Below are positions 1 to 64,000 of a stretch of 64,000 nucleotides of DNA, piece after piece. The DNA is from Desulfuromonadaceae bacterium (GTDB lineage: Bacteria > Desulfobacterota > Desulfuromonadia > Geobacterales > Pseudopelobacteraceae), in assembly GCA_028683435.1 (NCBI GenBank), contig JAQUIG010000010.1:1-64000 (forward strand), written 5' to 3'. Positions within the stretch are counted from its first letter, which is position 1. The number at the start of each line of letters is the position of its first letter. The notes beneath the pieces were generated by a model. That model worked only from the letters and a program-made list of their open reading frames with translations, was not told where the DNA came from and searched no databases. The translations under genes were made by a program, and so were the position numbers.

Positions 1-16
1 TTTGGGTTTTTTAATA

Positions 17-160
17 GTACGCCCGGTAGGGCGCGTGGGGCGTAAGCCCCATCAACTCAGATGTGGTAGCTGATTTGTGATTTGGAGGTGCAAGTCCTCT
101 ACGGGACCTGATGGTGGGAACCGTTATGTAAGTTGATTTGTTGGGGAACAAACCTATTTT
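17..160 (+). mobile_element. probable 5'-end remnant of a group II intron
   Basis: The stretch opens with GTACGCCCGGTAGGGCG, which resembles the GTGYG 5' end of bacterial group II introns. It is followed by compact hairpins typical of domain I: CGCCC/GGGCG at 20-33, TGGGGC/GCCCCA at 36-51, and a GGAGG/CCTCT stem near 84-100. No reverse transcriptase/maturase frame and no domain V follow, and unrelated sequence takes over by about 160, so only a fragment would remain. The right edge is approximate. The assignment rests on resemblance to the conserved 5' end and could be wrong. Confidence 0.42.
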
Positions 161-433
161 ACTATACATCGAGATCGAGACGCTATACTATTAATAATAT
201 CAGTGTGTTATGCTGTTTTTGCAACTGAGAAAGTTGAGTTACTTATTTGAAAAAGTTTCAGGGGTCCCAATGATGCCTCTCTTTGGGGAAGTGGACCTAT
301 GCTGCCTTGCCCGTGGACTTGCAGCACAAGCGTTGTCTTTATTATTTGGCTGGTAAAATCGAGTGCTGATGCGGTTATCAATAACAGGACGACTATTTGC
401 TATCTAATATTGTTGTAATAGAAGAATATGTAA
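161..433. other. intergenic stretch, nothing assignable
   Basis: AT-rich sequence between the intron-like remnant and the first kinase gene. A weak TGCTGC/GCAGCA hairpin lies near 300-326. I see no convincing promoter hexamers, no sigma54 -24/-12 pair and no coding frame. Confidence 0.5.
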
Positions 434-3052
434 TTGGTTCTGCAAAGAAAGAAATTCCATATTGTAGTTGGGTGTTCAGTTATTAACAAACCTCAAAATA
501 TTAACAGCAATCACTCCGTCCTACGAATTATTGCCATCTTTGCCTTTTTTAGCAGCTTATGGGTATGTTTCTCTGAAACCTTCGTCGGTTGGCTTATCCA
601 AGATCCAACAATCACATCATCTCGAATAGACATACTTCATGGCCTGCTTTTTATTATCGCGGCGTCCTCGATACTTTATCTCCTGTTTTTCCGATACATC
701 CGGCATCTCGAAAAGTCTGAACAGTCACTGCGAGAAAGTGAACAGTGCTTCCGCTCTGTTTTCGAGCTAGCTGCAGTCGGTGTGGCGCTGGTTGATCCGC
801 GCACAGGCAAATTTGTGAAGATCAATGCAAAATATTGCGCCATCACCGGTTACTCAGCCGATGAGATGGTGGGGAGAAGGTTTCAGGATATTACCCATAT
901 TGATGATCGGCAAGCTGATTTGGACAATACGGCCCGGTTATTGGATGGAGCCATCAAGACTTACTCACTGGAGAAACGTTACATGCATCGAAACGGATAT
1001 ATCGTTTGGGTGAGCCTGACTGTCTCCCCCCTGTGGTTGGAGGGGCAAGAACCGAATTGTCAAATTGTCATAATAAACGACATAACTGCGAGCAAGGCTG
1101 AAGAGTTAGCGCTGATGCAGAGTGAAGAGCAATATCGGAAGGTGATCGAGGATCAGACTGAAATAATCTGCCGGATCAAGGAAGACGGAACATTCCTATA
1201 TGTCAATGATGTGTATTGCCGTGTCTTTGGAAAAACAAGAGATGAACTACAAGGTGCCAAATGGCCATCTATTGTTTTTCTTGATGATATTCCGCGTGTC
1301 GAAGAACGACTGCGTACCTTGTCGCTGTCAAATCCGGTCGTTGCCATAGAAAGCCGTGTCTATTTCGGTTCAGGGGAAGTCCACTGGATGCAGTTCGTCA
1401 ACAGTGGCTTTTTCGATAAAGATGGGCGTCTTGTTGAAATCCAATCCGTGGGTCGTGACATCACCGAGCGCAAGAATGTCGAGATCGAACTACTCGAGAG
1501 CAATGAACTGCTGCAAGCAGTCATCAACGGGTCAGAAGGCGCGATCTTTGTTAAAGACCGCTACAGCCGAATCCTTCTGGCCAATCCGACCTTTCTTCGC
1601 CTTATGGAAAAATCATTCGAAGAAGTAGTGGGAAAGCAGCATACCGAAATTCATTCCGATCCGGAGATTGCGGGTACCATATATGAGAACGACCGGCGAA
1701 TTATGGAATCGCGCCAGGCAGAGATGATTGAGGAAGTCGTGCAGGGCCATGATGGTCTCCATATATTTCTCTCATATAAGATGCCGCGATTTGATACCGA
1801 TGGGCGGGTCATTGGTATCATCTGTGTGTCGCATGACATCACCAAGATCAGGAAGGCAGAGGAAGATCGACTGGTACTTGAGAGGCAGTTTCAGCAGGCT
1901 CAAAAAATGGAGAGTCTCGGTGTGCTTGCTGGAGGTGTAGCACACGACTTCAACAATATTCTGACCATCATCCTGGGGCATTGCCACATACTCAATAAAG
2001 AAATAAATTCCGGGATGACTTTTAAAGAACACGTTCAACAGATCGAAGCAGCCGGAAGCCGGGCTGTCGGACTTTGTCGTCAAATGTTGACGTATGCAGG
2101 GCAAAGTGCACAGGTTCAAGTAAGGGTCAACCTGTGGCCGCTGGTTGATGGGGTTGTGGAAATGCTTAAATCAGCCATCAAAAAGAACGTGACCGTCAAA
2201 CTTGATCTCCGACATGATGTGCCGGAACTAACAGGGGATAATGTTCAAATCCAGCAGGTCGTCATGAACTTGATTCTCAATGCCGCCGAGGCTATCGGTG
2301 ACAAGAGCGGAACAATCAAAGTTGCTCTCAAAAATACCCATATACAAACTGGACAATCCGATACTGATTTTATGGGCAATACCATTCCAACTAAAAAATA
2401 TGCCTGTCTGGAAGTTTCAGATACCGGCTGTGGTATTGACAAGGAAAATGAAAGGCGGGTATTTGAGCCATTTTATACAACCAAATCCGCCGGTCGCGGA
2501 TTGGGAATGTCGGCCGTGTTGGGAATTGTTAAATCACATGACGGAGCTTTGCGACTAACCAGCGGTCCGGGTATCGGAACAACCATCCAGGTTTACTTTC
2601 CTCTGCCGGACAAGGATTGCTCAATTGAGACTATACAGGCATCCGGGTTTGTCCCTTCAGCGAAGGCGAGGGGAACAGTATTGCTGGTGGATGACGAAGT
2701 GACAATGCGTGTCATCGGTTCCGCATTGCTGAATGCGATGGGTTTTTCTACCATAACCGCATCCAATGGCCGAGAAGCGCTTGATATCTACAATCAGCGT
2801 AAAAACGAGGTAGATCTGATCCTGATGGGTCTGATCATGCCGGAGATGGCCGGAATCGATTCTTACCGCCTGTTGCGTGAAATATCCCGATCAATTCCGA
2901 TTGTCATCTGTAGTGGTTTCGGTGATGATAGAATTTGGGGGGGAATTGCCAACGATGAACACGCTGCAGTGGTTCAAAAACCGTATAAGTCTAATCAGTT
3001 GCAGGACACTTTGATTACACTTCTTGACAAGAAGGGGTCGAAATTTCAATGA
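434..3052 (+). CDS. membrane-bound hybrid histidine kinase, PAS x3, HisKA, HATPase, receiver lacking its Asp
   Basis: 872 residues from a TTG. No strong ribosome site precedes it, so the start is uncertain. Two hydrophobic segments (about 28-52 and 66-90) are followed by three PAS domains (about 104-220, 229-345, 357-470). The H-box GGVAHDFNNIL has His504. The ATPase domain shows QQVVMNLILNAAEAI, SDTGCGI and FEPFYTTKSAGRGLGMS. A receiver domain starts near residue 750. Its acidic pair (LLVDDE) and the KP lysine are present, but the phosphoacceptor position reads LILMGLIMPEM, with Gly799 (GGT, one base from the Asp codon GAT). The phosphorelay through this receiver is therefore probably lost, while kinase function looks intact. 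The gene overlaps the next by 4 bp (ATGA), which makes the sigma54 regulator downstream its likely partner. Confidence 0.9.
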   Translation: MVLQRKKFHIVVGCSVINKPQNINSNHSVLRIIAIFAFFSSLWVCFSETFVGWLIQDPTITSSRIDILHGLLFIIAASSILYLLFFRYIRHLEKSEQSLRESEQCFRSVFELAAVGVALVDPRTGKFVKINAKYCAITGYSADEMVGRRFQDITHIDDRQADLDNTARLLDGAIKTYSLEKRYMHRNGYIVWVSLTVSPLWLEGQEPNCQIVIINDITASKAEELALMQSEEQYRKVIEDQTEIICRIKEDGTFLYVNDVYCRVFGKTRDELQGAKWPSIVFLDDIPRVEERLRTLSLSNPVVAIESRVYFGSGEVHWMQFVNSGFFDKDGRLVEIQSVGRDITERKNVEIELLESNELLQAVINGSEGAIFVKDRYSRILLANPTFLRLMEKSFEEVVGKQHTEIHSDPEIAGTIYENDRRIMESRQAEMIEEVVQGHDGLHIFLSYKMPRFDTDGRVIGIICVSHDITKIRKAEEDRLVLERQFQQAQKMESLGVLAGGVAHDFNNILTIILGHCHILNKEINSGMTFKEHVQQIEAAGSRAVGLCRQMLTYAGQSAQVQVRVNLWPLVDGVVEMLKSAIKKNVTVKLDLRHDVPELTGDNVQIQQVVMNLILNAAEAIGDKSGTIKVALKNTHIQTGQSDTDFMGNTIPTKKYACLEVSDTGCGIDKENERRVFEPFYTTKSAGRGLGMSAVLGIVKSHDGALRLTSGPGIGTTIQVYFPLPDKDCSIETIQASGFVPSAKARGTVLLVDDEVTMRVIGSALLNAMGFSTITASNGREALDIYNQRKNEVDLILMGLIMPEMAGIDSYRLLREISRSIPIVICSGFGDDRIWGGIANDEHAAVVQKPYKSNQLQDTLITLLDKKGSKFQ

Positions 3053-4758
3053 TACAGCCAGCAAACTCTCGCATATTGCTTGTCGATGACGAAGAAGGTA
3101 TCCGCTTCACCATTGGATGTCTGTTGAAAAATGAGGGTTACCAGGTTGATGTCGCCGCTGGTCACGTAGATGCCATTGTCTGTCTGCAGGACGCACACTA
3201 CGACCTGGCCTTCGTGGATATCATACTTGGCGGGGATAGTGGAATAGATCTGCTGAGGGACATAAAAGCGATATCCTCTACTACCCAGGTTGTCATGTTT
3301 ACCAGTTTCCCTGAGGTCAAGTCGGCTACTGAGGCAATTCGGCTGGGAGCCTTTGATTACATCACCAAACCGGTACGCCAGGAGTCACTGTTTTTAATCA
3401 CCCGTCACGCTCTGAGTGTAAAGCAGATGAACGATAAACTGGAGCGGTACCGTGCCAATATGGACGCAATTCTCCGGACTGTTTCCGATAGCATTATCAT
3501 GGTTGACAAGAATGGATGTCTGGCCCACTTCAATGCGACGGCAGAAAAGATCTGCGGATACACCAGCGATCTGATCGGGAGCGAAGTAGCAGCTATTCGT
3601 CCGGGGTGCAAAGGAGGATGCCACACTGCGCTGCTGGAAGTGCTTTCCAGTAAATCTCCCCGTGAAATCCGCCGGCTTGAATGTCGTACGCCGGAAGGGA
3701 AGAGTCGCATCATTAACTTAACGGCATCTCCTGTGACCGAGGCGGACGGGACAATAAGCGGAGCGGTGGCGGTTATCCGGGATGAAACCCATCTGGTGGA
3801 GCTGGAGCGTTCTCTCCAGAAGCACGGGCGATTTCAGGGAATAGTCGGCGCTTCTGTGCAGATGCAGCATGTCTATTCCCTGATTGAAGCCCTGGCTGAT
3901 GTGCCGACTACGGTGCTGATAAACGGCGAAAGCGGCACCGGTAAAGAGTTGGTTGCTGCAGCGCTTCATGTCACAGGCAGCCGAGCAGCGAAGCCGTTCG
4001 TCAAAGTCAATTGTTCAGCGCTTTCAGAGTCGTTATTGGAGAGCGAGCTTTTCGGCCACGTCCGCGGCGCGTTTACCGGTGCGATTGCCGACAGGATCGG
4101 TCGTTTTCAGAGGGCACACGGCGGCACGCTGTTTCTGGATGAGATCGGCGATGTATCGCCCGCTGTCCAGATGCGATTATTGAGAGTGTTGCAGGAGAGC
4201 GAGTTTGAGCGGGTTGGGGAGTCGATTCCGATCAAGGTTGATGTACGCATTATTGCCGCCACCAATCAGAATCTCGTTGAAAAGGTCAATCAAGGCACTT
4301 TCCGGCAGGATCTGTACTATCGGCTGAATGTTGTCCGTTTGGTGCTGCCTGCACTCAGAGAACGATTAGATGATCTTGAACAATTGATCGCGCACTTCAT
4401 ATCAAAGTATAATACCAAATTCGGCAAGGATATCTGTGGCGTGTCGGATGATGTCATGGCATCGTTTCGCTCTCATACCTGGCCGGGCAATGTGCGCGAG
4501 TTGGAGCATGCCGTCGAGCATGCTGCAGTTCTCTGTAAAACGGGCATTATCATGTTACAAGACCTGCCGCAGGAGTTGAGGGATTCAGCGTTAAATCAGG
4601 TGAAATCGGCTTCAGTCAGTACGATCCACTCGCAATCTCTTCAGAAAAACCTCACCATGGATGAAGCACTTGACATTGCCGGCGGCAACAAATCCCGGGC
4701 GGCAGAATTGCTCGGCATCAGCCGCCGGACATTGTACAGGCATCTTGGCGAAAGTTGA
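3049..4758 (+). CDS. sigma54-dependent response regulator (REC-PAS-AAA+-Fis)
   Basis: 569 residues in the NtrC-type activator family. The receiver (1-120) has Asp57 in LAFVDIILG and the conserved KP motif. A PAS domain follows at about 135-255. The AAA+ domain has Walker A GESGTGKE near residue 293, the sigma54-contacting loop GAFTGA near 340 and Walker [14 protein letters not shown]-terminal Fis-type helix-turn-helix ends in [19 protein letters not shown]. All residues needed for phosphorylation, ATP hydrolysis and sigma54 contact are visible. It starts inside the kinase stop codon (ATGA), so the two are probably coupled. The PAS insert between receiver and AAA+ suggests a second cytoplasmic input. 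Paired palindromes begin 50 bp after its stop and may be its binding sites. Confidence 0.93.
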
Positions 4759-4808
4759 AACAAGGGTCACGCAGAACCATCCGCCAATAGTATCCTCTGT
4801 TTCCTTTC

Positions 4809-4843
4809 TGTGCCATGGCACAACCATGGTGTGACATGGCACA
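4809..4843. promoter_or_regulatory. paired palindromes, candidate activator binding sites
   Basis: TGTGCCATGGCACA (4809-4822) is a perfect 14-bp palindrome. TGTGACATGGCACA (4830-4843) is a near copy with one mismatch in symmetry. Their centres are 21 bp apart, two helical turns, so both face the same side of the DNA. They lie about 140-165 bp upstream of the start point predicted from the sigma54-like element at 4956-4968, the usual place for enhancer sites of NtrC-family activators. That the protein of 3049-4758 binds here is inference. Confidence 0.6.
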
Positions 4844-4955
4844 CCCAAAGGCGTAACTTGTTACAGATTGCCCTCGACCATATATCAATTCGCTGAATCC
4901 GTAAACTCTCTTCTTATAACAATCCACGCACTAATTTTAACCTTCATACTGCTCC

Positions 4956-4970
4956 GGCACGCTTGTTGTA
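4956..4970 (+). promoter_or_regulatory. sigma54-like -24/-12 promoter before cheW
   Basis: cGGCAC-GCTTG-TTGTA matches TGGCAC-N5-TTGCW except that GT replaces GC at -12 and the first T is C. GG and GT are separated by the required 10 bases. The predicted start near 4980 leaves a leader of about 45 nt before the cheW ATG. The weak -12 lowers confidence. Confidence 0.45.
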
Positions 4971-5024
4971 ATCTCTTTCTGCAAAGGCCTGTTGTACATA
5001 CCAAAGCAGGAGGGGAGGCAGAGA

Positions 5025-5495
5025 ATGGCTGAAGAGTTAGAAACAACCCAATATCTCACCTTTACGCTGGCCGACGAGGTTTTTGCCGTCGACGTTGCCA
5101 GGGTTCGGGAGATACTGGAGATCACCAACATCACCAAGGTGCCGCAGGTACCGGACTTCATGCGGGGAGTCATCAATCTACGCGGCTGCGTGGTGCCGGT
5201 CATCGACCTGCGCCTGAAGTTTGGCATGGAGGGGACCGCACAGACCGTCAACACCTGCATTATCGTGGTCGAGGTCGAGATGGACGGCGAGAATATCGTA
5301 CTCGGGGCGCTGGCCGACAGCGTGCAGGAGGTAATCGAGATGGAACCGTCCCAGATCGAAGCGGCGCCGCACATCGGCATGCATCTCAGGACCGAATTCC
5401 TTAAGGGTATGGGCAAGCATGACAACCGCTTCGTGATGATACTTGATATCGACAAGGTCTTTTCCGGAACTGAACTGGCTACTGTTTCAGGTTAG
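5025..5495 (+). CDS. cheW: CheW-type chemotaxis coupling protein
   Basis: 156 residues. CheW proteins link chemoreceptors to the CheA kinase. The family core is visible: [22 protein letters not shown], then [19 protein letters not shown], and the closing [12 protein letters not shown]. The ATG at 5025 is chosen because AGGAGGGGAGG sits 7-8 bases upstream. An in-frame TTG at 4992 would add 11 residues but lacks a ribosome site. It lies 50 bp upstream of a chemoreceptor gene with no other che genes in the window, so it probably serves that receptor within an array built from CheA encoded elsewhere. The sigma54-like promoter and palindromes upstream suggest control by the adjacent two-component pair. 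Confidence 0.93.
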
Positions 5496-5545
5496 GAATC
5501 CAAACAATTAATCAACATACCCACACCATCCCAGGAGGATACGCT

Positions 5546-7213
5546 ATGCAGTGGTTTAACAATCTCAAGATAGGTACTAAATTGATATCCGGGTTCGTTC
5601 TGGTTGCCCTGATCGCCGGAGTGATCGGCCTCATAGGCATTCAAAAGATTCAGCAGATCAATGAAGCCGACACAAAGCTGTATGAGAAGATGACGGTGCC
5701 ATTGGGGGAACTGGCCGATATCGCTGTGTCATTTCAGCGCCTGCGGATTAACCTGCGTGATATCGTTGCAACCAATGATAAGCAGGAAATGTTGAAGATT
5801 GCTGATAACATCAAGAAACTGCGTGCCGAAACCACCGAAAAACAGGACGCATTTGAAAAAACGATCCTGAATGACGAGGGTCGCAAGCTGTTTGATGACT
5901 ACAAAAAGAACCGTGAAATTTACGCTGGTGTATTTGTAAGAATTCTTGCTTTAGCCGAGGCAGACAAAGATGCCGAAGCTATTGCGCTGTTAACAGGCGA
6001 AGGCAAACAGATTGCATTCCAGTACCAAGCAGCGATTGACAGGCAGCAGGAAGCTAAGTTGAAACAGGCCAAACTGACCGCCGAAGAAAATACTGCGATT
6101 GCATCTGCCGCATCCCGCCTGATGACCGGGCTATCTATTGGTGGTGCTCTGCTGGCGATCTGTCTGGGACTGTTCATCTCCCGCGCCATTACCCGCCCCA
6201 TAAATGAGGCGGTCGGAGTTGCAAATTCTCTAGCCAAAGGTGACTTAACCATTAGCGTTGAATCCAAATCCAAGGACGAAACCGGCATCATGATGGCTGC
6301 CCTCAGTCTGATGGTCGACAAACTCAAGCAGGTCGTCGGTGAAGTCATGTCGGCTTCCGACAACGTGGCCTCAGGCAGCCAGGAACTTTCCTCCACCGCC
6401 CAGCAGATGTCCCAAGGGGCCACCGAGCAGGCCGCCAGCGCCGAAGAAATCTCCTCCAGCATGGAAGAGATGGCCTCCAGCATCCGCCAGAATACCGACA
6501 ACGCCATGCAGACGGAAAAAATATCCATCAAAAGTGCTGTCGATGCAAAGGAAGGCGGCAAGGCCGTTATCGAGACAGTAGCCGCCATGAAGGAGATCGC
6601 CACCAAGATCTCGATCATCGAAGAGATAGCCCGCCAGACCAACCTGCTGGCTCTGAATGCAGCCATCGAAGCGGCCCGTGCCGGTGAACATGGCAAAGGT
6701 TTTGCGGTAGTTGCCTCCGAGGTTCGCAAGCTGGCCGAACGCAGTCAGTCAGCAGCCGGAGAAATATCCAGCCTTTCCAGCCGCAGTGTTTCAATTGCCG
6801 AGCAGGCCGGAGAAATGCTGACCAAAATGGTGCCGGACATCCAGAAAACCGCCGAACTGGTGCAGGAAATCACCGCCTCCAGCAAAGAGCAGGACACCGG
6901 AGCCGAGCAGATCAACAAGGCCATCCAGCAGCTTGACCAGGTCATCCAGCAGAACGCTTCCGCCTCCGAAGAGATGGCCTCCACCTCGGAAGAACTTTCC
7001 AGCCAGGCTGAACAGCTGCAGAGTTCGATCAGCTTCTTTGATATCGGCAACCAGGGGCGTCGCACGGCAGCGGTCAGTCATAAGCCGGTGAAGAAAGTCC
7101 AGGTCGCTCATGCCAAAAATGCTGCAATCGCTAAACAGCCCTCCGGTGGAATAAACCTGCAATTAGGAAATTCCGGTCCGGATCATCTGGATGACGAGTT
7201 CGAGAAATACTAA
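5546..7213 (+). CDS. methyl-accepting chemotaxis protein
   Basis: 555 residues. TM1 (about 10-32) leads to a periplasmic four-helix-bundle ligand domain (about 35-190). TM2 (about 192-214, rich in Gly/Leu) and a HAMP domain (about 215-268) follow, and then a long cytoplasmic coiled coil. The signalling tip is canonical, with [20 protein letters not shown] followed by [20 protein letters not shown]. Glu/Gln-rich methylation helices flank it. No NWETF-like CheR tether is seen at the C terminus. A strong site (AGGAGG) precedes the ATG. The gene follows cheW and is probably co-transcribed with it. The ligand cannot be told from the sequence. Confidence 0.94.
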
Positions 7214-7396
7214 AATTCAAGGAAAAGGGACCGGGAAAAAATTGATTGATAGAGTCAGTGGTTAAATTCCTGGTCCCAACTCCATAGTATCTAGTCTCCG
7301 ATTCTGGTCTGGCTGTCTGATAGTGGCAGGTTCTGCACACATTTCAACAAACTTGGTTGAAATTCACTGGCTTAAATTCTGGAAGCGGGGTTCAAA

Positions 7397-8164
7397 ATGC
7401 ATCATGTGAAAATGATAAACAAATTGGAAGACCCAATATGCCAAACCCAAAAACTGGATTCTATCGGAACCCTAGCCGGAGGAGTGGCACACAATTATAA
7501 CAATATCCTGACCATAATTATCAGTGCCTGCGCAATGCTTGAAAAGAACGCAATCGGGCAGCCGGAACAGCTGATACTAATCTCCCTGATCAACGATTCC
7601 GCCGAGCGGGCCGCCAAGCTGAACCAGAGCCTGTTGGCCTTCAGTCGCAGGCAGCCAGTCAGCAAACAGTCGCGAAATTTGAATTTAATTGTGAAAAATA
7701 CACAGGACTTCCTTGTCCAGATCATCGGTGAGGATATTCTGCTGACAACATATCTGCCCGATAACCCACTCATGATTATGTTCGATTCTGGACAGATAGA
7801 ACAGGTGCTGATGAACCTGGCCGCCAATGCCCGCGATGCCATGCCGCACGGCGGTATCCTGAATATAGCGGTGTCACAGATTGAAAATGATGGCACAGTG
7901 CAGGAGCTGGAAGGATACCGTTCGGGGGGCTATGCTCTGATTACGGTTTCTGATTCCGGAGAAGGAATAAACAAGGCAATCCAGCTGAGAATTTTCGAGC
8001 CGTTTTTTACCACCAAGGTAATGGGCAATGGAACCGGCCTGGGGCTTTCAATAGTCTATGGTATTATCCGCCAGCATGGTGGGGCAATACATGTTATCAG
8101 CGAACTGGGTGAGGGGGCAGCCTTCAGGATTTATCTCCCGCTGTGTGATCAACACACTGAATGA
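7397..8164 (+). CDS. sensorless histidine kinase (HisKA-HATPase only)
   Basis: 255 residues. There is no membrane segment or PAS domain: the H-box appears by residue 32. It reads [11 protein letters not shown] where the family usually has HDFNNIL, so the acidic residue after the phospho-His is Asn33. The ATPase domain is complete ([38 protein letters not shown]). The gene may be the 3' end of a longer kinase that lost its sensor, or a real soluble kinase. GGGG sits ahead of the ATG at a usable distance. It is followed by a broken response regulator at 8323, which supports the view of a decaying two-component pair. Confidence 0.8.
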
Positions 8165-8322
8165 TGGGCAGTTTTTCAGGGAGCGGATACATCACATTAA
8201 ACCGGGGGTCAATTCAATCATGATAGCCCCATAAACTGCACACAAAAGCCAGCAGGGGGCAAGTCATTTGGTGCTCCTCCTGACCCCTGAATCTCATAAC
8301 ATGTAACAGAAGGAGACGTACC

Positions 8323-8680
8323 GTGAAATGCCTGATAGTGGAAGCTTATTTTATATCTCGACGGGTCCTGAAAGAGTTGCTCTCGTCGTTTGGTAATTGC
8401 GATATTGCCGTAAATGGTCAGGACGGTATCGACTCCTTCAGTTGGCACATGAGTCGAAGCGCCCCTATGATGTGATCTTCATGGATATAATGATGCCGGT
8501 CATTGATGGCCTTGAGGCGTTACAGGTCATCCATTCCATTGAAAAAAGAATGAAAATACCTCCCGCCTTAACGGCAAACATTGTCATGACCTCCGCTCTG
8601 AATGACCCACATACTGTTATTAAAGCACTCAACGAAGGAGAGGCTACCTCGTTCATTGTTAAGCCGATTACGAGGCTAAG
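8323..8680 (+). pseudogene. frameshifted and truncated response-regulator receiver
   Basis: A GTG start with a good AAGGAG site opens a receiver-like frame (VKCLIVEAYFISRRVLKELL) that runs to about 8440 and soon reaches a stop. The remainder continues in another frame with an intact phosphosite (DVIFMDIMMPVIDGLEAL) and a conserved lysine (FIVKPIT). One indel near 8438-8445 explains the switch. The acidic pair that should read EDD is EAY, so the pocket was also damaged by substitution. Homology stops at about 8670, where a sugar-transferase fragment begins. This was probably the partner of the upstream kinase. Confidence 0.75.
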
Positions 8681-9312
8681 GCTCGCAACCTCCCGTTGCT
8701 GGTCGTCGTACCCCTCTGGAACATCACGCTCAAATCTTTTGGCGTCTACGACTCGATGCGGGAACTGCACTTTACCCGACTCTGCTGGGGCATCTTCGAG
8801 GCATCACTGGTGGCGACGCTCATCTTTTCCACCGGGGCATTCCTGTTCGAGCTCGAGATCCTGTCGCGGACGTTCGTCTTGATCTTCTTCGCCGTAACGA
8901 CCTCCCTGTTGATCATCGAGAAATCCCTCGCACTCCTCTATCTCAGGAACATCAGAAAGAAGGGATTCAACTTCTCCCGGCGGTGCTCATTGTCGGTTCC
9001 AACCACAGGGCAAAGGGCTTTGCCGAAACCATTGAATCACACCCCGAGTGGGGACTCAAGATCCTCGGCTTCATCGACGAAGAGGAGATGCTGGGACGCT
9101 CCATCGGCGCTTCGCAGGTGATTGGCGTTTTTGACGATATCTCACGCATTCTCAACGAAAACGTGGTGGATGAGGTCATCTTCATCATGCCGCGCAACTG
9201 GCTGGACCGGCTGGAACAGTATGTCCGTGTTTGCGAGAAGGTCGGGGTGAAGGCAACCATATCTATCGATTTCTTCGACACGGCCTGGGGGCCGTCTACC
9301 TGGCTACTCAGA
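8669..9312 (+). pseudogene. polyprenyl-phosphate sugar transferase fragment (CoA_binding_3 part)
   Basis: Two frames join into one protein piece. The first (about 8669-8971) reads LVVVPLWNITLKSFGVYDSM and then two hydrophobic stretches. The second (about 8980-9290) reads VLIVGSNHRAKGFAETIESH and DDISRILNENVVDEVIFIMP. This is the membrane/nucleotide-binding-like N-terminal half typical of exopolysaccharide initiating glycosyltransferases. A single indel near 8972-8980 separates the frames. The catalytic C-terminal bacterial sugar transferase domain is absent: sequence after about 9290 belongs to another protein. No start codon context remains. The piece is non-functional as it stands. Confidence 0.7.
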
Positions 9313-9548
9313 AAATAAAGATAAACCTCTCCGACCGGCTTATCTGGAAGAGCTTCAAGGACCTGCCCGGTTCGGGTGTGGCAAAACGGAGCGACCTGCA
9401 GCAAGAACTGAAAGCAGGAATCGGCTGGACCCCGATAAACAGGCTTTCGGTCGACATCGGCTACACCTGTCTGACCAGGTCTTCGGACGATTCCACCCTC
9501 GACTATAACGCCCACACGCTGCTGACCAGCCTCTCCTATCACTTCTGA
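9285..9548 (+). pseudogene. C-terminal fragment of an outer-membrane beta-barrel protein
   Basis: In a third frame the sequence reads alternating polar/hydrophobic strands (LQQELKAGIGWTPINRLSVD, IGYTCLTRSS, HTLLTSLSYHF) and ends in a terminal Phe, the hallmark of an outer-membrane barrel. Only about 80 residues remain and there is no start. Barrel proteins of this type occur in exopolysaccharide/exosortase loci, which fits the sugar-transferase piece upstream. The left edge is approximate. Confidence 0.55.
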
Positions 9549-9890
9549 AGCTGCCCGAGCATACCTGATCACCGCCCTGTTTGAGCCGACCGTGACCTTG
9601 CCAACTACGGTTTTGTTAATCACAGTGTGGCCACCTTAACAGCCGCCACCGCCTGATCCTGCCGGGCTGGCGGAACCGGTAGCCCGGCAGGGCTCTTTTA
9701 GGCAGCGTCTTCCTTCTGAAAGTAATAAACCAAAGCGGGAACAACGCACCGCACAGGAAAAGAATCAATGCGTAAGCTAAGATCAAAGATTGACGCACCA
9801 GAAACATTGTGAGAATGTTGTTTATCGCCCAGCAGCGCACCCCCTCAGGGGATGGCCGACTTCATCGAAATACGTAAGGAACCACTCTGT
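9549..9890. other. intergenic region between scar and larE
   Basis: Holds the hairpin terminator at 9658-9696. On the minus strand a short hydrophobic frame (about 9730-9805) lacks a ribosome site and runs through the terminator, so I do not call it a gene. No promoter for larE is obvious. Confidence 0.5.
9658..9697 (+). terminator. hairpin terminator
   Basis: Perfect 11-bp stem CCTGCCGGGCT (9658-9668) and AGCCCGGCAGG (9681-9691) with a 12-nt loop, followed by GCTCTTTTA. The T run is short. It closes the region of decayed genes on the plus strand. Confidence 0.65.
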
Positions 9891-10700
9891 ATGAGCATTT
9901 TGCTTCAGGACAAAACAGATAAACTCCGCACAATTCTTGCCGACATGAGTGGCTGCGTGATCGGTTTTTCGGGCGGAGTCGATTCGACGCTGCTGTTTGC
10001 AGTGGCGGCTGAGATTCTGGGCGATCGGGCGGTGGCGGTTACGGCCGCTTCAAAGACCTATCCGGAGCGGGAATTGAATGAAGCGTGCGAGCTGGCTGGA
10101 TGGATCGGCGGTCGGCATGTGGTGATCGTATCAGAGGAGCTTGATATAGCGGAGTTCCGCGACAATCCCCGCAACCGCTGCTATTACTGCAAGAGGGAGC
10201 TGTTCGGCAAGCTGAGGGAGATTGCCGGTCGGGAAGGCGTTGGTTATGTGCTGGACGGTACCAACATCGACGATGCCGAGGACCATCGTCCGGGGCGAGT
10301 AGCGGCCGAAGAGCTGCAGGTGCGCAGCCCGCTGGAGGAGGCCGGCTTCACCAAACAGGATATCCGCGACCTTTCCAGAGACATGGGGCTTCCGACCTGG
10401 GACAAGCCGGCCCTTGCCTGCCTTTCCAGCCGTTTCCCCTACGGTACCGCTATTACCCCTGAGCGGGTCGATCAGGTCGGAATGGCCGAAGAGTCGCTGC
10501 GGGGTCTCGGATTCCGGACGCTGCGGGTTCGCTATCACGGGAGTGTGGCCAGGATTGAACTGGGTGAAGGTGAGTTTGAGCGTGCGACCGGAAGCCTGCG
10601 GGACGAAGTAGTCCAATTGGTGAAAGCGGCCGGCTTTACCTACGTAGCACTCGATCTGCAGGGGTATCGAATCGGTGCCATGAATGAAGAACCGCTGTAA
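9891..10700 (+). CDS. larE: ATP-dependent sacrificial sulfur transferase LarE
   Basis: 269 residues. LarE adenylates the nickel-pincer cofactor precursor and donates sulfur for its thiocarboxylates. The PP-loop SGGVDST (about 28-34) binds ATP. Cys177 lies in KPALACLSSRFPYG and matches the sacrificial Cys of the single-Cys LarE type. The ATG at 9891 is preferred because AAGGA lies about 11 bases upstream; an ATG at 9852 would add 13 residues with no usable ribosome site. LarB, LarC and a LarA racemase are not in the window, so the cofactor's client enzyme is encoded elsewhere. The gene sits alone between a decayed region and a tRNA. Confidence 0.9.
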   Translation: MSILLQDKTDKLRTILADMSGCVIGFSGGVDSTLLFAVAAEILGDRAVAVTAASKTYPERELNEACELAGWIGGRHVVIVSEELDIAEFRDNPRNRCYYCKRELFGKLREIAGREGVGYVLDGTNIDDAEDHRPGRVAAEELQVRSPLEEAGFTKQDIRDLSRDMGLPTWDKPALACLSSRFPYGTAITPERVDQVGMAEESLRGLGFRTLRVRYHGSVARIELGEGEFERATGSLRDEVVQLVKAAGFTYVALDLQGYRIGAMNEEPL

Positions 10701-10748
10701 TTGCGACAGTCATGAAAAGGGACAGGCCCCCCACTTTTTATGTCGTAC

Positions 10749-10777
10749 TTGACTTCTTGCTCTTGGAAGCGTAAAAA
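10749..10777 (+). promoter_or_regulatory. sigma70 promoter of tRNA-Lys
   Basis: TTGACT (10749-10754), 17-base spacer, TAAAAA (10772-10777). It lies 28 bases before the tRNA 5' end and points at it. Confidence 0.55.
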
Positions 10778-10805
10778 TTTCTCTTCGATGTAGCGTTGTT
10801 TAAAT

Positions 10806-10881
10806 GGGCACATAGCTTAGCTGGTAGAGCAGCCGACTCTTAATCGGCAGGTCGACGGTTCGATCCCGTCTGTGCCCACCA
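10806..10881 (+). tRNA. tRNA-Lys (CTT), CCA encoded
   Basis: Acceptor stem GGGCACA pairs with TGTGCCC, discriminator A, encoded CCA at 10879-10881. The anticodon stem-loop is GCCGA-CTCTTAA-TCGGC, giving anticodon CTT. The T-arm GACGG-TTCGATC-CCGTC is canonical. Total 76 nt. Confidence 0.97.
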
Positions 10882-10903
10882 TTTTCACTGGTCGTATCCC
10901 AAC

Positions 10904-13438
10904 ATGTCCCCTGTTTTGCCCAAACTCCCGATTGATGACATCCTTCCCGATCTACTCGACTCTATCCGTAATCATCAGAGCATCATTCTTCATGCACCGC
11001 CCGGTGCGGGAAAAACCACGCGCGTCCCGCTGGCTCTGCTTGACATTCTTCCTCCCGAGGCCGGCCGCATTATTATGCTGGAGCCCCGGCGGATAGCTAC
11101 GGTCTCGGCTGCCCGCTGGATGGCGAGCTGTCTCGGTGAAGAGGTCGGTCGTACGGTTGGCTATTCAATTCGCTTTGACAGCTGCACCTCTGCAGCAACG
11201 CGTATTGAGGTGGTCACCGAGGGGATTCTGACCCGCCGCATTCAGAGTGATCCCGGGCTTACCGGTGTGGCGCTGGTCATTTTTGACGAGTTTCATGAAC
11301 GGAGCATTCATGCCGATCTCGGGCTGGCTCTCTGCCGGGAAGTGCAGCAGCTGCGCGCAGATCTCAAAATCATGATCATGTCGGCAACACTTGATCTTCA
11401 GCCGCTTTCCCGGCTGCTGGGCAACGCTCCGGTGATCAGTTCCGAAGGCCGCGCATTTGCAGTTGAAATGATATACCTTGATGACAAAGGGGGGGCACGG
11501 CTTGCGGAGAGGATGGCTGCGGCGATCATACGGGCGCTGAACGAAACGGAAGGGGATATCCTGGCGTTTTTGCCCGGCTCCGGCGAGATCCGCGCCTGCG
11601 CTGCCCGAATGGCAGAATCCGGAGTTCTTCAGCGAAATATCGTGCTCTGTCAGTTGTATGGTGATCTGCCGATTGCCGAGCAGCAAAAGACCCTTCAGGC
11701 CGGATCGTACCGAAAAATAGTGCTGGCCACCAGCATCGCAGAGACCAGCCTGACCATCGAAGGTGTCCGGACCGTTATTGATTGCGGCGTGTCGCGGCGG
11801 CTGCAGTATGATCCCGGCAACGGCCTGAACCGTCTGGTCACCGTTCGCGAATCGCGTGCCTCTGCCGAGCAGCGGGCGGGGAGGGCTGGTCGCACCGCTC
11901 CCGGCGTCTGCTATCGTCTCTACACTCCCCACACGCTCCACGCGATGGTCCCACACACGCCACCCGAAATCGGTGTCACCGATCTGTCACAGCTTCTGCT
12001 TGAACTGGCGGCGTGGGGGGTTGCTGATCCGCTGCAGCTCGGCTGGCTCGATGCGCCCCCTGCTGCAGCTCAGGAGTCGGCCCGCCGTCTGCTTGTCGAA
12101 CTGGATCTCTTTGATGCCGCCGGCCGGATCACGGCGCTCGGGCGTGAGGTCGTGCGGATGCCGCTTCATCCGCGTCTCGGTCGGCTGCTGTTCCGCTCAC
12201 GTGAACTCTGCTGCCCCGGTTTGGGGTGCAGGTTAGCGGCGCTTCTTTCGGAACGGGATCTGTTCCGCTCAGCTGCCGGCAGCAGTCCGCCCCAGATAAG
12301 CAGTTCCGACATCGCCGAGCGTTTGGAGGCTTTTATAAACTGGCGTTCGTCAGGATATCATGACCGTAGAATGGATCTTTCGGCTGTAAAAAATGTGGAG
12401 CGGGTTGCTCGACAGCTGGAGAAGTTTCTGGGCGTCCCTGAAGCGAAAGATAATTTTGACCGGTATGATGATCGTATTTCCCGCTTGCTGCTGGCGGCGT
12501 ATCCTGACCGTACAGCACGGCGCAGGGGAGGGGGCGCGGATGGATATCTGCTTGCCAGCGGGCGGGGGGCACGTATTTCCGAGCGGAGCGCTGTCAGAAC
12601 TGCTGATTATATCGTGGCGCTGGCACTTGATGCCGGAAATCAGGCTGAAGCTATCATCCACCTTGCCGCTGAAATACCTGAGTCTGTTATCCGCGAGGAA
12701 CGCTCGCGGCATATACGGTGTGAAACGGAAGTGGGCTGGGATGATCGTGAAGGGCGCGTAATAGCCAGGCGGCTGGAACGTCTCGGGAGTATTCTCCTTT
12801 CTGCCGAGACGGTTATTCCATCAGCAGATCAGGCGGTGCCGGCTGTTATCGGTGCGATCCGTGCATCGGGATTGGTGCTCTTGCCGATGACTGAAACGGT
12901 CCGCCAGCTGCAAGGACGACTGCTGCTACTCCACACCGCTTTTCCGGAGTTGGATTGGCCGGACATTTCGGATGCGCTGCTCTGCGATACGCTTGAAGAA
13001 TGGCTGGCACCGCATCTTGACGGGATCAACTCAGCCAAAAGAATAGCTCAATTGGATATTGCAGAGATCCTGAGGCAGAGCCTGGATTATAGGCAGCAAC
13101 GTGAGCTGGACCAGTTGGTGCCGACTCACCTCTTTGTTCCGAGCGGTTCGCGGATCAGAATCGATTATTCAGGTGAAATCCCGGTGCTCGCGGTGAAGCT
13201 TCAGGAGCTGTTCGGCCTGGCGCTCGGGCCGAGTGTCTGCGGCGGGAGGGTCCCGGTGCTGCTGCATCTGCTTTCGCCCGCCGGAAGAGCGATTCAGGTG
13301 ACCAGGGATTTAAGAGGGTTCTGGGACGGCTCATATCAACAGGTAAAAAAAGAGCTCAAAGGCCGCTACCCCAAGCATCCCTGGCCTGACGATCCCTGGA
13401 GCGCCGCTCCGACCCGCAGGCTCAAACCGAGGGGTTAA
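10904..13438 (+). CDS. hrpB: ATP-dependent helicase HrpB
   Basis: 844 residues, the usual HrpB length. The N-terminal RecA-like half carries Walker [11 protein letters not shown] near residue 31, motif [10 protein letters not shown] and motif III MSATLD. The second half has [14 protein letters not shown] and [13 protein letters not shown]. The HrpB-specific C-terminal region (about 560-844) ends in a [14 protein letters not shown] signature. DEAH/RHA-type helicases of this family act on RNA; the biological role of HrpB is poorly defined. The gene starts 22 bp after tRNA-Lys, so it may read from the tRNA promoter. Its stop overlaps the 3' end of pgi by 4 bp, tail to tail. Confidence 0.95.
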
Positions 13439-15027
13439 GGTGCGATCCTGAATTTGACCTCCGCCATCTGCTCGGCGCCATTCTGAATAATTCCCCGATC
13501 AGGGTTGGCCGCCAGATGCCGCAGTATCGCAAAAATCATCTCAGCTTCGTCCGGCTTTTCCAGCAGAGAGGCGATCGCCCCCGCAGTCATGCCCCGCCGT
13601 TCCTGTTGTAACAGGTCCACGGCAGATTTCTGGAGGGAGATCACGCTGCCGGCCGCTTTTTTGCCCGCCTCCACACCGGGCTGGTGGTAGGCATTGATAT
13701 TTATCAGGCTGGCATAGAACCCGACAGCCCGCTCGAACAGCGCAATCAGAACGCCAACCGTAAATGCATCGATCTGATTGATGGTGAGGGTCATAGATTC
13801 CCGGCCATTTTCATAGAGCGCCGTGCGCGTTCCCTGATAAAATCCGAACAGAAAATCTCCGCTGGTAATCCCATCCTCGACGAGCAGCGAACTCCCCTCC
13901 CGATCTTTCAGTACTTCGATGAATGTGACAAAGAAATTTGTCACCCCGTCCCGCAGTTGCTGCACATAGGCGTGCTGATCGGTAGAGCCTTTGTTGCCGT
14001 ACACCGTCAGCCCCTGGTTGACGACCACGCCATCACGGTCAAGCTCTTTGCCGATCGATTCCATGATCAGCTGCTGCAGATAGCGGGAGAACAGCAGCAG
14101 GCGGTCCTTATAGGGGAGCATGACCAGGTCTTTTGTACCGCGCCCACCCGTGGCGTAGTGCCACATTAAAGCCATGACAGCTGCCGGATTTTGTTCCGTA
14201 GCCGTCCTGCTGGTGAGTTCGTCGGCGCCCCTCGCCCCTGCCAGAAGCCTCGTAATATCTATCCCCTGCAGCGCAGCCGGGAGAAGCCCGACTGCCGAGG
14301 TGACGGAGGTGCGTCCCCCGACCCAATCCCACATAGGGAAGCGCTCCAGCCATCCTTCGGCCCGCGCCAACCTGTCCAGTTCGCTCCCGGCGCCGGTTAT
14401 CGCCACCGCGTGCTGTGAAAAATCGAGACCGGCCTGCTCGTAGGCAGCTTTGGCCTCCAGCATCCCGTTGCGGGTTTCCTTTGTTGAACCGCTTTTTGAT
14501 ATGACTACCGCCAATGTTTGTGAAACTCCTGAGCCCAGCTCCGCAAATACCTTGTCGATGCCGTCCGGGTCTGTGTTGTCGAGAAAATATGTCCTCATCC
14601 GGTCGGCGGGAGATGCCAGCGCATCGGTCACAAACTGTGGCCCCAATGCAGAGCCACCGATACCGATGATAAGAACGTTTTTAAAAACGGTGCCGTTCTG
14701 GGCGGAGATGGCGCCGGTGTGGATTTTTGAACTGAAGGACAGGATCTGTTCGACCGCAGCTTCGATCTCACCCTGAATGTCATGAGACGGGGCAAGGCTC
14801 GGATTCCTCAGCCAGTAATGCCCTACCATGCGACCTTCATCACGGTTGGCTATCGCCCCCCCCTCCAGGTCGTGCATTTCGGAGAACGCACCCTGTATTG
14901 CCGGTTCCATCTTTTTAAAAAAACTGTCAGCAAACTTCATGCGGCTGATATCAAGCGTGAGTCCGATCTCAGGGCAGCTGCAGAGATGTTTTTGATACCG
15001 ATCCCAAAGGTTAGTCGCTTTCCGCAT
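13435..15027 (-). CDS. pgi: glucose-6-phosphate isomerase
   Basis: 530 residues. Interconverts glucose-6-phosphate and fructose-6-phosphate; in an acetate oxidiser this serves gluconeogenesis and polysaccharide synthesis. The phosphate-binding Ser/Thr loop [26 protein letters not shown] and the catalytic segment [20 protein letters not shown] are all present. The start at 15027 (MRKATNLW) is chosen over a longer upstream frame because GGGAGGAAC sits just before it. It lies downstream of eno on the same strand, but the eno terminator hairpin lies between them, so it probably has its own start signal or depends on readthrough. Confidence 0.95.
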
Positions 15028-15052
15028 GTGTTCCTCCCGTCCCACGCTAGAT

Positions 15053-15086
15053 ACACAAAAGGCGGAGCATGCCCCGCCTTTTGTGT
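15053..15086 (-). terminator. terminator after eno
   Basis: 13-bp perfect stem, ACACAAAAGGCGG (15053-15065) with CCGCCTTTTGTGT (15074-15086), 8-nt loop. Read leftward it ends in TTTTGTGT. Placed 16 bp after the eno stop and 26 bp before the pgi start. Confidence 0.75.
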
Positions 15087-15102
15087 CTGTTTCCGTTATG
15101 CT

Positions 15103-16578
<1,476 letters not shown>

Positions 16579-16611
16579 TCATTGCCAAGCCCTTCTGTTC
16601 AAAGGTTTACT

Positions 16612-17826
16612 ATGCCGGTTGATCCGCTTGAGACCCTTACGATAGACAAGTCGCGCTTCTCCCCGCCCCCGCGGAAGGTGGGCAACCGCACCCGTCTGAT
16701 TGTTGTTCTGATTGTGGCAGCTGCTACCGCTGCTGTATTCGCCATGTTTCATAATCGCGCCGTAACTATTGAAACGAGCAGCGTTTCCCTGTTCTTTCCG
16801 ACGCAATCTTTTACGCTTCTTAATTCAAGTGGCTATGTTGTGGCCCAGCGCAAGGCGGCGGTGGCTTCCAAAACTACCGGCAGGTTGGAATGGATCGGCG
16901 TTGAGGAGGGGAGCAGCGTTGTTGCCGGGCAGATCATAGCCCGCCTTGAGAATAAGGATCTGGAAGCGGCGGTTCGTCAGGGAGAGGCTGCTCTCCGGAA
17001 TGCGAAGGCGATCCGCGAACAGTCACGGGCCGAACTGGCTGATGCCGAAAAATCGTTCCAGCGTCATAAAGAGCTGCTGGCGGCAGGGATCGTATCGCAG
17101 GCCGAGTATGATATTGCCGAAGCCCGCTTGAAGCGTGCCGGAGCGGCAACAGCCGGTGCCGAGGCCGGGATAGCGATTGCAGCAGCCGGACTCCAAGGGG
17201 CCCGTGTTAATCTCGGGTACAGTCTGATACGGGCTCCTTTTGATGCAGTGGTGCTGACCAAAAACGCCGATGTCGGGGATATCATCACCCCGCTGGGGGC
17301 GGCGGCAAATGCCAAGGCGGCGGTTGTCACGATTGCCGACCTTGCCTCATTGCAGGTTGAGGCGGACGTTTCCGAATCCAATCTGGCGCAGATCAGGCAG
17401 GGGCAACCGTGCGAGATTATCCTGGACGCGCTGCCGGGCAGCCGTTTCCAGGGGGTTGTGCATACGATCGTGCCGACCGCTGATCGCAGCAAAGCCTCGG
17501 TTATGGTTAAAATCCGTTTTCTGGAGCGGGATCGGCGTATTTTTCCCGAGATGAGTGCCAAGGTTGCTTTTCTGCAGCGCCCTGCGCAGGCCGGGGACAA
17601 AATAGCGAGGGTCGTACTTAATCCTGCTGCTGTTGTAACCAGGAACGGCCGTAGCGGCGTTTATCTGGTGGTTGGTGACAAGGTTCGGTTTACCCCCGTG
17701 ACACCAGTGGCAAAACTGGGAGATCTGCTTGAAGTGTCCGGTTTGAAATCGGGCGATAAGGTGGCGCTTAAACCGCTTGAAAGGTTGAAAGACGGCAGCA
17801 GAATCTCTTTTCCGGAGAAGAAATAA
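16612..17826 (+). CDS. MacA-like periplasmic adaptor (HlyD/RND membrane-fusion type)
   Basis: 404 residues. One N-terminal membrane anchor (about 25-45) is followed by lipoyl/barrel-sandwich halves (GYVVAQRKAAVASKTTGRLE early, GYSLIRAPFDAVVL later), between them an Ala-rich coiled-coil hairpin (about 110-200), then beta-barrel and membrane-proximal domains. Such adaptors connect an inner-membrane transporter to an outer-membrane channel. Start 16612 is chosen for AAAGG six bases upstream; in-frame starts at 16561 and 16468 lack a site. The stop is followed at once by the ATPase and permease genes, so this is the adaptor of a MacB-type tripartite pump. No TolC-like gene is in the window. Substrate unknown. 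Confidence 0.88.
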   Translation: MPVDPLETLTIDKSRFSPPPRKVGNRTRLIVVLIVAAATAAVFAMFHNRAVTIETSSVSLFFPTQSFTLLNSSGYVVAQRKAAVASKTTGRLEWIGVEEGSSVVAGQIIARLENKDLEAAVRQGEAALRNAKAIREQSRAELADAEKSFQRHKELLAAGIVSQAEYDIAEARLKRAGAATAGAEAGIAIAAAGLQGARVNLGYSLIRAPFDAVVLTKNADVGDIITPLGAAANAKAAVVTIADLASLQVEADVSESNLAQIRQGQPCEIILDALPGSRFQGVVHTIVPTADRSKASVMVKIRFLERDRRIFPEMSAKVAFLQRPAQAGDKIARVVLNPAAVVTRNGRSGVYLVVGDKVRFTPVTPVAKLGDLLEVSGLKSGDKVALKPLERLKDGSRISFPEKK

Positions 17827-17828
17827 CC

Positions 17829-18530
17829 ATGCCGGCCTCCCCACAACAAAAGGTTCTTGTCTCGATTAACTCGGTTTCTAAAGCATACCAGCGCGGTAAT
17901 CAGCCGATACCGGTGCTGGAAGGGATCTCTTTCGAGATCGTCAGGGGTGAGTTTCTGGCCTTGATGGGGCCGTCAGGGTCGGGAAAATCAACGCTGCTCA
18001 ACCTGATCGCCGGGATAGACACCGTTGACAGCGGGTCCATCGTGATTGACGGCATCGATATTGCGACGCTGAACGAGGCGGAGCTGGCGCGGTGGCGGTC
18101 GGCGCATGTCGGCTTTATCTTCCAGTTTTACAACCTGATACCTGTTTTGACCGCGTACGAAAATGTTGAACTGCCGCTGCTCTTGACCTCGCTTTCACGC
18201 CGTGAGCGCCGCGAGCATGTTGAAGCCGCCCTGGCCGTTGTCAGCCTGACTGACCGTATGGAACATTATCCGTCGCAGCTTTCCGGTGGCCAGCAGCAGC
18301 GGGTGGCGATCGCCCGTGCGATCGTCACCGATCCTACCATTCTGGTGGCCGACGAGCCGACCGGCGACCTCGACCGGCTCTCTGCCGGGGAAATTCTCGG
18401 CCTGATGGACCGCCTGAACGAGGAGCAGGGGAAAACAATCATCATGGTTACCCATGATCCACGCGCTGCCGAGAAGGCGCATATCATCCGCCATCTGGAA
18501 AAAGGGCTGCTGACTGATGTTTATCCTTAA
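17829..18530 (+). CDS. ABC transporter ATPase, MacB/LolD type
   Basis: 233 residues, a complete nucleotide-binding domain. Walker A GPSGSGKST, Q-loop FIFQFYNLIP, signature LSGGQQQRVA, Walker B ILVADEPTGDLD and the switch His in VTHDPRAA are present. The ATG lies 2 bp after the adaptor stop and the 3' end overlaps the permease gene by 14 bp, so the three are one unit. In MacB-type systems the ATPase drives a mechanotransmission permease rather than transport through the membrane. The function here follows its neighbours: export or lipoprotein/envelope handling. Confidence 0.92.
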   Translation: MPASPQQKVLVSINSVSKAYQRGNQPIPVLEGISFEIVRGEFLALMGPSGSGKSTLLNLIAGIDTVDSGSIVIDGIDIATLNEAELARWRSAHVGFIFQFYNLIPVLTAYENVELPLLLTSLSRRERREHVEAALAVVSLTDRMEHYPSQLSGGQQQRVAIARAIVTDPTILVADEPTGDLDRLSAGEILGLMDRLNEEQGKTIIMVTHDPRAAEKAHIIRHLEKGLLTDVYP

Positions 18531-19674
18531 GCTTCTTTTCCGCAACGCTTTCCGCCATGCCTTGCGGACGTTGCTGACGATTCTGGGGATAACAGTTGCT
18601 ATTTTGGCCTTCGGACTTCTGCAGACGGTCATCAGTGCCTGGTATGCCGGAGCCAACGCCGCATCGTCCGCCCGTCTGATCACCCGGAACGCTATTTCAC
18701 TGGTTTTTTCGCTGCCAGTCTCGTATCGGGAACGTATCCGGAGTATCGAAGGAGTCTCGGCGGTTTCATACGCCAACTGGTTCGGCGGTGTTTATATCAC
18801 GGAAAAGAACTTCTTCCCCAGCCTTGCCATTGAGCCGGGTAGTTACCTGGAGCTTTATCCGGAATTCGTCCTGACAGCAGAGGAAAAACGGGCATTTTTA
18901 CTGGATCGGAAAGGGTGTGTAATCGGGAGAAAGCTGGCCGAGCGCTTTGGCTGGAAGATCGGTGATTCAATTCCTCTCAAGGGGACCGTATTTCCCGGGA
19001 CCTGGGAGTTTGTCGTTCGGGGCATCTACAGCGGCGCTGAAAAATCAACCGATGAATCACAGTTCTTTTTTCAGTGGGAGTACCTGAACGAAACACTCAA
19101 AAAAACGGTTGCCAGGCGGGCCAATCAGATCGGTGTATATATAATCGGTCTCAAAAACCCACAAAATGCCGCCGAGGTCTCCCTGGCAATTGACGCAAGC
19201 TTCAAAAACTCACTCGCAGAAACCCTGACAGAAACGGAAAAAGCCTTTCAGCTCAGTTTTGTTTCGATGACCGAGGCGATTGTCGTGGCGATCCGTATCG
19301 TATCCTTTGTCGTGATTATCATCATTATGGTGGTGGTCGCCAACACCATGGCCATGACGGCCCGTGAAAGAATCGGGGAGTACGCGATCTTCAAGGCGAT
19401 GGGCTTTCAGGCGCATCACATCGCCGGCATGGTTTTCGGTGAATCGCTCTTTATTGCGGCAACGGGAGGATGTCTCGGCATACTGCTGACCTTCCCGGTC
19501 GCGAGTAAATTCGGCGAGGTCATGGGGAACTATTTCCCGGTGTTCCAGGTTGATCGTTCAACCATCTATATGGATCTGCTCTTCTCTCTGATCGTAGGGG
19601 GCGTTGCCGGAATCTTTCCCGCCTGGCGTGCGGTCAGGATAAAGATTGCCGATGGTTTAAGAAGGATTGGCTAA
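18517..19674 (+). CDS. FtsX/MacB-type ABC permease
   Basis: 385 residues. TM1 near 15-35 (TLLTILGITVAILAFGLL), a large extracytoplasmic domain (about 45-255), then three membrane segments near 265-290, 310-340 and 345-375, the standard FtsX fold arrangement. ARERIGEYAIFKAMGF is the conserved coupling-helix region facing the ATPase. It overlaps the ATPase gene by 14 bp. The separate ATPase and permease resemble LolCDE/HrtAB-like layouts as much as the fused MacB. Confidence 0.9.
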   Translation: MFILKLLFRNAFRHALRTLLTILGITVAILAFGLLQTVISAWYAGANAASSARLITRNAISLVFSLPVSYRERIRSIEGVSAVSYANWFGGVYITEKNFFPSLAIEPGSYLELYPEFVLTAEEKRAFLLDRKGCVIGRKLAERFGWKIGDSIPLKGTVFPGTWEFVVRGIYSGAEKSTDESQFFFQWEYLNETLKKTVARRANQIGVYIIGLKNPQNAAEVSLAIDASFKNSLAETLTETEKAFQLSFVSMTEAIVVAIRIVSFVVIIIIMVVVANTMAMTARERIGEYAIFKAMGFQAHHIAGMVFGESLFIAATGGCLGILLTFPVASKFGEVMGNYFPVFQVDRSTIYMDLLFSLIVGGVAGIFPAWRAVRIKIADGLRRIG

Positions 19675-19683
19675 GGAGTTGTA

Positions 19684-21063
19684 ATGAAGATAAAAATTCT
19701 TGTCGTCGATGATGAACTGAGTATGCGGGAGTTTCTCTCGATCCTGCTGGAGCGGGAGGGGTATGCAGTGACCGTCGCCGGTTCCGCCGAGGAGGCGTTA
19801 CGTACGATGGCGTCTGGTTACTTTGATCTGGTGCTGTCAGATGTAAACATGCCCGGTCTTTCCGGCATAGAACTTCTGGCCCGCATCAAAGAGAAATCCC
19901 CCGAAACCGCCGTGCTGATGCTCACCGCCTTTTCAGCCGCCGAGCAGGCGGTGGAGGCGATGAAACTGGGTGCCTATGACTATGTCTGCAAGCCGTTCAA
20001 GAACGAGGAACTCAAGCAGTTGGTGAAAAATGCGCTTGAAAAGCAGGGGCTCAAGCGTGAAAACGTTCTGTTGAAAAAGAGTGTCAGCGAACGGGACAGC
20101 TTCTGCGGTATGATCGGCAAAAGTCGGCGTATGCAGGAACTTTTTGACATGATCCGGAAGGTTGCCGCCAGTCAGAGCAGTGTGCTGATACTTGGCGAGA
20201 GTGGAACCGGCAAAGAACTGGCGGCCCGTTCGATCCATACCTGCAGCCCGCGGAGGTCAAAGCCGTTCGTCGCCGTCAATTGCGGCGCCATCCCGGAAAA
20301 CCTCATTGAGAGTGAGCTCTTCGGGCATAAAAAAGGTTCATTCACCGGCGCGGTCAGTGATCGGCCTGGTCTGTTCGAACAGGCCGAAGGGGGGACGCTT
20401 TTTCTCGACGAAATCAGCGAACTGCCGTTACTGCTGCAGACCAAACTGCTGCGGGTGCTGCAGGAGCGTGAATTCAGGCGGGTGGGGGATGCCCAGACCC
20501 GCAAGGCCGATGTCCGGATGGTGTGCGCCTCCAACCGTGATCTTGAAGGAGAGGTCCGGGAAGGGTCGTTTCGGGAAGACCTCTTTTATCGCATCAACGT
20601 TGTGCAATTGGTTATGCCGCCGCTTCGGGAGCGGATTGAGGATATTCCGCTGCTGGTAGAACATTTCTGCCGGAAATATCAGGGGGGTGGGGCCTCCGTG
20701 CCGGTATCAGTCACACCCGGAGCCCTCAAGGCACTGATGAATCACCCCTTCCCGGGGAATATCCGCGAACTGGAGAACTGCATCGAACGTAGTCTGATTA
20801 TCGCCCCGGCGGTTATTTCTGAAAGTGCTCTGCCGCAACAGCTTCTGGTCACCAGACCACCCTGCCTCACCGCCGATTGCGATATCCCCGATGGGGGGAT
20901 AATGCTTGAACCGTTGCTGGAGGATCTGGAGAAAAAATATCTGCTCAAGGCGCTTGAGAAGAGCGGTGGAGCAAAAAAGAAAGCGGGTGAGCTTCTCGGG
21001 ATGTCGTTTCGTTCGTTCCGTTATCGGCTGGCCAAGTTCGGCCTGGACAGCGGCGAGGAGTAA
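19684..21063 (+). CDS. sigma54-dependent response regulator, NtrC family
   Basis: 459 residues. Receiver with Asp53 (LVLSDVNMPG) and CKPF; AAA+ with GESGTGKE, Walker [12 protein letters not shown] and an arginine-finger region; C-terminal Fis-type helix-turn-helix (AGELLGMSFRSFRYRLAKFG). The sigma54 loop reads GSFTGA in place of the usual GAFTGA, a variant whose effect cannot be judged from sequence. A strong site (AAGGAG) precedes the ATG, 9 bp after the permease stop. No histidine kinase gene lies nearby, so its partner is elsewhere. Its place between a pump and an AsmA-like gene suggests that it regulates this cluster. No convincing -24/-12 element was found in front of these genes. Confidence 0.93.
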   Translation: MKIKILVVDDELSMREFLSILLEREGYAVTVAGSAEEALRTMASGYFDLVLSDVNMPGLSGIELLARIKEKSPETAVLMLTAFSAAEQAVEAMKLGAYDYVCKPFKNEELKQLVKNALEKQGLKRENVLLKKSVSERDSFCGMIGKSRRMQELFDMIRKVAASQSSVLILGESGTGKELAARSIHTCSPRRSKPFVAVNCGAIPENLIESELFGHKKGSFTGAVSDRPGLFEQAEGGTLFLDEISELPLLLQTKLLRVLQEREFRRVGDAQTRKADVRMVCASNRDLEGEVREGSFREDLFYRINVVQLVMPPLRERIEDIPLLVEHFCRKYQGGGASVPVSVTPGALKALMNHPFPGNIRELENCIERSLIIAPAVISESALPQQLLVTRPPCLTADCDIPDGGIMLEPLLEDLEKKYLLKALEKSGGAKKKAGELLGMSFRSFRYRLAKFGLDSGEE

Positions 21064-21072
21064 CCGGTCACG

Positions 21073-21132
21073 ATGAAATTCAATACGAGGAATCTAAGGA
21101 TGTTACCGGATATTTTTAACGCATCTCTATGA
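21073..21132 (+). CDS. possible 19-residue leader ORF before the AsmA-like gene
   Basis: ATG at 21073 opens MKFNTRNLRMLPDIFNASL and its stop overlaps the AsmA-like start as ATGA. The AsmA-like start itself has no good ribosome site, so coupling through this leader would explain how it is translated. The leader's own site (AGGAG at 21056-21060) is about 12 bases away, longer than ideal. Could be chance. Confidence 0.25.
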   Translation: MKFNTRNLRMLPDIFNASL

Positions 21133-24100
21133 GCACTCTCATGCGCAGAGTACATATCGTACGTGCCCTTAAAATCGCAGCAGTAGTCGTTGCCGGCAGT
21201 TTTTTAACGCTGCTGATCTTCCTTTATTTCCTCCCGACCCTTGTCAGCAGCAATGCGGCACAGATCCGGATTCAGCAATTGCTCTCTTCCCACCTGAAGC
21301 GTCAGGTGTCCTGGTCGAACCTCGCGGTGACCTGGGCAGACGGCCTGACGCTCTCCGCCCTCAAGCTCGGCGAAGGCCCGCCGCCATTTCTTAAGACCAA
21401 TATTGACCGGATTGTTATCATCCCTTCCATCGGCCGTGCAGCCGACGGGCGCTTCGGCATCGACCTCACGATCCTGATTCGAAACGTTCGGGCTGAACTC
21501 ATCCCTGTCCCCAAAAAAGCGCCACTCCCGCCACCGGCCAAAGATCCATTGACTCTGCTGGCAGAGTCGATCCAGCGCATTCAGGAGCTCGATTTTCCGC
21601 TGCCTGTTGACCTGCGCGTCATGGTTGAGGTGGCACCGCTGCAGATCGTGTACCGGGCACCGGGAAAGCAGCTTCGGTTGGAGGATTTTTCGTTCCGTTA
21701 TGCGATGCCTTCGCTTGCAGCCAGGCCGATTACGGCTGAGCTTAACGGCCAGGTATCGGCCGATGGGCGGGAGATGGGGAGAGTCAGCCTCAACGCGAAA
21801 GTGAGCGATCTGGTAACCAAAACTCGGCGGATTCGTCCCTCATCTGCGCTTTTTGCCGTCGATGGGGCTGCGCCCGGCACAAACATAACGCTGTCCGGTG
21901 GACTCAGCCAGAGTGACGGTTTTGCCGCCCGCTGCAAGCTGGATCTGCCCCGATTGTTGGCGGTTTTGCAGCCGTTTGTGCCGCCGGCTGTTTCGAAGCT
22001 GGCGGGGATTGTTGAACTCCGGTTGCTGGCGAAGGCCGATGCGGACCGCGATATTCATGCCACGCTGACTATTGACGGCACCGGAGTGGCCGCACGCGGC
22101 GGTTTACTGAAAACAAAACGGGTCGGTCCGCTTGATCTAAAACTGCAGCAGCAGATTGACGTCGATCATACCCGCCACCTCGTCAATTTTCCGGGAGGCT
22201 TTCTCGACATGCCGGGCCTTATAAATGCCGGGTGGAGCGCAACAGTCACCAGCCCGACGTCGCCGGAAAGGACGCTTGATGTAAAGTTCGGCCCTCTGCG
22301 GCTCGATCTCGCCAGGACACTCCTCCTGGCTGCCCCGTTCCTTGCTCACGACACTCCCGTCAAAAATCTTGTCGGTGAAGTTTTCCTCCGTTCTCTGACG
22401 CTGCATCTGAAAGGGCCCGGAAACAACGGTGATCTTGCCGTTGCAGGCTTCGGCGTCAAAATACCGCAGATGCGGCTGGCTCTTAAAAGTGGGGAACTGA
22501 CCGCAGAAGATATCTACATGCTCCTTGAAAGTGCGGCATGTCCGCTGACCGTCAGTCTGCCGACCAAGCTGACTGCGGAGCTGCTCTGGAGCATCAGGCG
22601 TGCCGCGCTATCAGGTGCTCGCCCGCTCATCGTTCAGGGTGGACGCGGCAAGATAGGGGTGGCGGTTAACAACCTCAACCTGAAAAGCGGATCGTCGCGT
22701 AAAGTTGCCGCTTCCGCTCTGCTGACGCAAACAATTGATCTTGACCGCGCCTCACTTGGGACTCAGTTGATTATTGAAAAAACCCATAAACAGCTCCGGC
22801 TTCTGGTTCGTGCCTCCGAGAATGGCGAAATTGAGGTCAATTTGCCGGAGTTTGCCGTTACTGCTGCTTCCGTACGGGGAGTCCAATCCGGCAAACGATA
22901 CGGTCCGGTCCCGTTTGCTGCATCTTTGACAGCGGAAGGCCTTCGTTTCCCGGTTGGCAAAGATGTACGGCCGACACTGCAACGTGCTGAGACGAAGGTC
23001 TCGGCGGGTGATTTTCTGCAGCTGGGTGCCGAGGGGGCGCTTTCGGGGATGTCGCCCCGGCGTTTCGTAACAAAAGGCACTGCACGGCTTGACCTGCGGC
23101 GCGCCATGCCGTTTGCCGCCCCGTTTGTTCCGGCCGGTTTGAAGGGTGACGGTGTAATGACAGCGCTCTGGGATCTGGCCGGACCACTGCCGGAAAAGGC
23201 TTTTGTTGCCGAGAAACATCCGTTACGCAGGGCCCGGGCCGGATTGGCGCTCTTTGACAAATTCGAGCTGAGTATGAAGCTTGATAATGTCTCCGCCACG
23301 CTTCCTTCGGCCGGGGGGGCGATCACAATATCAGGTCTGCATACAAAACCTGATATCCGGGCTGTTTCAACAAAAAATGGTGAGTCTGTCAGCCTGAAGG
23401 GTGGGGTGGAGTTCTCCGGAGTGAGCGACCTCCCGGGGGCGGCCGGTAAAATGCCACCCCAGCATGGTTCATGTGTCTTTAACGGGGGACTTTCCGACTG
23501 GCGGGAGTTTCGTCTGCGGGAAGAGCTGAAGATTGATCCGCTGGCCGTCTCACATGAAGCCGCGCTGAACGTCAGCCGCATCGATGCGCTGCTGGATGAA
23601 AAAGAGCCGTTCAGCACGGCGACACTGATCAAGCGATTGGACGCCACTCTGTTAGCCGACGTTGACGGAAAGTTCGCTCGCGGATTGAAACAGCTTCTCC
23701 CCGGCTTTGATCTTGCGGGGGATGTCAGCGGTACACTTCGGGCCGACCTCAGCGCCGGTCGTGAGCTTGCGCTTCACTGCTCCCTGAAATCGAAAGATTT
23801 TGGCATCCAACTCGCCAACGGTACAAAGATCGAAGGTCTTCGCTCCGATATCGCGATTAATCGCGTGTATGCCCTCGCTCCGTCACAAGGTGACATCTGG
23901 ACGCCGCTCTCTACCTCCCTTGTCCGGCCGGCGGTCGTGCCGACCGCCAACCCCGGTGCTGCTGAAATTATCGGGCGGATCCATGACGATCTGCGCGGCG
24001 ACCTTCGCGGTGTCCGTTCGTTCTCAATCCGTCGTGTAACGACCAAGGTGTCCGGCATGCCGCTGGAGCTTACCGCGCTGGAGGGTGACCTGCTCTTTAC

Positions 24101-24731
24101 CCCGGAAAGCAGCGGTCTCACCTTTTTTCAGGCGAATCTGCTCGGGGGGACACTCCTTGCCCGCGGGGTGACAGATCTGCGCCCGGAGATACCTGTTGTT
24201 GCGGCGTCCAGTTCATTTTCAAATCTTGATGTTACCAATCTGCTGCCGAAAGAAACCAGACGCCTGGAGGCGGGGGAGGATGCGGAAATCACCGGCGAAA
24301 TGAGTCTGTCTGTGCCGCTGACACCCGAGCAGCGCGAGCTGTTTGAACAGTTGCGGCTGGCGCTGAATCTGCGCAAGATCGGAGCCAATACCCTTGAACG
24401 GGCGCTCTTCAGTCTTGACCCGTACGAGCGCAACGAGCAGCTTGTTGCCCAGCGCAAAATGCTGCGCTATGGCCGCCTGAAGGGGTTGCGGGCCAACGCG
24501 GTCGATGGTGCCTTCAGCATGGAGGGGGAGGTCCTGATTAAAGGGATTGCGGTCGATCTGCCGAAGGTCGAGCGCGTGCGGATTTCCGAACTGCCGCTTC
24601 GCCAGGAACTGGTGAAGAACCGAAAAACGATCATGGCGCTGCGCGGTTTTCTCGACCTGCTGCGGGCTGATACGCTGGTTGTCGGTCCAAAAGGGGAACT
24701 TTCATTGAAGCGGAGGAATTATGAAAAATAA
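21129..24731 (+). CDS. AsmA-like/YdbH-like envelope-spanning protein
   Basis: 1200 residues. One N-terminal membrane anchor (about 12-35) is followed by a long, mostly beta-strand periplasmic region with repeats of the style 'L-L-G-G-x-L-A-R-G', as in FFQANLLGGTLLARGVTDLR near the C terminus. Proteins of the AsmA/TamB/YdbH superfamily form hydrophobic grooves that carry phospholipids between membranes. Family membership is judged from size, anchor and strand pattern, not from an alignment. It overlaps by 11 bp with a lipoprotein gene whose end resembles YdbL, which favours the YdbH branch. Start at 21129; an ATG at 21141 is also possible. Confidence 0.7.
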   Translation: MSTLMRRVHIVRALKIAAVVVAGSFLTLLIFLYFLPTLVSSNAAQIRIQQLLSSHLKRQVSWSNLAVTWADGLTLSALKLGEGPPPFLKTNIDRIVIIPSIGRAADGRFGIDLTILIRNVRAELIPVPKKAPLPPPAKDPLTLLAESIQRIQELDFPLPVDLRVMVEVAPLQIVYRAPGKQLRLEDFSFRYAMPSLAARPITAELNGQVSADGREMGRVSLNAKVSDLVTKTRRIRPSSALFAVDGAAPGTNITLSGGLSQSDGFAARCKLDLPRLLAVLQPFVPPAVSKLAGIVELRLLAKADADRDIHATLTIDGTGVAARGGLLKTKRVGPLDLKLQQQIDVDHTRHLVNFPGGFLDMPGLINAGWSATVTSPTSPERTLDVKFGPLRLDLARTLLLAAPFLAHDTPVKNLVGEVFLRSLTLHLKGPGNNGDLAVAGFGVKIPQMRLALKSGELTAEDIYMLLESAACPLTVSLPTKLTAELLWSIRRAALSGARPLIVQGGRGKIGVAVNNLNLKSGSSRKVAASALLTQTIDLDRASLGTQLIIEKTHKQLRLLVRASENGEIEVNLPEFAVTAASVRGVQSGKRYGPVPFAASLTAEGLRFPVGKDVRPTLQRAETKVSAGDFLQLGAEGALSGMSPRRFVTKGTARLDLRRAMPFAAPFVPAGLKGDGVMTALWDLAGPLPEKAFVAEKHPLRRARAGLALFDKFELSMKLDNVSATLPSAGGAITISGLHTKPDIRAVSTKNGESVSLKGGVEFSGVSDLPGAAGKMPPQHGSCVFNGGLSDWREFRLREELKIDPLAVSHEAALNVSRIDALLDEKEPFSTATLIKRLDATLLADVDGKFARGLKQLLPGFDLAGDVSGTLRADLSAGRELALHCSLKSKDFGIQLANGTKIEGLRSDIAINRVYALAPSQGDIWTPLSTSLVRPAVVPTANPGAAEIIGRIHDDLRGDLRGVRSFSIRRVTTKVSGMPLELTALEGDLLFTPESSGLTFFQANLLGGTLLARGVTDLRPEIPVVAASSSFSNLDVTNLLPKETRRLEAGEDAEITGEMSLSVPLTPEQRELFEQLRLALNLRKIGANTLERALFSLDPYERNEQLVAQRKMLRYGRLKGLRANAVDGAFSMEGEVLIKGIAVDLPKVERVRISELPLRQELVKNRKTIMALRGFLDLLRADTLVVGPKGELSLKRRNYEK

Positions 24732-25323
24732 AATATTGAATCTGGAAAAAATATTATTCGCCCTGGTTCTTTTCGTATCGGGATGCACGCTCGCCAAGGT
24801 CGATGTCAATGTCGTCAGCGAACGGACGTCGCTGGAAAATCAGGTGCTCGGGACATACAACAGCCTGAACGAAGATATGCTGCTGGTCGCATCGGTGCGC
24901 GGCGTTTCTCCGACCGGTAAAATTGAAACGCCTCCGCGTCATACACCGGAACAGCTTGACGCCACCAGGGCGATGGAGACGATTGCGTTTCATGCCGATG
25001 ATATCGAGAGCTTCAAACGTCTCGGATGGGTCGGCGAGAATCAGGAGGGGTTGTTAACCCCATTCACCCGTGAAGTCCCGAAAGTTGCATCCGCAGAGCT
25101 GAAGTCGTTTGCCGCCAACTACAGCGAAGCAGAATTTCAACAGGTGGTAAAGGAGGTTAACCTGTCTCGTGAGACCCTGATGATGCGGGTGGTGCAGACC
25201 AATGAAAACTTTACGAGCAAGGATCTGCCCGCCATCAGAAAGGTCTTCGCCCGACTGAACCGCCAGAACAGCGCACCCGGCTCCAAGGTGCAGGAGCCTG
25301 ATGGTCGGTGGAGTACGTTATGA
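24721..25323 (+). CDS. lipoprotein with YdbL-like (DUF1318) C-terminal end
   Basis: 200 residues. The signal peptide ends in a lipobox, LFVSGC, so Cys22 would be lipidated. The C-terminal part (about 135-200) reads SRETLMMRVVQTNENFTSKD and closes with NSAPGSKVQEPDGRWSTL, recalling the YdbL/DUF1318 ending of the type 'G-x-x-V-x-x-x-x-G-x-W'. In E. coli, YdbH, the lipoprotein YnbE and YdbL act together as a bridge between the membranes. Here lipidation and the YdbL-like end occur in one polypeptide. AGCGGAGG precedes the ATG, which lies inside the AsmA-like gene. The next gene starts within its stop (ATGA). Confidence 0.7.
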   Translation: MKNKILNLEKILFALVLFVSGCTLAKVDVNVVSERTSLENQVLGTYNSLNEDMLLVASVRGVSPTGKIETPPRHTPEQLDATRAMETIAFHADDIESFKRLGWVGENQEGLLTPFTREVPKVASAELKSFAANYSEAEFQQVVKEVNLSRETLMMRVVQTNENFTSKDLPAIRKVFARLNRQNSAPGSKVQEPDGRWSTL

Positions 25324-28300
25324 GCTTAAAAAAACCTGTTTTAAATGTTTTTTACAGGACTGCCGTTTTATTCGCACTGTTCCTGTTAAACTGTTCTTCT
25401 ACCGCGGCCGCTCTGCCACTTGGCGATGAGCTGCTGGCGCCGGCGGCGCCCCGTCCGGCACCGCGATCCCGTCCGGAAATCTCCCCTCAGCCTGCTATTT
25501 TCAGCTCCCGCCAAGTCCTGTACGTTGCCCGTGCTGCCGACGGCACGCGGATGGTTACGGTTGAACGGGGGGACAAGGGGGACGAGCTTTGGCTCTACTC
25601 CTTCACCGCCGTTCCGGAACTGCCGCGCCTGCTCCATGCAAGCCAGGTTCGTCTTGCCGCGCCGGCTCTGAATTCCGCCGGAACGCTCGTCACTTTTGTT
25701 GATACAGAGGATGATGTCAAGGGTGATATCTGGCTGCTGAATCTGATAAAGTCTGATTCAGTTCCCCGGCGCTTGACCGGCCGGGAATCGGCCGATGACG
25801 CGCCGGTGTTTACGCCTGACGGGTCGGCGCTCGTGTACCAGCGTCAGCTCCCCGGCTCAGCAATGCGGGAACTGGTGCGGCTTCATCTTGACGATAATCG
25901 GAGCGAGACGCTGCCGCTCGGTATCGACGCCGCTTTTGCGGCCCCTTCGCCGGACGGAGGCAACTGGCTCTTTGTCTCACGCAAAACCGATTCGAGCGGC
26001 GATCTCTGGCTTTGGAACGAACGTGATGGGGGACTGACGCAGCTGACGAGCGGCGCCGGGCGTGATCTCTATCCGGTCTGGGAAACCCCGGATACGATCC
26101 TTTTTACCCGACACTCCGCAGCCGTTGGGAGCGCCGCAACCGGCCAGGAATCGGGGCAGATCTACCGGCTGCATCTCAAAAGAGACGGCAGTGACGGTTT
26201 CCCGTTTGTTTCTCCACTGACCTCGGCAGCATTGATGGCAGTGGCACCGCTTCCGGCGGGGGATCGTTTTTACTTTATCGCCGGTCTGGCCGGAGGGGGG
26301 CAGGTTATGTTTCTCCCTGCATCCGGCGAAATTCCGGATCGCGGGACCGCCGCCGAGCAGTGGGCACTGGCGCAGATACTTCTGGAGCGTCAGCCACCTG
26401 ACCCGGCTCATGCCCGCCTGGCTGCCTACCGTGTTCTGGCGAGGGAGGACCGTCCGACGCGCGAGGGGGCGCTGGCCGGACTGGCGCTGGCCGGACTGAT
26501 GGAGCGGGGTGGTGAAACCGCTCAAGCCGGTGAACAGTACGGAGCTGTTGCGCGTCGCTACGCCGGTTTTTCACGTGAAGCGGCGTTGGCCGGAATCGCC
26601 CGGATCAGGGTGCAGTCGGCGCAGCGGTGCAGTGATACCGTGCTGCTTCAGCGGCGGCAGGAGATACTCCACGGTGCGGAACAGGCGATGAAAGATGTTG
26701 CGGAGGGGCAGGGGGATGACGCCACGGCGCGCTATCTGATCGACGCGGCCCGTCTCCTGGCCGATTTCGGCGGCGGTGCCGCTGACCAGCTGGCTGCTGT
26801 CGGACGGGTTGAACAGGTGTCCCGCCTCAAAGATGCTTCCCGGTCGCTGAAGGCGGAGGCGGCCCTGCGCCGCGCCGTGCTGCTGACAAAGCTTGAAGGT
26901 GGTCCGGGGGCAATCGCGGCTCTGGTAGAGGTTGCCACGGTTTACGGTGATCAGGAAGAGTGGGCCGAAGCGGCGATCACTGCCATCCTCGATCAGGTTT
27001 CCCCCCGTGATCGTCCGGACCAGGGTGCGCTGGCAGCACTGGCCGAACGATACCGGACGGTGCTCCCCCGCTTGGCGATGGGTGCCTGGAATCGCCAGGG
27101 AGACGTGGCGTATCGGGCTAACGAGTGGGCCACAGCAAAGGATGCCTATCGCACGGTGCTTGAAAAATTCCCCGTTATTCCGACACCGACCGCTGCGGCG
27201 CGTTTTGCGCTGGCGGAAGTGCTCTATCGCGAGGAACGCTACGCAGAGGCGAAGTCGCTGTATGAAACGGAGATGAACCTGCAGCCGGAGGATACGCCGC
27301 TCTACCAACTTGCCCGGAGCGCCTATATCCGAAAAACGGTCGCCGCTGGTGAAAATCTATATCGCCTCGGGGAGGTTGCCGCCTCCCGTTCGATCTTTCT
27401 CGATCTGATCCGCTATGACGGGCGGAGTGTCGAAGCGCATCGCGGTTACATCAAATCTGTTGCCGCGATGGGGCAGGCCCGGGAGTTGCTCGGCCTGTAC
27501 CGGAAGATGCTCTCCTCCTATCCGGATGATCCGGTGCTCCTTTATGCAGCCGGGCTTACCCTGACCTATCTGCCGGGCAAGGAGAATCTGGCGGAGGCTG
27601 ACCGCCTGATCGCCAGGGCTGCGGAGCGGATGCCATCATCGGAGTATCCTCCCCAGACCAGGGGGTATCTTGCCGAGATCGCCGAGACGATGCATGGCGA
27701 ACGGGGTGGATTAGAGAGGGCGCTCGCACATTACCGTTGCGCCTGGTTGCTCAACCGGCCGCTGGAGCAGCCGGAAAACCGTGCCAACCTCGATCTGAAT
27801 ATCGGCAATATCGCTTTTCTGCTCGGCAGCAAGGCGACCGCCTGGAAGTTTTACAGCCAGAGACTCGCCGCAAAGATCCCGTTCGACAATCCCGATACGG
27901 AGCTGATCTTTCAGCAGCGTTATGCCGCGGTGGCGTTCCAGATGCACGAGAAAGAAGCGCCCATCGCCGGGTATCTGAGGGCGCTGCAGCTGGCGGAGGA
28001 ACGTCTCAATCCGTCCCGGCCGCTCGATCTGTTCGGCCGTCTGTCGCGGCGGGTCGTGGAGCGGCTGTTTTCCGGAACGGGGCTTAGTTCGTCAGCCCAA
28101 GCCTCCCTTGCAGAGCAGCAGGCGATAACCGCCGAGCTGGAACGACTGGGAGCGTCCCCACCGGAGGCACCCCCTTCGGCCGGGTGGAGCGATTTCGACC
28201 GTTCAATCCGCTTTCTGCTGCAGCGGGAACGGGCCCTGCTGGCCTCTGCACCTTCCTGGAGCAAAGATGCTGACAAAAGCGCTGCCGAACTGAACGGCAT

Positions 28301-31300
28301 GCTCGCCGGTGTGGAAAAAGAACTGGAGGCCGTGCCTCGCCTGGTGGAGACGGCTGCGGAGATCCATGATCGGCTCGGGCTGGCGTATCTTGAAGCGGAT
28401 CGCTATGCCGCTGCCCGTGAGCAGTTCGATGCCGCCTTCAGGCTGAACAGTGGGCTCGGGTTCAGCGGCAACCTCGCCTCCAACCGCCGTTCGGCCAGTA
28501 TTGCCACGTACAAGGAGGCGCATGCCGCTTCCGGTAAGGAACAGCAGCGCCTGCTGCGCCTGAGCCGAGACGGCTTTGCCGAGTTGCTGACTTTGATAGA
28601 GACAAATCCTCCCACGTCAAAAGTACCGGCAAAACGGAGCGGCGGCCTCGTGGCACTGTCCGCAACCGTGGCCCTCGACAAGGGTGGTTCAACCTCTGCC
28701 GCCTTCGGTTTCAGCGCCGAGCAGGAAAAACGGCTCGCTGAGACCTATTTGGCCCGCATCCACTCCGAACTGGGTAACCCGTCGGCCGCTTCCCTTCTGC
28801 TGGAGGATCAGTTGAAACGGTATCCGGCCGATAACGATAAAATTGCCGTGAGTGACCGGTACGGGGTTGCGCTCCTTGTCCACCGGGTCGCTTACATCGA
28901 TTATGCGCTGGGCAACCTCAAAAATGCGGCGGAAGGTTTTAAGCGCTCAACGCTCCTGGCTCTGCAAGGAGCCAACCCGATCAGCGCGATGCTCAATCTG
29001 GTTAACTGGGGGGAACTGCCGTCAGCCGATCCGAAACCGGTTGACATCGCCGCTTTCCTCGGCGCCGAGGCGCGTGTTTCGCGGCTTGCTGACGGTTCGC
29101 GTGCCGCTCTTCCGCCGCTCGTATATGGGCGCTATCATAATGATGTCGGAGCGCTTCTCGCCAGGCTGGCCCCTGCCGTAGCCGATGACGGCAGTCGTCA
29201 GGCGCTGCTACACAAGGCTCTGGAACGGTGGGACAGGACACTCTCCATCGTGGCCGACAGCAGTGACCCGGACCTGCTCCATCAGCAGCGACGCCAGCGG
29301 GTGACCGCCCAGCTTAACCGCGCTGCGGTTCTTGCGGCGCTTGGTCTGACCAATGCTGCCGAGGCGTCTCGCTACGCCGCTCTGGAGGAAGCCGACGGTG
29401 CGGCTGCGTATTCGCTCCAATGGCGCGCTCTTGCCGCCCTTGGACGCTATGATGAATCTCTCGGTGTGATCGAACATCTGCCGCTGACAGAGCATGACCT
29501 GCAGCGCGGCGAATTGCTGGAGCGCTTTGCGCCGCAGCTTGAAAAGCTCGCCGCCAAAAACCCCGAACAGGCGTTTGCACTGCTGGAACGTTTGAGTGAG
29601 CTGGAGCGGATTCAGCTGCTCGGACGGGGTGCTCTCGGGCTGGATGATCCGGTGACCACCAGTCAGTTCCGCGCCGCCGCACCCCACTTGGTCGAGATCG
29701 ACCGGCTGCGTGCTGCAGTTGCCAAGGCGACGGCTGCCGACAAGGAGTATCTGCAACTCCGGCTTCAGCAGGAACAGGCGGTCGTTGACGATCTCTTCGG
29801 CGCAAGGCTCGAACGGGTTCCGCCATATTACGCTCTGGCCGGGGAAGGCGCGTTGCGTCTTGCGGCGGCGTCGGTTGAACTGAGCAGGTTGTCACAGGAA
29901 GTGAACGTCTCGCAAACTCAAGCTGATGCATTCAAGGCCGCTCAGCAGCGATTCAATGACCTCCAGCGGGCTTTCAACAGTGAGTGCGCAGCAGGAAAAG
30001 GTGGGAGGCTTTGCCGCATGCTTTCTCCGCAACCGGTCGAGCTGATCGATGTATTGGAAACTCTGCCGGGGAAGATACTGCTCCGCTTCACGCCGCTTGA
30101 CAGCACGCGCTGGCTGCTCTTCACGGTCGGCGGAAAGGGTGTAATAGGTGCTGAAACTGTCGATACAACAGCGCTCAATGCCCGTCTTGCCGCTACTCCG
30201 CACGTTCTGGCTGCGTACGAGGATCCCTCCCGCTTTGCAGGCGCCCCGGTAATCAGCTGGGGGCTAAGCGCGACCCACCTGCTGCAGTCGGTTTCCCAGC
30301 GTAAACCGTTCCGCCGTCAGGTTATCGATCCTGCCGGCTGGTGGCCGGCGGCGGAACCATTTACCAAGCTTGTTTCACCCCGGATGAATGACCGCCTGCC
30401 CGATGCCCATTCCATCGTACTCCCGGCTCATGCCGGGCTGCTCCCGGAAGTGCCGTCACGCATCGGGGGAAGCGGCTATTTGCTGCCGTTATGGGAAGAT
30501 GAAAGTGGCCAGCGCCACCCGTTCTCAGAGCTGTCTGCAGCTGAAAATCTTTCCCTCGTCGTCGTCCCGCACGCCGGTTTCAGCCACATTTACAGCTTGG
30601 GGCATCTGACAGCGCTGATGGGTGTGCCATCGCTCCTTCTGTCTGACGGCGCACCGGGCGATTCTAAAAGATTCGTCGCTGCGTATGCACGTCAGTCGCT
30701 CGGTGATGCCGGTAAAACGCTGCAGCCGGGCTGGCTCCTTCTTGGTGATTGGGGGCCGGATGCGGCCGAGGCGGCAAAGCTGGGTAAAAGCCGTTTCAAC
30801 GAATACGGCAAAGCGGGCGTACTGGCGCATAACGCCGCTGCATACCCGAAAGCGCTCTCCCTGTTTGAGAATGCGTTGGCGATAGTCGCCGAAAACCCCT
30901 CCCTGGCAAAGCATCGCACCCAGTTGCACCTTTATGCCCGAGAGAGCGCGTTTGCCGCCGGTTTTACCGACAGGGCAATTGTCCATGCCGATGAGCTGGT
31001 CAAGGGGCTTGCCAAGGAAAAGCCGTATTCGCCCGAACATGCCGATGCGCTGCTGCGCCTCGGACTGCTGCAGGCGAATGGCGAGCGCTTTGCCGCTGCG
31101 GCTGTTTCTCTCAATGAGAGTGTCGGCATCTTTGCCGATCTCGGTATGGCAAAAGAGCAGGCGGCGGCGCTGGCGGACTTTGGCGTCGTGATGGAAAATG
31201 CGGTCAATTTCAGCGCGGCCCGCACCTTTTTCGAGGAATCGGCCGGTCTCCGCCGGACATTGAAGGATGATGTCTCTCTGGCCGAACAGTTCCGCAATCT

Positions 31301-33626
31301 TGGCCGCATCCATGACCTCCGCCTCAACCAGTATGCCGTTGCCGAACAGTATTATGCCCGTGCCGGGGAAATCTATGCGAGGGAAGCCAATGCTCCGCTG
31401 GAAGCTGAAACGCTCCTCGAACGTGGGCGCTGCCAGCGTCTGCTCGGCAACTTCCCGGCCGCCGACACATTATATAACGATGCGCTGACAAAGGTTGGTG
31501 CGAAGGATCTGCGCACAAAGATGCGGATCGTGCTGGAGCAGGCCAATAACGCCTGGTTCCAGGGGCGCTATCAGGAAGCGTTCGACCTGCGAGAGCAGGT
31601 GGAGAAAAATGCCCTGGCCGAAAAATGGCCGCTTGAGCAGGTAATGGCAAAGAACAGCGGCGGTCTGATCTGGTGGACGTTGGGGGACAACAAACGCGCT
31701 CTGCTGGAGCTGCGCGGAGCGCTGGAGCGTGCCGAAAAGCTGGCGGTCCGCCGTGATGAAGTTGCGACGACGCTCAACAACATCGGTCTCGTGCAGCGTG
31801 AAGCGGGGGAATATGCCAAGGCGCTGGAAACACTTGGCAAAGCGCTGGCGATAGACCGTAAGCTCGGCTCCCGCTGGGCGATGGCGTACGATCTGCGTAA
31901 TCTCGGTCAGACCCGCCTGAAGATGGGGGATGCGACCGCCGCGCTGCGGGAGTTTAGTGAAGCAGCCGGTATGGCGGCGGAAATCGGCGACAAGGTCAAT
32001 CTCGCCAAGATTCAACTCGCGCGCGGCGATGCAGAAACAGAACTGAAACAGCCGGCTGCCGCTGAAGCCAGTTATCGAAGTGCGCTTGAAATCGCCGATG
32101 CGCTGCTGCTGCGGGAAGTCCGCTGGCGGGCACTGTTCGGCCTCGCTCGTCTGCAGAAAATCGCCGGTGATTCGGTCGGTGCGATTGGCTCGTACCAGCT
32201 GGCGCTGGATACGGTTGAAGGTCTGCGCGCCGAGATCAAGCTGGATCAGCTGAAAGATGGTTTCCTCGCTGACAAGATGGATGTCTATTCCGGGCTTGTC
32301 ACTCTGCTGGTCGATCTGGGGAGAGGTGACGAAGCGTTTGCAGTGGCGGAACGTTCTCGTTCCCGCAACCTGATCGATATTCTCGGCCGTCAGCGGCTGT
32401 CACTCTCCGGGTCGGCCGAGCAGGAACTGTATGACCGCCAGAACCGGCTTAAGGAGCAGATGCTTGAACAGGAAAATCTGTCGGTTCAGGCGAAGAACCA
32501 GAAAGAGCGGGACCGCTATACCACGGCGCTTGAAAAGCTGCGCGGGGATTATCAGGATCTGCTGATCGAGATTGAGCGCAAGCGCCCGGAGCTGCTTTCC
32601 CTCGTGAAGGTGAACCCGACGTCGCTTGATGATATCCGTAAACTCCTTGAACCTGGTGTTGTTCTCCTCTCATATTATCAGCTGCAGGACCGGCTCCTCT
32701 GCTGGAAGATCGATCGGGAGCGGGCAACGCTGATTATTCAGAATATCCCGGCCAAAGATCTGGCCGCAAAAATATCGTCCTACCGTCGCATGCTGCAGAA
32801 TCTGGAGCCGCTGGAAAAACAGTCGCGCGAGCTGTATGACCTGCTGGTGGCAGAGCCGCTCGCACATAGTCCTTCGATCAAGGCGGTCGGAATAGTTCCG
32901 CACGGCAGTCTTCATTACCTGGCGTTTGCAACCCTGAGCGACGGGAGGGATTATCTGGTCGACCGGCAGAAGCTGTTTTATCTCCCAGCGACGTCGGTCT
33001 TGAAATATACTCTGGCGCGACGAAGTCCAGAGAAAAAGCTCCACATTCTCGCCATCGGCAACCCCGATCTCGGCAATCCGAACCTTGATCTCCCCTTCGC
33101 CGAGCGGGAAGCCGGAACCCTGCGCTGGAATTATCCGGACGTTACAACCCTGACCCGCGAACGCGCCACCGAGAGCTGGGTGCGGGAGCATATCAGCGAA
33201 TTCGGTGTTATACATATCGCTTCTCATGGCGAGTTCGATCCGGTCAACCCGCTCTTCTCCGCAATTCGTCTGACAAAGGATGCGAAGGCGGACGGCAAGC
33301 TCCAGGCAGAAGAGGTCTTCGGACTTGATATTCGTGCCGATCTGGTCGTGTTGAGCGCCTGTCAGACCGGGCTGGGAGATATACGAAGCGGTGATGATGT
33401 CGTCGGGATGAACCGTGCGTTTATCTTTGCCGGCACCCACTCCTTGATGTCGAGCCTCTGGAGGGTCAGCGACGTTTCGACGGCGATCATGATGAAACAG
33501 TTCTATCGCAATTATATGAGTTACGGAAAAGCCGAGAGTCTGATCCGGGCCATGCAGCATGTCAAAAATCGTTATCCGCATCCCGGTTATTGGGGGGCGT
33601 TTGTACTGACGGGGGATTATTTATAA
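25320..33626 (+). CDS. giant exported propeller-TPR-CHAT caspase-like protease with second degenerate CHAT domain
   Basis: 2768 residues. The start is ATG 25320, overlapping the lipoprotein stop as ATGA with GGAG seven bases upstream. A signal peptide ends near STAAA. A TolB/PD40-like beta-propeller (about 45-330; SPDGGNWLFVSR, GDLWLWNERDGGLTQLT) is followed by a long alpha-helical TPR-like region (about 350-1560). Residues about 1570-1815 resemble a CHAT fold without catalytic residues. A second TPR array (about 1820-2340) contains classic units such as ALETLGKALAIDRKLG. The C-terminal CHAT domain (about 2430-2768) has His2636 in IASHGEF and Cys2681 in LSACQTG, the caspase-type dyad. CHAT proteases cleave proteins after activation by partner modules. 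The target and trigger here are unknown, and export to the periplasm is inferred from the signal peptide. Confidence 0.88.
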   Translation: MSLKKPVLNVFYRTAVLFALFLLNCSSTAAALPLGDELLAPAAPRPAPRSRPEISPQPAIFSSRQVLYVARAADGTRMVTVERGDKGDELWLYSFTAVPELPRLLHASQVRLAAPALNSAGTLVTFVDTEDDVKGDIWLLNLIKSDSVPRRLTGRESADDAPVFTPDGSALVYQRQLPGSAMRELVRLHLDDNRSETLPLGIDAAFAAPSPDGGNWLFVSRKTDSSGDLWLWNERDGGLTQLTSGAGRDLYPVWETPDTILFTRHSAAVGSAATGQESGQIYRLHLKRDGSDGFPFVSPLTSAALMAVAPLPAGDRFYFIAGLAGGGQVMFLPASGEIPDRGTAAEQWALAQILLERQPPDPAHARLAAYRVLAREDRPTREGALAGLALAGLMERGGETAQAGEQYGAVARRYAGFSREAALAGIARIRVQSAQRCSDTVLLQRRQEILHGAEQAMKDVAEGQGDDATARYLIDAARLLADFGGGAADQLAAVGRVEQVSRLKDASRSLKAEAALRRAVLLTKLEGGPGAIAALVEVATVYGDQEEWAEAAITAILDQVSPRDRPDQGALAALAERYRTVLPRLAMGAWNRQGDVAYRANEWATAKDAYRTVLEKFPVIPTPTAAARFALAEVLYREERYAEAKSLYETEMNLQPEDTPLYQLARSAYIRKTVAAGENLYRLGEVAASRSIFLDLIRYDGRSVEAHRGYIKSVAAMGQARELLGLYRKMLSSYPDDPVLLYAAGLTLTYLPGKENLAEADRLIARAAERMPSSEYPPQTRGYLAEIAETMHGERGGLERALAHYRCAWLLNRPLEQPENRANLDLNIGNIAFLLGSKATAWKFYSQRLAAKIPFDNPDTELIFQQRYAAVAFQMHEKEAPIAGYLRALQLAEERLNPSRPLDLFGRLSRRVVERLFSGTGLSSSAQASLAEQQAITAELERLGASPPEAPPSAGWSDFDRSIRFLLQRERALLASAPSWSKDADKSAAELNGMLAGVEKELEAVPRLVETAAEIHDRLGLAYLEADRYAAAREQFDAAFRLNSGLGFSGNLASNRRSASIATYKEAHAASGKEQQRLLRLSRDGFAELLTLIETNPPTSKVPAKRSGGLVALSATVALDKGGSTSAAFGFSAEQEKRLAETYLARIHSELGNPSAASLLLEDQLKRYPADNDKIAVSDRYGVALLVHRVAYIDYALGNLKNAAEGFKRSTLLALQGANPISAMLNLVNWGELPSADPKPVDIAAFLGAEARVSRLADGSRAALPPLVYGRYHNDVGALLARLAPAVADDGSRQALLHKALERWDRTLSIVADSSDPDLLHQQRRQRVTAQLNRAAVLAALGLTNAAEASRYAALEEADGAAAYSLQWRALAALGRYDESLGVIEHLPLTEHDLQRGELLERFAPQLEKLAAKNPEQAFALLERLSELERIQLLGRGALGLDDPVTTSQFRAAAPHLVEIDRLRAAVAKATAADKEYLQLRLQQEQAVVDDLFGARLERVPPYYALAGEGALRLAAASVELSRLSQEVNVSQTQADAFKAAQQRFNDLQRAFNSECAAGKGGRLCRMLSPQPVELIDVLETLPGKILLRFTPLDSTRWLLFTVGGKGVIGAETVDTTALNARLAATPHVLAAYEDPSRFAGAPVISWGLSATHLLQSVSQRKPFRRQVIDPAGWWPAAEPFTKLVSPRMNDRLPDAHSIVLPAHAGLLPEVPSRIGGSGYLLPLWEDESGQRHPFSELSAAENLSLVVVPHAGFSHIYSLGHLTALMGVPSLLLSDGAPGDSKRFVAAYARQSLGDAGKTLQPGWLLLGDWGPDAAEAAKLGKSRFNEYGKAGVLAHNAAAYPKALSLFENALAIVAENPSLAKHRTQLHLYARESAFAAGFTDRAIVHADELVKGLAKEKPYSPEHADALLRLGLLQANGERFAAAAVSLNESVGIFADLGMAKEQAAALADFGVVMENAVNFSAARTFFEESAGLRRTLKDDVSLAEQFRNLGRIHDLRLNQYAVAEQYYARAGEIYAREANAPLEAETLLERGRCQRLLGNFPAADTLYNDALTKVGAKDLRTKMRIVLEQANNAWFQGRYQEAFDLREQVEKNALAEKWPLEQVMAKNSGGLIWWTLGDNKRALLELRGALERAEKLAVRRDEVATTLNNIGLVQREAGEYAKALETLGKALAIDRKLGSRWAMAYDLRNLGQTRLKMGDATAALREFSEAAGMAAEIGDKVNLAKIQLARGDAETELKQPAAAEASYRSALEIADALLLREVRWRALFGLARLQKIAGDSVGAIGSYQLALDTVEGLRAEIKLDQLKDGFLADKMDVYSGLVTLLVDLGRGDEAFAVAERSRSRNLIDILGRQRLSLSGSAEQELYDRQNRLKEQMLEQENLSVQAKNQKERDRYTTALEKLRGDYQDLLIEIERKRPELLSLVKVNPTSLDDIRKLLEPGVVLLSYYQLQDRLLCWKIDRERATLIIQNIPAKDLAAKISSYRRMLQNLEPLEKQSRELYDLLVAEPLAHSPSIKAVGIVPHGSLHYLAFATLSDGRDYLVDRQKLFYLPATSVLKYTLARRSPEKKLHILAIGNPDLGNPNLDLPFAEREAGTLRWNYPDVTTLTRERATESWVREHISEFGVIHIASHGEFDPVNPLFSAIRLTKDAKADGKLQAEEVFGLDIRADLVVLSACQTGLGDIRSGDDVVGMNRAFIFAGTHSLMSSLWRVSDVSTAIMMKQFYRNYMSYGKAESLIRAMQHVKNRYPHPGYWGAFVLTGDYL

Positions 33627-33842
33627 CGGCAGAGGTCCAATGCATATGACAGAAGATCAAGAAACGGTTTGCCAGTCGGTGGTATGAGAAGTATACTGGC
33701 GGCTGTGACAACGATGATGAATCTGGCAGTTCCTAACCCAGATAAACTGGATAAGTGCGTTAACGAAATTATTTTCTTGCCAAAAAGCGCAAAAAATAAT
33801 TTCTAACTTACTAAAAAGTTCAAAATGTAAAGGGGGTAGAAG

Positions 33843-34373
33843 ATGAGAATGACACGTAGTATTGTTGCTGTCTTGGCTCTGTTGCTGGCAGCTTCTGTGG
33901 CGATTGCTGAAGAAAAAAGGTGGGTGTCGAGCGAGGGTACGGCGCTAAAAGCCGATGCATCGGCGACGTCAGAAAACATAGCAGATATGCAGATCGGCAC
34001 GGCGGTCACGGTTATCGAGTCCGGCGGTCGCTGGCTGAAGGTCAGGACGGCAACCGGAAAAGAGGGGTGGCTGTATACGGGGCGGGTTTCCGATACACCA
34101 CCGGCAGCTGAAGTTTCCGGCGACGGTGGCGGCCTGTTCGGCGCATCGATGCAGAAGAGTCAGATCAGTACGGCCAAAGCCGACAGTGCCCGCAGTATCC
34201 GTGGCCTTTCTCCGGAAGCGGCCCAGTACGCAAAAGATCGTGGCACCCCGGAAATGTACAAGAAATCCCTAGATGTTGTACTTGAACGTAAAGTTAGTGC
34301 CAATGAGTTGAAAGCATTTCTGAAAGAGGGGAAAATAGGCGAATATGCCCAGATACAGGGGGGTAAAAAATGA
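33843..34373 (+). CDS. exported SH3-domain protein
   Basis: 176 residues. Signal peptide (about 1-22, ending AIAEE), then a bacterial SH3 domain (about 25-85; TALKADASATSENIADMQIG, TGKEGWLYTGRV). A C-terminal helical part (about 115-170) contains RGLSPEAAQYAKDRGTPEMY. Bacterial SH3 domains often bind peptidoglycan or peptide ligands. AAAGGGGG precedes the ATG. Its stop overlaps the M48 protease start (ATGA), so the two are coupled and probably act together in the periplasm. Confidence 0.85.
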   Translation: MRMTRSIVAVLALLLAASVAIAEEKRWVSSEGTALKADASATSENIADMQIGTAVTVIESGGRWLKVRTATGKEGWLYTGRVSDTPPAAEVSGDGGGLFGASMQKSQISTAKADSARSIRGLSPEAAQYAKDRGTPEMYKKSLDVVLERKVSANELKAFLKEGKIGEYAQIQGGKK

Positions 34374-35245
34374 GGATTTTCCTATTAGGTGCGTTGGTAG
34401 TAGTGTCAGTTTCGGCTACATCGGCTTCAGCAGGCTTTTTTGACAAGATGCAGAATTTCGCCAATCCGGACTCAAAAGAGCGCAAAATATTTTCAGGTGC
34501 AAGCCAGCTATTATCAAGTTCGCAAGAAATAGATTATAAGACAGAGCGTTATATTGGTGAAAGCCTGGCTCTTGAAGGGTTGCAGCGTTTCGGCAATCCG
34601 GTGAAAAATGAATCGCTGCAGCGGTATGTCAACCTGGTAGGAACTGCGGTTGCCGGCAACAGTAAGCGTGCGACGATCCCGTATCAGTTCGCGGTACTGG
34701 ACAGCCCGGTGCAGAACGCCTTTGCCGTCCCGGGAGGGGTCATTTTCATCAGTCGCGCTCTGGTCTCTATTTTGGATGATGAGGCCGAACTGGCGGCAGT
34801 GCTTGCTCACGAAATCGGACACGTGTCGGCGAAACACGCATTGAAAAGCACCCAGCGCGCCCAATTTTTTCAAGGAGTAGGGACAATAACGGCTGCCAGC
34901 GTCAAGGGAGACAAAGGGAAACAGTTTGCAGCGGCCATAGGTGATATGCAGACGGTTCTGTTTGACAAGGGGCTTGATAAAACAATGGAGTTCGAAGCCG
35001 ATCTTGCTGCAATGGAGACGACCTATCGCACCGGATACGATCCCTCCGCGATGATAAGGGTATTGGAAAAACTGCAAAAGCTGGAAGTGTCCAGCACTGA
35101 TAAGAAGGGGTCATGGTTCTCAACGCATCCGCCTCTTTCCGAGCGCATTGCCAGACTTAAATCCCAACTGCGGAAATATCCGGATTATGCAACTCTGGCG
35201 TCTGTGCAGGGACGATTTGCAAAAAACGTGAAACTGAATAAATAA
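34370..35245 (+). CDS. M48-family periplasmic metalloprotease
   Basis: 291 residues. A signal peptide ends at SASA, near residue 22. The zinc site HEIGHVSAKH is followed by a third-ligand region FEADLAAMETTYRTGYDP and a family-typical WFSTHPPLSERI. Related secreted M48 proteases (BepA, LoiP) remove misfolded outer-membrane proteins. No TPR domain is attached, unlike BepA. It is coupled by a 4-bp overlap to the SH3 gene, which could supply substrate or wall binding. Confidence 0.92.
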   Translation: MRIFLLGALVVVSVSATSASAGFFDKMQNFANPDSKERKIFSGASQLLSSSQEIDYKTERYIGESLALEGLQRFGNPVKNESLQRYVNLVGTAVAGNSKRATIPYQFAVLDSPVQNAFAVPGGVIFISRALVSILDDEAELAAVLAHEIGHVSAKHALKSTQRAQFFQGVGTITAASVKGDKGKQFAAAIGDMQTVLFDKGLDKTMEFEADLAAMETTYRTGYDPSAMIRVLEKLQKLEVSSTDKKGSWFSTHPPLSERIARLKSQLRKYPDYATLASVQGRFAKNVKLNK

Positions 35246-35354
35246 ATCAGGATCTTAAGCGGACCAGAGTGACTGCCATCTGCCGTTTCTGAAATGAACG
35301 CGTTGATAACTATCCTGCTGTTTGTTAAAGTGGCTGATTCCGTTCAATTATGAT

Positions 35355-35384
35355 TTGACAAAACATTTCTGAAAAGTGTATACA
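35355..35384 (+). promoter_or_regulatory. sigma70 promoter of acnB with TGTATACA operator
   Basis: TTGACA (35355-35360), 18-base spacer, TATACA (35379-35384). The -10 hexamer lies within GTGTATACAG, whose core TGTATACA (35377-35384) is a perfect palindrome. The same 10-mer occurs on the opposite strand upstream of frdCAB. A repressor bound here would cover the -10. Confidence 0.65.
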
Positions 35385-35456
35385 GTATGCGATTTATATC
35401 CGCGATTTACCGATAATAAACACCGCAGAATATATCCCACCAAGGAGGAATATTAG

Positions 35457-37988
35457 ATGATTGAAGCGTATCTTGCACATGAAAAGGAGAGAGCGGCACA
35501 AGGCATTCCCGCACTCCCGTTGACCCCCGAACAGGCAACCAGCCTTTGTGAATTACTGGTTAATCCGCCTGCTGGAAAAGAAGCTTTCCTGCTTACCCTG
35601 ATCAAAGACCGTGTTTCTCCCGGCGTTGACCCTGCTGCCGAAGTGAAAGCTGCTTTCCTTGCCGATATCGTTGCGGGAACAAAGAAATCTCCGCTGATTA
35701 CTCCGGTTGATGCCATTCGTATGCTCGGCACCATGTTGGGTGGTTACAACGTCGCTCCGCTGATTGCTGCACTGTCAAATACCGCACTGGCTGACGAAGC
35801 TGCCTGTGCGCTGTCCGGCATGACTCTTGTTTATGACGGCTTCGAGAAAGTTGTAGAGCTTTCCAAGACGAATGCATCTGCTAAAAAAGTTCTTCAATCC
35901 TGGGCCAACGCCGACTGGTTCACGAGCAAACCGGGTCTGGCCGAGATCATCAAGGTCAAGGTATACAAGGTTGAAGGCGAAATCAACACCGACGATTTCT
36001 CCCCTGCAGGCGATGCCTGGAGCCGTCCTGATATCCCGCTGCACGCTCTTGCAATGGGTAAAACCCGTTTTCCTGATGGATTGGCAACCATTGCCAAATT
36101 CCGTGCCGATGGCTTTCAGGTCGCTTTTGTCGGCGATGTTGTCGGCACCGGTTCTTCGCGTAAATCTGCCTGTAACTCGGTTCTCTGGTGTGTCGGCCAG
36201 GAAATTCCTTGTGTGCCGAACAAAAAAACTGCAGGTATTATCATCGGCAGCGTTATCGCCCCGATCTTCTTCAACACCGCCCAGGATTCCGGCGCACTGC
36301 CGCTGAAAGCGGATGTGACAAAAATGAATACCGGTGACGTAATTGTTATCGATACCAAAAAAGGTGAGATCAAGAGTGAAGGGGGCGAACTCCTCTCCAC
36401 ATTCGAAATAGCTCCTAACACCCTTGCTGATGAATTCCGTGCCGGCGGGCGCATTCCGTTGATCATCGGTCGCGCCGTTACCGACCGTGCCCGTGCCGCC
36501 CTGGGTCTTGCTGCAACCGACATCTTCACACTGCCGGTCAACCCGGTACCTAAAGCAGGCCAGGGGTATACCCAGGCACAGAAAATGGTCGGTCAGGCCT
36601 GCGGCGTTGCCGGAGTCCTTCCCGGCACAGCCTGTAACCCCAAGATGACGACGGTCGGTTCGCAGGATACAACCGGTCCGATGACCGCCGACGAATTGAA
36701 AGAACTTGCCTGCCTCAAATTCTTGTCGCCGATGTTCATGCAGTCCTTCTGCCACACTGCCGCCTATCCGAAAGCGTCTGACGTCAAGATGCACAAGACC
36801 CTGCCGCAGTTCATTATTGAGCGTGGCGGAGTTCCTCTGAAGCCGGGCGACGGTGTTATCCACTCATGGCTGAACCGCCTGCTGCTCCCTGATACCGTAG
36901 GTACCGGCGGCGACTCCCATACCCGTTTCCCGATCGGCATCTCGTTCCCGGCCGGTTCCGGCCTAGTCGCTTTTGCCGGCGCGATGGGCTTCATGCCGCT
37001 TGATATGCCGGAATCCGTTCTGGTCCGTTTCAAAGGGAAACTCAACTCCGGTATCACCCTGCGCGATGCTGTTAACGCAATTCCGTACTGGGCCATCAAA
37101 CAAGGTCTTATGACCGTGCCGAAGAAGAACAAGATCAATATCTTCAACGGCCGCATTCTCGAAATGGAAGGTCTCCCTGACCTTTCCGTAGAGCAGGCTT
37201 TCGAACTGACCGACGCCGCTGCAGAACGCTCTGCCGCAGCAGGATGCATCAAGCTTTCCGAGGCTTCTGTGGCAACATATCTGCGTTCCAATGTGGCGCT
37301 GATGAAGAACATGATCAAAGAAGGGTATCAGGACGCCCAGACGCTGCAGAATCGTATCGATGCCGTTAATGAATGGCTGAAAGCTCCGAAGTTGCTTGAA
37401 GCTGACAAAAACGCTGAATATGCTGCAGTCATCGAGATCGACCTGGCTGAGATTACCGAGCCGATTCTGGCCTGCCCGAATGACCCGGATGATGTCAAGC
37501 TCCTCTCAGAAGTTGCCGGGACACCGATTAACGACGTTTTTATCGGCTCCTGTATGACCAATATCGGTCACTACCGGGCAGCTGCCGAAATCTGGCGGGG
37601 TAGTAAATTCAACCCGAGTGTGCGCACCTGGATTACACCTCCTACCCGCATGGATCAACAACAGCTTAAAGATGAAGCCTATTTTTCGGTATACAGTGCC
37701 TTTGGCGCCCGTATCGAAATCCCGGGCTGTTCACTCTGTATGGGTAATCAGGCTCGCGTACCGGACGGGGTCAACATGTTCTCGACTTCGACCCGTAACT
37801 TTGATGATCGTATCGGCAACGGCGCCAAGGTCTATCTCGGTTCCGCAGAAGTTGGGGCGGTCACGGCACTGCTCGGCAAGCTGCCGACACCGGCTGAGTT
37901 TCTTGCCATCTACAAGGATAAGATCGAGCCGAACAAGGAAAAGATCTACAAGTACCTGCAGTTCGATGAGATGGCTGAATACAAGTAA
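35457..37988 (+). CDS. acnB: bifunctional aconitate hydratase 2 / 2-methylisocitrate dehydratase
   Basis: 843 residues, the AcnB type. The swivel domain is N-terminal (DDFSPAGDAWSRPDIPLHAL, VGDVVGTGSSRKSACNSVLW) and the cluster-binding domains follow. [4Fe-4S] ligands are visible in FIGSCMTNIGHYRAAAEIW and CSLCMGNQARVPDG, with a further Cys in the QSFCHTAAYPK region. It interconverts citrate and isocitrate in the TCA cycle. AAGGAGG precedes the ATG. Transcription is probably monocistronic, from the promoter at 35355 to the terminator at 38036. Shared operator-like DNA with frdCAB suggests common control. Confidence 0.97.
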   Translation: MIEAYLAHEKERAAQGIPALPLTPEQATSLCELLVNPPAGKEAFLLTLIKDRVSPGVDPAAEVKAAFLADIVAGTKKSPLITPVDAIRMLGTMLGGYNVAPLIAALSNTALADEAACALSGMTLVYDGFEKVVELSKTNASAKKVLQSWANADWFTSKPGLAEIIKVKVYKVEGEINTDDFSPAGDAWSRPDIPLHALAMGKTRFPDGLATIAKFRADGFQVAFVGDVVGTGSSRKSACNSVLWCVGQEIPCVPNKKTAGIIIGSVIAPIFFNTAQDSGALPLKADVTKMNTGDVIVIDTKKGEIKSEGGELLSTFEIAPNTLADEFRAGGRIPLIIGRAVTDRARAALGLAATDIFTLPVNPVPKAGQGYTQAQKMVGQACGVAGVLPGTACNPKMTTVGSQDTTGPMTADELKELACLKFLSPMFMQSFCHTAAYPKASDVKMHKTLPQFIIERGGVPLKPGDGVIHSWLNRLLLPDTVGTGGDSHTRFPIGISFPAGSGLVAFAGAMGFMPLDMPESVLVRFKGKLNSGITLRDAVNAIPYWAIKQGLMTVPKKNKINIFNGRILEMEGLPDLSVEQAFELTDAAAERSAAAGCIKLSEASVATYLRSNVALMKNMIKEGYQDAQTLQNRIDAVNEWLKAPKLLEADKNAEYAAVIEIDLAEITEPILACPNDPDDVKLLSEVAGTPINDVFIGSCMTNIGHYRAAAEIWRGSKFNPSVRTWITPPTRMDQQQLKDEAYFSVYSAFGARIEIPGCSLCMGNQARVPDGVNMFSTSTRNFDDRIGNGAKVYLGSAEVGAVTALLGKLPTPAEFLAIYKDKIEPNKEKIYKYLQFDEMAEYK

Positions 37989-38035
37989 GACCTTGTGATG
38001 AAAAGCTTGAGGCTGAGAGGCTGAAGGCGTACTAT

Positions 38036-38078
38036 ATCCCCCGTTCGGGCTTGCCCGGGCGGGGGATTGTCTTTTTTT
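38036..38078 (+). terminator. terminator after acnB
   Basis: Stem ATCCCCCG (38036-38043) with CGGGGGAT (38060-38067), extended inside by CGGGC/GCCCG, followed by TGTCTTTTTTT. A strong intrinsic terminator 48 bp after the stop. Confidence 0.85.
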
Positions 38079-38157
38079 GTCCTGATAATTATTAAGCAGA
38101 AGCAAGCCGATGCATTGATACTTATGATGTAAGATTACAGTTTATGAGGAGAGCGGA

Positions 38158-38778
38158 ATGGGAATATTTGACAAAGTAACTGAAAAGATACAACAAACAA
38201 AAAACAATATTCGTCCGAAATTTTTATCTGTATCAGAAGAAGAACTGAAGAAATTACTGATTCAAGGTGAGTCGCTTGTTTCCATGATAACGCAAGCCGT
38301 TGCCACCAGTGCCAAGACATTGATTCTGACAAACCTGAGAATCATCGTCTATGACCACGGCATGCTCAACTCCAGCTTTAAGGATTATTATTTCAGAGAT
38401 ATGAAAGATGCACGCTTTGATACGTCTGTGTTAAGCGGGGGGACAATAACGATAAATGCCGACAAAGGAAATAATGCTGGATCGGTAATAATAACGGATT
38501 TACCCTTGCAGGAATCGAAATTATTTTATACTCGGCTTCAGGAAATTGAAAGGGACTGGTGGGAAAAAAAGCGGAACCTTGAGCTTGAAGAAATGCGTGC
38601 TGTTGCTGGCGGCACTAATATTTCAATGGCAACACCTCAAAATACTAATAGCCAAGTGCCTTTACCTAGCGAAGACGTTGAAGGTAAACTACTTAAACTA
38701 AAAGGACTATTTGATAAAGGTCTTATTGATGAAAGCGAATATAAGGACCGGAAAAGTCAATTATTGACACAGTTATAG
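38158..38778 (+). CDS. bacterial PH-domain protein with C-terminal SHOCT motif
   Basis: 206 residues, cytoplasmic. Residues about 25-130 form a bacterial pleckstrin-homology-like domain (AKTLILTNLRIIVYDHG, SSFKDYYFRDMKDARFD). The last 30 residues are a SHOCT motif (LLKLKGLFDKGLIDESEYKD). SHOCT tails are common on multimer-forming or prophage/stress-related proteins; no function can be assigned. The base composition is clearly more AT-rich than the flanking acnB and FAD genes, and the gene stands alone between two terminating units, which suggests later acquisition. AGGAGAG precedes the ATG. Confidence 0.8.
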   Translation: MGIFDKVTEKIQQTKNNIRPKFLSVSEEELKKLLIQGESLVSMITQAVATSAKTLILTNLRIIVYDHGMLNSSFKDYYFRDMKDARFDTSVLSGGTITINADKGNNAGSVIITDLPLQESKLFYTRLQEIERDWWEKKRNLELEEMRAVAGGTNISMATPQNTNSQVPLPSEDVEGKLLKLKGLFDKGLIDESEYKDRKSQLLTQL

Positions 38779-38795
38779 AGTCTATTAAGTACACG

Positions 38796-40073
38796 TTAAC
38801 TCCTCTGCAGAATCCCCTCTGCCGCCCTTATCCCGCTGGCCCAGGCGCCGGTGATGCCGCGCGATGTACCGGCACCGTCACCGACCATATAGACGTTTTC
38901 GCTCACCCGGAAGTGGCGGTCGAGAAAGGCGGGCTTGTTGGCGTACATCTTGATCTCCGGGTAGTACATGATCGTGCTGGGATGCAGGACGCCGGGAACG
39001 ATGGTGTCGAGCTTCTTCATTGCACTCCAGATGTGGCGCATGATCTTGGCTGGTACCGCCAGACCTAGGTCTCCGGCCGTGACCGGACAGCTGGGGGGGA
39101 AGTTGTAGAGATCCTCGTTGAAGGTCTCGGCGGTGGAGCGCCTTCCCATACGGAAATCTCCCACCCGCTGCATGAGCGGCTTGCCGCCGCCGATCTCGTT
39201 GGCAAGTGTGGCGAGAAAGACAGCCATCTGCTGGCCGCTACGGACCGGGGCCTTCAGTCCGATGGTCTTGAGCAGGGCGAAATTTACCAGATCGTTCCCC
39301 GCCTGATCCTCGGAGAGGGCATGGCCGTTGACCAGGTTGAAGCCCTGGTATTGCTCCAGTACCACCCGCGCATGGCCCGAGTTGGTACAGAAGGTGCGCA
39401 CCCCGTCGGGGAAGTGGAATTTGGGATCGTAGTAGTCGTTGACGATGGGATAGTTATCCAGCCGGGTTTCGATGCGGACGCCCACGTCCACTACGTTGTC
39501 GATGTAGGTGATCCCCATCCGCTCCATCACCTGCTGGAGAAAACTGAACCCCTTTCGTCCGGGAGCGACGATTACCTTCCGGGCGAGCAGTGTTTCCCCG
39601 CCGGCGATGACGACCCCCGACCCGCGGGCATTATCGAATATGTCGGTAACCTCCCGCTCCAGAATGAACTGCACCCCGCTGCCCGCGAGCTCATTCAGCA
39701 GGCGCTGGATCAGTACCCGGCTGCGGTCGGTACCGACGTGAGCCTGACGGACGTCGAGAAGGGTCACGCCGAGGCGCTCCGCCCGTCGTCGGTATACCTC
39801 CACGTTGCGCTTTTTCTTGATGGCTGGCTGCAGCACACTTTCCACCATCGGGAGGAGCCGCTCGGCCTCTTCCTTGGTCCAGTTGTCAGCGGCAAAGCCG
39901 ATGGGGTAGGTGTAGTTCTGCTTACAGTCATTCAACAGTCCGCCGGAACAGATCCGCTCGCAGTCAATCATCAGGATCGAGATGGAAGGGGATAGTCCGG
40001 ATAGCTGGAAGGCGGCGCCGAGACCGGCTGGACCGGTACCTACTATTATGATGTCGTACTCTGGAGCGGGCAT
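38796..40073 (-). CDS. FAD-dependent dehydrogenase (COG2509-like)
   Basis: 425 residues. N-terminal FAD-binding Rossmann motif DIIIVGTGPAGLGAA, a family motif CSGGLLNDCKQNYTYPIGF, the middle VIVAPGRKGFSFLQ and C-terminal VYMVGDGAGTSRGITGAWASG, which closes over FAD. Homologues are widespread in anaerobes but their substrate is not established. The start at 40073 follows AAGGAG; a frame extending to 40277 is rejected since it would run into the Hsp70-like gene and lacks family similarity. It is divergent from the Hsp70-like gene with 109 bp between. Confidence 0.88.
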   Translation of the reverse strand: MPAPEYDIIIVGTGPAGLGAAFQLSGLSPSISILMIDCERICSGGLLNDCKQNYTYPIGFAADNWTKEEAERLLPMVESVLQPAIKKKRNVEVYRRRAERLGVTLLDVRQAHVGTDRSRVLIQRLLNELAGSGVQFILEREVTDIFDNARGSGVVIAGGETLLARKVIVAPGRKGFSFLQQVMERMGITYIDNVVDVGVRIETRLDNYPIVNDYYDPKFHFPDGVRTFCTNSGHARVVLEQYQGFNLVNGHALSEDQAGNDLVNFALLKTIGLKAPVRSGQQMAVFLATLANEIGGGKPLMQRVGDFRMGRRSTAETFNEDLYNFPPSCPVTAGDLGLAVPAKIMRHIWSAMKKLDTIVPGVLHPSTIMYYPEIKMYANKPAFLDRHFRVSENVYMVGDGAGTSRGITGAWASGIRAAEGILQRS

Positions 40074-40182
40074 GGTAAACTCCTTGGAGGAGCGCTTTTG
40101 CCCCAAGTATACACCTGTTTTGTAACTATGGAAGCCGATGGGTGGTAAGCGGAATGCATTTCGGAATATAAGAGGTGAATAA

Positions 40183-41469
40183 TTGCAGATCGTATTCGGG
40201 ATTGACTTCGGTACCACCAACTCGGCACTTTCGGCGTATAGGAACGGCACGGTGGAGGTGATTGCCGTGGATGGCAACGATCGTGGCGGGAAACTGATGC
40301 GGTCGGTACTCTATTTTAACGAGGAAAACGAGATCTACGCCGGGCAGGAGGCCATTCGCCAATACATCGGCGAAGGCGCTGCCGGGCGCTTTATGCAGTC
40401 GATCAAGACATTTCTGCCGAACACCAGTTTCGTCAGCACTGAGGTGTTCGGCAAACGTTACACAATCGATGATCTGGTGGCGATTATCCTCAGGAAGCTC
40501 AAGGACCGTGGAGAGGCGCACGTGGGGCACACCGTCGATAGTGTCGTACTGGGGAGGCCGGTGGTGTTTTCGCCCGATGCCGCCAAGGACGCCGTGGCCG
40601 AGCATCGCCTTGAAAAAGCCGCACGTAAGGCAGGGTTCAAAAACATCTGGTTCCAGTATGAACCGGTAGCAGCGGCGTTGGCCTTTGAAGGTACGTTGCA
40701 AGCTGGTGAGGAGCGGACTGTGTTCATTGGCGATTTCGGCGGTGGCACTTCGGACTTCTCGGTCATCCGAGTCAAGGGGGGCGCCTTTGCCCGCTCCGAC
40801 CGGCGCAGTGACGTGCTCTCACTGGGTGGCGTCTATGTGGCCGGTGACAAGTTTGATTCGCAGGTCATGTGGGATAAGGTGGCGCACCATTTCGGGCGCT
40901 ATGCACGCTACAAAACCATGGGGAAGGATGATTGGAATAATATCCCCAAGAGCATCATTTACACCCTCTGCCAGTGGCATAGAATCCCGCTTTTGCGGGC
41001 GCGCAAGACCAGGGAGCTTATCCGCGTGATCAAAGGTACCACCGATGACCGACAGGCGATCGAACACCTGGAAAACATTATCAACGATAATTTCGGTTTC
41101 TTACTGTTTCAGGCTATTGAAAAGGCCAAGTGTGAGCTCTCACGACAGGAACATGCCACGATAGAGTTTACGGATCGCGATCTGTGCATCAACGAGGGAA
41201 TCGGCAAGGGGGAGTTTGAGATGCTCAATGCGGATAACTTCGAGCAGATAGCGGCCTGCATTGATGATGTAATAGAACGCTCGGGGTTGCTGCCGGCGCA
41301 GATTGATACGGTTTTTCTGACCGGAGGTACCTCGCGGATTCCGTCTGTTCAAGCTCTGTTTGTCGCGCGATTCGGGGCGGAAAAGCTGGCAAACCGGGAT
41401 GCTTTCACCAGTGTCGTCCATGGTCTGGGTGAAAGTGTCCCTCTGTTTACAACCCCTTCAGGTTACTGA
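40183..41469 (+). CDS. Hsp70-like ATPase without substrate domain (YegD type)
   Basis: 428 residues, starting at TTG with AGAGGTGA upstream. The actin/Hsp70 nucleotide fold is complete: phosphate-1 GIDFGTTNSAL, the phosphate-2 loop IGDFGGGTSDFSV and the adenosine motif VFLTGGTSRIPSV. The protein ends there, with no beta-sandwich peptide-binding domain or lid, as in the YegD family. Clients and co-chaperones are unknown. Its 3' end overlaps the ferritin-like gene tail to tail by 23 bp. Confidence 0.9.
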   Translation: MQIVFGIDFGTTNSALSAYRNGTVEVIAVDGNDRGGKLMRSVLYFNEENEIYAGQEAIRQYIGEGAAGRFMQSIKTFLPNTSFVSTEVFGKRYTIDDLVAIILRKLKDRGEAHVGHTVDSVVLGRPVVFSPDAAKDAVAEHRLEKAARKAGFKNIWFQYEPVAAALAFEGTLQAGEERTVFIGDFGGGTSDFSVIRVKGGAFARSDRRSDVLSLGGVYVAGDKFDSQVMWDKVAHHFGRYARYKTMGKDDWNNIPKSIIYTLCQWHRIPLLRARKTRELIRVIKGTTDDRQAIEHLENIINDNFGFLLFQAIEKAKCELSRQEHATIEFTDRDLCINEGIGKGEFEMLNADNFEQIAACIDDVIERSGLLPAQIDTVFLTGGTSRIPSVQALFVARFGAEKLANRDAFTSVVHGLGESVPLFTTPSGY

Positions 41470-41944
41470 ATTCACCCCATTCCAGGAAGTATTGCGGCGC
41501 CAAGGTAAAATCACACAGATTATCAAGTATGTTATAATGTTTTTTCTCCTCGTTTGCAATTCTGAGCAGGAGCTGTACGGTTTCAGGGCTGTCTTCCTGT
41601 TTCGCCATATCCTCATAAAAAGTGACGCTGTCCGCCTCTAATTTCCTGGCATATTGGTAACCTTCCAGGGATTTATTCAAGGATTTATTCAGGGTTGCGG
41701 CAACACTTTTGTCGCCCTTTAACACCTCAAACAAGTTCTTAGTTCTTTCAAGTACCGTGGAGTCGGCCATTTCGGGGTTCATTCCCTTTTTAATTGCCTG
41801 GATTGTTTCGTAATGCTTCTGTTCGTCCTCGGCCAAACGGGTGAATATGCCTTTTAACCCAACATCAGCTGTGTCTGCAGACAGTTTTTCATAATACGCT
41901 TTGCCATCAAGCTCCATTTTCATGGCGAAATCGAATACATTCAT
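41447..41944 (-). CDS. ferritin-like diiron protein (rubrerythrin family, no rubredoxin domain)
   Basis: 165 residues. Four-helix diiron fold with two ligand pairs visible, E(11)/E-x-x-H in RLAEDEQKHYE and E/E-x-x-H in ANEEKKHYN. No CxxC rubredoxin tail. Such proteins act in peroxide or iron handling. The mid-protein sequence LNKSLNKSLEGY comes from a near-perfect 12-bp tandem repeat (41669-41692). GGAGG precedes the ATG. A related gene starts at 63824. Confidence 0.87.
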   Translation of the reverse strand: MNVFDFAMKMELDGKAYYEKLSADTADVGLKGIFTRLAEDEQKHYETIQAIKKGMNPEMADSTVLERTKNLFEVLKGDKSVAATLNKSLNKSLEGYQYARKLEADSVTFYEDMAKQEDSPETVQLLLRIANEEKKHYNILDNLCDFTLAPQYFLEWGEFSNLKGL

Positions 41945-41997
41945 AGTTTTTTACCTCCATTAATTATTGATCCGAAAACGTTGCATGATCTTTGTAA

Positions 41998-42025
41998 ATT
42001 TTACCAAAATAAATATTTACAGCAA
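41998..42025 (-). promoter_or_regulatory. possible sigma70 promoter of the ferritin-like gene
   Basis: Reading leftward: TTGCTG (42025-42020), 16-base spacer, TAAAAT (42003-41998), in a very AT-rich leader. Confidence 0.4.
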
Positions 42026-42055
42026 CCTGTATCGGAAAAAAATGTGAGGGACAAT

Positions 42056-42095
42056 AAAAAAGCACCACAATCTCAATGAGTTTGTGGTGCTTTTT
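42056..42095 (-). terminator. terminator after tRNA-Leu
   Basis: AAAAAGCACCACAA (42056-42070 region) pairs with TTTGTGGTGCTTTTT (42081-42095). T runs lie on both sides, so it can stop transcription from either direction. It is 11 bp beyond the tRNA 3' end. Confidence 0.85.
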
Positions 42096-42106
42096 AATGA
42101 TTATCC

Positions 42107-42192
42107 TGGTAGCGGAGGCCGGACTCGAACCGGCATGACCTTGCGATCGGCAGATTTTGAGTCTGCTGTGTCTACCATTTCACCACTCCGCC
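42107..42192 (-). tRNA. tRNA-Leu (CAA), CCA encoded
   Basis: Acceptor GGCGGAG pairs with CTCCGCT (G-T at the end), discriminator A, encoded CCA. The anticodon arm GCAGA-CTCAAAA-TCTGC gives anticodon CAA. A long variable arm (CGATCGCAAGGTCATG region) is typical of tRNA-Leu. T-arm CCGG-TTCGAGT-CCGG. 86 nt. Confidence 0.96.
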
Positions 42193-42202
42193 AGAGCTAA
42201 TA

Positions 42203-42231
42203 TTTATAATTCAGAAGATGTCGAACGTCAA
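42203..42231 (-). promoter_or_regulatory. sigma70 promoter of tRNA-Leu
   Basis: Reading leftward: TTGACG (42231-42226), 17-base spacer, TATAAA (42208-42203), 10 bp before the tRNA 5' end. Confidence 0.7.
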
Positions 42232-42345
42232 GGATTATTGCCGCATTGTACTGGGTATGAGTCGAATTAATTACTATATGTGACAAAAAACGGCCCTTTC
42301 AACGCGTCAGCTGTTTTAGGTTTGCGAAAAACCAGATAAGTTTGT

Positions 42346-42552
42346 TTACCCTCCCAGATATTTAGTCAATTCTTCGGCAAGAGTTGTTGGATGCAGAAAG
42401 CGGGCCGGGATTTTATCATCCCCGAGAAAATCCTTTGACCACGCTTGCCGCCGTGTCCACGACATCAATTTTTCCCAACCGGCCCAGGTTGAAAAATCAG
42501 TGCCTTGAATGTTGGTGATTTGTTCCAAGAAGGTTTGTTCATAACCGGCCAT
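42346..42552 (-). CDS. small hypothetical protein
   Basis: 68 residues from MAGYEQTF. The ATG at 42552 is preferred because GGAG sits seven bases upstream; a frame to 42582 lacks one. It is Trp-rich (DFSTWAGWEKLMSWTRRQAW), has no signal or membrane segment and no family I recognise. Conserved-looking composition and a good ribosome site support a real gene. Confidence 0.6.
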   Translation of the reverse strand: MAGYEQTFLEQITNIQGTDFSTWAGWEKLMSWTRRQAWSKDFLGDDKIPARFLHPTTLAEELTKYLGG

Positions 42553-42821
42553 AATTTCTCCAATGGATGAATGACTGGCCACCAGTGTGACGTCGTGGCA
42601 AATCTAGCATCTTGAGAAAAAAATACAATAAAATTGTCTTATTTGGCTGCTGGTGCAGGTCAGTTGATAGCTCTGCATTATAACTTCAGTAGCTTTTATA
42701 CAAATGGATTCACTGCGCAATACAACAGCTGATCGTTGCAATTGGTGCCAGTGTGTAATACCATACTGGCGTTTAAAACGTTGGAAGTAATGTTGTGATA
42801 GTTGGTAAAAGGAGAAGATCT

Positions 42822-43358
42822 GTGAGTATTAAGTCTAAGCGTTTCAATATGTTGGCAACGGTGCTGTTGTTTGCCCTGATTATAAGCGGGTGCGGGTCTC
42901 TCATGAAAATGGCGAGCTCACTGCCGAGGATGGACACTTCCATTGAGGAACGTAATTTTGCGGGTGCTTTGAAGTATCTGCGCTCAGGAAACGAGTCCGG
43001 TGCGCGTGACCTTTTGGAACGTGTCGTCGATGCCCCTCCGTTGACAGGGGTGACAGACGAGGCCCTGTTTCGCCTGTCACTTCTAAGTCTGCGTAATGAG
43101 GGGGGGAGAGGCGATTCGCACGCCAGGGAGTTGCTTGACAGGCTTCTCAGTGAGTTTCCTGGCAGTATCTGGGCCAAACAGGGGGCGCCGCTGGCTGCGT
43201 ACCTGCAGGAGGCCTTTGCATTGAGGAGCGGAAAGCGCCAAATCAAGAACCTGCGCAATCAAAACCTGTCATTAAGCCGAGATAACAAAGAGCTGCGCCA
43301 GAGCATGGAACGCCTGAAACAGCTCGATCTGGAGCTGGAGCAGAAGATCAGAAGATAA
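42822..43358 (+). CDS. lipoprotein with helical repeats and C-terminal coiled coil
   Basis: 178 residues from GTG 42822, which follows GGAGA by eight bases; a GTG at 42795 has no site. The lipobox LIISGC gives lipidation near residue 25. Residues about 40-120 are helical, TPR-like (GALKYLRSGNESGARDLLER). The last 40 residues form a charged coiled coil (NLSLSRDNKELRQSMERLKQ). Comparable lipoproteins are often partners of two-component or secretion genes, but no partner is adjacent. It converges with tgt. Confidence 0.78.
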   Translation: MSIKSKRFNMLATVLLFALIISGCGSLMKMASSLPRMDTSIEERNFAGALKYLRSGNESGARDLLERVVDAPPLTGVTDEALFRLSLLSLRNEGGRGDSHARELLDRLLSEFPGSIWAKQGAPLAAYLQEAFALRSGKRQIKNLRNQNLSLSRDNKELRQSMERLKQLDLELEQKIRR

Positions 43359-43380
43359 GATTAGTAAGAGTAGGTAAGAA

Positions 43381-44496
43381 CTATTTTCGCTTTTCCCCCT
43401 GCTGGTATTCGGCCAGGAATGCACCTTTGTACTCCATGAACTTTCCGTCACCGATAGCCTGACGGATCTCGGCCATCATCGCCAGATAAAAATGAACATT
43501 ATGGATAGCCGACAGCACTGCTGAGAGGACTTCGTTGGATACAAAGAGATGATGGAGGTAGGCTCTGCTGAAATTCTGGCAGGTATAACAGCTGCAGCTC
43601 GGGTCGATGGGAAAAAAGTCACGCTTGTAGTTTTTGTTGGTCAGACGGATTCTGCCGCGACGGGTAAAAAGAGTGGCGCTTCTGGCATAGCGGGTCGGAA
43701 TTACGCAGTCAAACATATCGATGCCGCGCTCGACACTTTCAAGAATGTCCTCGGGCAGACCAACACCCATAAGATAGCGCGGTTTGTCTTCTGGCAGGTG
43801 CGGGGTAGTAAAACCGACAATCTTTTTCAAGAGTTCAAGCCCTTCGCCAACGCTGACCCCTCCGATGGCGTACCCCGGCAGGTCGAGCTTGCGCATTTCT
43901 TTCGCGCACATTTCCCGCAGATCTTCGTAAACACTCCCTTGAACGATGCCGAACAGGGCCTGGCCGTTATCCGTCATGGCATTCTGGCACTCTTTCAGCC
44001 ACCTGATGGTCTTCTTCGTTGAATTTTCCGCATAGGATCTGTCGCAGGGGTAGGGGATGCATTCGTCAAAGGCCATGATGATGTCGGCGCCCAGATCCTG
44101 CTGGATTCGGGTTGCGGTAGCAGGGTCGAGGTATATTTCCGCCCCGGTAATCTCATGTTTGAAAAAGACACCATCTTCGGTGATGCGCTTGTTGGGAAGG
44201 GAAAAAACCTGAAACCCCCCTGAGTCGGTCAGGATCGGCTTATCCCACGCCATAAACTTGTGCAGGCCGCCAGCCTTTTTTACCAGCCCCTCTCCCGGTT
44301 GCAGATGCAGATGATACGTGTTAGAAAGGATTATCTGTGCGCCCGTATCTTTGATTTGTGCCGGAGTAAGCGGCTTCATGGCACCGTGGGTTGCTACAGG
44401 CATAAAAATCGGGGTCTGAATGTCACCGCGCATAGTACTGACAACTCCAAGGCGCGCTGAGCAATGGGGGTCTTTTTTGAGCAGCGTAAATTTCAT
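43381..44496 (-). CDS. tgt: queuine tRNA-ribosyltransferase
   Basis: 371 residues. Exchanges guanine-34 for preQ1 in tRNAs with GUN anticodons. Nucleophile region DSGGFQVFSL, substrate pocket MAFDECIPYPCD, GIVQG, GYAIGGVSVGE and zinc ligands CSCYTCQNFSRAYLHH are present. The segment usually ARNG reads ARSATLFTRRGR, a small departure from the enteric enzyme. No other queuosine gene is in the window. A promoter on the minus strand is visible at 44552-44580. Confidence 0.96.
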   Translation of the reverse strand: MKFTLLKKDPHCSARLGVVSTMRGDIQTPIFMPVATHGAMKPLTPAQIKDTGAQIILSNTYHLHLQPGEGLVKKAGGLHKFMAWDKPILTDSGGFQVFSLPNKRITEDGVFFKHEITGAEIYLDPATATRIQQDLGADIIMAFDECIPYPCDRSYAENSTKKTIRWLKECQNAMTDNGQALFGIVQGSVYEDLREMCAKEMRKLDLPGYAIGGVSVGEGLELLKKIVGFTTPHLPEDKPRYLMGVGLPEDILESVERGIDMFDCVIPTRYARSATLFTRRGRIRLTNKNYKRDFFPIDPSCSCYTCQNFSRAYLHHLFVSNEVLSAVLSAIHNVHFYLAMMAEIRQAIGDGKFMEYKGAFLAEYQQGEKRK

Positions 44497-44551
44497 AAAA
44501 TCTCCAAAACTCTGATTTTGGATAGCTTGCAGAGTTTATTTCTCAGACATC

Positions 44552-44580
44552 TTACTATCAGAACAGACATCAAAATGCAA
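44552..44580 (-). promoter_or_regulatory. sigma70-like promoter of tgt
   Basis: Reading leftward: TTGCAT (44580-44575), 17-base spacer, TAGTAA (44557-44552), about 56 bp before the tgt ATG. Confidence 0.45.
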
Positions 44581-44630
44581 TTTGTGTGTGACGGGTATCG
44601 GCTAGCTGTTTAAACTGATTTAAATGCAGT

Positions 44631-44676
44631 CTGTATACACAAAATGGTTGCATTTTATTATAACGATGTTTAGTAT
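44631..44676 (+). promoter_or_regulatory. frdCAB promoter with upstream TGTATACA operator
   Basis: TTGCAT (44648-44653), 17-base spacer, TAGTAT (44671-44676), start near 44683. CTGTATACAC (44631-44640) lies just upstream of the -35. Its reverse complement GTGTATACAG is identical to the 10-mer over the acnB -10 box. The position upstream here but over the -10 at acnB would allow different effects of one protein. Confidence 0.5.
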
Positions 44677-44766
44677 CAGCCCGGTTATGAGCTTGTTACA
44701 TCTTAATTGAGTGCGCCACTTATTTTAATCGACGCATCCGTATGACATTCTCAAGGAGGTTTACGA

Positions 44767-44880
44767 ATGAAAGTTGTCTCCAAATTCTATTGGCGTGGTC
44801 CCCCGATTCACAATTCTAGCACTCTCCAAGAGCCCTGCCGTAGCAAGAAAAGTTATTTCGTGAAGTACAACACTATCTAA
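44767..44880 (+). CDS. small ORF in the frdCAB leader (37 residues)
   Basis: ATG at 44767 follows AAGGAGG by seven bases, one of the best ribosome sites in the window. It encodes MKVVSKFYWRGPPIHNSSTL and ends at a TAA 14 bp before frdC, with the frdC site (AAGGAAGG) directly after. It is basic and not hydrophobic, so it is not a missing membrane subunit. It may be a small protein or a leader peptide affecting frdC translation. Confidence 0.55.
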   Translation: MKVVSKFYWRGPPIHNSSTLQEPCRSKKSYFVKYNTI

Positions 44881-44894
44881 AAGGAAGGAATGCT

Positions 44895-45584
44895 ATGCAA
44901 TTTACCTCGTCATCCATCGGCAGAAAGATCCTGATGGCGATCACAGGCCAGGCCATGGTTCTGTTCGCTGTCGTACATCTGCTCGGTAACAGCTCCATCT
45001 TCGGGTGGCTCAATGGTGGTATAAACGCCTATGCCGAGCACCTCCACAGCTTGCCGTTGCCAATAATCATCGGCTTTCGTCTGGCCCTGCTGGCCTTAGT
45101 CTGTGTTCATATCTGGTTCGGGATTCAACTTACTCTTGAAAACCGTGATGCACGTACTAAGCAGTATGCCGTCAAGTCCACTCAGAAAACAACCTTTGCC
45201 AGTGAGAACATGATCTGGACCGGGTCTCTTATTGCACTTTTCATAGTTTATCACTTGGCACACTTTACATTCCAAGTGGTGAATCCTGAAACAGCTGCTC
45301 TAAAGAATCTTGTTCCGTTGCACAATGAGATGGTACCCAATGTGCTGGGAATGGTTGTCGCCGGTTTTAAAAACTTCTTTATAACATTCATTTACGCCGG
45401 TGCGATGGTTGCCCTGTTCCTGCACCTTTCACACGGCATCCAGAGTTTCTTCCAAACCATGGGTTGGAGTAACGACAGGAGCCAACCGATCATCATTAGA
45501 CTCGGTACTCTGGTTGCTCTCGGTCTTTTCCTGGGTTATGTTATCATCCCGCTGACAGTTTTTGCCGGCATTCTGAAAGGTTAA
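44895..45584 (+). CDS. frdC: fumarate reductase/succinate dehydrogenase cytochrome b subunit
   Basis: 229 residues. Five membrane segments and several conserved His residues (VVHLLGN, VHIWFG, VYHLAHF, LHLSHG) fit the B. subtilis/Wolinella-type dihaem anchor. It carries electrons between menaquinone and the soluble subunits. In Geobacter one such complex is reported to work both as fumarate reductase and as succinate dehydrogenase. First structural gene of frdCAB, with strong site AAGGAAGG. Confidence 0.94.
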
Positions 45585-45594
45585 GGGGGTTATT

Positions 45595-47511
45595 GTGATA
45601 CTTGATGGCAAATGTCCAACCGGACCTATTGAAAAAAGCTGGGATAAACACCGCTTCGACCTGAAGCTGGTCAATCCCTCCAACAAACGTAAGTATAACA
45701 TCATCATGGTCGGTACCGGCCTTGCCGGCGCCGCCGCCGCCGCCTCGCTTGGCGAACTCGGATACAATGTCCAAGCATTTTGTTACCAAGATAGTCCGCG
45801 TCGTGCCCATTCCATAGCTGCCCAAGGTGGTATTAACGCCGCCAAGAACTATCCGAGTGATGGCGACTCAATCATGCGCCTGATGTATGACACCGTCAAG
45901 GGTGGTGACTTCCGCGCCCGTGAGGCAGACGTATGGCGTCTCTCGCAGGTTTCCAACAACATCATCGACCAATGCGTGGCACAAGGCGTCCCCTTTGCCC
46001 GTGATTACGCCGGCTATCTTGATAACCGCTCTTTTGGCGGTGCCCAGGTTTCACGTACATTTTATTCACGCGGACTGACTGGACAGCAGCTGCTGTTAGG
46101 TGCTTACTCTGCACTCTCACGTCAGATCAAGGCCGGTACGGTCCAGATGTATAACCGCCGTGAAATGCTTGATCTGGTCGTTGTTGACGGAGTTGCCCGG
46201 GGTATTACAGTCCGTAACCTTATTACCGGTGAGTTGGAAAGCTATGCGGCTGATGCTGTCTGTCTGGCAACCGGTGGTTATGTTAACGTGTTTTATCTGT
46301 CTACCAACGCAAAAGGGTGTTCCGTAACGGCTAACTGGGCAGCTGCTAAAAAAGGTGCCTTCTTCGCCAACCCCTGCTACACACAGATTCATCCGACTTG
46401 CATCCCGCAGGCTGGCGAATATCAGTCCAAGCTGACGCTTATGTCTGAGTCACTGCGTAATGATGGTCGTATCTGGGTTCCCAAGAAGAAGGAAGATGTC
46501 GGGAAGCTCCCTTCCCAGATTCCTGATGCCGATCGCGATTATTATCTCGAGCGCAAGTACCCCTCCTTCGGTAATTTGGCCCCACGTGATATTTCCTCCC
46601 GTTCTGCCAAAGAAGCATGTGATGCCGGCCTTGGCGTCGGTCCTGGCGGACGTGGTGTCTATCTTGATTTTGAAGATTCGATCAAGCGTCTCAGTGAAGA
46701 TACTATTCGTGAGCGTTATGGCAACCTGTTCGAGATGTATGAAAAAATTACCGACGAGAACGGCTACAAGCGTCCTATGCGTATCTACCCGGCACCACAC
46801 TATGCCATGGGTGGGCTCTGGGTTGACTATAATCTGATGAGCAACGTCCCAGGCCTGTTTGTGCTCGGTGAAGCCAACTTCTCGGTGCATGGCGCCAACC
46901 GTTTGGGTGCGTCTGCCCTTATGCAGGGTCTCTCCGACGGTTATTTTGTTATTCCTTACACCATCGGCGGCTATCTGGTCACTGTAAAACCGGGTGAGGT
47001 CAAAGTAGACAACACTGAGTTTAAAAAATCAGTTGAAGACGTTAAAGGGAAAACCAATAAATTACTCAACATCAACGGTAAAAAGACCGTCACAGAATTC
47101 CACCGTGAGCTTGGCAAGATTACGTGGAATGATGTTGGTATGGCCCGTTCTAAAGAGAGCCTTACAGATGCCATCAAAAAAATTCCTGCGCTTCGTGACG
47201 AATTCTGGCAAAATGTTAAGGTTACCGGCAGTGGCGCTGACCTCAACCAGCAGCTTGAAAACGCCGGTCGTGTAGCTGACTTCCTTGAATTCGGCGAACT
47301 GTTGGCTCGAGATGCCCTGCACCGTGAAGAGTCATGCGGCGGACATTTCAGGGTTGAACACCAGTTGGCTGACGGTGAAGCCAAACGAAACGACGCCGAT
47401 TTCTCTTACGTTGGTGCATGGGAGTTCAAAGGTAATGATAAAGAACCTGAACTGCACAAAGAACCCCTGAAATTCGAGACTATTCATCTCGCGGTAAGGA
47501 GCTATAAATAA
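45595..47511 (+). CDS. frdA: fumarate reductase/succinate dehydrogenase flavoprotein subunit
   Basis: 638 residues from GTG 45595, preceded by AAGGGGG. FAD-binding [20 protein letters not shown], the covalent-FAD His in [17 protein letters not shown], active-site region [20 protein letters not shown], and the capping/catalytic [35 protein letters not shown] closes the FAD site. Length and sequence fit the epsilon/delta-type FrdA. It starts 10 bp after frdC and ends overlapping frdB by one base. Confidence 0.97.
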
Positions 47512-48269
47512 TGAGCGATCACAAGACCATGACATTGACACTGATCGTGTGGCGCCAGAAGAGTGCCACCGATCCAGGGAAGTTTGAGACTTACACAGCA
47601 AAAAACATTACTTCGCACCACTCCTTTCTGGAGATGCTCGACTGCGTAAATGAAGACCTGATTAATGCCGATAAAGAACCGATTGTATTCGACCATGACT
47701 GTCGTGAAGGTATCTGCGGTATGTGCTCACAGGTAATTAATGGTAAACCGCATGGCGGGCAGGAACGTACAACCGTTTGCCAACTGCATATGCGTAAATT
47801 CAAGGATGGCGATACCATCTACATTGAACCATGGCGTGCACGCGCCTTCCCGATTGTCAAGGACCTGATCGTTGACCGTGCCGCTCTCGACACGATCATT
47901 CAGGCTGGCGGCTATACCTCCTGTCATACCGGCGGTGTTCCCGATGGTAATGCTGTAATGATTCCCAAACCGATTGCTGAAGAAGCAACGGATGCAGCCG
48001 AATGTATAGGCTGCGGTGCTTGTGTCGCTGGCTGTCCTAACGGTGCCGCCATGCTCTTCACCGGTGCCAAGGTATCTCAGTTGGCCCTGTTGCCGCAGGG
48101 GCGACCGGAAGCTGCCGCTCGAGTTTTGAAAATGACAGCAGCCGCGAGTGAATGTGGTTTTGGTAACTGCAGTAACCATTATGAATGTGGAGCTGTTTGC
48201 CCTAAAGGGGTTGATGTTAAGTTCATCGCCCGTATGAACCGCGAATTCATCAAGGCACAGTTTGCCTGA
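47511..48269 (+). CDS. frdB: fumarate reductase/succinate dehydrogenase iron-sulfur subunit
   Basis: 252 residues. The N-terminal [2Fe-2S] ferredoxin domain has CREGICGMC plus a later Cys; C-terminal clusters use [12 protein letters not shown] and [19 protein letters not shown]. It passes electrons from the haem subunit to the flavin. The start overlaps the frdA stop (TAATG), so translation is coupled. A strong terminator follows at 48300. Confidence 0.97.
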
Positions 48270-48299
48270 TGCCGTTGAATTTTCTTGTTTTCTGTTTTT

Positions 48300-48331
48300 G
48301 GGGCAGCCTATATGGCTGCCCCTGTTTTTTT
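48300..48331 (+). terminator. terminator after frdB
   Basis: GGGGCAGCC (48300-48308) pairs with GGCTGCCCC (48314-48322), 5-nt loop, followed by TGTTTTTTT. Confidence 0.92.
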
Positions 48332-48348
48332 GAGGGAGTTGGGATTTC

Positions 48349-49260
48349 GTGGATTTAGATTTTATTCGGATTGAATGTGAGATCGCTGCGCACAGTTCTG
48401 TACAATTGATCGCTACACTCTACAATGCGTTGCGGAATTTCGAAGAGCAATTTAAAGCGTTATGCTGCCATACCATGCAGAAGCCATGTACTTCCTGCAA
48501 TCTGCAAAACCGGTGTCCTTATCGGGTCGTATTTGGTCAACAGTTGTCGTCAGACGCTGAAATTGTACGCCTGCATCAAAAACCATCATTACCTTTCACT
48601 TTGTATATAAACTATAATGGAGACGATATATCATCGTGTACTGTCGGTATGGCAGTTGTTGGTAGTGCAGTTAATTTTATTGAATTCTTTCATACTGCGT
48701 TGCTCCGTATGGTTGAAGTCAGTGTATGTACTGTTCTGCATCCTGCGGATTTTACACTGCGCTCCTATAGCCTTGATTATCTGGGTGTCCGGCATCTGAT
48801 TACAGGCCAGGCATCGCTCCCCGAGAGTGTAATCCTTCTTTCCGGACAGCATGTCCTGCAGAACAGTGTTCATTCAGACTCTGTCAGATTGAGTCTGAAA
48901 TCACCGTTGCGTCTGTTATGCAACGGCTCCATTTCGCATCGCTTTGACTTTGCCATGTTTTTACGCTCACAGCTAAGGCGCTGTTCATCGTTGTATGCGT
49001 ATTATGGGACCGGAAAACTGGATCTTGACTTTGTGCGATTGTCTGAAACTGCCCAAAACGTCGCTGTTTTTGACGATAAAACACACTACGCACAACCGCC
49101 ATGGTCCAAACGTTTGAACAGAGGAGGTTTGACCGGCACGGTAGAATGTAACGGCCTTGTTGAGCCGATGCTCTCTCTGTTACTCCTTGGCAGCTATTTT
49201 AATGCCGGTAAGGGAGCAACCTTTGGATCAGGATTTCATCAAATTACTGTGATTGGTTGA
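48349..49260 (+). CDS. Cas6-like RAMP endoribonuclease, stand-alone
   Basis: 303 residues from GTG 48349. The C-terminal Gly-rich RAMP signature reads LLLLGSYFNAGKGATFGSGF, as in Cas6 proteins of the CRISPR_Cas6 type. An N-terminal Cys motif (KPCTSCNLQNRCPYRVVFG) followed by HQKPSLPFTLYI also fits that family. Cas6 cuts CRISPR repeat transcripts. No CRISPR repeats and no other cas gene occur in the 64 kb, so it either serves an array elsewhere or has another RNA target. Codon use is more AT-rich than frdAB. The ribosome site (GGGAG, about 11 bases away) is modest. Confidence 0.75.
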   Translation: MDLDFIRIECEIAAHSSVQLIATLYNALRNFEEQFKALCCHTMQKPCTSCNLQNRCPYRVVFGQQLSSDAEIVRLHQKPSLPFTLYINYNGDDISSCTVGMAVVGSAVNFIEFFHTALLRMVEVSVCTVLHPADFTLRSYSLDYLGVRHLITGQASLPESVILLSGQHVLQNSVHSDSVRLSLKSPLRLLCNGSISHRFDFAMFLRSQLRRCSSLYAYYGTGKLDLDFVRLSETAQNVAVFDDKTHYAQPPWSKRLNRGGLTGTVECNGLVEPMLSLLLLGSYFNAGKGATFGSGFHQITVIG

Positions 49261-49324
49261 CAAATGATGGGATAGGAAACTAATATATCGGCAGCAGCAA
49301 CTCATTTCGTCTTGAAAGGTCTCT

Positions 49325-50515
49325 ATGAAGGTCATTATCTTGCTCGGCGATGGTATGTCGGACATCGTCTACAGCGAACTCGGAAATAAATCCCCCCTGC
49401 AGTATGCAGCGACTCCTAATATGGATTATATGGCGCAGCATGGTCAGGTTGGCCTTGCTCACACCGTTCCAGATGGCTTGCCCCCCGGCAGTGATGTGGC
49501 AAATTTGTCTGTATTCGGCTACGATCCTCGTACCTGTTATACCGGACGTGCGCCCTTAGAGGCTATCAGCATGGGCGTTGCTCTCGGCCCCGATGATGTC
49601 GCTTTTCGCATGAATCTGATAACGCTCAAGACGCAGGGCAGCCGGATCTATATGGAGGACTTTTCTGCCGGGCATATCTCTACCGCAGAGGCATGTGAGC
49701 TGGTTGAAACGCTCCAGAAGGAACTCGGTTCTCCTGAAATAGAGTTTCATGCCGGCGTAGGATACCGGCATCTTATGGTCTGGCGCGGCGGCAGAGACGG
49801 CATGCGCGCAACCCCACCCCACGATATTACCGGTAAGGCGATACTTGATCATCTCCCCAGCGGCGATGGTGCTGATATGCTTAATAATATCATGAATCAT
49901 GCCCAGATGGTGCTGCATGACCATCCGATCAACAAAAAACGTAAAGAAGCGGGAGGACTGCCGGCCAACTCAATCTGGCTCTGGGGTCATGGCAAGAGCC
50001 CACAGATTGGAACCTACCAGGAAAAGTTCGGCTTGACCGGAGCGGTCATTTCGGCGGTCGATCTGATCAAGGGTATCGGGGTCTGTGCCGGTCTCGATAT
50101 CATCAACGTTGAAGGTGCCACCGGCTATATTGATACTAATTATCTCGGTAAAGGTCAGGCGGCTCTTGTTGCTCTTGAGAATCACGATTTTGTTTATGTT
50201 CATGTGGAAGCTCCGGACGAGGCGTCACATGCCGGCATTATGCAGCATAAACTACAGGCTATCGAAGATTTTGACCGTCAGGTGGTTGGGACAGTCCTCG
50301 AAGGAATCAAGAAATTCGATGACTACGTCGTTCTCTGTATGCCTGATCACCCGACACCGGTGAAGTTGATGACCCATACTTCCGATCCGGTCCCTTTTGT
50401 AATTTATCGGGGCGGGGCAGGGGAGGGAAACGGCGCTGCTTCGTATGACGAGTTCCAGGCCAAGGGTACCGGACTGGTTGTGGAAGGCCACGCACTGATG
50501 CCTATGTTGCTATAG
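49325..50515 (+). CDS. cofactor-independent phosphoglycerate mutase, archaeal (ApgM) type
   Basis: 396 residues. Metal/active-site motifs of the alkaline phosphatase superfamily are visible: ILLGDGMSD at the N terminus, the nucleophile Ser region PPGSDVANLSVFGYDP, HVEAPDEASHAG and CMPDHPTPVKLMTHTSDPVP. It interconverts 3- and 2-phosphoglycerate, the step next to enolase (15103-16392). The length fits ApgM rather than the about 510-residue GpmI. Confidence 0.92.
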   Translation: MKVIILLGDGMSDIVYSELGNKSPLQYAATPNMDYMAQHGQVGLAHTVPDGLPPGSDVANLSVFGYDPRTCYTGRAPLEAISMGVALGPDDVAFRMNLITLKTQGSRIYMEDFSAGHISTAEACELVETLQKELGSPEIEFHAGVGYRHLMVWRGGRDGMRATPPHDITGKAILDHLPSGDGADMLNNIMNHAQMVLHDHPINKKRKEAGGLPANSIWLWGHGKSPQIGTYQEKFGLTGAVISAVDLIKGIGVCAGLDIINVEGATGYIDTNYLGKGQAALVALENHDFVYVHVEAPDEASHAGIMQHKLQAIEDFDRQVVGTVLEGIKKFDDYVVLCMPDHPTPVKLMTHTSDPVPFVIYRGGAGEGNGAASYDEFQAKGTGLVVEGHALMPMLL

Positions 50516-50534
50516 TGATATAGTTTGTTATTTA

Positions 50535-50583
50535 AAAGAGAGATGGCTTTCTTTTGTATGGATGCCGTCTCTCTTTATTTTTC
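50535..50583 (+). terminator. terminator after the phosphoglycerate mutase gene
   Basis: AAAGAGAGATGGC pairs with GCCGTCTCTCTTT (one G-T), 16-nt loop, followed by ATTTTTC. Confidence 0.8.
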
Positions 50584-50678
50584 ACTCTATGTTTCTTGAC
50601 CATTTACCATTTACCATTCCACTGGCATCGCCCATTAGGGCTCTTGACTCCTTTTAAAAATATTACCATAATGCCCTC

Positions 50679-51674
50679 ATGTTTCCAGCCACTCTATCAC
50701 CCAAAGTTATCTTCGTGAACGCCGTTCGTATGTTCCTGCTTATCTTTCTTCTCTGGTATCTTGTTCCACTTTTTGTACCTCCCGGCCAAGGTTCACTTGT
50801 CAGTGAAATTTCGTTTCCTCCAGGGAGCGGAATCCGTAAACTGGCCAATGAACTTAAAGCCGGTGGTGTCATACGCAGCTCGTGGCATTTCGTTCTTATG
50901 ACCAGGTTGAGAGGAGATGCCCATCGACTGAAAGCTGGTGAATACCGTTTTAGTGATGGTATGACCCCTGATATAATTCTGAGAAAAATAGTTTCAGGGG
51001 AGGTGGACTTCCGAAAATTTACCCTTCCTGAAGGCTATTCCGTGTATCAGGCTGCTGAGTTACTGGATCAGCAGGGGTATTTTAGAAAGGAGTCATTTCT
51101 TGAAAAATGCCGTGATAAGGCGCTATTGTTACGGCTCGGTCTCAACGAAGCCAGCGCCGAAGGGTACCTGTATCCCGCTACCTACAATCTCCCGCGGGGT
51201 GGAAGCGAGGAACAGCTGCTTGAACAGATGATAGGTAAATTCAACAGTTCTTATGCAGCCATAAAGGAAAACGGTACAGGTCAGCTATCCCGCCACGAAA
51301 TAATCACGTTGGCGTCAATAATAGAAAAAGAGGCTGTCTCTGCGGAAGAGAAACCGCTGATCTCGTCGGTTTTCCACAATCGACTGCGTATCGGCATGCC
51401 GCTGCAAAGTGACCCAACGGCTGTTTACGGGATTCGTGCATTCTCGGGCAAGGTGAGCAAAACAGATATTTTGCGGCCATCTCCATATAATACCTACCTC
51501 AACAAAGGTCTACCCCCAGGACCGATCGGTAACCCGGGAAGGGATGCTGTTCAGGCGGCAATAATGCCGGCTGAAACCGATTACCTTTATTTTGTTGCCC
51601 GCCAGGATGGCACCCATCAGTTCTCTCGTACTCTTGAAGAACATAACCGGGCAGTTGCACGCTTTCTTAAATAG
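50679..51674 (+). CDS. mltG: endolytic murein transglycosylase MltG
   Basis: 331 residues. One N-terminal membrane segment (about 14-36), a LysM-like part (about 45-125; GSGIRKLANELKAGGVIRS) and the YceG catalytic domain with the catalytic Glu in LASIIEKEA, the motif MPLQSDPTAVYG and NTYLNKGLPPGPIGNPG. It cuts nascent glycan strands in the periplasm and sets their length. No strong ribosome site is seen at 50679; ATG 50730 is an alternative but would trim the membrane segment. Confidence 0.94.
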   Translation: MFPATLSPKVIFVNAVRMFLLIFLLWYLVPLFVPPGQGSLVSEISFPPGSGIRKLANELKAGGVIRSSWHFVLMTRLRGDAHRLKAGEYRFSDGMTPDIILRKIVSGEVDFRKFTLPEGYSVYQAAELLDQQGYFRKESFLEKCRDKALLLRLGLNEASAEGYLYPATYNLPRGGSEEQLLEQMIGKFNSSYAAIKENGTGQLSRHEIITLASIIEKEAVSAEEKPLISSVFHNRLRIGMPLQSDPTAVYGIRAFSGKVSKTDILRPSPYNTYLNKGLPPGPIGNPGRDAVQAAIMPAETDYLYFVARQDGTHQFSRTLEEHNRAVARFLK

Positions 51675-51690
51675 CCAGGTGGCTGAACGG

Positions 51691-52539
51691 TCATATTATT
51701 TGCAAATCTCCTGCATCCTCTACGGTAATTTCCAATTCTGCCAGAGCCATCTCCTTTATTCCGAGATACTGTGCTTCAGGAGAAGAAATGAGCGATATAG
51801 AAGTGTCTGAATGAAGAGATTTACCGACTTTTTTGCAGGCCTTGTCAGACAGTCTTACAATGACCAATAAAATGTCATTCCCGTCAAAATCCTCTTTATG
51901 ATGATTGATTGCAATTGAACAGTATGCTTCCGGCAGACTCCAGGATTTCATAAGCTGGTAACCGACATCTTCATGCATCCGATCAATAATTTCACTGATC
52001 AGTGTATCGGAAAAAGCAGCTTTTGATTCCCCCTTACGGCTGATATCATCAAGTACTTTAAGTAAGGCCAGTTGACCAATGTCATGTAACAATCCGCCCA
52101 TAAAGCTTTCGGCAACCAGGTTAGCGTATCCGGTTTTTTTTGCCAGCCATTTTGCTCCTGTTGCACAGGCAAGTGAATGTAACCAGAGCTTCTGCATTGA
52201 CTCATTCAGATATTCATTTTCAGAACGGTACAGTTCATATTGAGACGCCAACATAACCATGTTGGCAATTTCCTGAGCTCCCAGTCGGACAATTGCATCC
52301 TTGATTGTGGCAATTGATGAAAGTCCGGCATAGTAAGATGAGTTAGCAACCTTTAGAACCTGGCTTGCAAGAGACTGGTCTTCACTGATCATTTCGATAA
52401 CTTCTTCCATCTTGAACTCACGACGAGCCAGCATCTGCTGGAGCTTAACCGCGACAGTATTGAATACCGGCAAACCCTGCAGATCACCCTGAAGGTGTTC
52501 TTTAATCAATTCAATAAGCGGCTTTTCAGTTGGAATCAT
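51691..52539 (-). CDS. HDOD-domain signalling protein
   Basis: 282 residues made almost wholly of one HDOD domain (about 15-215; LPVFNTVAVKLQQML, DQSLASQVLKVANSSYY, SFMGGLLHDIGQLALL). HDOD proteins lack metal-phosphodiesterase activity and serve as regulators of motility or type IV pili. Its start overlaps the GspE/PilB-type ATPase stop (ATGA), so they are made together and may act on the same pilus or secretion machine. Confidence 0.9.
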   Translation of the reverse strand: MIPTEKPLIELIKEHLQGDLQGLPVFNTVAVKLQQMLARREFKMEEVIEMISEDQSLASQVLKVANSSYYAGLSSIATIKDAIVRLGAQEIANMVMLASQYELYRSENEYLNESMQKLWLHSLACATGAKWLAKKTGYANLVAESFMGGLLHDIGQLALLKVLDDISRKGESKAAFSDTLISEIIDRMHEDVGYQLMKSWSLPEAYCSIAINHHKEDFDGNDILLVIVRLSDKACKKVGKSLHSDTSISLISSPEAQYLGIKEMALAELEITVEDAGDLQII

Positions 52540-54431
52540 TGTGTCACTCCCAGTATTCTTCGCAATTCAGCCAGGGGCCGCGGTTTGCCGAGTCGCGGCA
52601 GGTCAGTGATGATTTCTTTCAGTGAAATCTCCCCGCGAGCTCCTTTGACCAGACCATCTTCAATCAGGGTCACCATTCCGGATGTTTCAATGCTTATTTT
52701 ACGGATGTCGTACGAGCTTTTTTTATCCAGGATGGCGTTTTTCACCATCTCATTCATTACCAGCAGTTCGAAAACTCCGACACGGCCGCGATAACCGCTG
52801 AATCGGCATGCTTTGCAACCGCGCCCGAGTTTGAATTCGGACCCCACCAGATCGTTGGCTGATACATTCAGTCTGCTCAAGTCAAGTGCTGATGGAATAT
52901 ATGGCTCGGCGCATTCAGGACAGACCCGGCGTAACAGGCGCTGAGCAACCACGCACACAACAGTGGAGGAAATAAGGAAGGCTTCAATCTCCATATTCAT
53001 CAGACGAATCAAACCACCTATACTATCCTCTGTGTGGAAGGTTGTTAATACTTTATGTCCGGTCAGCGCTGCCTGAATGGCCGTCTCTGCGGAAAAATGG
53101 TCACGAATCTCTCCGAGAACTATGATGTCAGGGTCCTGTCGGACTATATGCCGCAAGGTTTCTTCGAAGGTAACGCCAATCTTTGAATTGATGGAGCACT
53201 GAGAAATTCCGTCAATGACTATTTCAACAGGATCTTCGGCAGTGATGATACTGGTGTTGACGTCATTCAGGTAATTTACACAGCTGTAGAGAGTGGATGT
53301 TTTACCGGAACCGGTTGGTCCGGTGATGATCATGACTCCAGACGGCACTTCGACCGCTTCATAAATAAAATGCTCCAGCATGCGCGGTGCCATACCTATC
53401 TCATTGATATCCAGCAATGATGTTTTACTGTTAAGGAGCCGCATCACTATTTTTTCACCATAAATAGTGATGAAGATCGAGACACGCAAGTCTAGATCAA
53501 TTCCGTGTTTATGGCTTTTAAAGAGTATGCGGCCGTCCTGATGGCGGCGTTTTTCGGCGATATCAGCTTGCGCCATTACTTTGATACGTGTCGATAGCTG
53601 GGGAGCGATCTCCTTGGGGAAATCCTTATGGTGGTTCATGACCCCATCAAGTCTGAAGCGTACGCGGAGCCGATCTTTCATCGGCTCTATATGAATGTCG
53701 CTTGCGCCTTCCTGAAGGGCGTCATCCAAAAGAGTATTGATCATACCAATAATTGTGTTTTCATCAGACAGAACCGGCTGGTTTGTCGTACGTTCCAAGG
53801 CTTTGAGAGTGTCACGGATAGATTCTTTGGAGGCTATGACAAATTGGGCTTTGTCCCCAAGGAATTTATTAGCGCAATCATGCGCTTTCTGGTCAAGCGG
53901 ATCTGATAGTGCAAGAACAACAAAAGATTCTTCACGCCGGACAGGGATAATGTCGAGCTCTTGGCAAATGGCGAGAGGGATGACCGAGAACAGCGTGCGA
54001 TCTATTGCTACAAAGGAGAGCTCAATTAATGGGTAGCCAAGTTGATACGAGAGGGCTTCTAAAAACCTTCTCTCCTCAATGAAACCGCGATTAATCAGAA
54101 TCTCTCCCAGGCGTTGTTTGTTTGTGGACTCACTCTGCATTCCAAGCGCCTGCTTCAAATCTGCTTCACGTAGATACCCCAACTCAACAAGGAAGTCTCC
54201 GAGACGAATGTTGACTCGATTGTTTCTCAAAGTTTCTTGCAGGGTCTCTCGCGTCAGGTAGCCAAGATCAAGAAGAGAATCGATCATTGTTTTGGGAGTT
54301 GCCAGTTTGCTGCGAACCCGGACAGCATAAGCAAGCTGTTGTGGCGAGATGATGTTTTCTGCCAGCAGAAGTTTTGTGATCATCCCGTTTTCAGGGTATG
54401 AAACATGGGGGTGTCTGGTTGCGATGTCCAT
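52536..54431 (-). CDS. GspE/PilB-type secretion/pilus assembly ATPase
   Basis: 631 residues. The N-terminal region (about 10-190) has repeated MshEN/T2SSE_N-like segments (RLGDFLVELGYLREADLKQAL, RLGEILINRGFIEERRFLEA). The ATPase core has Walker A GPTGSGKTSTLYS, an Asp box EDPVEI, Walker B VLGEIRD, a His box FHTEDSIGG and a zinc tetracysteine (CPEC...CKAC). It powers pilus or pseudopilus assembly. No pilin, secretin or GspF gene is adjacent, so its machine is encoded elsewhere. The ATG at 54431 has a weak site; an extension to 54467 is possible. Confidence 0.9.
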   Translation of the reverse strand: MDIATRHPHVSYPENGMITKLLLAENIISPQQLAYAVRVRSKLATPKTMIDSLLDLGYLTRETLQETLRNNRVNIRLGDFLVELGYLREADLKQALGMQSESTNKQRLGEILINRGFIEERRFLEALSYQLGYPLIELSFVAIDRTLFSVIPLAICQELDIIPVRREESFVVLALSDPLDQKAHDCANKFLGDKAQFVIASKESIRDTLKALERTTNQPVLSDENTIIGMINTLLDDALQEGASDIHIEPMKDRLRVRFRLDGVMNHHKDFPKEIAPQLSTRIKVMAQADIAEKRRHQDGRILFKSHKHGIDLDLRVSIFITIYGEKIVMRLLNSKTSLLDINEIGMAPRMLEHFIYEAVEVPSGVMIITGPTGSGKTSTLYSCVNYLNDVNTSIITAEDPVEIVIDGISQCSINSKIGVTFEETLRHIVRQDPDIIVLGEIRDHFSAETAIQAALTGHKVLTTFHTEDSIGGLIRLMNMEIEAFLISSTVVCVVAQRLLRRVCPECAEPYIPSALDLSRLNVSANDLVGSEFKLGRGCKACRFSGYRGRVGVFELLVMNEMVKNAILDKKSSYDIRKISIETSGMVTLIEDGLVKGARGEISLKEIITDLPRLGKPRPLAELRRILGVTQ

Positions 54432-54528
54432 TTTTAATCCAGTTAGAGCCGTGTATTTTGAAACCACTTATAGCCTATTATCGTTGGAAGTAAAACCGTA
54501 TTTGAAATAAATCCAAAATAATAGGACC

Positions 54529-55689
54529 TTATCGATGGTGCGCGGAAATTATGTCAATCACCGTGATCTCCGGTGGAGCAAACAAACGCATGGGAGGTCC
54601 CCAGGTTCCGGTCCCCCTTGATACATGTATGCTTGATCCTGCAGGGGTTCTGCTTGTACCGCACGGGATAGGAAACCTGAGCCTGACGATGAAATTAAAC
54701 GGGAAGATCTGGCCACCATGAACATGCCCGGAGAGCTGCAGGTCGAAGCGTCCGTCACTTTCCGCGAGGATCTCCGGTCGGTGCTTCAGCAGCAGATGGA
54801 ACGAACCGGGTGACACTGAATTGAGAAGAGCGGCTTCACTGGCTGCGCCGGAAGGCGATTTAAAGTTTGCGGCACGATCATCAACGCCCGATATTGTTAT
54901 GCCGCTCGTTAGCTGCAATGATTGATTGCGGAGCATCATAAATCCGGCCGCACGGCTGAAGGCAACAGCCTGGGGAAGACCGGCATAAACTTCGTGATTG
55001 CCGATGATGGCAAACTTGCCCGAAGGTGCCGGAACAGCCGCTATCAATGCTGCTAATGGATTTAAACCGGAAATTACGTCAGCGCGGTTCAATTTACCGT
55101 CAACTAAATCACCTGTTGATACTAAAATATCAGGTTTAGCCTCCCTGACCGTAGCTAAAACACGCTGGAGGCGAGTCTTTTGCAGCAGCAGGCCGATGTG
55201 GAGATCGGATATCTGGACAATTCTTATTCCGGACAGGGAAGGAGAAAGTTTCGATGAGGTTATAACGACATGTTCGGTGCGGACCCGACCCGCTTCAATA
55301 AATGCATAGATGCTGGCGCAGAGTGCCACGACAAGAGCGCATCTGTATGCATTTCGTTTAGAAATATGCTCCGGCACCTGTATGGTAAAATAACGGATTA
55401 TGACGCGATAGAAGATATGCACAATATCTGAGAAGAGCAGGGTTGAGCAGAAAATGAACAGGAAGCCCATCCAGAGATAGCCGGGCCAGGCGAAAAAAAA
55501 GGCAGTTCTCTCCATCTGGAACTGCTCTGCCGCCCGCACCAGAAGCGGGATGATTGTCATGACGCTCATCCAGAAAATCAGAAGCCATCTTACAAGTGGC
55601 TGTGGTTGAAAAGCATGGCGTAGTTTTAAGAAGGCATAAAGATGCATGCCTCCGTAAAGAATGAGGAATGTTATCAGGAAGAGGTACAT
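54529..55689 (-). CDS. membrane-anchored metallophosphoesterase (YaeI-like)
   Basis: 386 residues. Three to four N-terminal membrane segments (about 1-20, 33-55, 68-95, 112-132) are followed by a calcineurin-like domain with all metal motifs: ISDLHIG, STGDLVDG, IGNHEVY, LSGHVHGGQ. Enzymes of this group act on membrane-related substrates such as UDP-sugar lipids in some species; the substrate here is not known. The start overlaps the rnhB 3' end by 16 bp, placing it at the end of that transcript. Confidence 0.9.
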   Translation of the reverse strand: MYLFLITFLILYGGMHLYAFLKLRHAFQPQPLVRWLLIFWMSVMTIIPLLVRAAEQFQMERTAFFFAWPGYLWMGFLFIFCSTLLFSDIVHIFYRVIIRYFTIQVPEHISKRNAYRCALVVALCASIYAFIEAGRVRTEHVVITSSKLSPSLSGIRIVQISDLHIGLLLQKTRLQRVLATVREAKPDILVSTGDLVDGKLNRADVISGLNPLAALIAAVPAPSGKFAIIGNHEVYAGLPQAVAFSRAAGFMMLRNQSLQLTSGITISGVDDRAANFKSPSGAASEAALLNSVSPGSFHLLLKHRPEILAESDGRFDLQLSGHVHGGQIFPFNFIVRLRFPIPCGTSRTPAGSSIHVSRGTGTWGPPMRLFAPPEITVIDIISAHHR

Positions 55690-56327
55690 TCAACATACTC
55701 CTTGACACCACCAAAAGTCAGACGATGGATGGGGGACGGGCCGAGTACCCTGATCGCTTCCATGTGAACGGCGCTGCCGTACCCCTTGTGCCCGGAAAAA
55801 CCGTATCCGGGATACTTTGCATCCATTTCGATCATCAACCTGTCACGGGTTACCTTGGCAATAATTGAGGCAGCCGCTATGCAAAGGCTTAAGGAATCAC
55901 CTTTTTTTATGGTTTTCTGGGGGACCGTGCTGTCGATGGTACTGATTCCATCGATTAACAGGTAGTCCGGCTGGGGGGAAAGCTGCTGTACAGCAGCCAG
56001 CATGGCGCGGCGAGTGGCCTGTAGAATGTTGATCCTGTCTATTTCTGCTGGTGTAATGATGCCGACCCCAACAGAGAGGGCTTGCGCCATAATGATATCA
56101 AACAGTTTCTCTCGTTTGACGGGGGTGAGCTTTTTGGAATCGTCAACACCGATAATCGAGAGACCGGGGGGCATAATAACTGCTGCAGCCATGACTGGAC
56201 CAGCCAGTGGCCCTCGGCCGGCCTCATCAATTCCTGCCACATACCTGTAGCCGCTGATATACGCTGCTTTTTCAAACTTCAGTGTGTCGAGAGGTTCTGC
56301 TGAAAACAACTTGCCTTGATTTGCCAT
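55674..56327 (-). CDS. rnhB: ribonuclease HII
   Basis: 217 residues. Removes ribonucleotides from DNA/RNA hybrids. Motif GIDEAGRGPLAGPV gives the catalytic Asp-Glu, with VDDSKKLTPVKRE and AASIIAKVTRDRLM completing the metal site. Start 56327 (MANQGKLF) follows AGGA; the longer open frame up to 56726 runs antisense through rplS and is rejected. The gene follows rplS in the common bacterial order, though a terminator lies between. Confidence 0.95.
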   Translation of the reverse strand: MANQGKLFSAEPLDTLKFEKAAYISGYRYVAGIDEAGRGPLAGPVMAAAVIMPPGLSIIGVDDSKKLTPVKREKLFDIIMAQALSVGVGIITPAEIDRINILQATRRAMLAAVQQLSPQPDYLLIDGISTIDSTVPQKTIKKGDSLSLCIAAASIIAKVTRDRLMIEMDAKYPGYGFSGHKGYGSAVHMEAIRVLGPSPIHRLTFGGVKEYVECTSS

Positions 56328-56413
56328 AATCGGTCCTGCCTTATAAACGGATACGTGCGTTAACAAAATAATTTCTGCCAGAACAGCGCAAAAGAGCTTC
56401 TCCGTACTCATAC

Positions 56414-56443
56414 AAAAAAGCCCCGCAAATGCGGGGCTTTTTT
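56414..56443 (-). terminator. terminator after rplS
   Basis: AAAAAAGCCCCGC (56414-56426) pairs perfectly with GCGGGGCTTTTTT (56431-56443), 4-nt loop, T run on the leftward transcript. Confidence 0.93.
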
Positions 56444-56448
56444 GTAAA

Positions 56449-56808
56449 CTATTTGGCAACCGGTACGTATTTTTTCTCGCGGATCCTGGCTGCTTTACCG
56501 CGCAACTTGCGCAGGTAGTAGAGTTTGGCACGACGGACATGACCGCGAACCATGACTTCAATGTTTTCAATATTAGGGGAGTGGAGCGGGAATGTCCTTT
56601 CAACGCCGATATTATTGGAAATCTTACGTACCGTAAACGTTTCGCGTACGCCACCGTTCTGGCGGGCAATACAAACGCCCTGATACGCCTGGATACGCTG
56701 TTTGTCACCTTCAACAATTCGTACATGCACTTTTACCGTATCCCCGACCTTGAAAGGGATTACATTTTTCTTCATTTGGTCAAATTCCAGAAAATCGATG
56801 GTGTTCAT
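56449..56808 (-). CDS. rplS: ribosomal protein L19
   Basis: 119 residues. bL19 sits at the 30S/50S interface. Typical sequence [40 protein letters not shown] and [25 protein letters not shown] precedes the ATG. Last gene before the terminator of the ffh-rplS transcript. Confidence 0.97.
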
Positions 56809-56847
56809 TGGGTACTTTCCTCCTGGTATGATGCTCTGTTTGTGAGT

Positions 56848-57441
56848 TTATGTATCTTCGCGTTCGATTCCTCTGAGCCGATCAAGCATTATTGCTGCTG
56901 CAGAACGAACCGAGAGGTGGTTGTAAATTCCATTTCCTGCGATTGGTTCAAGTATAAGATCAGCTGTTGAAAAACATTCATCAGTCAATCCCCATCCGGT
57001 ACCTAACAGAAGCAGATACGGTTGATCCGTTTCCTGCAGAAGTTTCCTGAACGTTATCAGAGCTGTCGAACCGGAGCGTGACGCCGCACCGGTAACTGCA
57101 ATTCTGACCGGTTTATTAAAACCGTTTTGAAAGTCTGCTGCCGCTGCTGCCAGCGTCGGAGTTACCCGGACGATATCGAGTGCCTGTTTGCGATCCGGGT
57201 TATAGGCGGCTCCCCATCCCTGTTGCCAATGGCCGCTTATCCGTTCAGCCAGCTTTCGCTGTTCCTCGGAAGGGGTCACAATATAAAATCGGTCCAGCCC
57301 GAATGTTTTTGATGAACGGGCGATATCATGCTGGTCAAGGTTTGTTAAAGCAGAGGTGACAACCTCGTGGTGCTTATTGTAAACCGGATAATGAACAAGG
57401 GCGAGAGCCAGGTTGCTATTTGCCAAGAGGTTATATACCAT
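56848..57441 (-). CDS. SPOUT-type RNA methyltransferase (TrmD-associated)
   Basis: 197 residues from [19 protein letters not shown]. The family (Methyltrn_RNA_4) often sits between trmD and rplS in delta-proteobacterial genomes. A knot-type SAM site is suggested by [17 protein letters not shown] and [20 protein letters not shown]. The modified nucleotide is unknown to me. AAGAGGAAG precedes the ATG at 57441, which lies 11 bp inside trmD. Confidence 0.85.
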
Positions 57442-58174
57442 TGGCTTCCTCTTGCTCAATCTCCATTAGCATCTTCCGGTCTTCCCGTGTCAGTGTGGCA
57501 TTTCCTAGCAAATCGGGTCGCAGTGATCTGGTTTTACGCAGCGATTCCTTGCGGCGCCATTTTCTGATCAGTTCATGATTTCCCGAAAGGAGTGTGTCAG
57601 GAACGGTCAGACCTTTAAACTCAGGTGGACGTGTATAGTGCGGATACTCAAGCAAGCCGTCACCAAAAGAGTCAGATTCAGCTGATTCATTACTTCCAAG
57701 CGCCCCGGGAATCAATCTGGTTACGGAGTCAACAATCGTCATAGCCGCAATTTCTCCGCCAGAAAGGACAAAGTCACCGAGTGAAATGTCGTCTTCAGCG
57801 TAGATCGAACGGATTCTCTCATCGATCCCCTCATAGCGGCCGCAAACGATAATCAATCCAGGTCGTTCCGCAAGTTCCATGGCTACGCTGTGGGTAAGCC
57901 GCCTTCCCTGGGGAGATGTGAGCACAATTATTGATGCCGGGCGCTGTGATTTTACCGACTCAATACATGCTGCCAGAGGGCCGGCTTTAATGACCATTCC
58001 GGCACCACCGCCGTAGGGGGCATCATCTGCCGTCTGATGGCGATCTGTTGCCCAGTCACGGATGTTGTGCAGCGAAATGTCAATGAGCTGTTTATCTTTG
58101 GCCCGTTTGATAATGCTTTCATCAAATGGACCGGAAAACATCCCGGGAAACAGAGTCAGAATGTCAAACTTCAT
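57431..58174 (-). CDS. trmD: tRNA (guanine-37-N1)-methyltransferase
   Basis: 247 residues. Methylates G37 next to the anticodon to prevent frameshifting. Knot motifs are complete: [30 protein letters not shown] and [12 protein letters not shown] with the catalytic Asp region. It overlaps rimM by 4 bp (ATGA), so the two are coupled. Confidence 0.97.
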
Positions 58175-58692
58175 AGATCAAGCAAGCCGTCTAGCGGGGT
58201 AATAATCATTTTTTTCCCCGCTATGTCAATATGCGCAATTACATCGGCAATAGCCGGGATTAAATACTCTTTGGAACTGCCGCGTACAACATAGACATCA
58301 CTACTGCCGGTTTCAAAGATATCAACAAGTTCACCCAGTTCGATTCCTTGATCGGTCTGAACAACAAGACCGATCAGGTCACGCCAGTAATATTCATCAG
58401 CATCCGGGACAGGCAACTGGCTTCGCTTCAGGCAAACCTCTGATCCTTTCATGGAGAGAACCTGATTTATGTCGGAAAAATCATCCAGACCTATAATGAA
58501 ACCGCCGGCATGTGCAGAAACACTCTTGACGGCGTACTCACAAAGTATACCGTCCTTCCCTTTAAGGAACGTAGTTTCAGCAGACTGCAAACTGTTTATA
58601 TTTCCGGAATAGGAGAAGACCTTCAAAAGACCCTTTATTCCGTGAGTACCAATGATCTTCCCTACCGGAATCAATTCATCCTGATCTGTCAT
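58171..58692 (-). CDS. rimM: 16S rRNA processing protein RimM
   Basis: 173 residues. Two-domain RimM with N-terminal [20 protein letters not shown] and C-terminal PRC-barrel ([34 protein letters not shown]). Assists 30S head assembly. Directly abuts khpA and overlaps trmD. Confidence 0.95.
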
Positions 58693-58923
58693 TTATTCTA
58701 CAATCTTGAGGATTGCCTTCTTGTTGTCTTTTGTCGATACAGCATTAAGGATCGTACGGATCGCTTTGGCGGTCCGTCCTTCCTTGCCGATGATGCGTCC
58801 CATGTCTTCTTTGGCGACGGTCAAGCTTATGACCAGAGTATCCTCTTCTGTCTCCTCGGTTGCATTTACGTGAGTCGGGTCATCGACCAGTGCCTTAGCA
58901 ATGCCTTCAACAAGAGTCTTCAT
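58693..58923 (-). CDS. khpA: KH-domain RNA-binding protein KhpA
   Basis: 76 residues, a single KH domain with the GxxG loop in GRIIGKEGRTAKAIR. Small RNA-binding partner found between rpsP and rimM in many bacteria. Stop directly abuts the rimM start. Confidence 0.94.
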   Translation of the reverse strand: MKTLVEGIAKALVDDPTHVNATEETEEDTLVISLTVAKEDMGRIIGKEGRTAKAIRTILNAVSTKDNKKAILKIVE

Positions 58924-58981
58924 GACGGTATCCTCTGATGCTCATATAGAGTGACCGGCGAACCGGAGGGTACTGGACACG

Positions 58982-59248
58982 TTAAGCGGCAGTTTCAGGG
59001 GCCTTGCCAAGAAGTCCGGCATTCTTTAAAAGCTGACGAACCGTATCGGTAGGCTGGGCGCCCTTGCTGAGCCATGCGGCTGCTTTCTCGACCTTCAGTT
59101 TAACAACTGCCGGATTTTTGGTAGGGTCGTATGTACCGACATTTTCAATGAAGCTGCCATCTCTGCGACTGCGCCCATCGGCAACAACGATCTGGTAGAA
59201 AGGTCTTTTTTTAGCGCCTGCACGTGCAAGCCTGATTTTTGTAGCCAT
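58982..59248 (-). CDS. rpsP: ribosomal protein S16
   Basis: 88 residues. Typical bS16 start [20 protein letters not shown] and [11 protein letters not shown]. Start 59248 follows AGGAGG; an extension to 59305 is not supported. Confidence 0.97.
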
Positions 59249-59312
59249 TGGTGTTTCCTCCTGATTTTGTACTTCTTGGATGTTATATTTTTGAACGGGT
59301 CTCATGCTTGGG

Positions 59313-60683
59313 CTAGCGAAAAGGCATCATTCCTTTCCCAGGTCCGCCAAGTCCCCCCATACCTTTGAGTAGACCTTTAGGACCAAGTTTCTGCATCATC
59401 TTCATCATTTTTTGTGCGTCAGTAAAACGTTTAAGCAGCAGATTGACTTCCTGTACTGATGTGCCGCTCCCTTTCGATATCCGTAGACGCCGACTGCCGT
59501 TTATAATGCCGTGATTAGCGCGTTCACCCGGGGTCATCGAGCGAATAATCGCTTCAATGCGCTTTATTTCATTTTCACTTGGCTGGGCACCCTTCATCTG
59601 CTTCATCATTTTGCCCATACCAGGGATCATTCCCATGATTGATTCAACTGAGCCGAGCTTTTTAATCTGCTGCATCTGTGCGAGAAAATCTTCCAGATCA
59701 AACTGGTTTTTCTTCAGCTTCTGCTGAAGAAGGGTTGTTTCTTTCTCGTCAAAAAGGGTCTGTGCCTTTTCAACAAGTGTAAGGACGTCACCCATGCCGA
59801 GAATACGCGAGACGAGCCGGTCAGCATGGAAAACTTCCAATGCGTCCAGCTTTTCACCAAGCCCGACAAATTTAATAGGTTTACCGGTAACCGCTTTGAT
59901 GGAAAGTGCCGCTCCACCTTTTGCATCGCCGTCAAGTTTGGACAGGACAACGCCGCTGATCTCTAGACGGTCATTAAAACCACTGGCAATAGTAACCGCT
60001 TCCTGGCCGGTCATGGCATCAGCCACAAAAAGTATTTCGCGCGGCTGAACAGCTTCATTAATCTCGCGCAGCTCGTTCATCAGGAAGTCATCGATCTGGT
60101 GACGCCCTGCTGTGTCGAGAATAACGGTGTCGTAGCCGTTCAGTTCAGCAAATTTCATGGCGCTTATACAGATATCAAGCGGTTTCTGATCGACGGTTGA
60201 AGCAAAAACCTCAAGGCCGAGCTGGCGCCCTACCGTTTTAAGCTGTTCAATGGCCGCCGGTCTATATACGTCGGCCGGCACCAGCAATGGTCGCCGTTTC
60301 TGCTTTTTGAGCAGGTTGCCCAGTTTACCGCATGTCGTGGTTTTACCGGCTCCCTGCAGGCCGACCATCATAATGGCTACAGGTGGTTTTGCCGCGAGGT
60401 CCAGTGAATTGTCTTCACCACCTCCCATGATGGCAACCAGTTCGTCGTGGACGATCTTGATTACCTGCTGTCCGGGTGACATGCTGCTCAGGACTTCAGT
60501 ACCAACCGCCTTGCGCCGGACGTTTTCTACAAAATCCTTGACAACCTTGAAGTTAACATCCGCCTCAAGGAGAGCCAGACGAACCTCGCGCAAAGCTTCC
60601 TTGATATTATCCTCAGTCATTACTCCCTGACCGCGGAGCTTTTTAAAGACTGATTCCAGTTTGTCGGATAGGCTGTCAAACAT
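59313..60683 (-). CDS. ffh: signal recognition particle GTPase Ffh
   Basis: 456 residues. N domain, G domain with [21 protein letters not shown], and [14 protein letters not shown], then the Met-rich M domain ([31 protein letters not shown]) that holds 4.5S RNA and signal peptides. First gene of the operon; a near-consensus promoter lies at 60730-60758. Confidence 0.97.
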
Positions 60684-60729
60684 CGTAGGTTATTCTGCCT
60701 CGGATACAGAGTTATTCCAAAAGGGGGTC

Positions 60730-60758
60730 ACTATAAAGGTGCACCCCGCTGCTGTCAA
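60730..60758 (-). promoter_or_regulatory. sigma70 promoter of the ffh-rplS operon
   Basis: Reading leftward: TTGACA (60758-60753), 17-base spacer, TATAGT (60735-60730). Nearly perfect consensus, start near 60723, about 40 nt before the ffh ATG. GCACCCCGC (60741-60749) in its spacer is repeated inverted at 60787-60795. Confidence 0.8.
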
Positions 60759-60872
60759 GAACTATTTGTTTTTAAAGCCGTATTAGGCGGGGTGCCGGAG
60801 GACATTATGTCATTGGCTGGTTTCGTTTTGTGATGTTCAGCATGGTATGTACATCTGGGAGCAACAATCTGT

Positions 60873-61160
60873 TCAATCACCTGAATCTTTAATATTCTCG
60901 GCACTCCAGACCGGCTTATAGCGCAAATCGGTCTCTTTAAGATAGATAACGTCCGGCAAAACATCTTTGGTAGTGAGAGACTGCAATACGCTGTCATAAA
61001 GATCGCTGTTATAGCAAATTGCCAGGCCGCAGTCGGTTGAAAGCGCTCTGGGGGCAGGTATGAGCAGAATTGTAACTCCTAAACTTTTGAGAACGTTTTC
61101 AGCTTTCATGACACGATGTGCTGAGTTGAATACAGCAAGTAACTGTCCATTTTGAACCAA
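60873..61160 (-). CDS. DUF3343 protein (putative Se/S carrier-like)
   Basis: 95 residues from TTG 61160, with GGAG about ten bases upstream. The family motif appears as LLIPAPRALSTDCGLAICY, with a conserved Cys45. Annotators call the family putative Se/S carriers because of a resemblance to YedF/TusA-linked domains; the role is unproven. The C-terminal tail beyond about residue 75 is variable. Confidence 0.72.
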   Translation of the reverse strand: MVQNGQLLAVFNSAHRVMKAENVLKSLGVTILLIPAPRALSTDCGLAICYNSDLYDSVLQSLTTKDVLPDVIYLKETDLRYKPVWSAENIKDSGD

Positions 61161-61264
61161 TGTAATGATCTCCTGTAATTTGAGCTTAACGATGCAGACC
61201 TAATGTGTAATGCTAATTGACAAAAGCGGTATGAGTTCCTACTATGCCCGGAAAGGAGATGTAC

Positions 61265-61531
61265 ATGGAAGGCGCAATTGTCATTACAGGACTGGTTGTT
61301 TTAGCTTTAATTGTTAGTATCCCATGTGGTTATATTCGTCAAAATTATCCCAAATATTCCTTCATGTGGTTTCTTCTTATTCATCTGCCGATCCCTTTTA
61401 TTGTGCTGTTGCGCATCGAAGCGGGTCTCAGTTGGCATATTATCCCTTTAACACTGGGCGGCTCAATAGCCGGGCAGATTATTGGCGGTTCCGTAAGCCG
61501 CCGGAGAAAGCAAAATGTCAAAGCGCCCTAA
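61265..61531 (+). CDS. small membrane protein
   Basis: 88 residues, start MEGAIVIT at 61265 after AAAGGAG. Three hydrophobic stretches (about 3-22, 34-50, 57-75) and a basic tail SRRRKQN, so the C terminus is probably cytoplasmic. No family recognised. It overlaps the next gene by 17 bp and may be co-expressed with it. Confidence 0.7.
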   Translation: MEGAIVITGLVVLALIVSIPCGYIRQNYPKYSFMWFLLIHLPIPFIVLLRIEAGLSWHIIPLTLGGSIAGQIIGGSVSRRRKQNVKAP

Positions 61532-61988
61532 GATGGCTTTTCCTCGCCCGTTATCAGGATTGGTGCAGGAGAGTCTGGTCGGCTTCGGGCTAGCGGAACG
61601 ATTGCGTGAAGCGGAAATCTGGCGTATATGGCCGGATGTTGTCGGAGGAACACTTGCCAGTCGGGCGCAACCGGTGCGGATCATCGACGGTAAATTGACC
61701 GTAGCGGTCTCCAGTGCACCCTGGCTGCAAGAACTCCGTTTCATGACCGCCATGATGAAAGAAAAACTCAACGGCTGTCTCGGGGCTGAGGTCGTCCGCG
61801 AAATTGTGCTTAAAGCGGGCAGGGTTAAAATACCGGCCGCCGAAGTGCCGGACAAAATTGTAGTTCCCCGGCAACTCACCCCGCATCAGCTGTTGTTGAT
61901 TGAAGCGCAATCAACAACCATTAAAGATCCGGAAACCAGGCAGGCATTTATCGAACTGATGCGGACCAGTATGGAACAGCAAAACTGA
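61515..61988 (+). CDS. DUF721/DciA-like protein
   Basis: 157 residues. The DUF721 core is visible: WRIWPDVVGGTLASRAQPVR and KLTVAVSSAPWLQELRFMTA. DciA-type members load the replicative helicase DnaB in bacteria lacking DnaC; shorter DUF721 proteins are mostly untested. It ends one base before the ettA 3' end. Confidence 0.8.
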   Translation: MSKRPKMAFPRPLSGLVQESLVGFGLAERLREAEIWRIWPDVVGGTLASRAQPVRIIDGKLTVAVSSAPWLQELRFMTAMMKEKLNGCLGAEVVREIVLKAGRVKIPAAEVPDKIVVPRQLTPHQLLLIEAQSTTIKDPETRQAFIELMRTSMEQQN

Positions 61989-63668
61989 TTAGGACCTTGT
62001 CAGCTGGCGGTACTTGATGCGGTGCGGGATATCGGCAGCAGATCCCAGCCGTTTTTTACGATCCTCTTCATACTCTGAATAATTCCCTTCAAACCAGACG
62101 ACTTTAGAATCACCCTCAAACGCCAGAATGTGTGTAGCTATACGATCCAGAAACCAGCGGTCATGAGAGATCACTACAGCACAGCCGGCAAAATTATCAA
62201 GGGCCTCTTCAAGAGCCCGCATAGTGTTGACATCCAGATCATTGGTCGGTTCATCCAACAGGATTACGTTGGCGCCGCTCTTCAACATCCGGGCCAGATG
62301 TACCCGGTTGCGTTCACCCCCTGAAAGTGTCCCGACTTTTTTCTGCTGATCGCTGCCGGAAAAATTGAAGCGTGAAACATATGCCCGCGAATTTACCAGC
62401 ACCTTGCCGAACTGAATCGCTTCCTGCCCTTCTGAAATTTCTTCCCAGATAGTTTTGTCCGGATTGAGCGCATCCCGGCTCTGATCAACATACGCCAGCT
62501 GAACCGTGTCACCAATTCTGAACGTTCCGGAGTCGGCTTTTTCCTGTCCGGTAATCATGCGGAAGAGTGTTGTCTTACCGGCGCCGTTAGGGCCGATAAC
62601 GCCGACGATACCGCCGCGCGGCAACCGAAATGTCATATCCTCAACAAGCAGCCGGTCACCGTACCCTTTGGCTACTTTTTCTGCCTCTATAACGATATCT
62701 CCCAACCGCGGGCCTGGTGGCAGGTAAATTTCAAGATCCCGTGCATGTTTTTCACTGCCCTGTGCAACCATATCTTCATAGGAGCTGATACGCGCCTGCG
62801 ACTTGGCATGCCGACCTTTCGGTGACATCCTGATCCATTCAAGCTCGCGTTTCAGCGTTTTCTGCCGCTCTGATTCCTGTTTCTCTTCATTGGCCAGGCG
62901 GTTCTGTTTTTGCTCAAGCCAGGAAGAATAGTTCCCTTTCCAGGGGATGCCTTCGCCGCGGTCCAGCTCCAATATCCAGCCGGCTACATTATCCAAAAAA
63001 TAGCGATCGTGAGTAACAGCGATAACCGTGCCGGGGTAGTTTTGCAGATGATGTTCCAGCCAGGCAACGGTTTCGGCATCCAGATGGTTTGTCGGTTCGT
63101 CGAGAAGCAGAATGTCCGGTTTCTTGAGCAACAAACGGCAGAGAGCAACGCGGCGCTTCTCGCCGCCGGAAAGGACTTTTACCGATGCATCTCCATCCGG
63201 GCAGCGAAGTGCCTCCATAGCCATTTCAAGACGTGAGTCCAGTTCCCAGGCATCCTGGTGATCCAGTTTCTCCTGGAGGATTGCCTGGCGATCACAAAGT
63301 TTTTCAAAATCGGCATCCGGTTCTGAGAATTTGTCGGTGATGGCATTGAATTCAGCCAACAGGTCAACTGTTTCCTGAACCCCTTCTTCGACAATCTGTC
63401 GAACCGTTTTTGTTTCGTCAAGCCGTGGTTCCTGCTCCAAATAGCCCACGGTATATCCCGGTGATAGTACCGCCTGACCATTGAAATCCTTGTCTACTCC
63501 CGCCATAATCTTGAGCAGAGACGACTTTCCGGAACCGTTTAAGCCCAGTACACCGATCTTTGCACCATAAAAATAGGATAGCGATATATCCTTTATAACA
63601 GGCTTCTTGTCATAAAACTTGCTGACCCGCATCATTGAATAAATAATCTTGTTTGGTTCAACAGCCAT
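61989..63668 (-). CDS. ettA: energy-dependent translational throttle protein EttA (ABC-F)
   Basis: 559 residues. Two ABC domains: GLNGSGKSS / [13 protein letters not shown] / [11 protein letters not shown], then GPNGAGKTT / [13 protein letters not shown] / [11 protein letters not shown]. The linker between them (about 245-320) and the arm region fit EttA, which binds the ribosomal E site and gates translation by ATP/ADP ratio. Start 63668 (MAVEPNKI) follows AGAGGAAA; a frame to 63782 is rejected as it overlaps the divergent promoter. Confidence 0.94.
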
Positions 63669-63765
63669 GAGTTTCCTCTCTGATTTATCTGTATTGTTCG
63701 TCTCTTTTACATGGCGATTACCGCTCGTGTCAATGGCTTTGGATGTTCGGGTGGTTAGCAAAAAC

Positions 63766-63793
63766 TTGACAAACTTGACCAATGTGATATTTT
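63766..63793 (+). promoter_or_regulatory. sigma70-like promoter of the second ferritin-like gene
   Basis: TTGACA (63766-63771), 16-base spacer, TATTTT (63788-63793). AACTTGAC occurs twice in tandem here (63764-63771 and 63773-63779 region). Confidence 0.5.
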
Positions 63794-63823
63794 TTAAAAA
63801 AATACCTTAAGGAGGGCAGGACT

Positions 63824-64000
63824 ATGAGTATAGATATTCAAGAGGCGATCAAGCGCTCCATCCAGACTGAAAAAAATGCCATGAATTTTTATCAGCTTGG
63901 TGCACAAAAGATGAAAAATCCCGATGCGCGTCGTACCTTTGAGCTGCTCGCCAGTGAGGAACGTGAGCATGCTGCTCAGTTTTATAAAATTTATAAAGGT
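63824..64000 (+). CDS. ferritin-like diiron protein, 5' part (runs off the window)
   Basis: 59 codons are visible, starting at ATG 63824 after AAGGAGGG. MSIDIQEAIKRSIQTEKNAM and LLASEEREHAAQFYKIY give the first Glu helix and an E-x-x-H ligand pair of the rubrerythrin/ferritin-like fold. It is related in type to the protein of 41447-41944. The 3' end lies outside the window. Confidence 0.8.
   Translation, partial: MSIDIQEAIKRSIQTEKNAMNFYQLGAQKMKNPDARRTFELLASEEREHAAQFYKIYKG

Follow-up and report, generated by a model that had tools for sequence, protein, structure and literature searches.

How trans-envelope lipid bridges become capped, assembled and switched is the question on which this locus bears. 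In the YdbH-YnbE-YdbL system of Escherichia coli, YnbE pairs by strand with the bridge, and YdbL, a soluble periplasmic protein without a lipid anchor of its own, serves as the chaperone of YnbE. The window, a 64,000-nucleotide stretch of a Desulfuromonadaceae genome, carries an AsmA-type gene, a lipoprotein gene and a CHAT gene in overlapping order, and a sequence-only reading had tentatively placed the YnbE and YdbL roles in a single chain, beside a YdbH-like bridge linked to a protease. Does the gene set encode such a bridge, and does the putative protease belong to it? We give a probability of about 0.5 to the answer that the genes encode a trans-envelope lipid-handling system acting like YdbH-YnbE-YdbL, in which a single chain carries both lipid anchor and YdbL domain and a dedicated periplasmic CHAT protease takes part. 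In the largely open-access literature on DUF1318, on YdbH, YnbE and YdbL, and on AsmA with CHAT, no description of this system was recognized.

Organization of the locus

All genes discussed here lie on the forward strand. The first (21129..24731) encodes a protein of 1200 amino acids, and its end overlaps the start of the gene for a 200-residue lipoprotein of outer-membrane type (24721..25323) by 11 bases. The lipoprotein ORF in turn shares 16 bases with the longest ORF for a giant CHAT protein (25308..33626, 2772 amino acids), and the positions and end-to-start overlaps first read for the three ORFs hold. For the CHAT gene, the ATG at 25320 is more likely the true start than 25308, because it forms an ATGA overlap with the lipoprotein stop and has GGTGGAG upstream, and because residue 5 of the longest ORF is a methionine in 18 of the 20 fetched orthologues. 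With this start, the two genes overlap by 4 bases. A fourth gene encodes an SH3-domain protein (33843..34373) and a fifth an M48 metalloprotease (34370..35245), both with a signal-peptide-like N-terminus. The window genes upstream (HlyD, ABC, FtsX, response regulator) did not form a recurring run beside the system in 20 relative loci.

A lipoprotein with its own YdbL domain

The sequence-only reading had noted that the lipoprotein ending APGSKVQEPDGRW resembles that of YdbL/DUF1318 proteins. This resemblance is confirmed by both sequence and fold. Residues 92-198 (24994..25314) match PF07027 with 33.3 bits, above the curated cut-off of 27 (Pfam, E 7.3e-8), all 47 members of the lipoprotein family alignment match the same profile (E 0.01), and the 47-member alignment matches E. 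coli YdbL in hhalign (90.9%, E 1.1e-6). The predicted structure (pLDDT 86.9) has 28oj as its sole PDB match at E ≤ 0.001 (E 6.4e-4, probability 1.00, TM 0.82 on the target); this entry is the crystal structure of E. coli YdbL, with the molecule name 'Probable chaperone-like protein YdbL'. A lipoprotein lacking DUF1318 next to a large protein closer to TamB or AsmA than to YdbH, the combination named in advance as speaking against the proposal, is not what was found, since DUF1318 does match the lipoprotein.

Unlike E. coli YdbL, the DUF1318 lipoprotein carries its own anchor, a lipobox (FVSG-C22) whose Cys22 is kept across the lipoprotein orthologues. The residue at +2 is threonine, as it is in at least 90% of the 47 relatives. 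By the E. coli +2 rule, a threonine after the lipidated cysteine suits the outer membrane, and the lipoprotein is therefore probably placed there. Lipid anchor and YdbL domain are thus combined in one chain, as had been supposed.

The supposition that the chain also takes over the part of YnbE fared less well. The mature N-terminus (residues 22-57, 24784..24891) consists of the lipidated cysteine, a strand-like VDVNVV stretch and a helix at residues 34-57. Conservation within the protein is highest at residues 22-33 and 34-57 (the majority residue has a mean share of 0.79 and 0.84 there, compared with 0.63 in the DUF1318 domain), figures to be read with the fact that the scan had selected on part of that motif; the invariance of ENQVLG and LVASVRGVS in loci L056-L135 is likewise partly built in, because both patterns were searched for. 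The N-terminal motif is also kept, with changes, in three loci found by a PF07027 search without the motif (L266, L271, L273). In the model of the isolated lipoprotein, residues 21-33 are of low confidence and form no strand. Membership of the YnbE family (PF13617) was rejected: this profile matched nothing anywhere in the genome at E ≤ 1, and hhalign with E. coli YnbE gave 4.8%. We further scored 20 N-termini picked from the loci (15 of other fused proteins, 5 of the type found here) on YnbE profiles against 1000 shuffles and 173 lipobox N-termini, a background that seems to include true YnbE proteins (99th percentile 20 bits). The share of shuffles that scored as well ranged from 0.1 to 53% with the core profile and from 0 to 76% with the full profile, and for several members the likeness was near background. 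This wide range makes YnbE homology of the N-terminus suggestive only, and residues 22-57 are plausibly a candidate YnbE-like segment acting in YnbE's role. Of the proposed fusion, the YdbL half therefore stands, and the YnbE half is weak.

The large protein belongs to the AsmA superfamily

The large protein had no significant match of its own in Pfam or NCBIfam, and together with 19 orthologues it gave zero Pfam matches at E 0.01. Among 17 divergent orthologues at the same threshold, DUF748 was matched by 13, YhdP by 11 and AsmA by 8. PF11739 (YdbH) was found neither in the whole genome at E ≤ 1, with a positive E. coli control, nor among the 20 orthologues or the 17 divergent ones, and membership of this family was rejected. 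In profile comparisons (hhalign) the best match was with the AsmA proteins of other DUF1318-lipoprotein pairs from Geobacter-like relatives of the same order (99.1% over 939 columns), followed by the PF05170 AsmA family (98.3%), another DUF1318-partnered set (98.0%) and canonical YdbH (97.4%). These matches came with family alignments; the single E. coli YdbH sequence gave nothing. TamB identity was rejected as well, with no PF04357 match, 35.5% in hhalign and a different gene encoding TamB in this genome. The large protein is an AsmA-superfamily groove protein and not TamB. The profile comparisons do not favor canonical YdbH over the PF05170 AsmA family, and the original suggestion of a protein of the YdbH kind is not borne out for PF11739.

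The structural model (pLDDT 83.9) shows an N-terminal helix, a membrane helix at residues 2-39, followed by 55 strands in a beta-groove of some 1100 residues. The N-terminal groove of Vps13 matched residues 40-251 (VIA, Z 10.2, rmsd 5.0 over 162 residues), and Foldseek gave a probability of 0.99 (E 0.014) for the Atg2 N-terminal domain and 0.60 for TamB. Most of the Foldseek and VIA matches listed were generic beta-barrels, no solved YdbH or AsmA chain was among the VIA matches listed, and comparison of the AsmA-type alignment with PDB sequences gave no credible relative. Beta-strands are spaced by about 4.8 angstrom, and from the model we estimate that some 50 strands would extend over about 24 nm, a length close to the width of a periplasm.

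The system shares with YdbH-YnbE-YdbL the order of AsmA-type bridge, lipid anchor and YdbL domain, and the YdbL fold matches the solved structure. It differs by the one-chain anchor and YdbL domain, by an AsmA-type protein that lies outside PF11739 and is longer than E. coli YdbH (1200 versus 879 amino acids), and by the attached CHAT gene, usually with SH3 and M48 genes. We favor a distinction between membership and likeness: the system would work like YdbH-YnbE-YdbL, with an AsmA protein that fails the YdbH family test and a lipoprotein that fails that for YnbE.

The CHAT protein is a predicted exported protease

The giant protein has a hydrophobic N-terminal signal, a TolB-like propeller (E 2.6e-7), TPR arrays and a C-terminal CHAT domain at residues 2505-2770 (32820..33617) that matches PF12770 at E 4.1e-56 (Pfam). 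His2640 and Cys2685 do not vary among the 19 orthologues aligned, that of the window included, and the motifs of the His/Cys dyad are present in 57 of 58 CHAT domains, the 58th being cut by a contig end. Membership of the CHAT family and the intact dyad make the protein a predicted protease. The protein also looks exported, since all 68 CHAT ORFs have an uncharged hydrophobic stretch within their first 110 residues, which is a crude test for export.

TPR-CHAT systems are known that are coupled to Csx30 or gasdermin-like partners, and the protein resembles TPR-CHAT proteases (Csx29, separase-like) in its TPR arrays, C-terminal CHAT domain and His/Cys dyad. The genes could accordingly form a defence or regulated-death module, with envelope damage, e.g., by phage entry, activating the CHAT protease. 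The similarity of the CHAT domain to Csx29 (E 1.7e-11 over the domain) and the patchy presence of the set at genus level agree with such a role, which we nevertheless regard as very unlikely. PADLOC returned a generic TPR hit only for the CHAT protein, and Pfam revealed no recognizable defence genes among the window proteins scanned. The predicted export and the N-terminal TolB-like propeller set the protein apart from the Csx29 type, as does its coupling to an envelope bridge instead of CRISPR or gasdermin partners. Moreover, the set persists across classes as a single lineage, even when the genes are unlinked.

The three genes are conserved together

AsmA-type, lipoprotein and CHAT genes occurred together in all 20 relative loci that were fetched, with some genes in pieces in two of these (L052, L054). 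Mean conservation over these loci was 80% for the lipoprotein, 73% for the CHAT protein and 55% for the AsmA-type protein. When genome contigs were scanned with the alignment of the lipoprotein family, 126 relatives came up, and the best 80 were taken further. These come from Geobacter/Geomonas relatives, Desulfobacterales, Desulfobulbaceae, Deferrisomatales, Desulfohalobiaceae, Desulfovibrio and Nitrospira. Within the best 80, the AsmA gene adjoins the lipoprotein gene in 75 of the 77 loci with room for it, and the CHAT gene does so in 71 of 78 (70 by script, plus L135, where the CHAT gene begins inside an over-long ORF). The sets of 80 and 20 loci are not independent, because many contigs are from the same genomes. 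The presence of the three genes together in every fetched locus and in most of the 80 indicates that the pattern is not due to chance.

Retention was also examined at the genome level. Among 78 relatives, the window's own genome included, 37 have an AsmA orthologue and 37 a CHAT orthologue (E ≤ 1e-50), and 34 have the lipoprotein (E ≤ 1e-20). Both AsmA and CHAT orthologues are present in 36, and AsmA alone in one, a genome of 78% completeness (G038) in which the AsmA match ends at residue 1089 and CHAT was not found. A partial CHAT match (34%) without AsmA occurs in G037, and the genomes with AsmA but no lipoprotein match (G027, G029, G038) all have partial AsmA matches.

The seven exceptions to CHAT adjacency (L103, L105, L108, L112, L116, L123, L124) provide the most telling evidence of all. 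In each of the seven genomes a CHAT orthologue is present at another site; six are full-length, and that in the genome of L124 is in pieces across separate contigs. On the complete chromosome of Desulfonema magnum, the lipoprotein gene is at about 7.5 Mb and the CHAT gene at about 0.41 Mb. Replacement of CHAT by another gene in these loci was considered and rejected; the downstream genes differ, and the CHAT orthologue is found elsewhere in the genome.

These data bear on the possibility that the CHAT gene is a mere syntenic neighbor with no functional tie to the AsmA/lipoprotein pair. Pairs of AsmA and DUF1318-lipoprotein genes without CHAT are indeed common. Against a neighbor without function stand the seven genomes that retain the separated gene and the 36 relatives with both orthologues compared to the single one with AsmA alone. 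Furthermore, within the sequence retrieved around each gene, CHAT follows four of the five DUF1318 genes of the system type and none of the 55 others; the remaining system-type locus (L271) shows no CHAT gene and no large ORF upstream within that sequence. We consider the neighbor explanation the least probable of all. The link to the CHAT gene, which had been drawn from the overlap of the ORFs, is stronger than first supposed, as it is conserved and kept even where the genes are separated.

The SH3 and M48 genes are accessory

In loci with enough sequence past CHAT (best 80 of 126), the SH3 gene is present in 44 of 52 and the M48 gene in 39 of 49. Around the six CHAT genes that are full-length and unlinked, no SH3, M48, AsmA or lipoprotein gene was found in flanks of up to 1.5 kb. 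Since CHAT is kept when unlinked and its flanks then lack SH3 and M48, the core of the system consists of the AsmA-type protein, the lipoprotein and the CHAT protein, and the SH3 and M48 proteins are accessory. Of 40 M48 ORFs, several of them truncated where the locus ends, 37 show the HExxH motif. The M48 protein shares its domain and this motif with BepA and LoiP, its nearest relatives, and matches BepA best (E 6.8e-25); at 87.8 bits it is far below the BepA equivalog cut-off of 570, and in contrast to these proteases it is tied to an SH3 protein and a CHAT system.

This neighbor raises a different explanation for the locus, namely that the AsmA-type groove serves export or surface assembly of proteins or lipoproteins, like GspN in type II secretion or TamB in the TAM, instead of bulk phospholipid flow, and that maturation or breakdown of the exported clients falls to the CHAT and M48 enzymes. 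The NCBIfam name of BepA, the nearest relative of the M48 protein, has a tie to beta-barrel assembly, and the giant TPR/propeller protein could hold clients. Moreover, the AsmA-like protein GspN has been the subject of work on how lipoproteins are carried to the cell surface (PMC12802150). On the other hand, a recurring secretion or barrel partner was not seen in the loci examined, a search that covered the window's own flanking genes, and the YdbL partner favors a bridge of the YdbH kind. Export is hence a possible but doubtful function, and lipid handling remains our preferred reading.

Proposed mechanism

The conserved gene set suggests a lipid bridge under proteolytic control. In our model, an N-terminal helix would hold the AsmA-type protein in the inner membrane, and the rest of the protein would span the periplasm as a hydrophobic beta-groove along which lipids could pass. 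The lipoprotein would reside in the outer membrane, where its short strand-forming N-terminus may dock on the groove at the distal end, the C-terminal one, and where the YdbL domain would guard this docking strand against mispairing. The TPR-CHAT protein would bind the assembly of AsmA-type protein and lipoprotein through its propeller and TPRs, and upon failure of bridging its CHAT domain might cleave either one of the components or a client that has misassembled. Accessory quality control would come from the SH3 and M48 proteins.

A more specific variant is that CHAT is a separase-like gate, in which the propeller and TPRs sense strain and CHAT cuts the lipoprotein in the flexible stretch near residues 58-75, thereby switching the bridge on or off. 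Such a cut would separate the bridge-docking, anchored N-terminus from the YdbL domain, i.e., convert a fused YnbE-YdbL into separate parts. We judge this gate unlikely. For the proposed lipid bridge in general, the one-chain anchor and YdbL domain and the retention of an exported-type CHAT protein, even when unlinked, offer a testable case of proteolytic bridge control.

One-chain and split designs in the phylum

To place the lipoprotein among its relatives, 197 genomes of the phylum were considered. PF11739 was found in 18 of these, and 56 had matches to PF07027, 60 in all. In 42 of the 60 DUF1318 genes, a single chain combines anchor and YdbL domain, with the lipobox directly before a short alternating hydrophobic stretch, and no separate YnbE was found by the same motif beside any of the 42. 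The other 18 genes encode YdbL proteins without an anchor of their own, preceded just upstream by a separate YnbE-like lipoprotein in 12 cases; of the remaining six, three lack a YnbE by motif and three sit where a contig begins. L221 and L229 are counted among the 18 anchor-free proteins because a YnbE lies upstream, although the lipobox rule picked up a match within what is probably an ordinary signal peptide. This contrast between split and fused forms within one phylum provides a test of the service of YdbL to YnbE.

The other fused pairs of Desulfobacterota, for which no named family was found, share with the system described here the succession of cysteine, short strand-like stretch, helix and DUF1318 domain as well as the lack of a separate YnbE, and they provide the closest AsmA profile. 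They differ by the motif VTVNIYFP, where the lipoproteins of the CHAT-linked system have VxVxxxSERTxLENQVLG, by a separate branch of DUF1318 and by having no CHAT gene downstream. In a tree of the DUF1318 domain (65 rows, 108 columns, built with a quick method and with many unresolved forks), the nine system lipoproteins form one branch (SH-aLRT 96) and 37 other fused lipoproteins another (support 80), and canonical YdbL needs two changes. The one-chain design is thus common in the phylum, with the CHAT-linked form as one lineage. The genome of the window itself contains a second pair of AsmA and DUF1318-lipoprotein genes without CHAT, which indicates that the protease is not required for such pairs in general.

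Start codon and chromosomal setting

The GTG start listed for the CHAT gene (window positions 25308-25323) is probably not the one used, since the ATG at 25320 overlaps the stop codon of the lipoprotein gene as ATGA and a methionine is found at the matching position in 18 of the 20 fetched CHAT orthologues.

Downstream of the gene set lies aconitase B (35457-37988). The same arrangement occurs in several relatives, and this points therefore to a fixed chromosomal site that has been kept in part of the lineage. The run directly upstream (16468-21063), comprising HlyD, an ABC ATPase, an FtsX-like permease and a sigma-54 response regulator, was not conserved beside the gene set in the loci compared. 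Further along the window, positions 40183-41469 encode an Hsp70-like protein of only 428 aa; DnaK is much larger.

Copies in other genomes and a second pair

All five genes (AsmA, lipoprotein, CHAT, SH3 and M48) are present in the same order in a Nitrospira MAG (L135:9848-19874), which suggests either transfer or deep ancestry. A second pair, made up of an AsmA-type gene (1174 aa) and, after it, a gene for a DUF1318 lipoprotein (227 aa), occurs in the genome of the window itself (L033:2687-6963), and CHAT is absent from this pair. The second AsmA protein matches PF05170 above the cut-off, with weak matches to DUF748 and YhdP.

Some relatives have broken copies. The ORFs of both the lipoprotein and CHAT are split in one locus (L052:3469-12426), as is the AsmA ORF in another (L054:3753-7362); related genomes have intact copies of these genes. 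In Desulfonema magnum, the AsmA-lipoprotein pair is directly followed by one repeated gene in three closely similar ORFs (L112:10749-14257). These occupy the place expected for CHAT, and are possibly mobile elements that drove the pair and CHAT apart.

Follow-up and report, generated by a model that had tools for sequence, protein, structure and literature searches.

The known roles of CHAT and separase proteases are intracellular: they execute defence, cell death and chromosome separation. DdvA, the periplasmic TPR-CHAT part of which has an incomplete His-Cys site, acts in a system of the phage-defence or regulated-death type. For Csx29, two caspase-like parts were shown in the protease region, of which CHAT1 is a pseudo-caspase and CHAT2 is active; binding of the target by the partner switches the enzyme on, and the pseudo-caspase half contacts the regulator or partner (PMC10028731). 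In E. coli, the AsmA family protein YdbH, the lipoprotein YnbE and YdbL are encoded in one locus, and YnbE and YdbH were shown to move phospholipids to the outer membrane (PMC8593681, PMC11784454).

This paper will focus on a locus of a Desulfuromonadaceae bacterium in which features of both kinds are combined. The window analysed, that is the whole stretch of 64,000 nucleotides from contig JAQUIG010000010.1, contains the gene for a giant protein, and the evidence supports one chain with an active-looking CHAT domain and a complete, catalytically dead CHAT domain. The gene lies in a conserved cluster which is similar to systems for lipid transport to the outer membrane.

Domain Organization of the Giant Protein

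The open reading frame at 25320-33626 on the forward strand codes for 2768 residues without an internal stop; it lies exactly where the sequence-only reading had placed it, and the gene is conserved in relatives. The following features were assigned:

25320..33626, + strand: gene of the giant protein, 2768 amino acids; its ATG overlaps the TGA of the preceding gene (ATGA)
25320..25412, + strand: predicted Sec signal peptide, residues about 1-31; a hydrophobic core followed by small residues, judged by eye
25482..26354, + strand: TolB/PD40-type beta-propeller, residues about 55-345 (TIGR02800, E 2.6e-7; PF07676, E 4.7e-5)
26355..29489, + strand: first TPR array, residues about 346-1390 (TPR_2/TPR_16 at 592-644 and 1013-1044)
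29502..30764, + strand: helical part and dead CHAT unit, residues 1395-1815 (hhalign, AlphaFold2 and structure matches)
30027..30764, + strand: core of the dead CHAT unit, residues 1570-1815
30429..30431, + strand: H1704 of the middle copy, aligned with the catalytic His; not conserved
30570..30575, + strand: residues 1751-1752, the expected site of the Cys loop CQTGLGD; loop deleted
30807..32249, + strand: second TPR array, residues about 1830-2310 (PF13424, E 8e-18, five stretches; TPR superhelix in the model)
32607..33623, + strand: active-type CHAT unit, residues 2430-2768 (PF12770 at 2501-2766; separase-like model)
33225..33227, + strand: catalytic His2636; invariant in the family but for slips of the alignment
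33360..33362, + strand: catalytic Cys2681; invariant in the family

The order is propeller-[TPR-dead CHAT]-[TPR-active CHAT]. The signal peptide, TolB-like propeller and two TPR arrays that had been proposed earlier are supported by the N-terminus and the model matches listed. Hydrophobic N-termini similar to that of the giant protein are present in relatives, and judged from its sequence the protein is probably exported to the periplasm.

The C-terminal CHAT domain was identified by Pfam (PF12770) at residues 2501-2766 with an E-value of 4.1e-56 and 191 bits against a cut-off of 24, and is the sole CHAT match in the source genome. The proposed His2636/Cys2681 dyad was located in the motifs HIASHGE at 2632, containing the catalytic H2636, and LSACQTG at 2678, containing C2681, and it is kept throughout the family: both residues are invariant in the family alignment (n = 25), and the Cys is present in all 47 of 47 ungapped aligned members. 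A fungal separase protease domain matches the active CHAT unit with a Z-score of 24.3 (rmsd 3.2 A over 292 residues), and the second half of the protein, consisting of the second TPR array and CHAT, aligns with Csx29 over about 518 residues (Z 26.1). With the dyad intact, the C-terminal CHAT domain is predicted to be proteolytically active.

Identification of a Second CHAT Unit

A repeat of the CHAT plan in the middle of the chain had been proposed from two pairs of motifs, VELIDVLETL at 1573 with TSLDDIRKLL at 2434, which are 861 residues apart, and GVPSLLLSDG at 1768 with GTHSLMSSLW at 2705. Both pairs were found at these positions, and the alignment by hhalign keeps the proposed register. 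The second CHAT unit is real; its limits, given as 1570-1815, had to be changed, for the repeated unit starts earlier, near 1395, where NPEQAFALLERLSELER is aligned with GRGDEAFAVAERSRSRN.

With the middle segment of the giant protein alone, no Pfam match was obtained, and the cut-off of PF12770 was not reached. Neither Pfam nor NCBIfam identified CHAT in the middle of the giant protein and of nine distant relatives, and pairwise BLAST of the middle against the C-terminus stayed at noise level. The middle CHAT domain is therefore not provable from the sequence of the giant protein alone. The comparison of profiles by hhalign gave a different result. With close orthologs only (Neff 1.7), the middle profile reached an E-value of 0.026, and with 27 sequences 2.5e-4 in one block. 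When 23 sequences (Neff 4.3), leaving out the two bridging and most divergent relatives, L166 and L167, were compared to a target of 36 diverse CHAT domains, a probability of 97% and an E-value of 5.2e-11 were obtained over 287 columns, running through the whole domain; inclusion of the two bridging relatives gave 2.1e-15. As controls, the reversed middle profile reached 0.065 against the CHAT domains, and the best of the other segments of the giant protein reached 9e-5, this coming from TPR segments, the alignment of which was confined to the TPR end of the target. The expected similarity to the CHAT profile was thus found by profile-profile comparison, while the single-sequence Pfam search gave no match.

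The AlphaFold2 model of residues 1395-1835, built with 36 homologs, has a mean pLDDT of 91.6 and a pTM of 0.88. By Foldseek, the best PDB match of the dead copy was DdvA (E 6.2e-5, 14% identity), with separase next. In VIA-align 2, the highest similarities were obtained for human separase (Z 15.4, 4.3 A over 284 residues) and yeast separase (Z 15.2), followed by Csx29/TPR-CHAT (Z 14.3, 3.6 A over 258 residues) and DdvA (Z 14.0), with gingipains lower at Z 9.6. The predicted model thus has the CHAT/separase, or caspase-haemoglobinase, fold that had been anticipated for this segment. A search of PDB sequences with the middle profile gave only helical S-layer matches (E 0.009 or worse), which were taken as coiled-helix noise. 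Foldseek matches at E 0.1 or above, HIV reverse transcriptase among them, were likewise discarded.

Compared to the active unit, the dead unit is about 85 residues shorter, and helices and the Cys loop are missing from it. On the profile comparison and the predicted model, the assignment of residues from about 1395 to 1815 as a second, full separase-type CHAT unit is well supported.

Loss of the Dyad and Conservation of the Dead Copy

The HG and SACQTG motifs, already reported as missing from the middle copy, are absent from it beyond this one protein. In alignments of 52, 38 and 25 members, no Cys was found at or beside the catalytic position, and the loop is deleted; His was present at the His position in only 2 of 52 aligned members, the others having R, P, A, G or other residues. 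Since the Cys loop is deleted and the His variable, the middle segment is a CHAT-derived domain and not a CHAT protease, and since the dyad is absent in all relatives, its loss is a family-wide trait and not a local lesion.

In L166 (G336, a genome of the phylum), an open reading frame of 2693 amino acids has the same layout as the giant protein, and both CHAT copies are recognised by Pfam, the middle one with 68.9 bits and an E-value of 6.4e-19. Here, the middle copy contains GMIHITDSLS and LVVITAVSGQ in place of GVHFASHG and IVMMSACQTG of the active copy, the dyad residues being replaced by Ser and Val. The middle copy of L167 is intermediate (Pfam CHAT, E 0.005). In a phylogenetic tree, the C-terminal copies of all members including L166 and L167 form one clade with support of 100/98, which shows that the layout was inherited as one family. 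The middle copies form very long branches of up to 5.8, and the tandem may have arisen either by duplication within the protein or by fusion of two TPR-CHAT proteins.

The dead copy is present in all full-length relatives, over several orders. Within the Geobacterales, the mean column identity is 67% for the middle copy versus 87% for the active CHAT domain, and between orders the identity is about 28% versus 57%. The dead copy has its own invariant residues at E, D, R, P and G positions, for example R1661 and P1663, which are unrelated to the dyad. From the absence of the dyad in all members and the presence of specific invariant residues it follows that the dyad was lost early and that the domain has been kept for a noncatalytic task.

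The middle segment was identified in 44 of 141 Geobacterales genomes, nearly all of them with open reading frames of 2750-2850 amino acids where the contigs allow. Distant relatives with 23-31% identity occur in Desulfobacterales and Desulfovibrionales, and over the Desulfobacterota the distribution is patchy (12 of 395 genomes).

Several single loci deserve mention. In one complete Geobacterales genome (L056, G046), frame changes interrupt both the giant gene and that of the lipoprotein; the system may be decaying there, or the sequence may contain errors. In L109 of the Desulfobacterales, the giant open reading frame (6065-12538) ends within the second TPR array; no CHAT was found after its stop, and the cluster neighbours are absent. 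A genome of the same genus without the giant protein (L170, G077) contains at 3401-9037 an open reading frame of 1879 amino acids with a CHAT match (E 1.9e-27), in which a simple pattern search found no standard HG or SACQTG motif; from its sequence, this is possibly another dead CHAT domain in a different large protein. The genomes G375 (contigs 39, 53, 98 and 103) and G468 (contig 38) of the phylum carry many CHAT proteins, part of them encoded in adjacent genes.

The Conserved Gene Cluster

The giant gene is accompanied by four genes on the same strand:

21129..24731, + strand: AsmA/DUF748/YhdP-like protein, 1200 amino acids (assigned via relatives; tblastn homology)
24721..25323, + strand: lipoprotein, 200 amino acids, with lipobox VSGC and DUF1318, YdbL-like (PF07027, E 7.3e-8)
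33843..34373, + strand: exported SH3-domain protein (PF08239, E 8e-8)
34370..35245, + strand: M48 metallopeptidase, BepA/LoiP-like (PF01435, E 3.5e-35; NF052400 (BepA), E 6.8e-25, below its cut-off)

The 1200-residue protein has an N-terminal membrane helix. It gave no Pfam match itself, and its relatives at the same position match DUF748 with 59.9 bits (cut-off 50) and AsmA with 52.1 bits (cut-off 29.8). The lipoprotein gene overlaps the genes on both sides, and overlaps of the ATGA type are enriched for subunits of complexes (PMC10666635).

The order of the five genes, AsmA/DUF748-like protein and DUF1318 lipoprotein (21129-25323), TPR-CHAT giant protein, SH3 protein and M48 peptidase (33843-35245), is constant wherever the flanks of a Geobacterales locus are long enough, and it recurs in most of the distant relatives, L167 among them. 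The AsmA-like and lipoprotein genes are located upstream of the giant gene in all Geobacterales loci that have sufficient flanking sequence, as well as in L108, L110, L111, L115, L119, L128-L130, L133-L135 and L167. Such neighbours were not seen in L112, nor in L166, the contig of which ends nearby. Among the 141 Geobacterales genomes, lipoprotein and giant protein occur together in 43 of the 45 which contain either; the exceptions are G086, where the match starts near the contig start, and G090. This co-occurrence of adjacent genes may reflect only joint inheritance of the cluster. Between orders, the lipoprotein shows 53-64% identity and is about as conserved as the active CHAT domain. Just before the cluster, at 17829-21063, a MacB/FtsX-type ABC transporter pair and a sigma-54 response regulator are encoded, which are not conserved beside the cluster in relatives.

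Proposed Role of the Two CHAT Units

The best explanation, which we put forward tentatively, is that the protein is an exported tandem TPR-CHAT protein linked to the AsmA-like protein and the lipoprotein, with an N-terminal half for docking or sensing and a C-terminal protease effector. The CHAT domain ending the first TPR array lost its dyad anciently, and the second TPR array leads to the active-type CHAT domain. Propeller, first TPR array and dead CHAT domain would form a periplasmic docking or sensing module, which may bind partners of the system of AsmA-like protein and DUF1318 lipoprotein. The second TPR array with its CHAT domain would be the effector, cleaving an envelope protein upon a change on the sensor side, as Csx29 cleaves Csx30 once the target is bound, and the adjacent M48 peptidase may belong to the same task of envelope quality control. 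A signal from the dead to the active copy, the sensing and the substrate are what we infer, as are protease activity and export. A more specific form, in which the system is one of the Desulfobacterota envelope, the dead CHAT domain senses an AsmA-type lipid bridge and the active one executes, so that a protease would be wired to outer-membrane lipid homeostasis, is considered doubtful at present.

The fast divergence of the dead copy and its shortening by about 85 residues with loss of helices and Cys loop would also fit a purely structural role, in which it caps the first TPR superhelix or serves as a spacer and the protein is a scaffold functioning only through its C-terminus. We regard this as unlikely, since full-length relatives from several orders all retain the dead copy and its invariant E, D, R, P and G positions, being unrelated to the dyad, suggest a conserved, putative binding site.

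Alternatively, as had been suggested earlier, the dead CHAT domain might directly inhibit or allosterically regulate the active one, within one chain or between the two chains of a dimer, in the way that pseudo-proteases control active proteases. Both copies are in the same chain and conserved, the dead one never being lost in full-length relatives, and in Csx29 it is the pseudo-caspase half that contacts the regulator (PMC10028731). However, a TPR array of about 500 residues separates the two domains, and the model of residues 1570-2768 (pLDDT 81.6) has a pTM of 0.54, so that no reliable mutual placement of both CHAT units can be read from it. The active copy also has its own pseudo-caspase half, so that an extra pseudo-copy is not needed, and the faster divergence of the dead copy, within and between orders, implies no strong constraint on its surface by an invariant partner. 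Direct regulation is therefore judged quite improbable. That the giant protein belongs to a Craspase- or DdvA/DdvS-like system for phage defence or regulated death, with incidental lipid-type neighbours, is suggested by its fold relatives Csx29 and DdvA, which act in such systems, but is very hard to reconcile with a protein predicted from its sequence to be exported, a cluster conserved over orders, neighbours which are envelope genes and core metabolism (acnB), and the absence of any CRISPR, cyclase or sigma/anti-sigma gene seen beside the giant gene.

The tandem sensor-effector arrangement remains the preferred reading. The giant gene keeps a constant position next to those of an AsmA-like protein and a DUF1318 lipoprotein, which suggests that the upkeep of outer-membrane lipids or proteins has a protease arm. 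An exported family with one dead and one intact CHAT domain is also a natural pair for asking why a pseudo-protease is kept, and culturable relatives are present in Geomonas and Citrifermentans bremense.

Comparison to Known Systems

In the open-access literature searched, no description of tandem, two or inactive CHAT domains was found, and a whole extra dead CHAT domain in tandem with an active one, exported and linked to an AsmA cluster, thus appears undescribed there. Pseudo-copies in this family are already known, since Csx29 and separase have a built-in pseudo-caspase half. Like the giant protein, Csx29 contains a TPR array followed by a separase-type CHAT domain with a His-Cys dyad. However, Csx29 from type III-E CRISPR (Craspase) is cytoplasmic, RNA-activated and consists of one TPR-CHAT unit of about 750 amino acids, whereas the giant protein is predicted to be exported, has 2768 amino acids and contains in addition a propeller and an entire further TPR-CHAT unit that is dead. 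Against the Csx29 model NF041237 it scores 43.7 bits, below the cut-off of 300, and no CRISPR genes were found in the neighbourhoods looked at.

Separase shares the helical array, the pseudo-caspase and the active caspase-like domain; the eukaryotic enzyme differs in having one protease unit, being nuclear, cleaving cohesin and being regulated by securin. DdvA from Myxococcus, a transmembrane anti-sigma factor (PDB 8rot/8rw5), is named a CHAT domain-containing protein in the PDB, and its incomplete His-Cys site provides a precedent for an exported dead CHAT domain. In contrast to the giant protein, DdvA, as a membrane anti-sigma factor, contains just one CHAT domain, which is incomplete; a second, active one is lacking, as are AsmA-type neighbours.

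YdbL of E. coli is a DUF1318 protein. Like ydbH-ynbE-ydbL, the cluster encodes together an AsmA-family protein (assigned via relatives), a lipoprotein and a DUF1318 sequence, in the same order and in overlapping genes. Among the cluster proteins, no match to YdbH or YnbE family models in Pfam or NCBIfam was obtained, and the AsmA-like protein resembles DUF748/YhdP models more than a YdbH model; the likeness of the lipoprotein to YnbE, resting on gene order and a short N-terminus, is a putative one. The cluster is thus YdbH-YnbE-YdbL-like and not a member, the likeness being one of kind and order. In comparison to the E. coli locus, lipoprotein and DUF1318 part lie in one gene here, and the TPR-CHAT giant protein, the SH3 protein and the M48 peptidase are added to the cluster.
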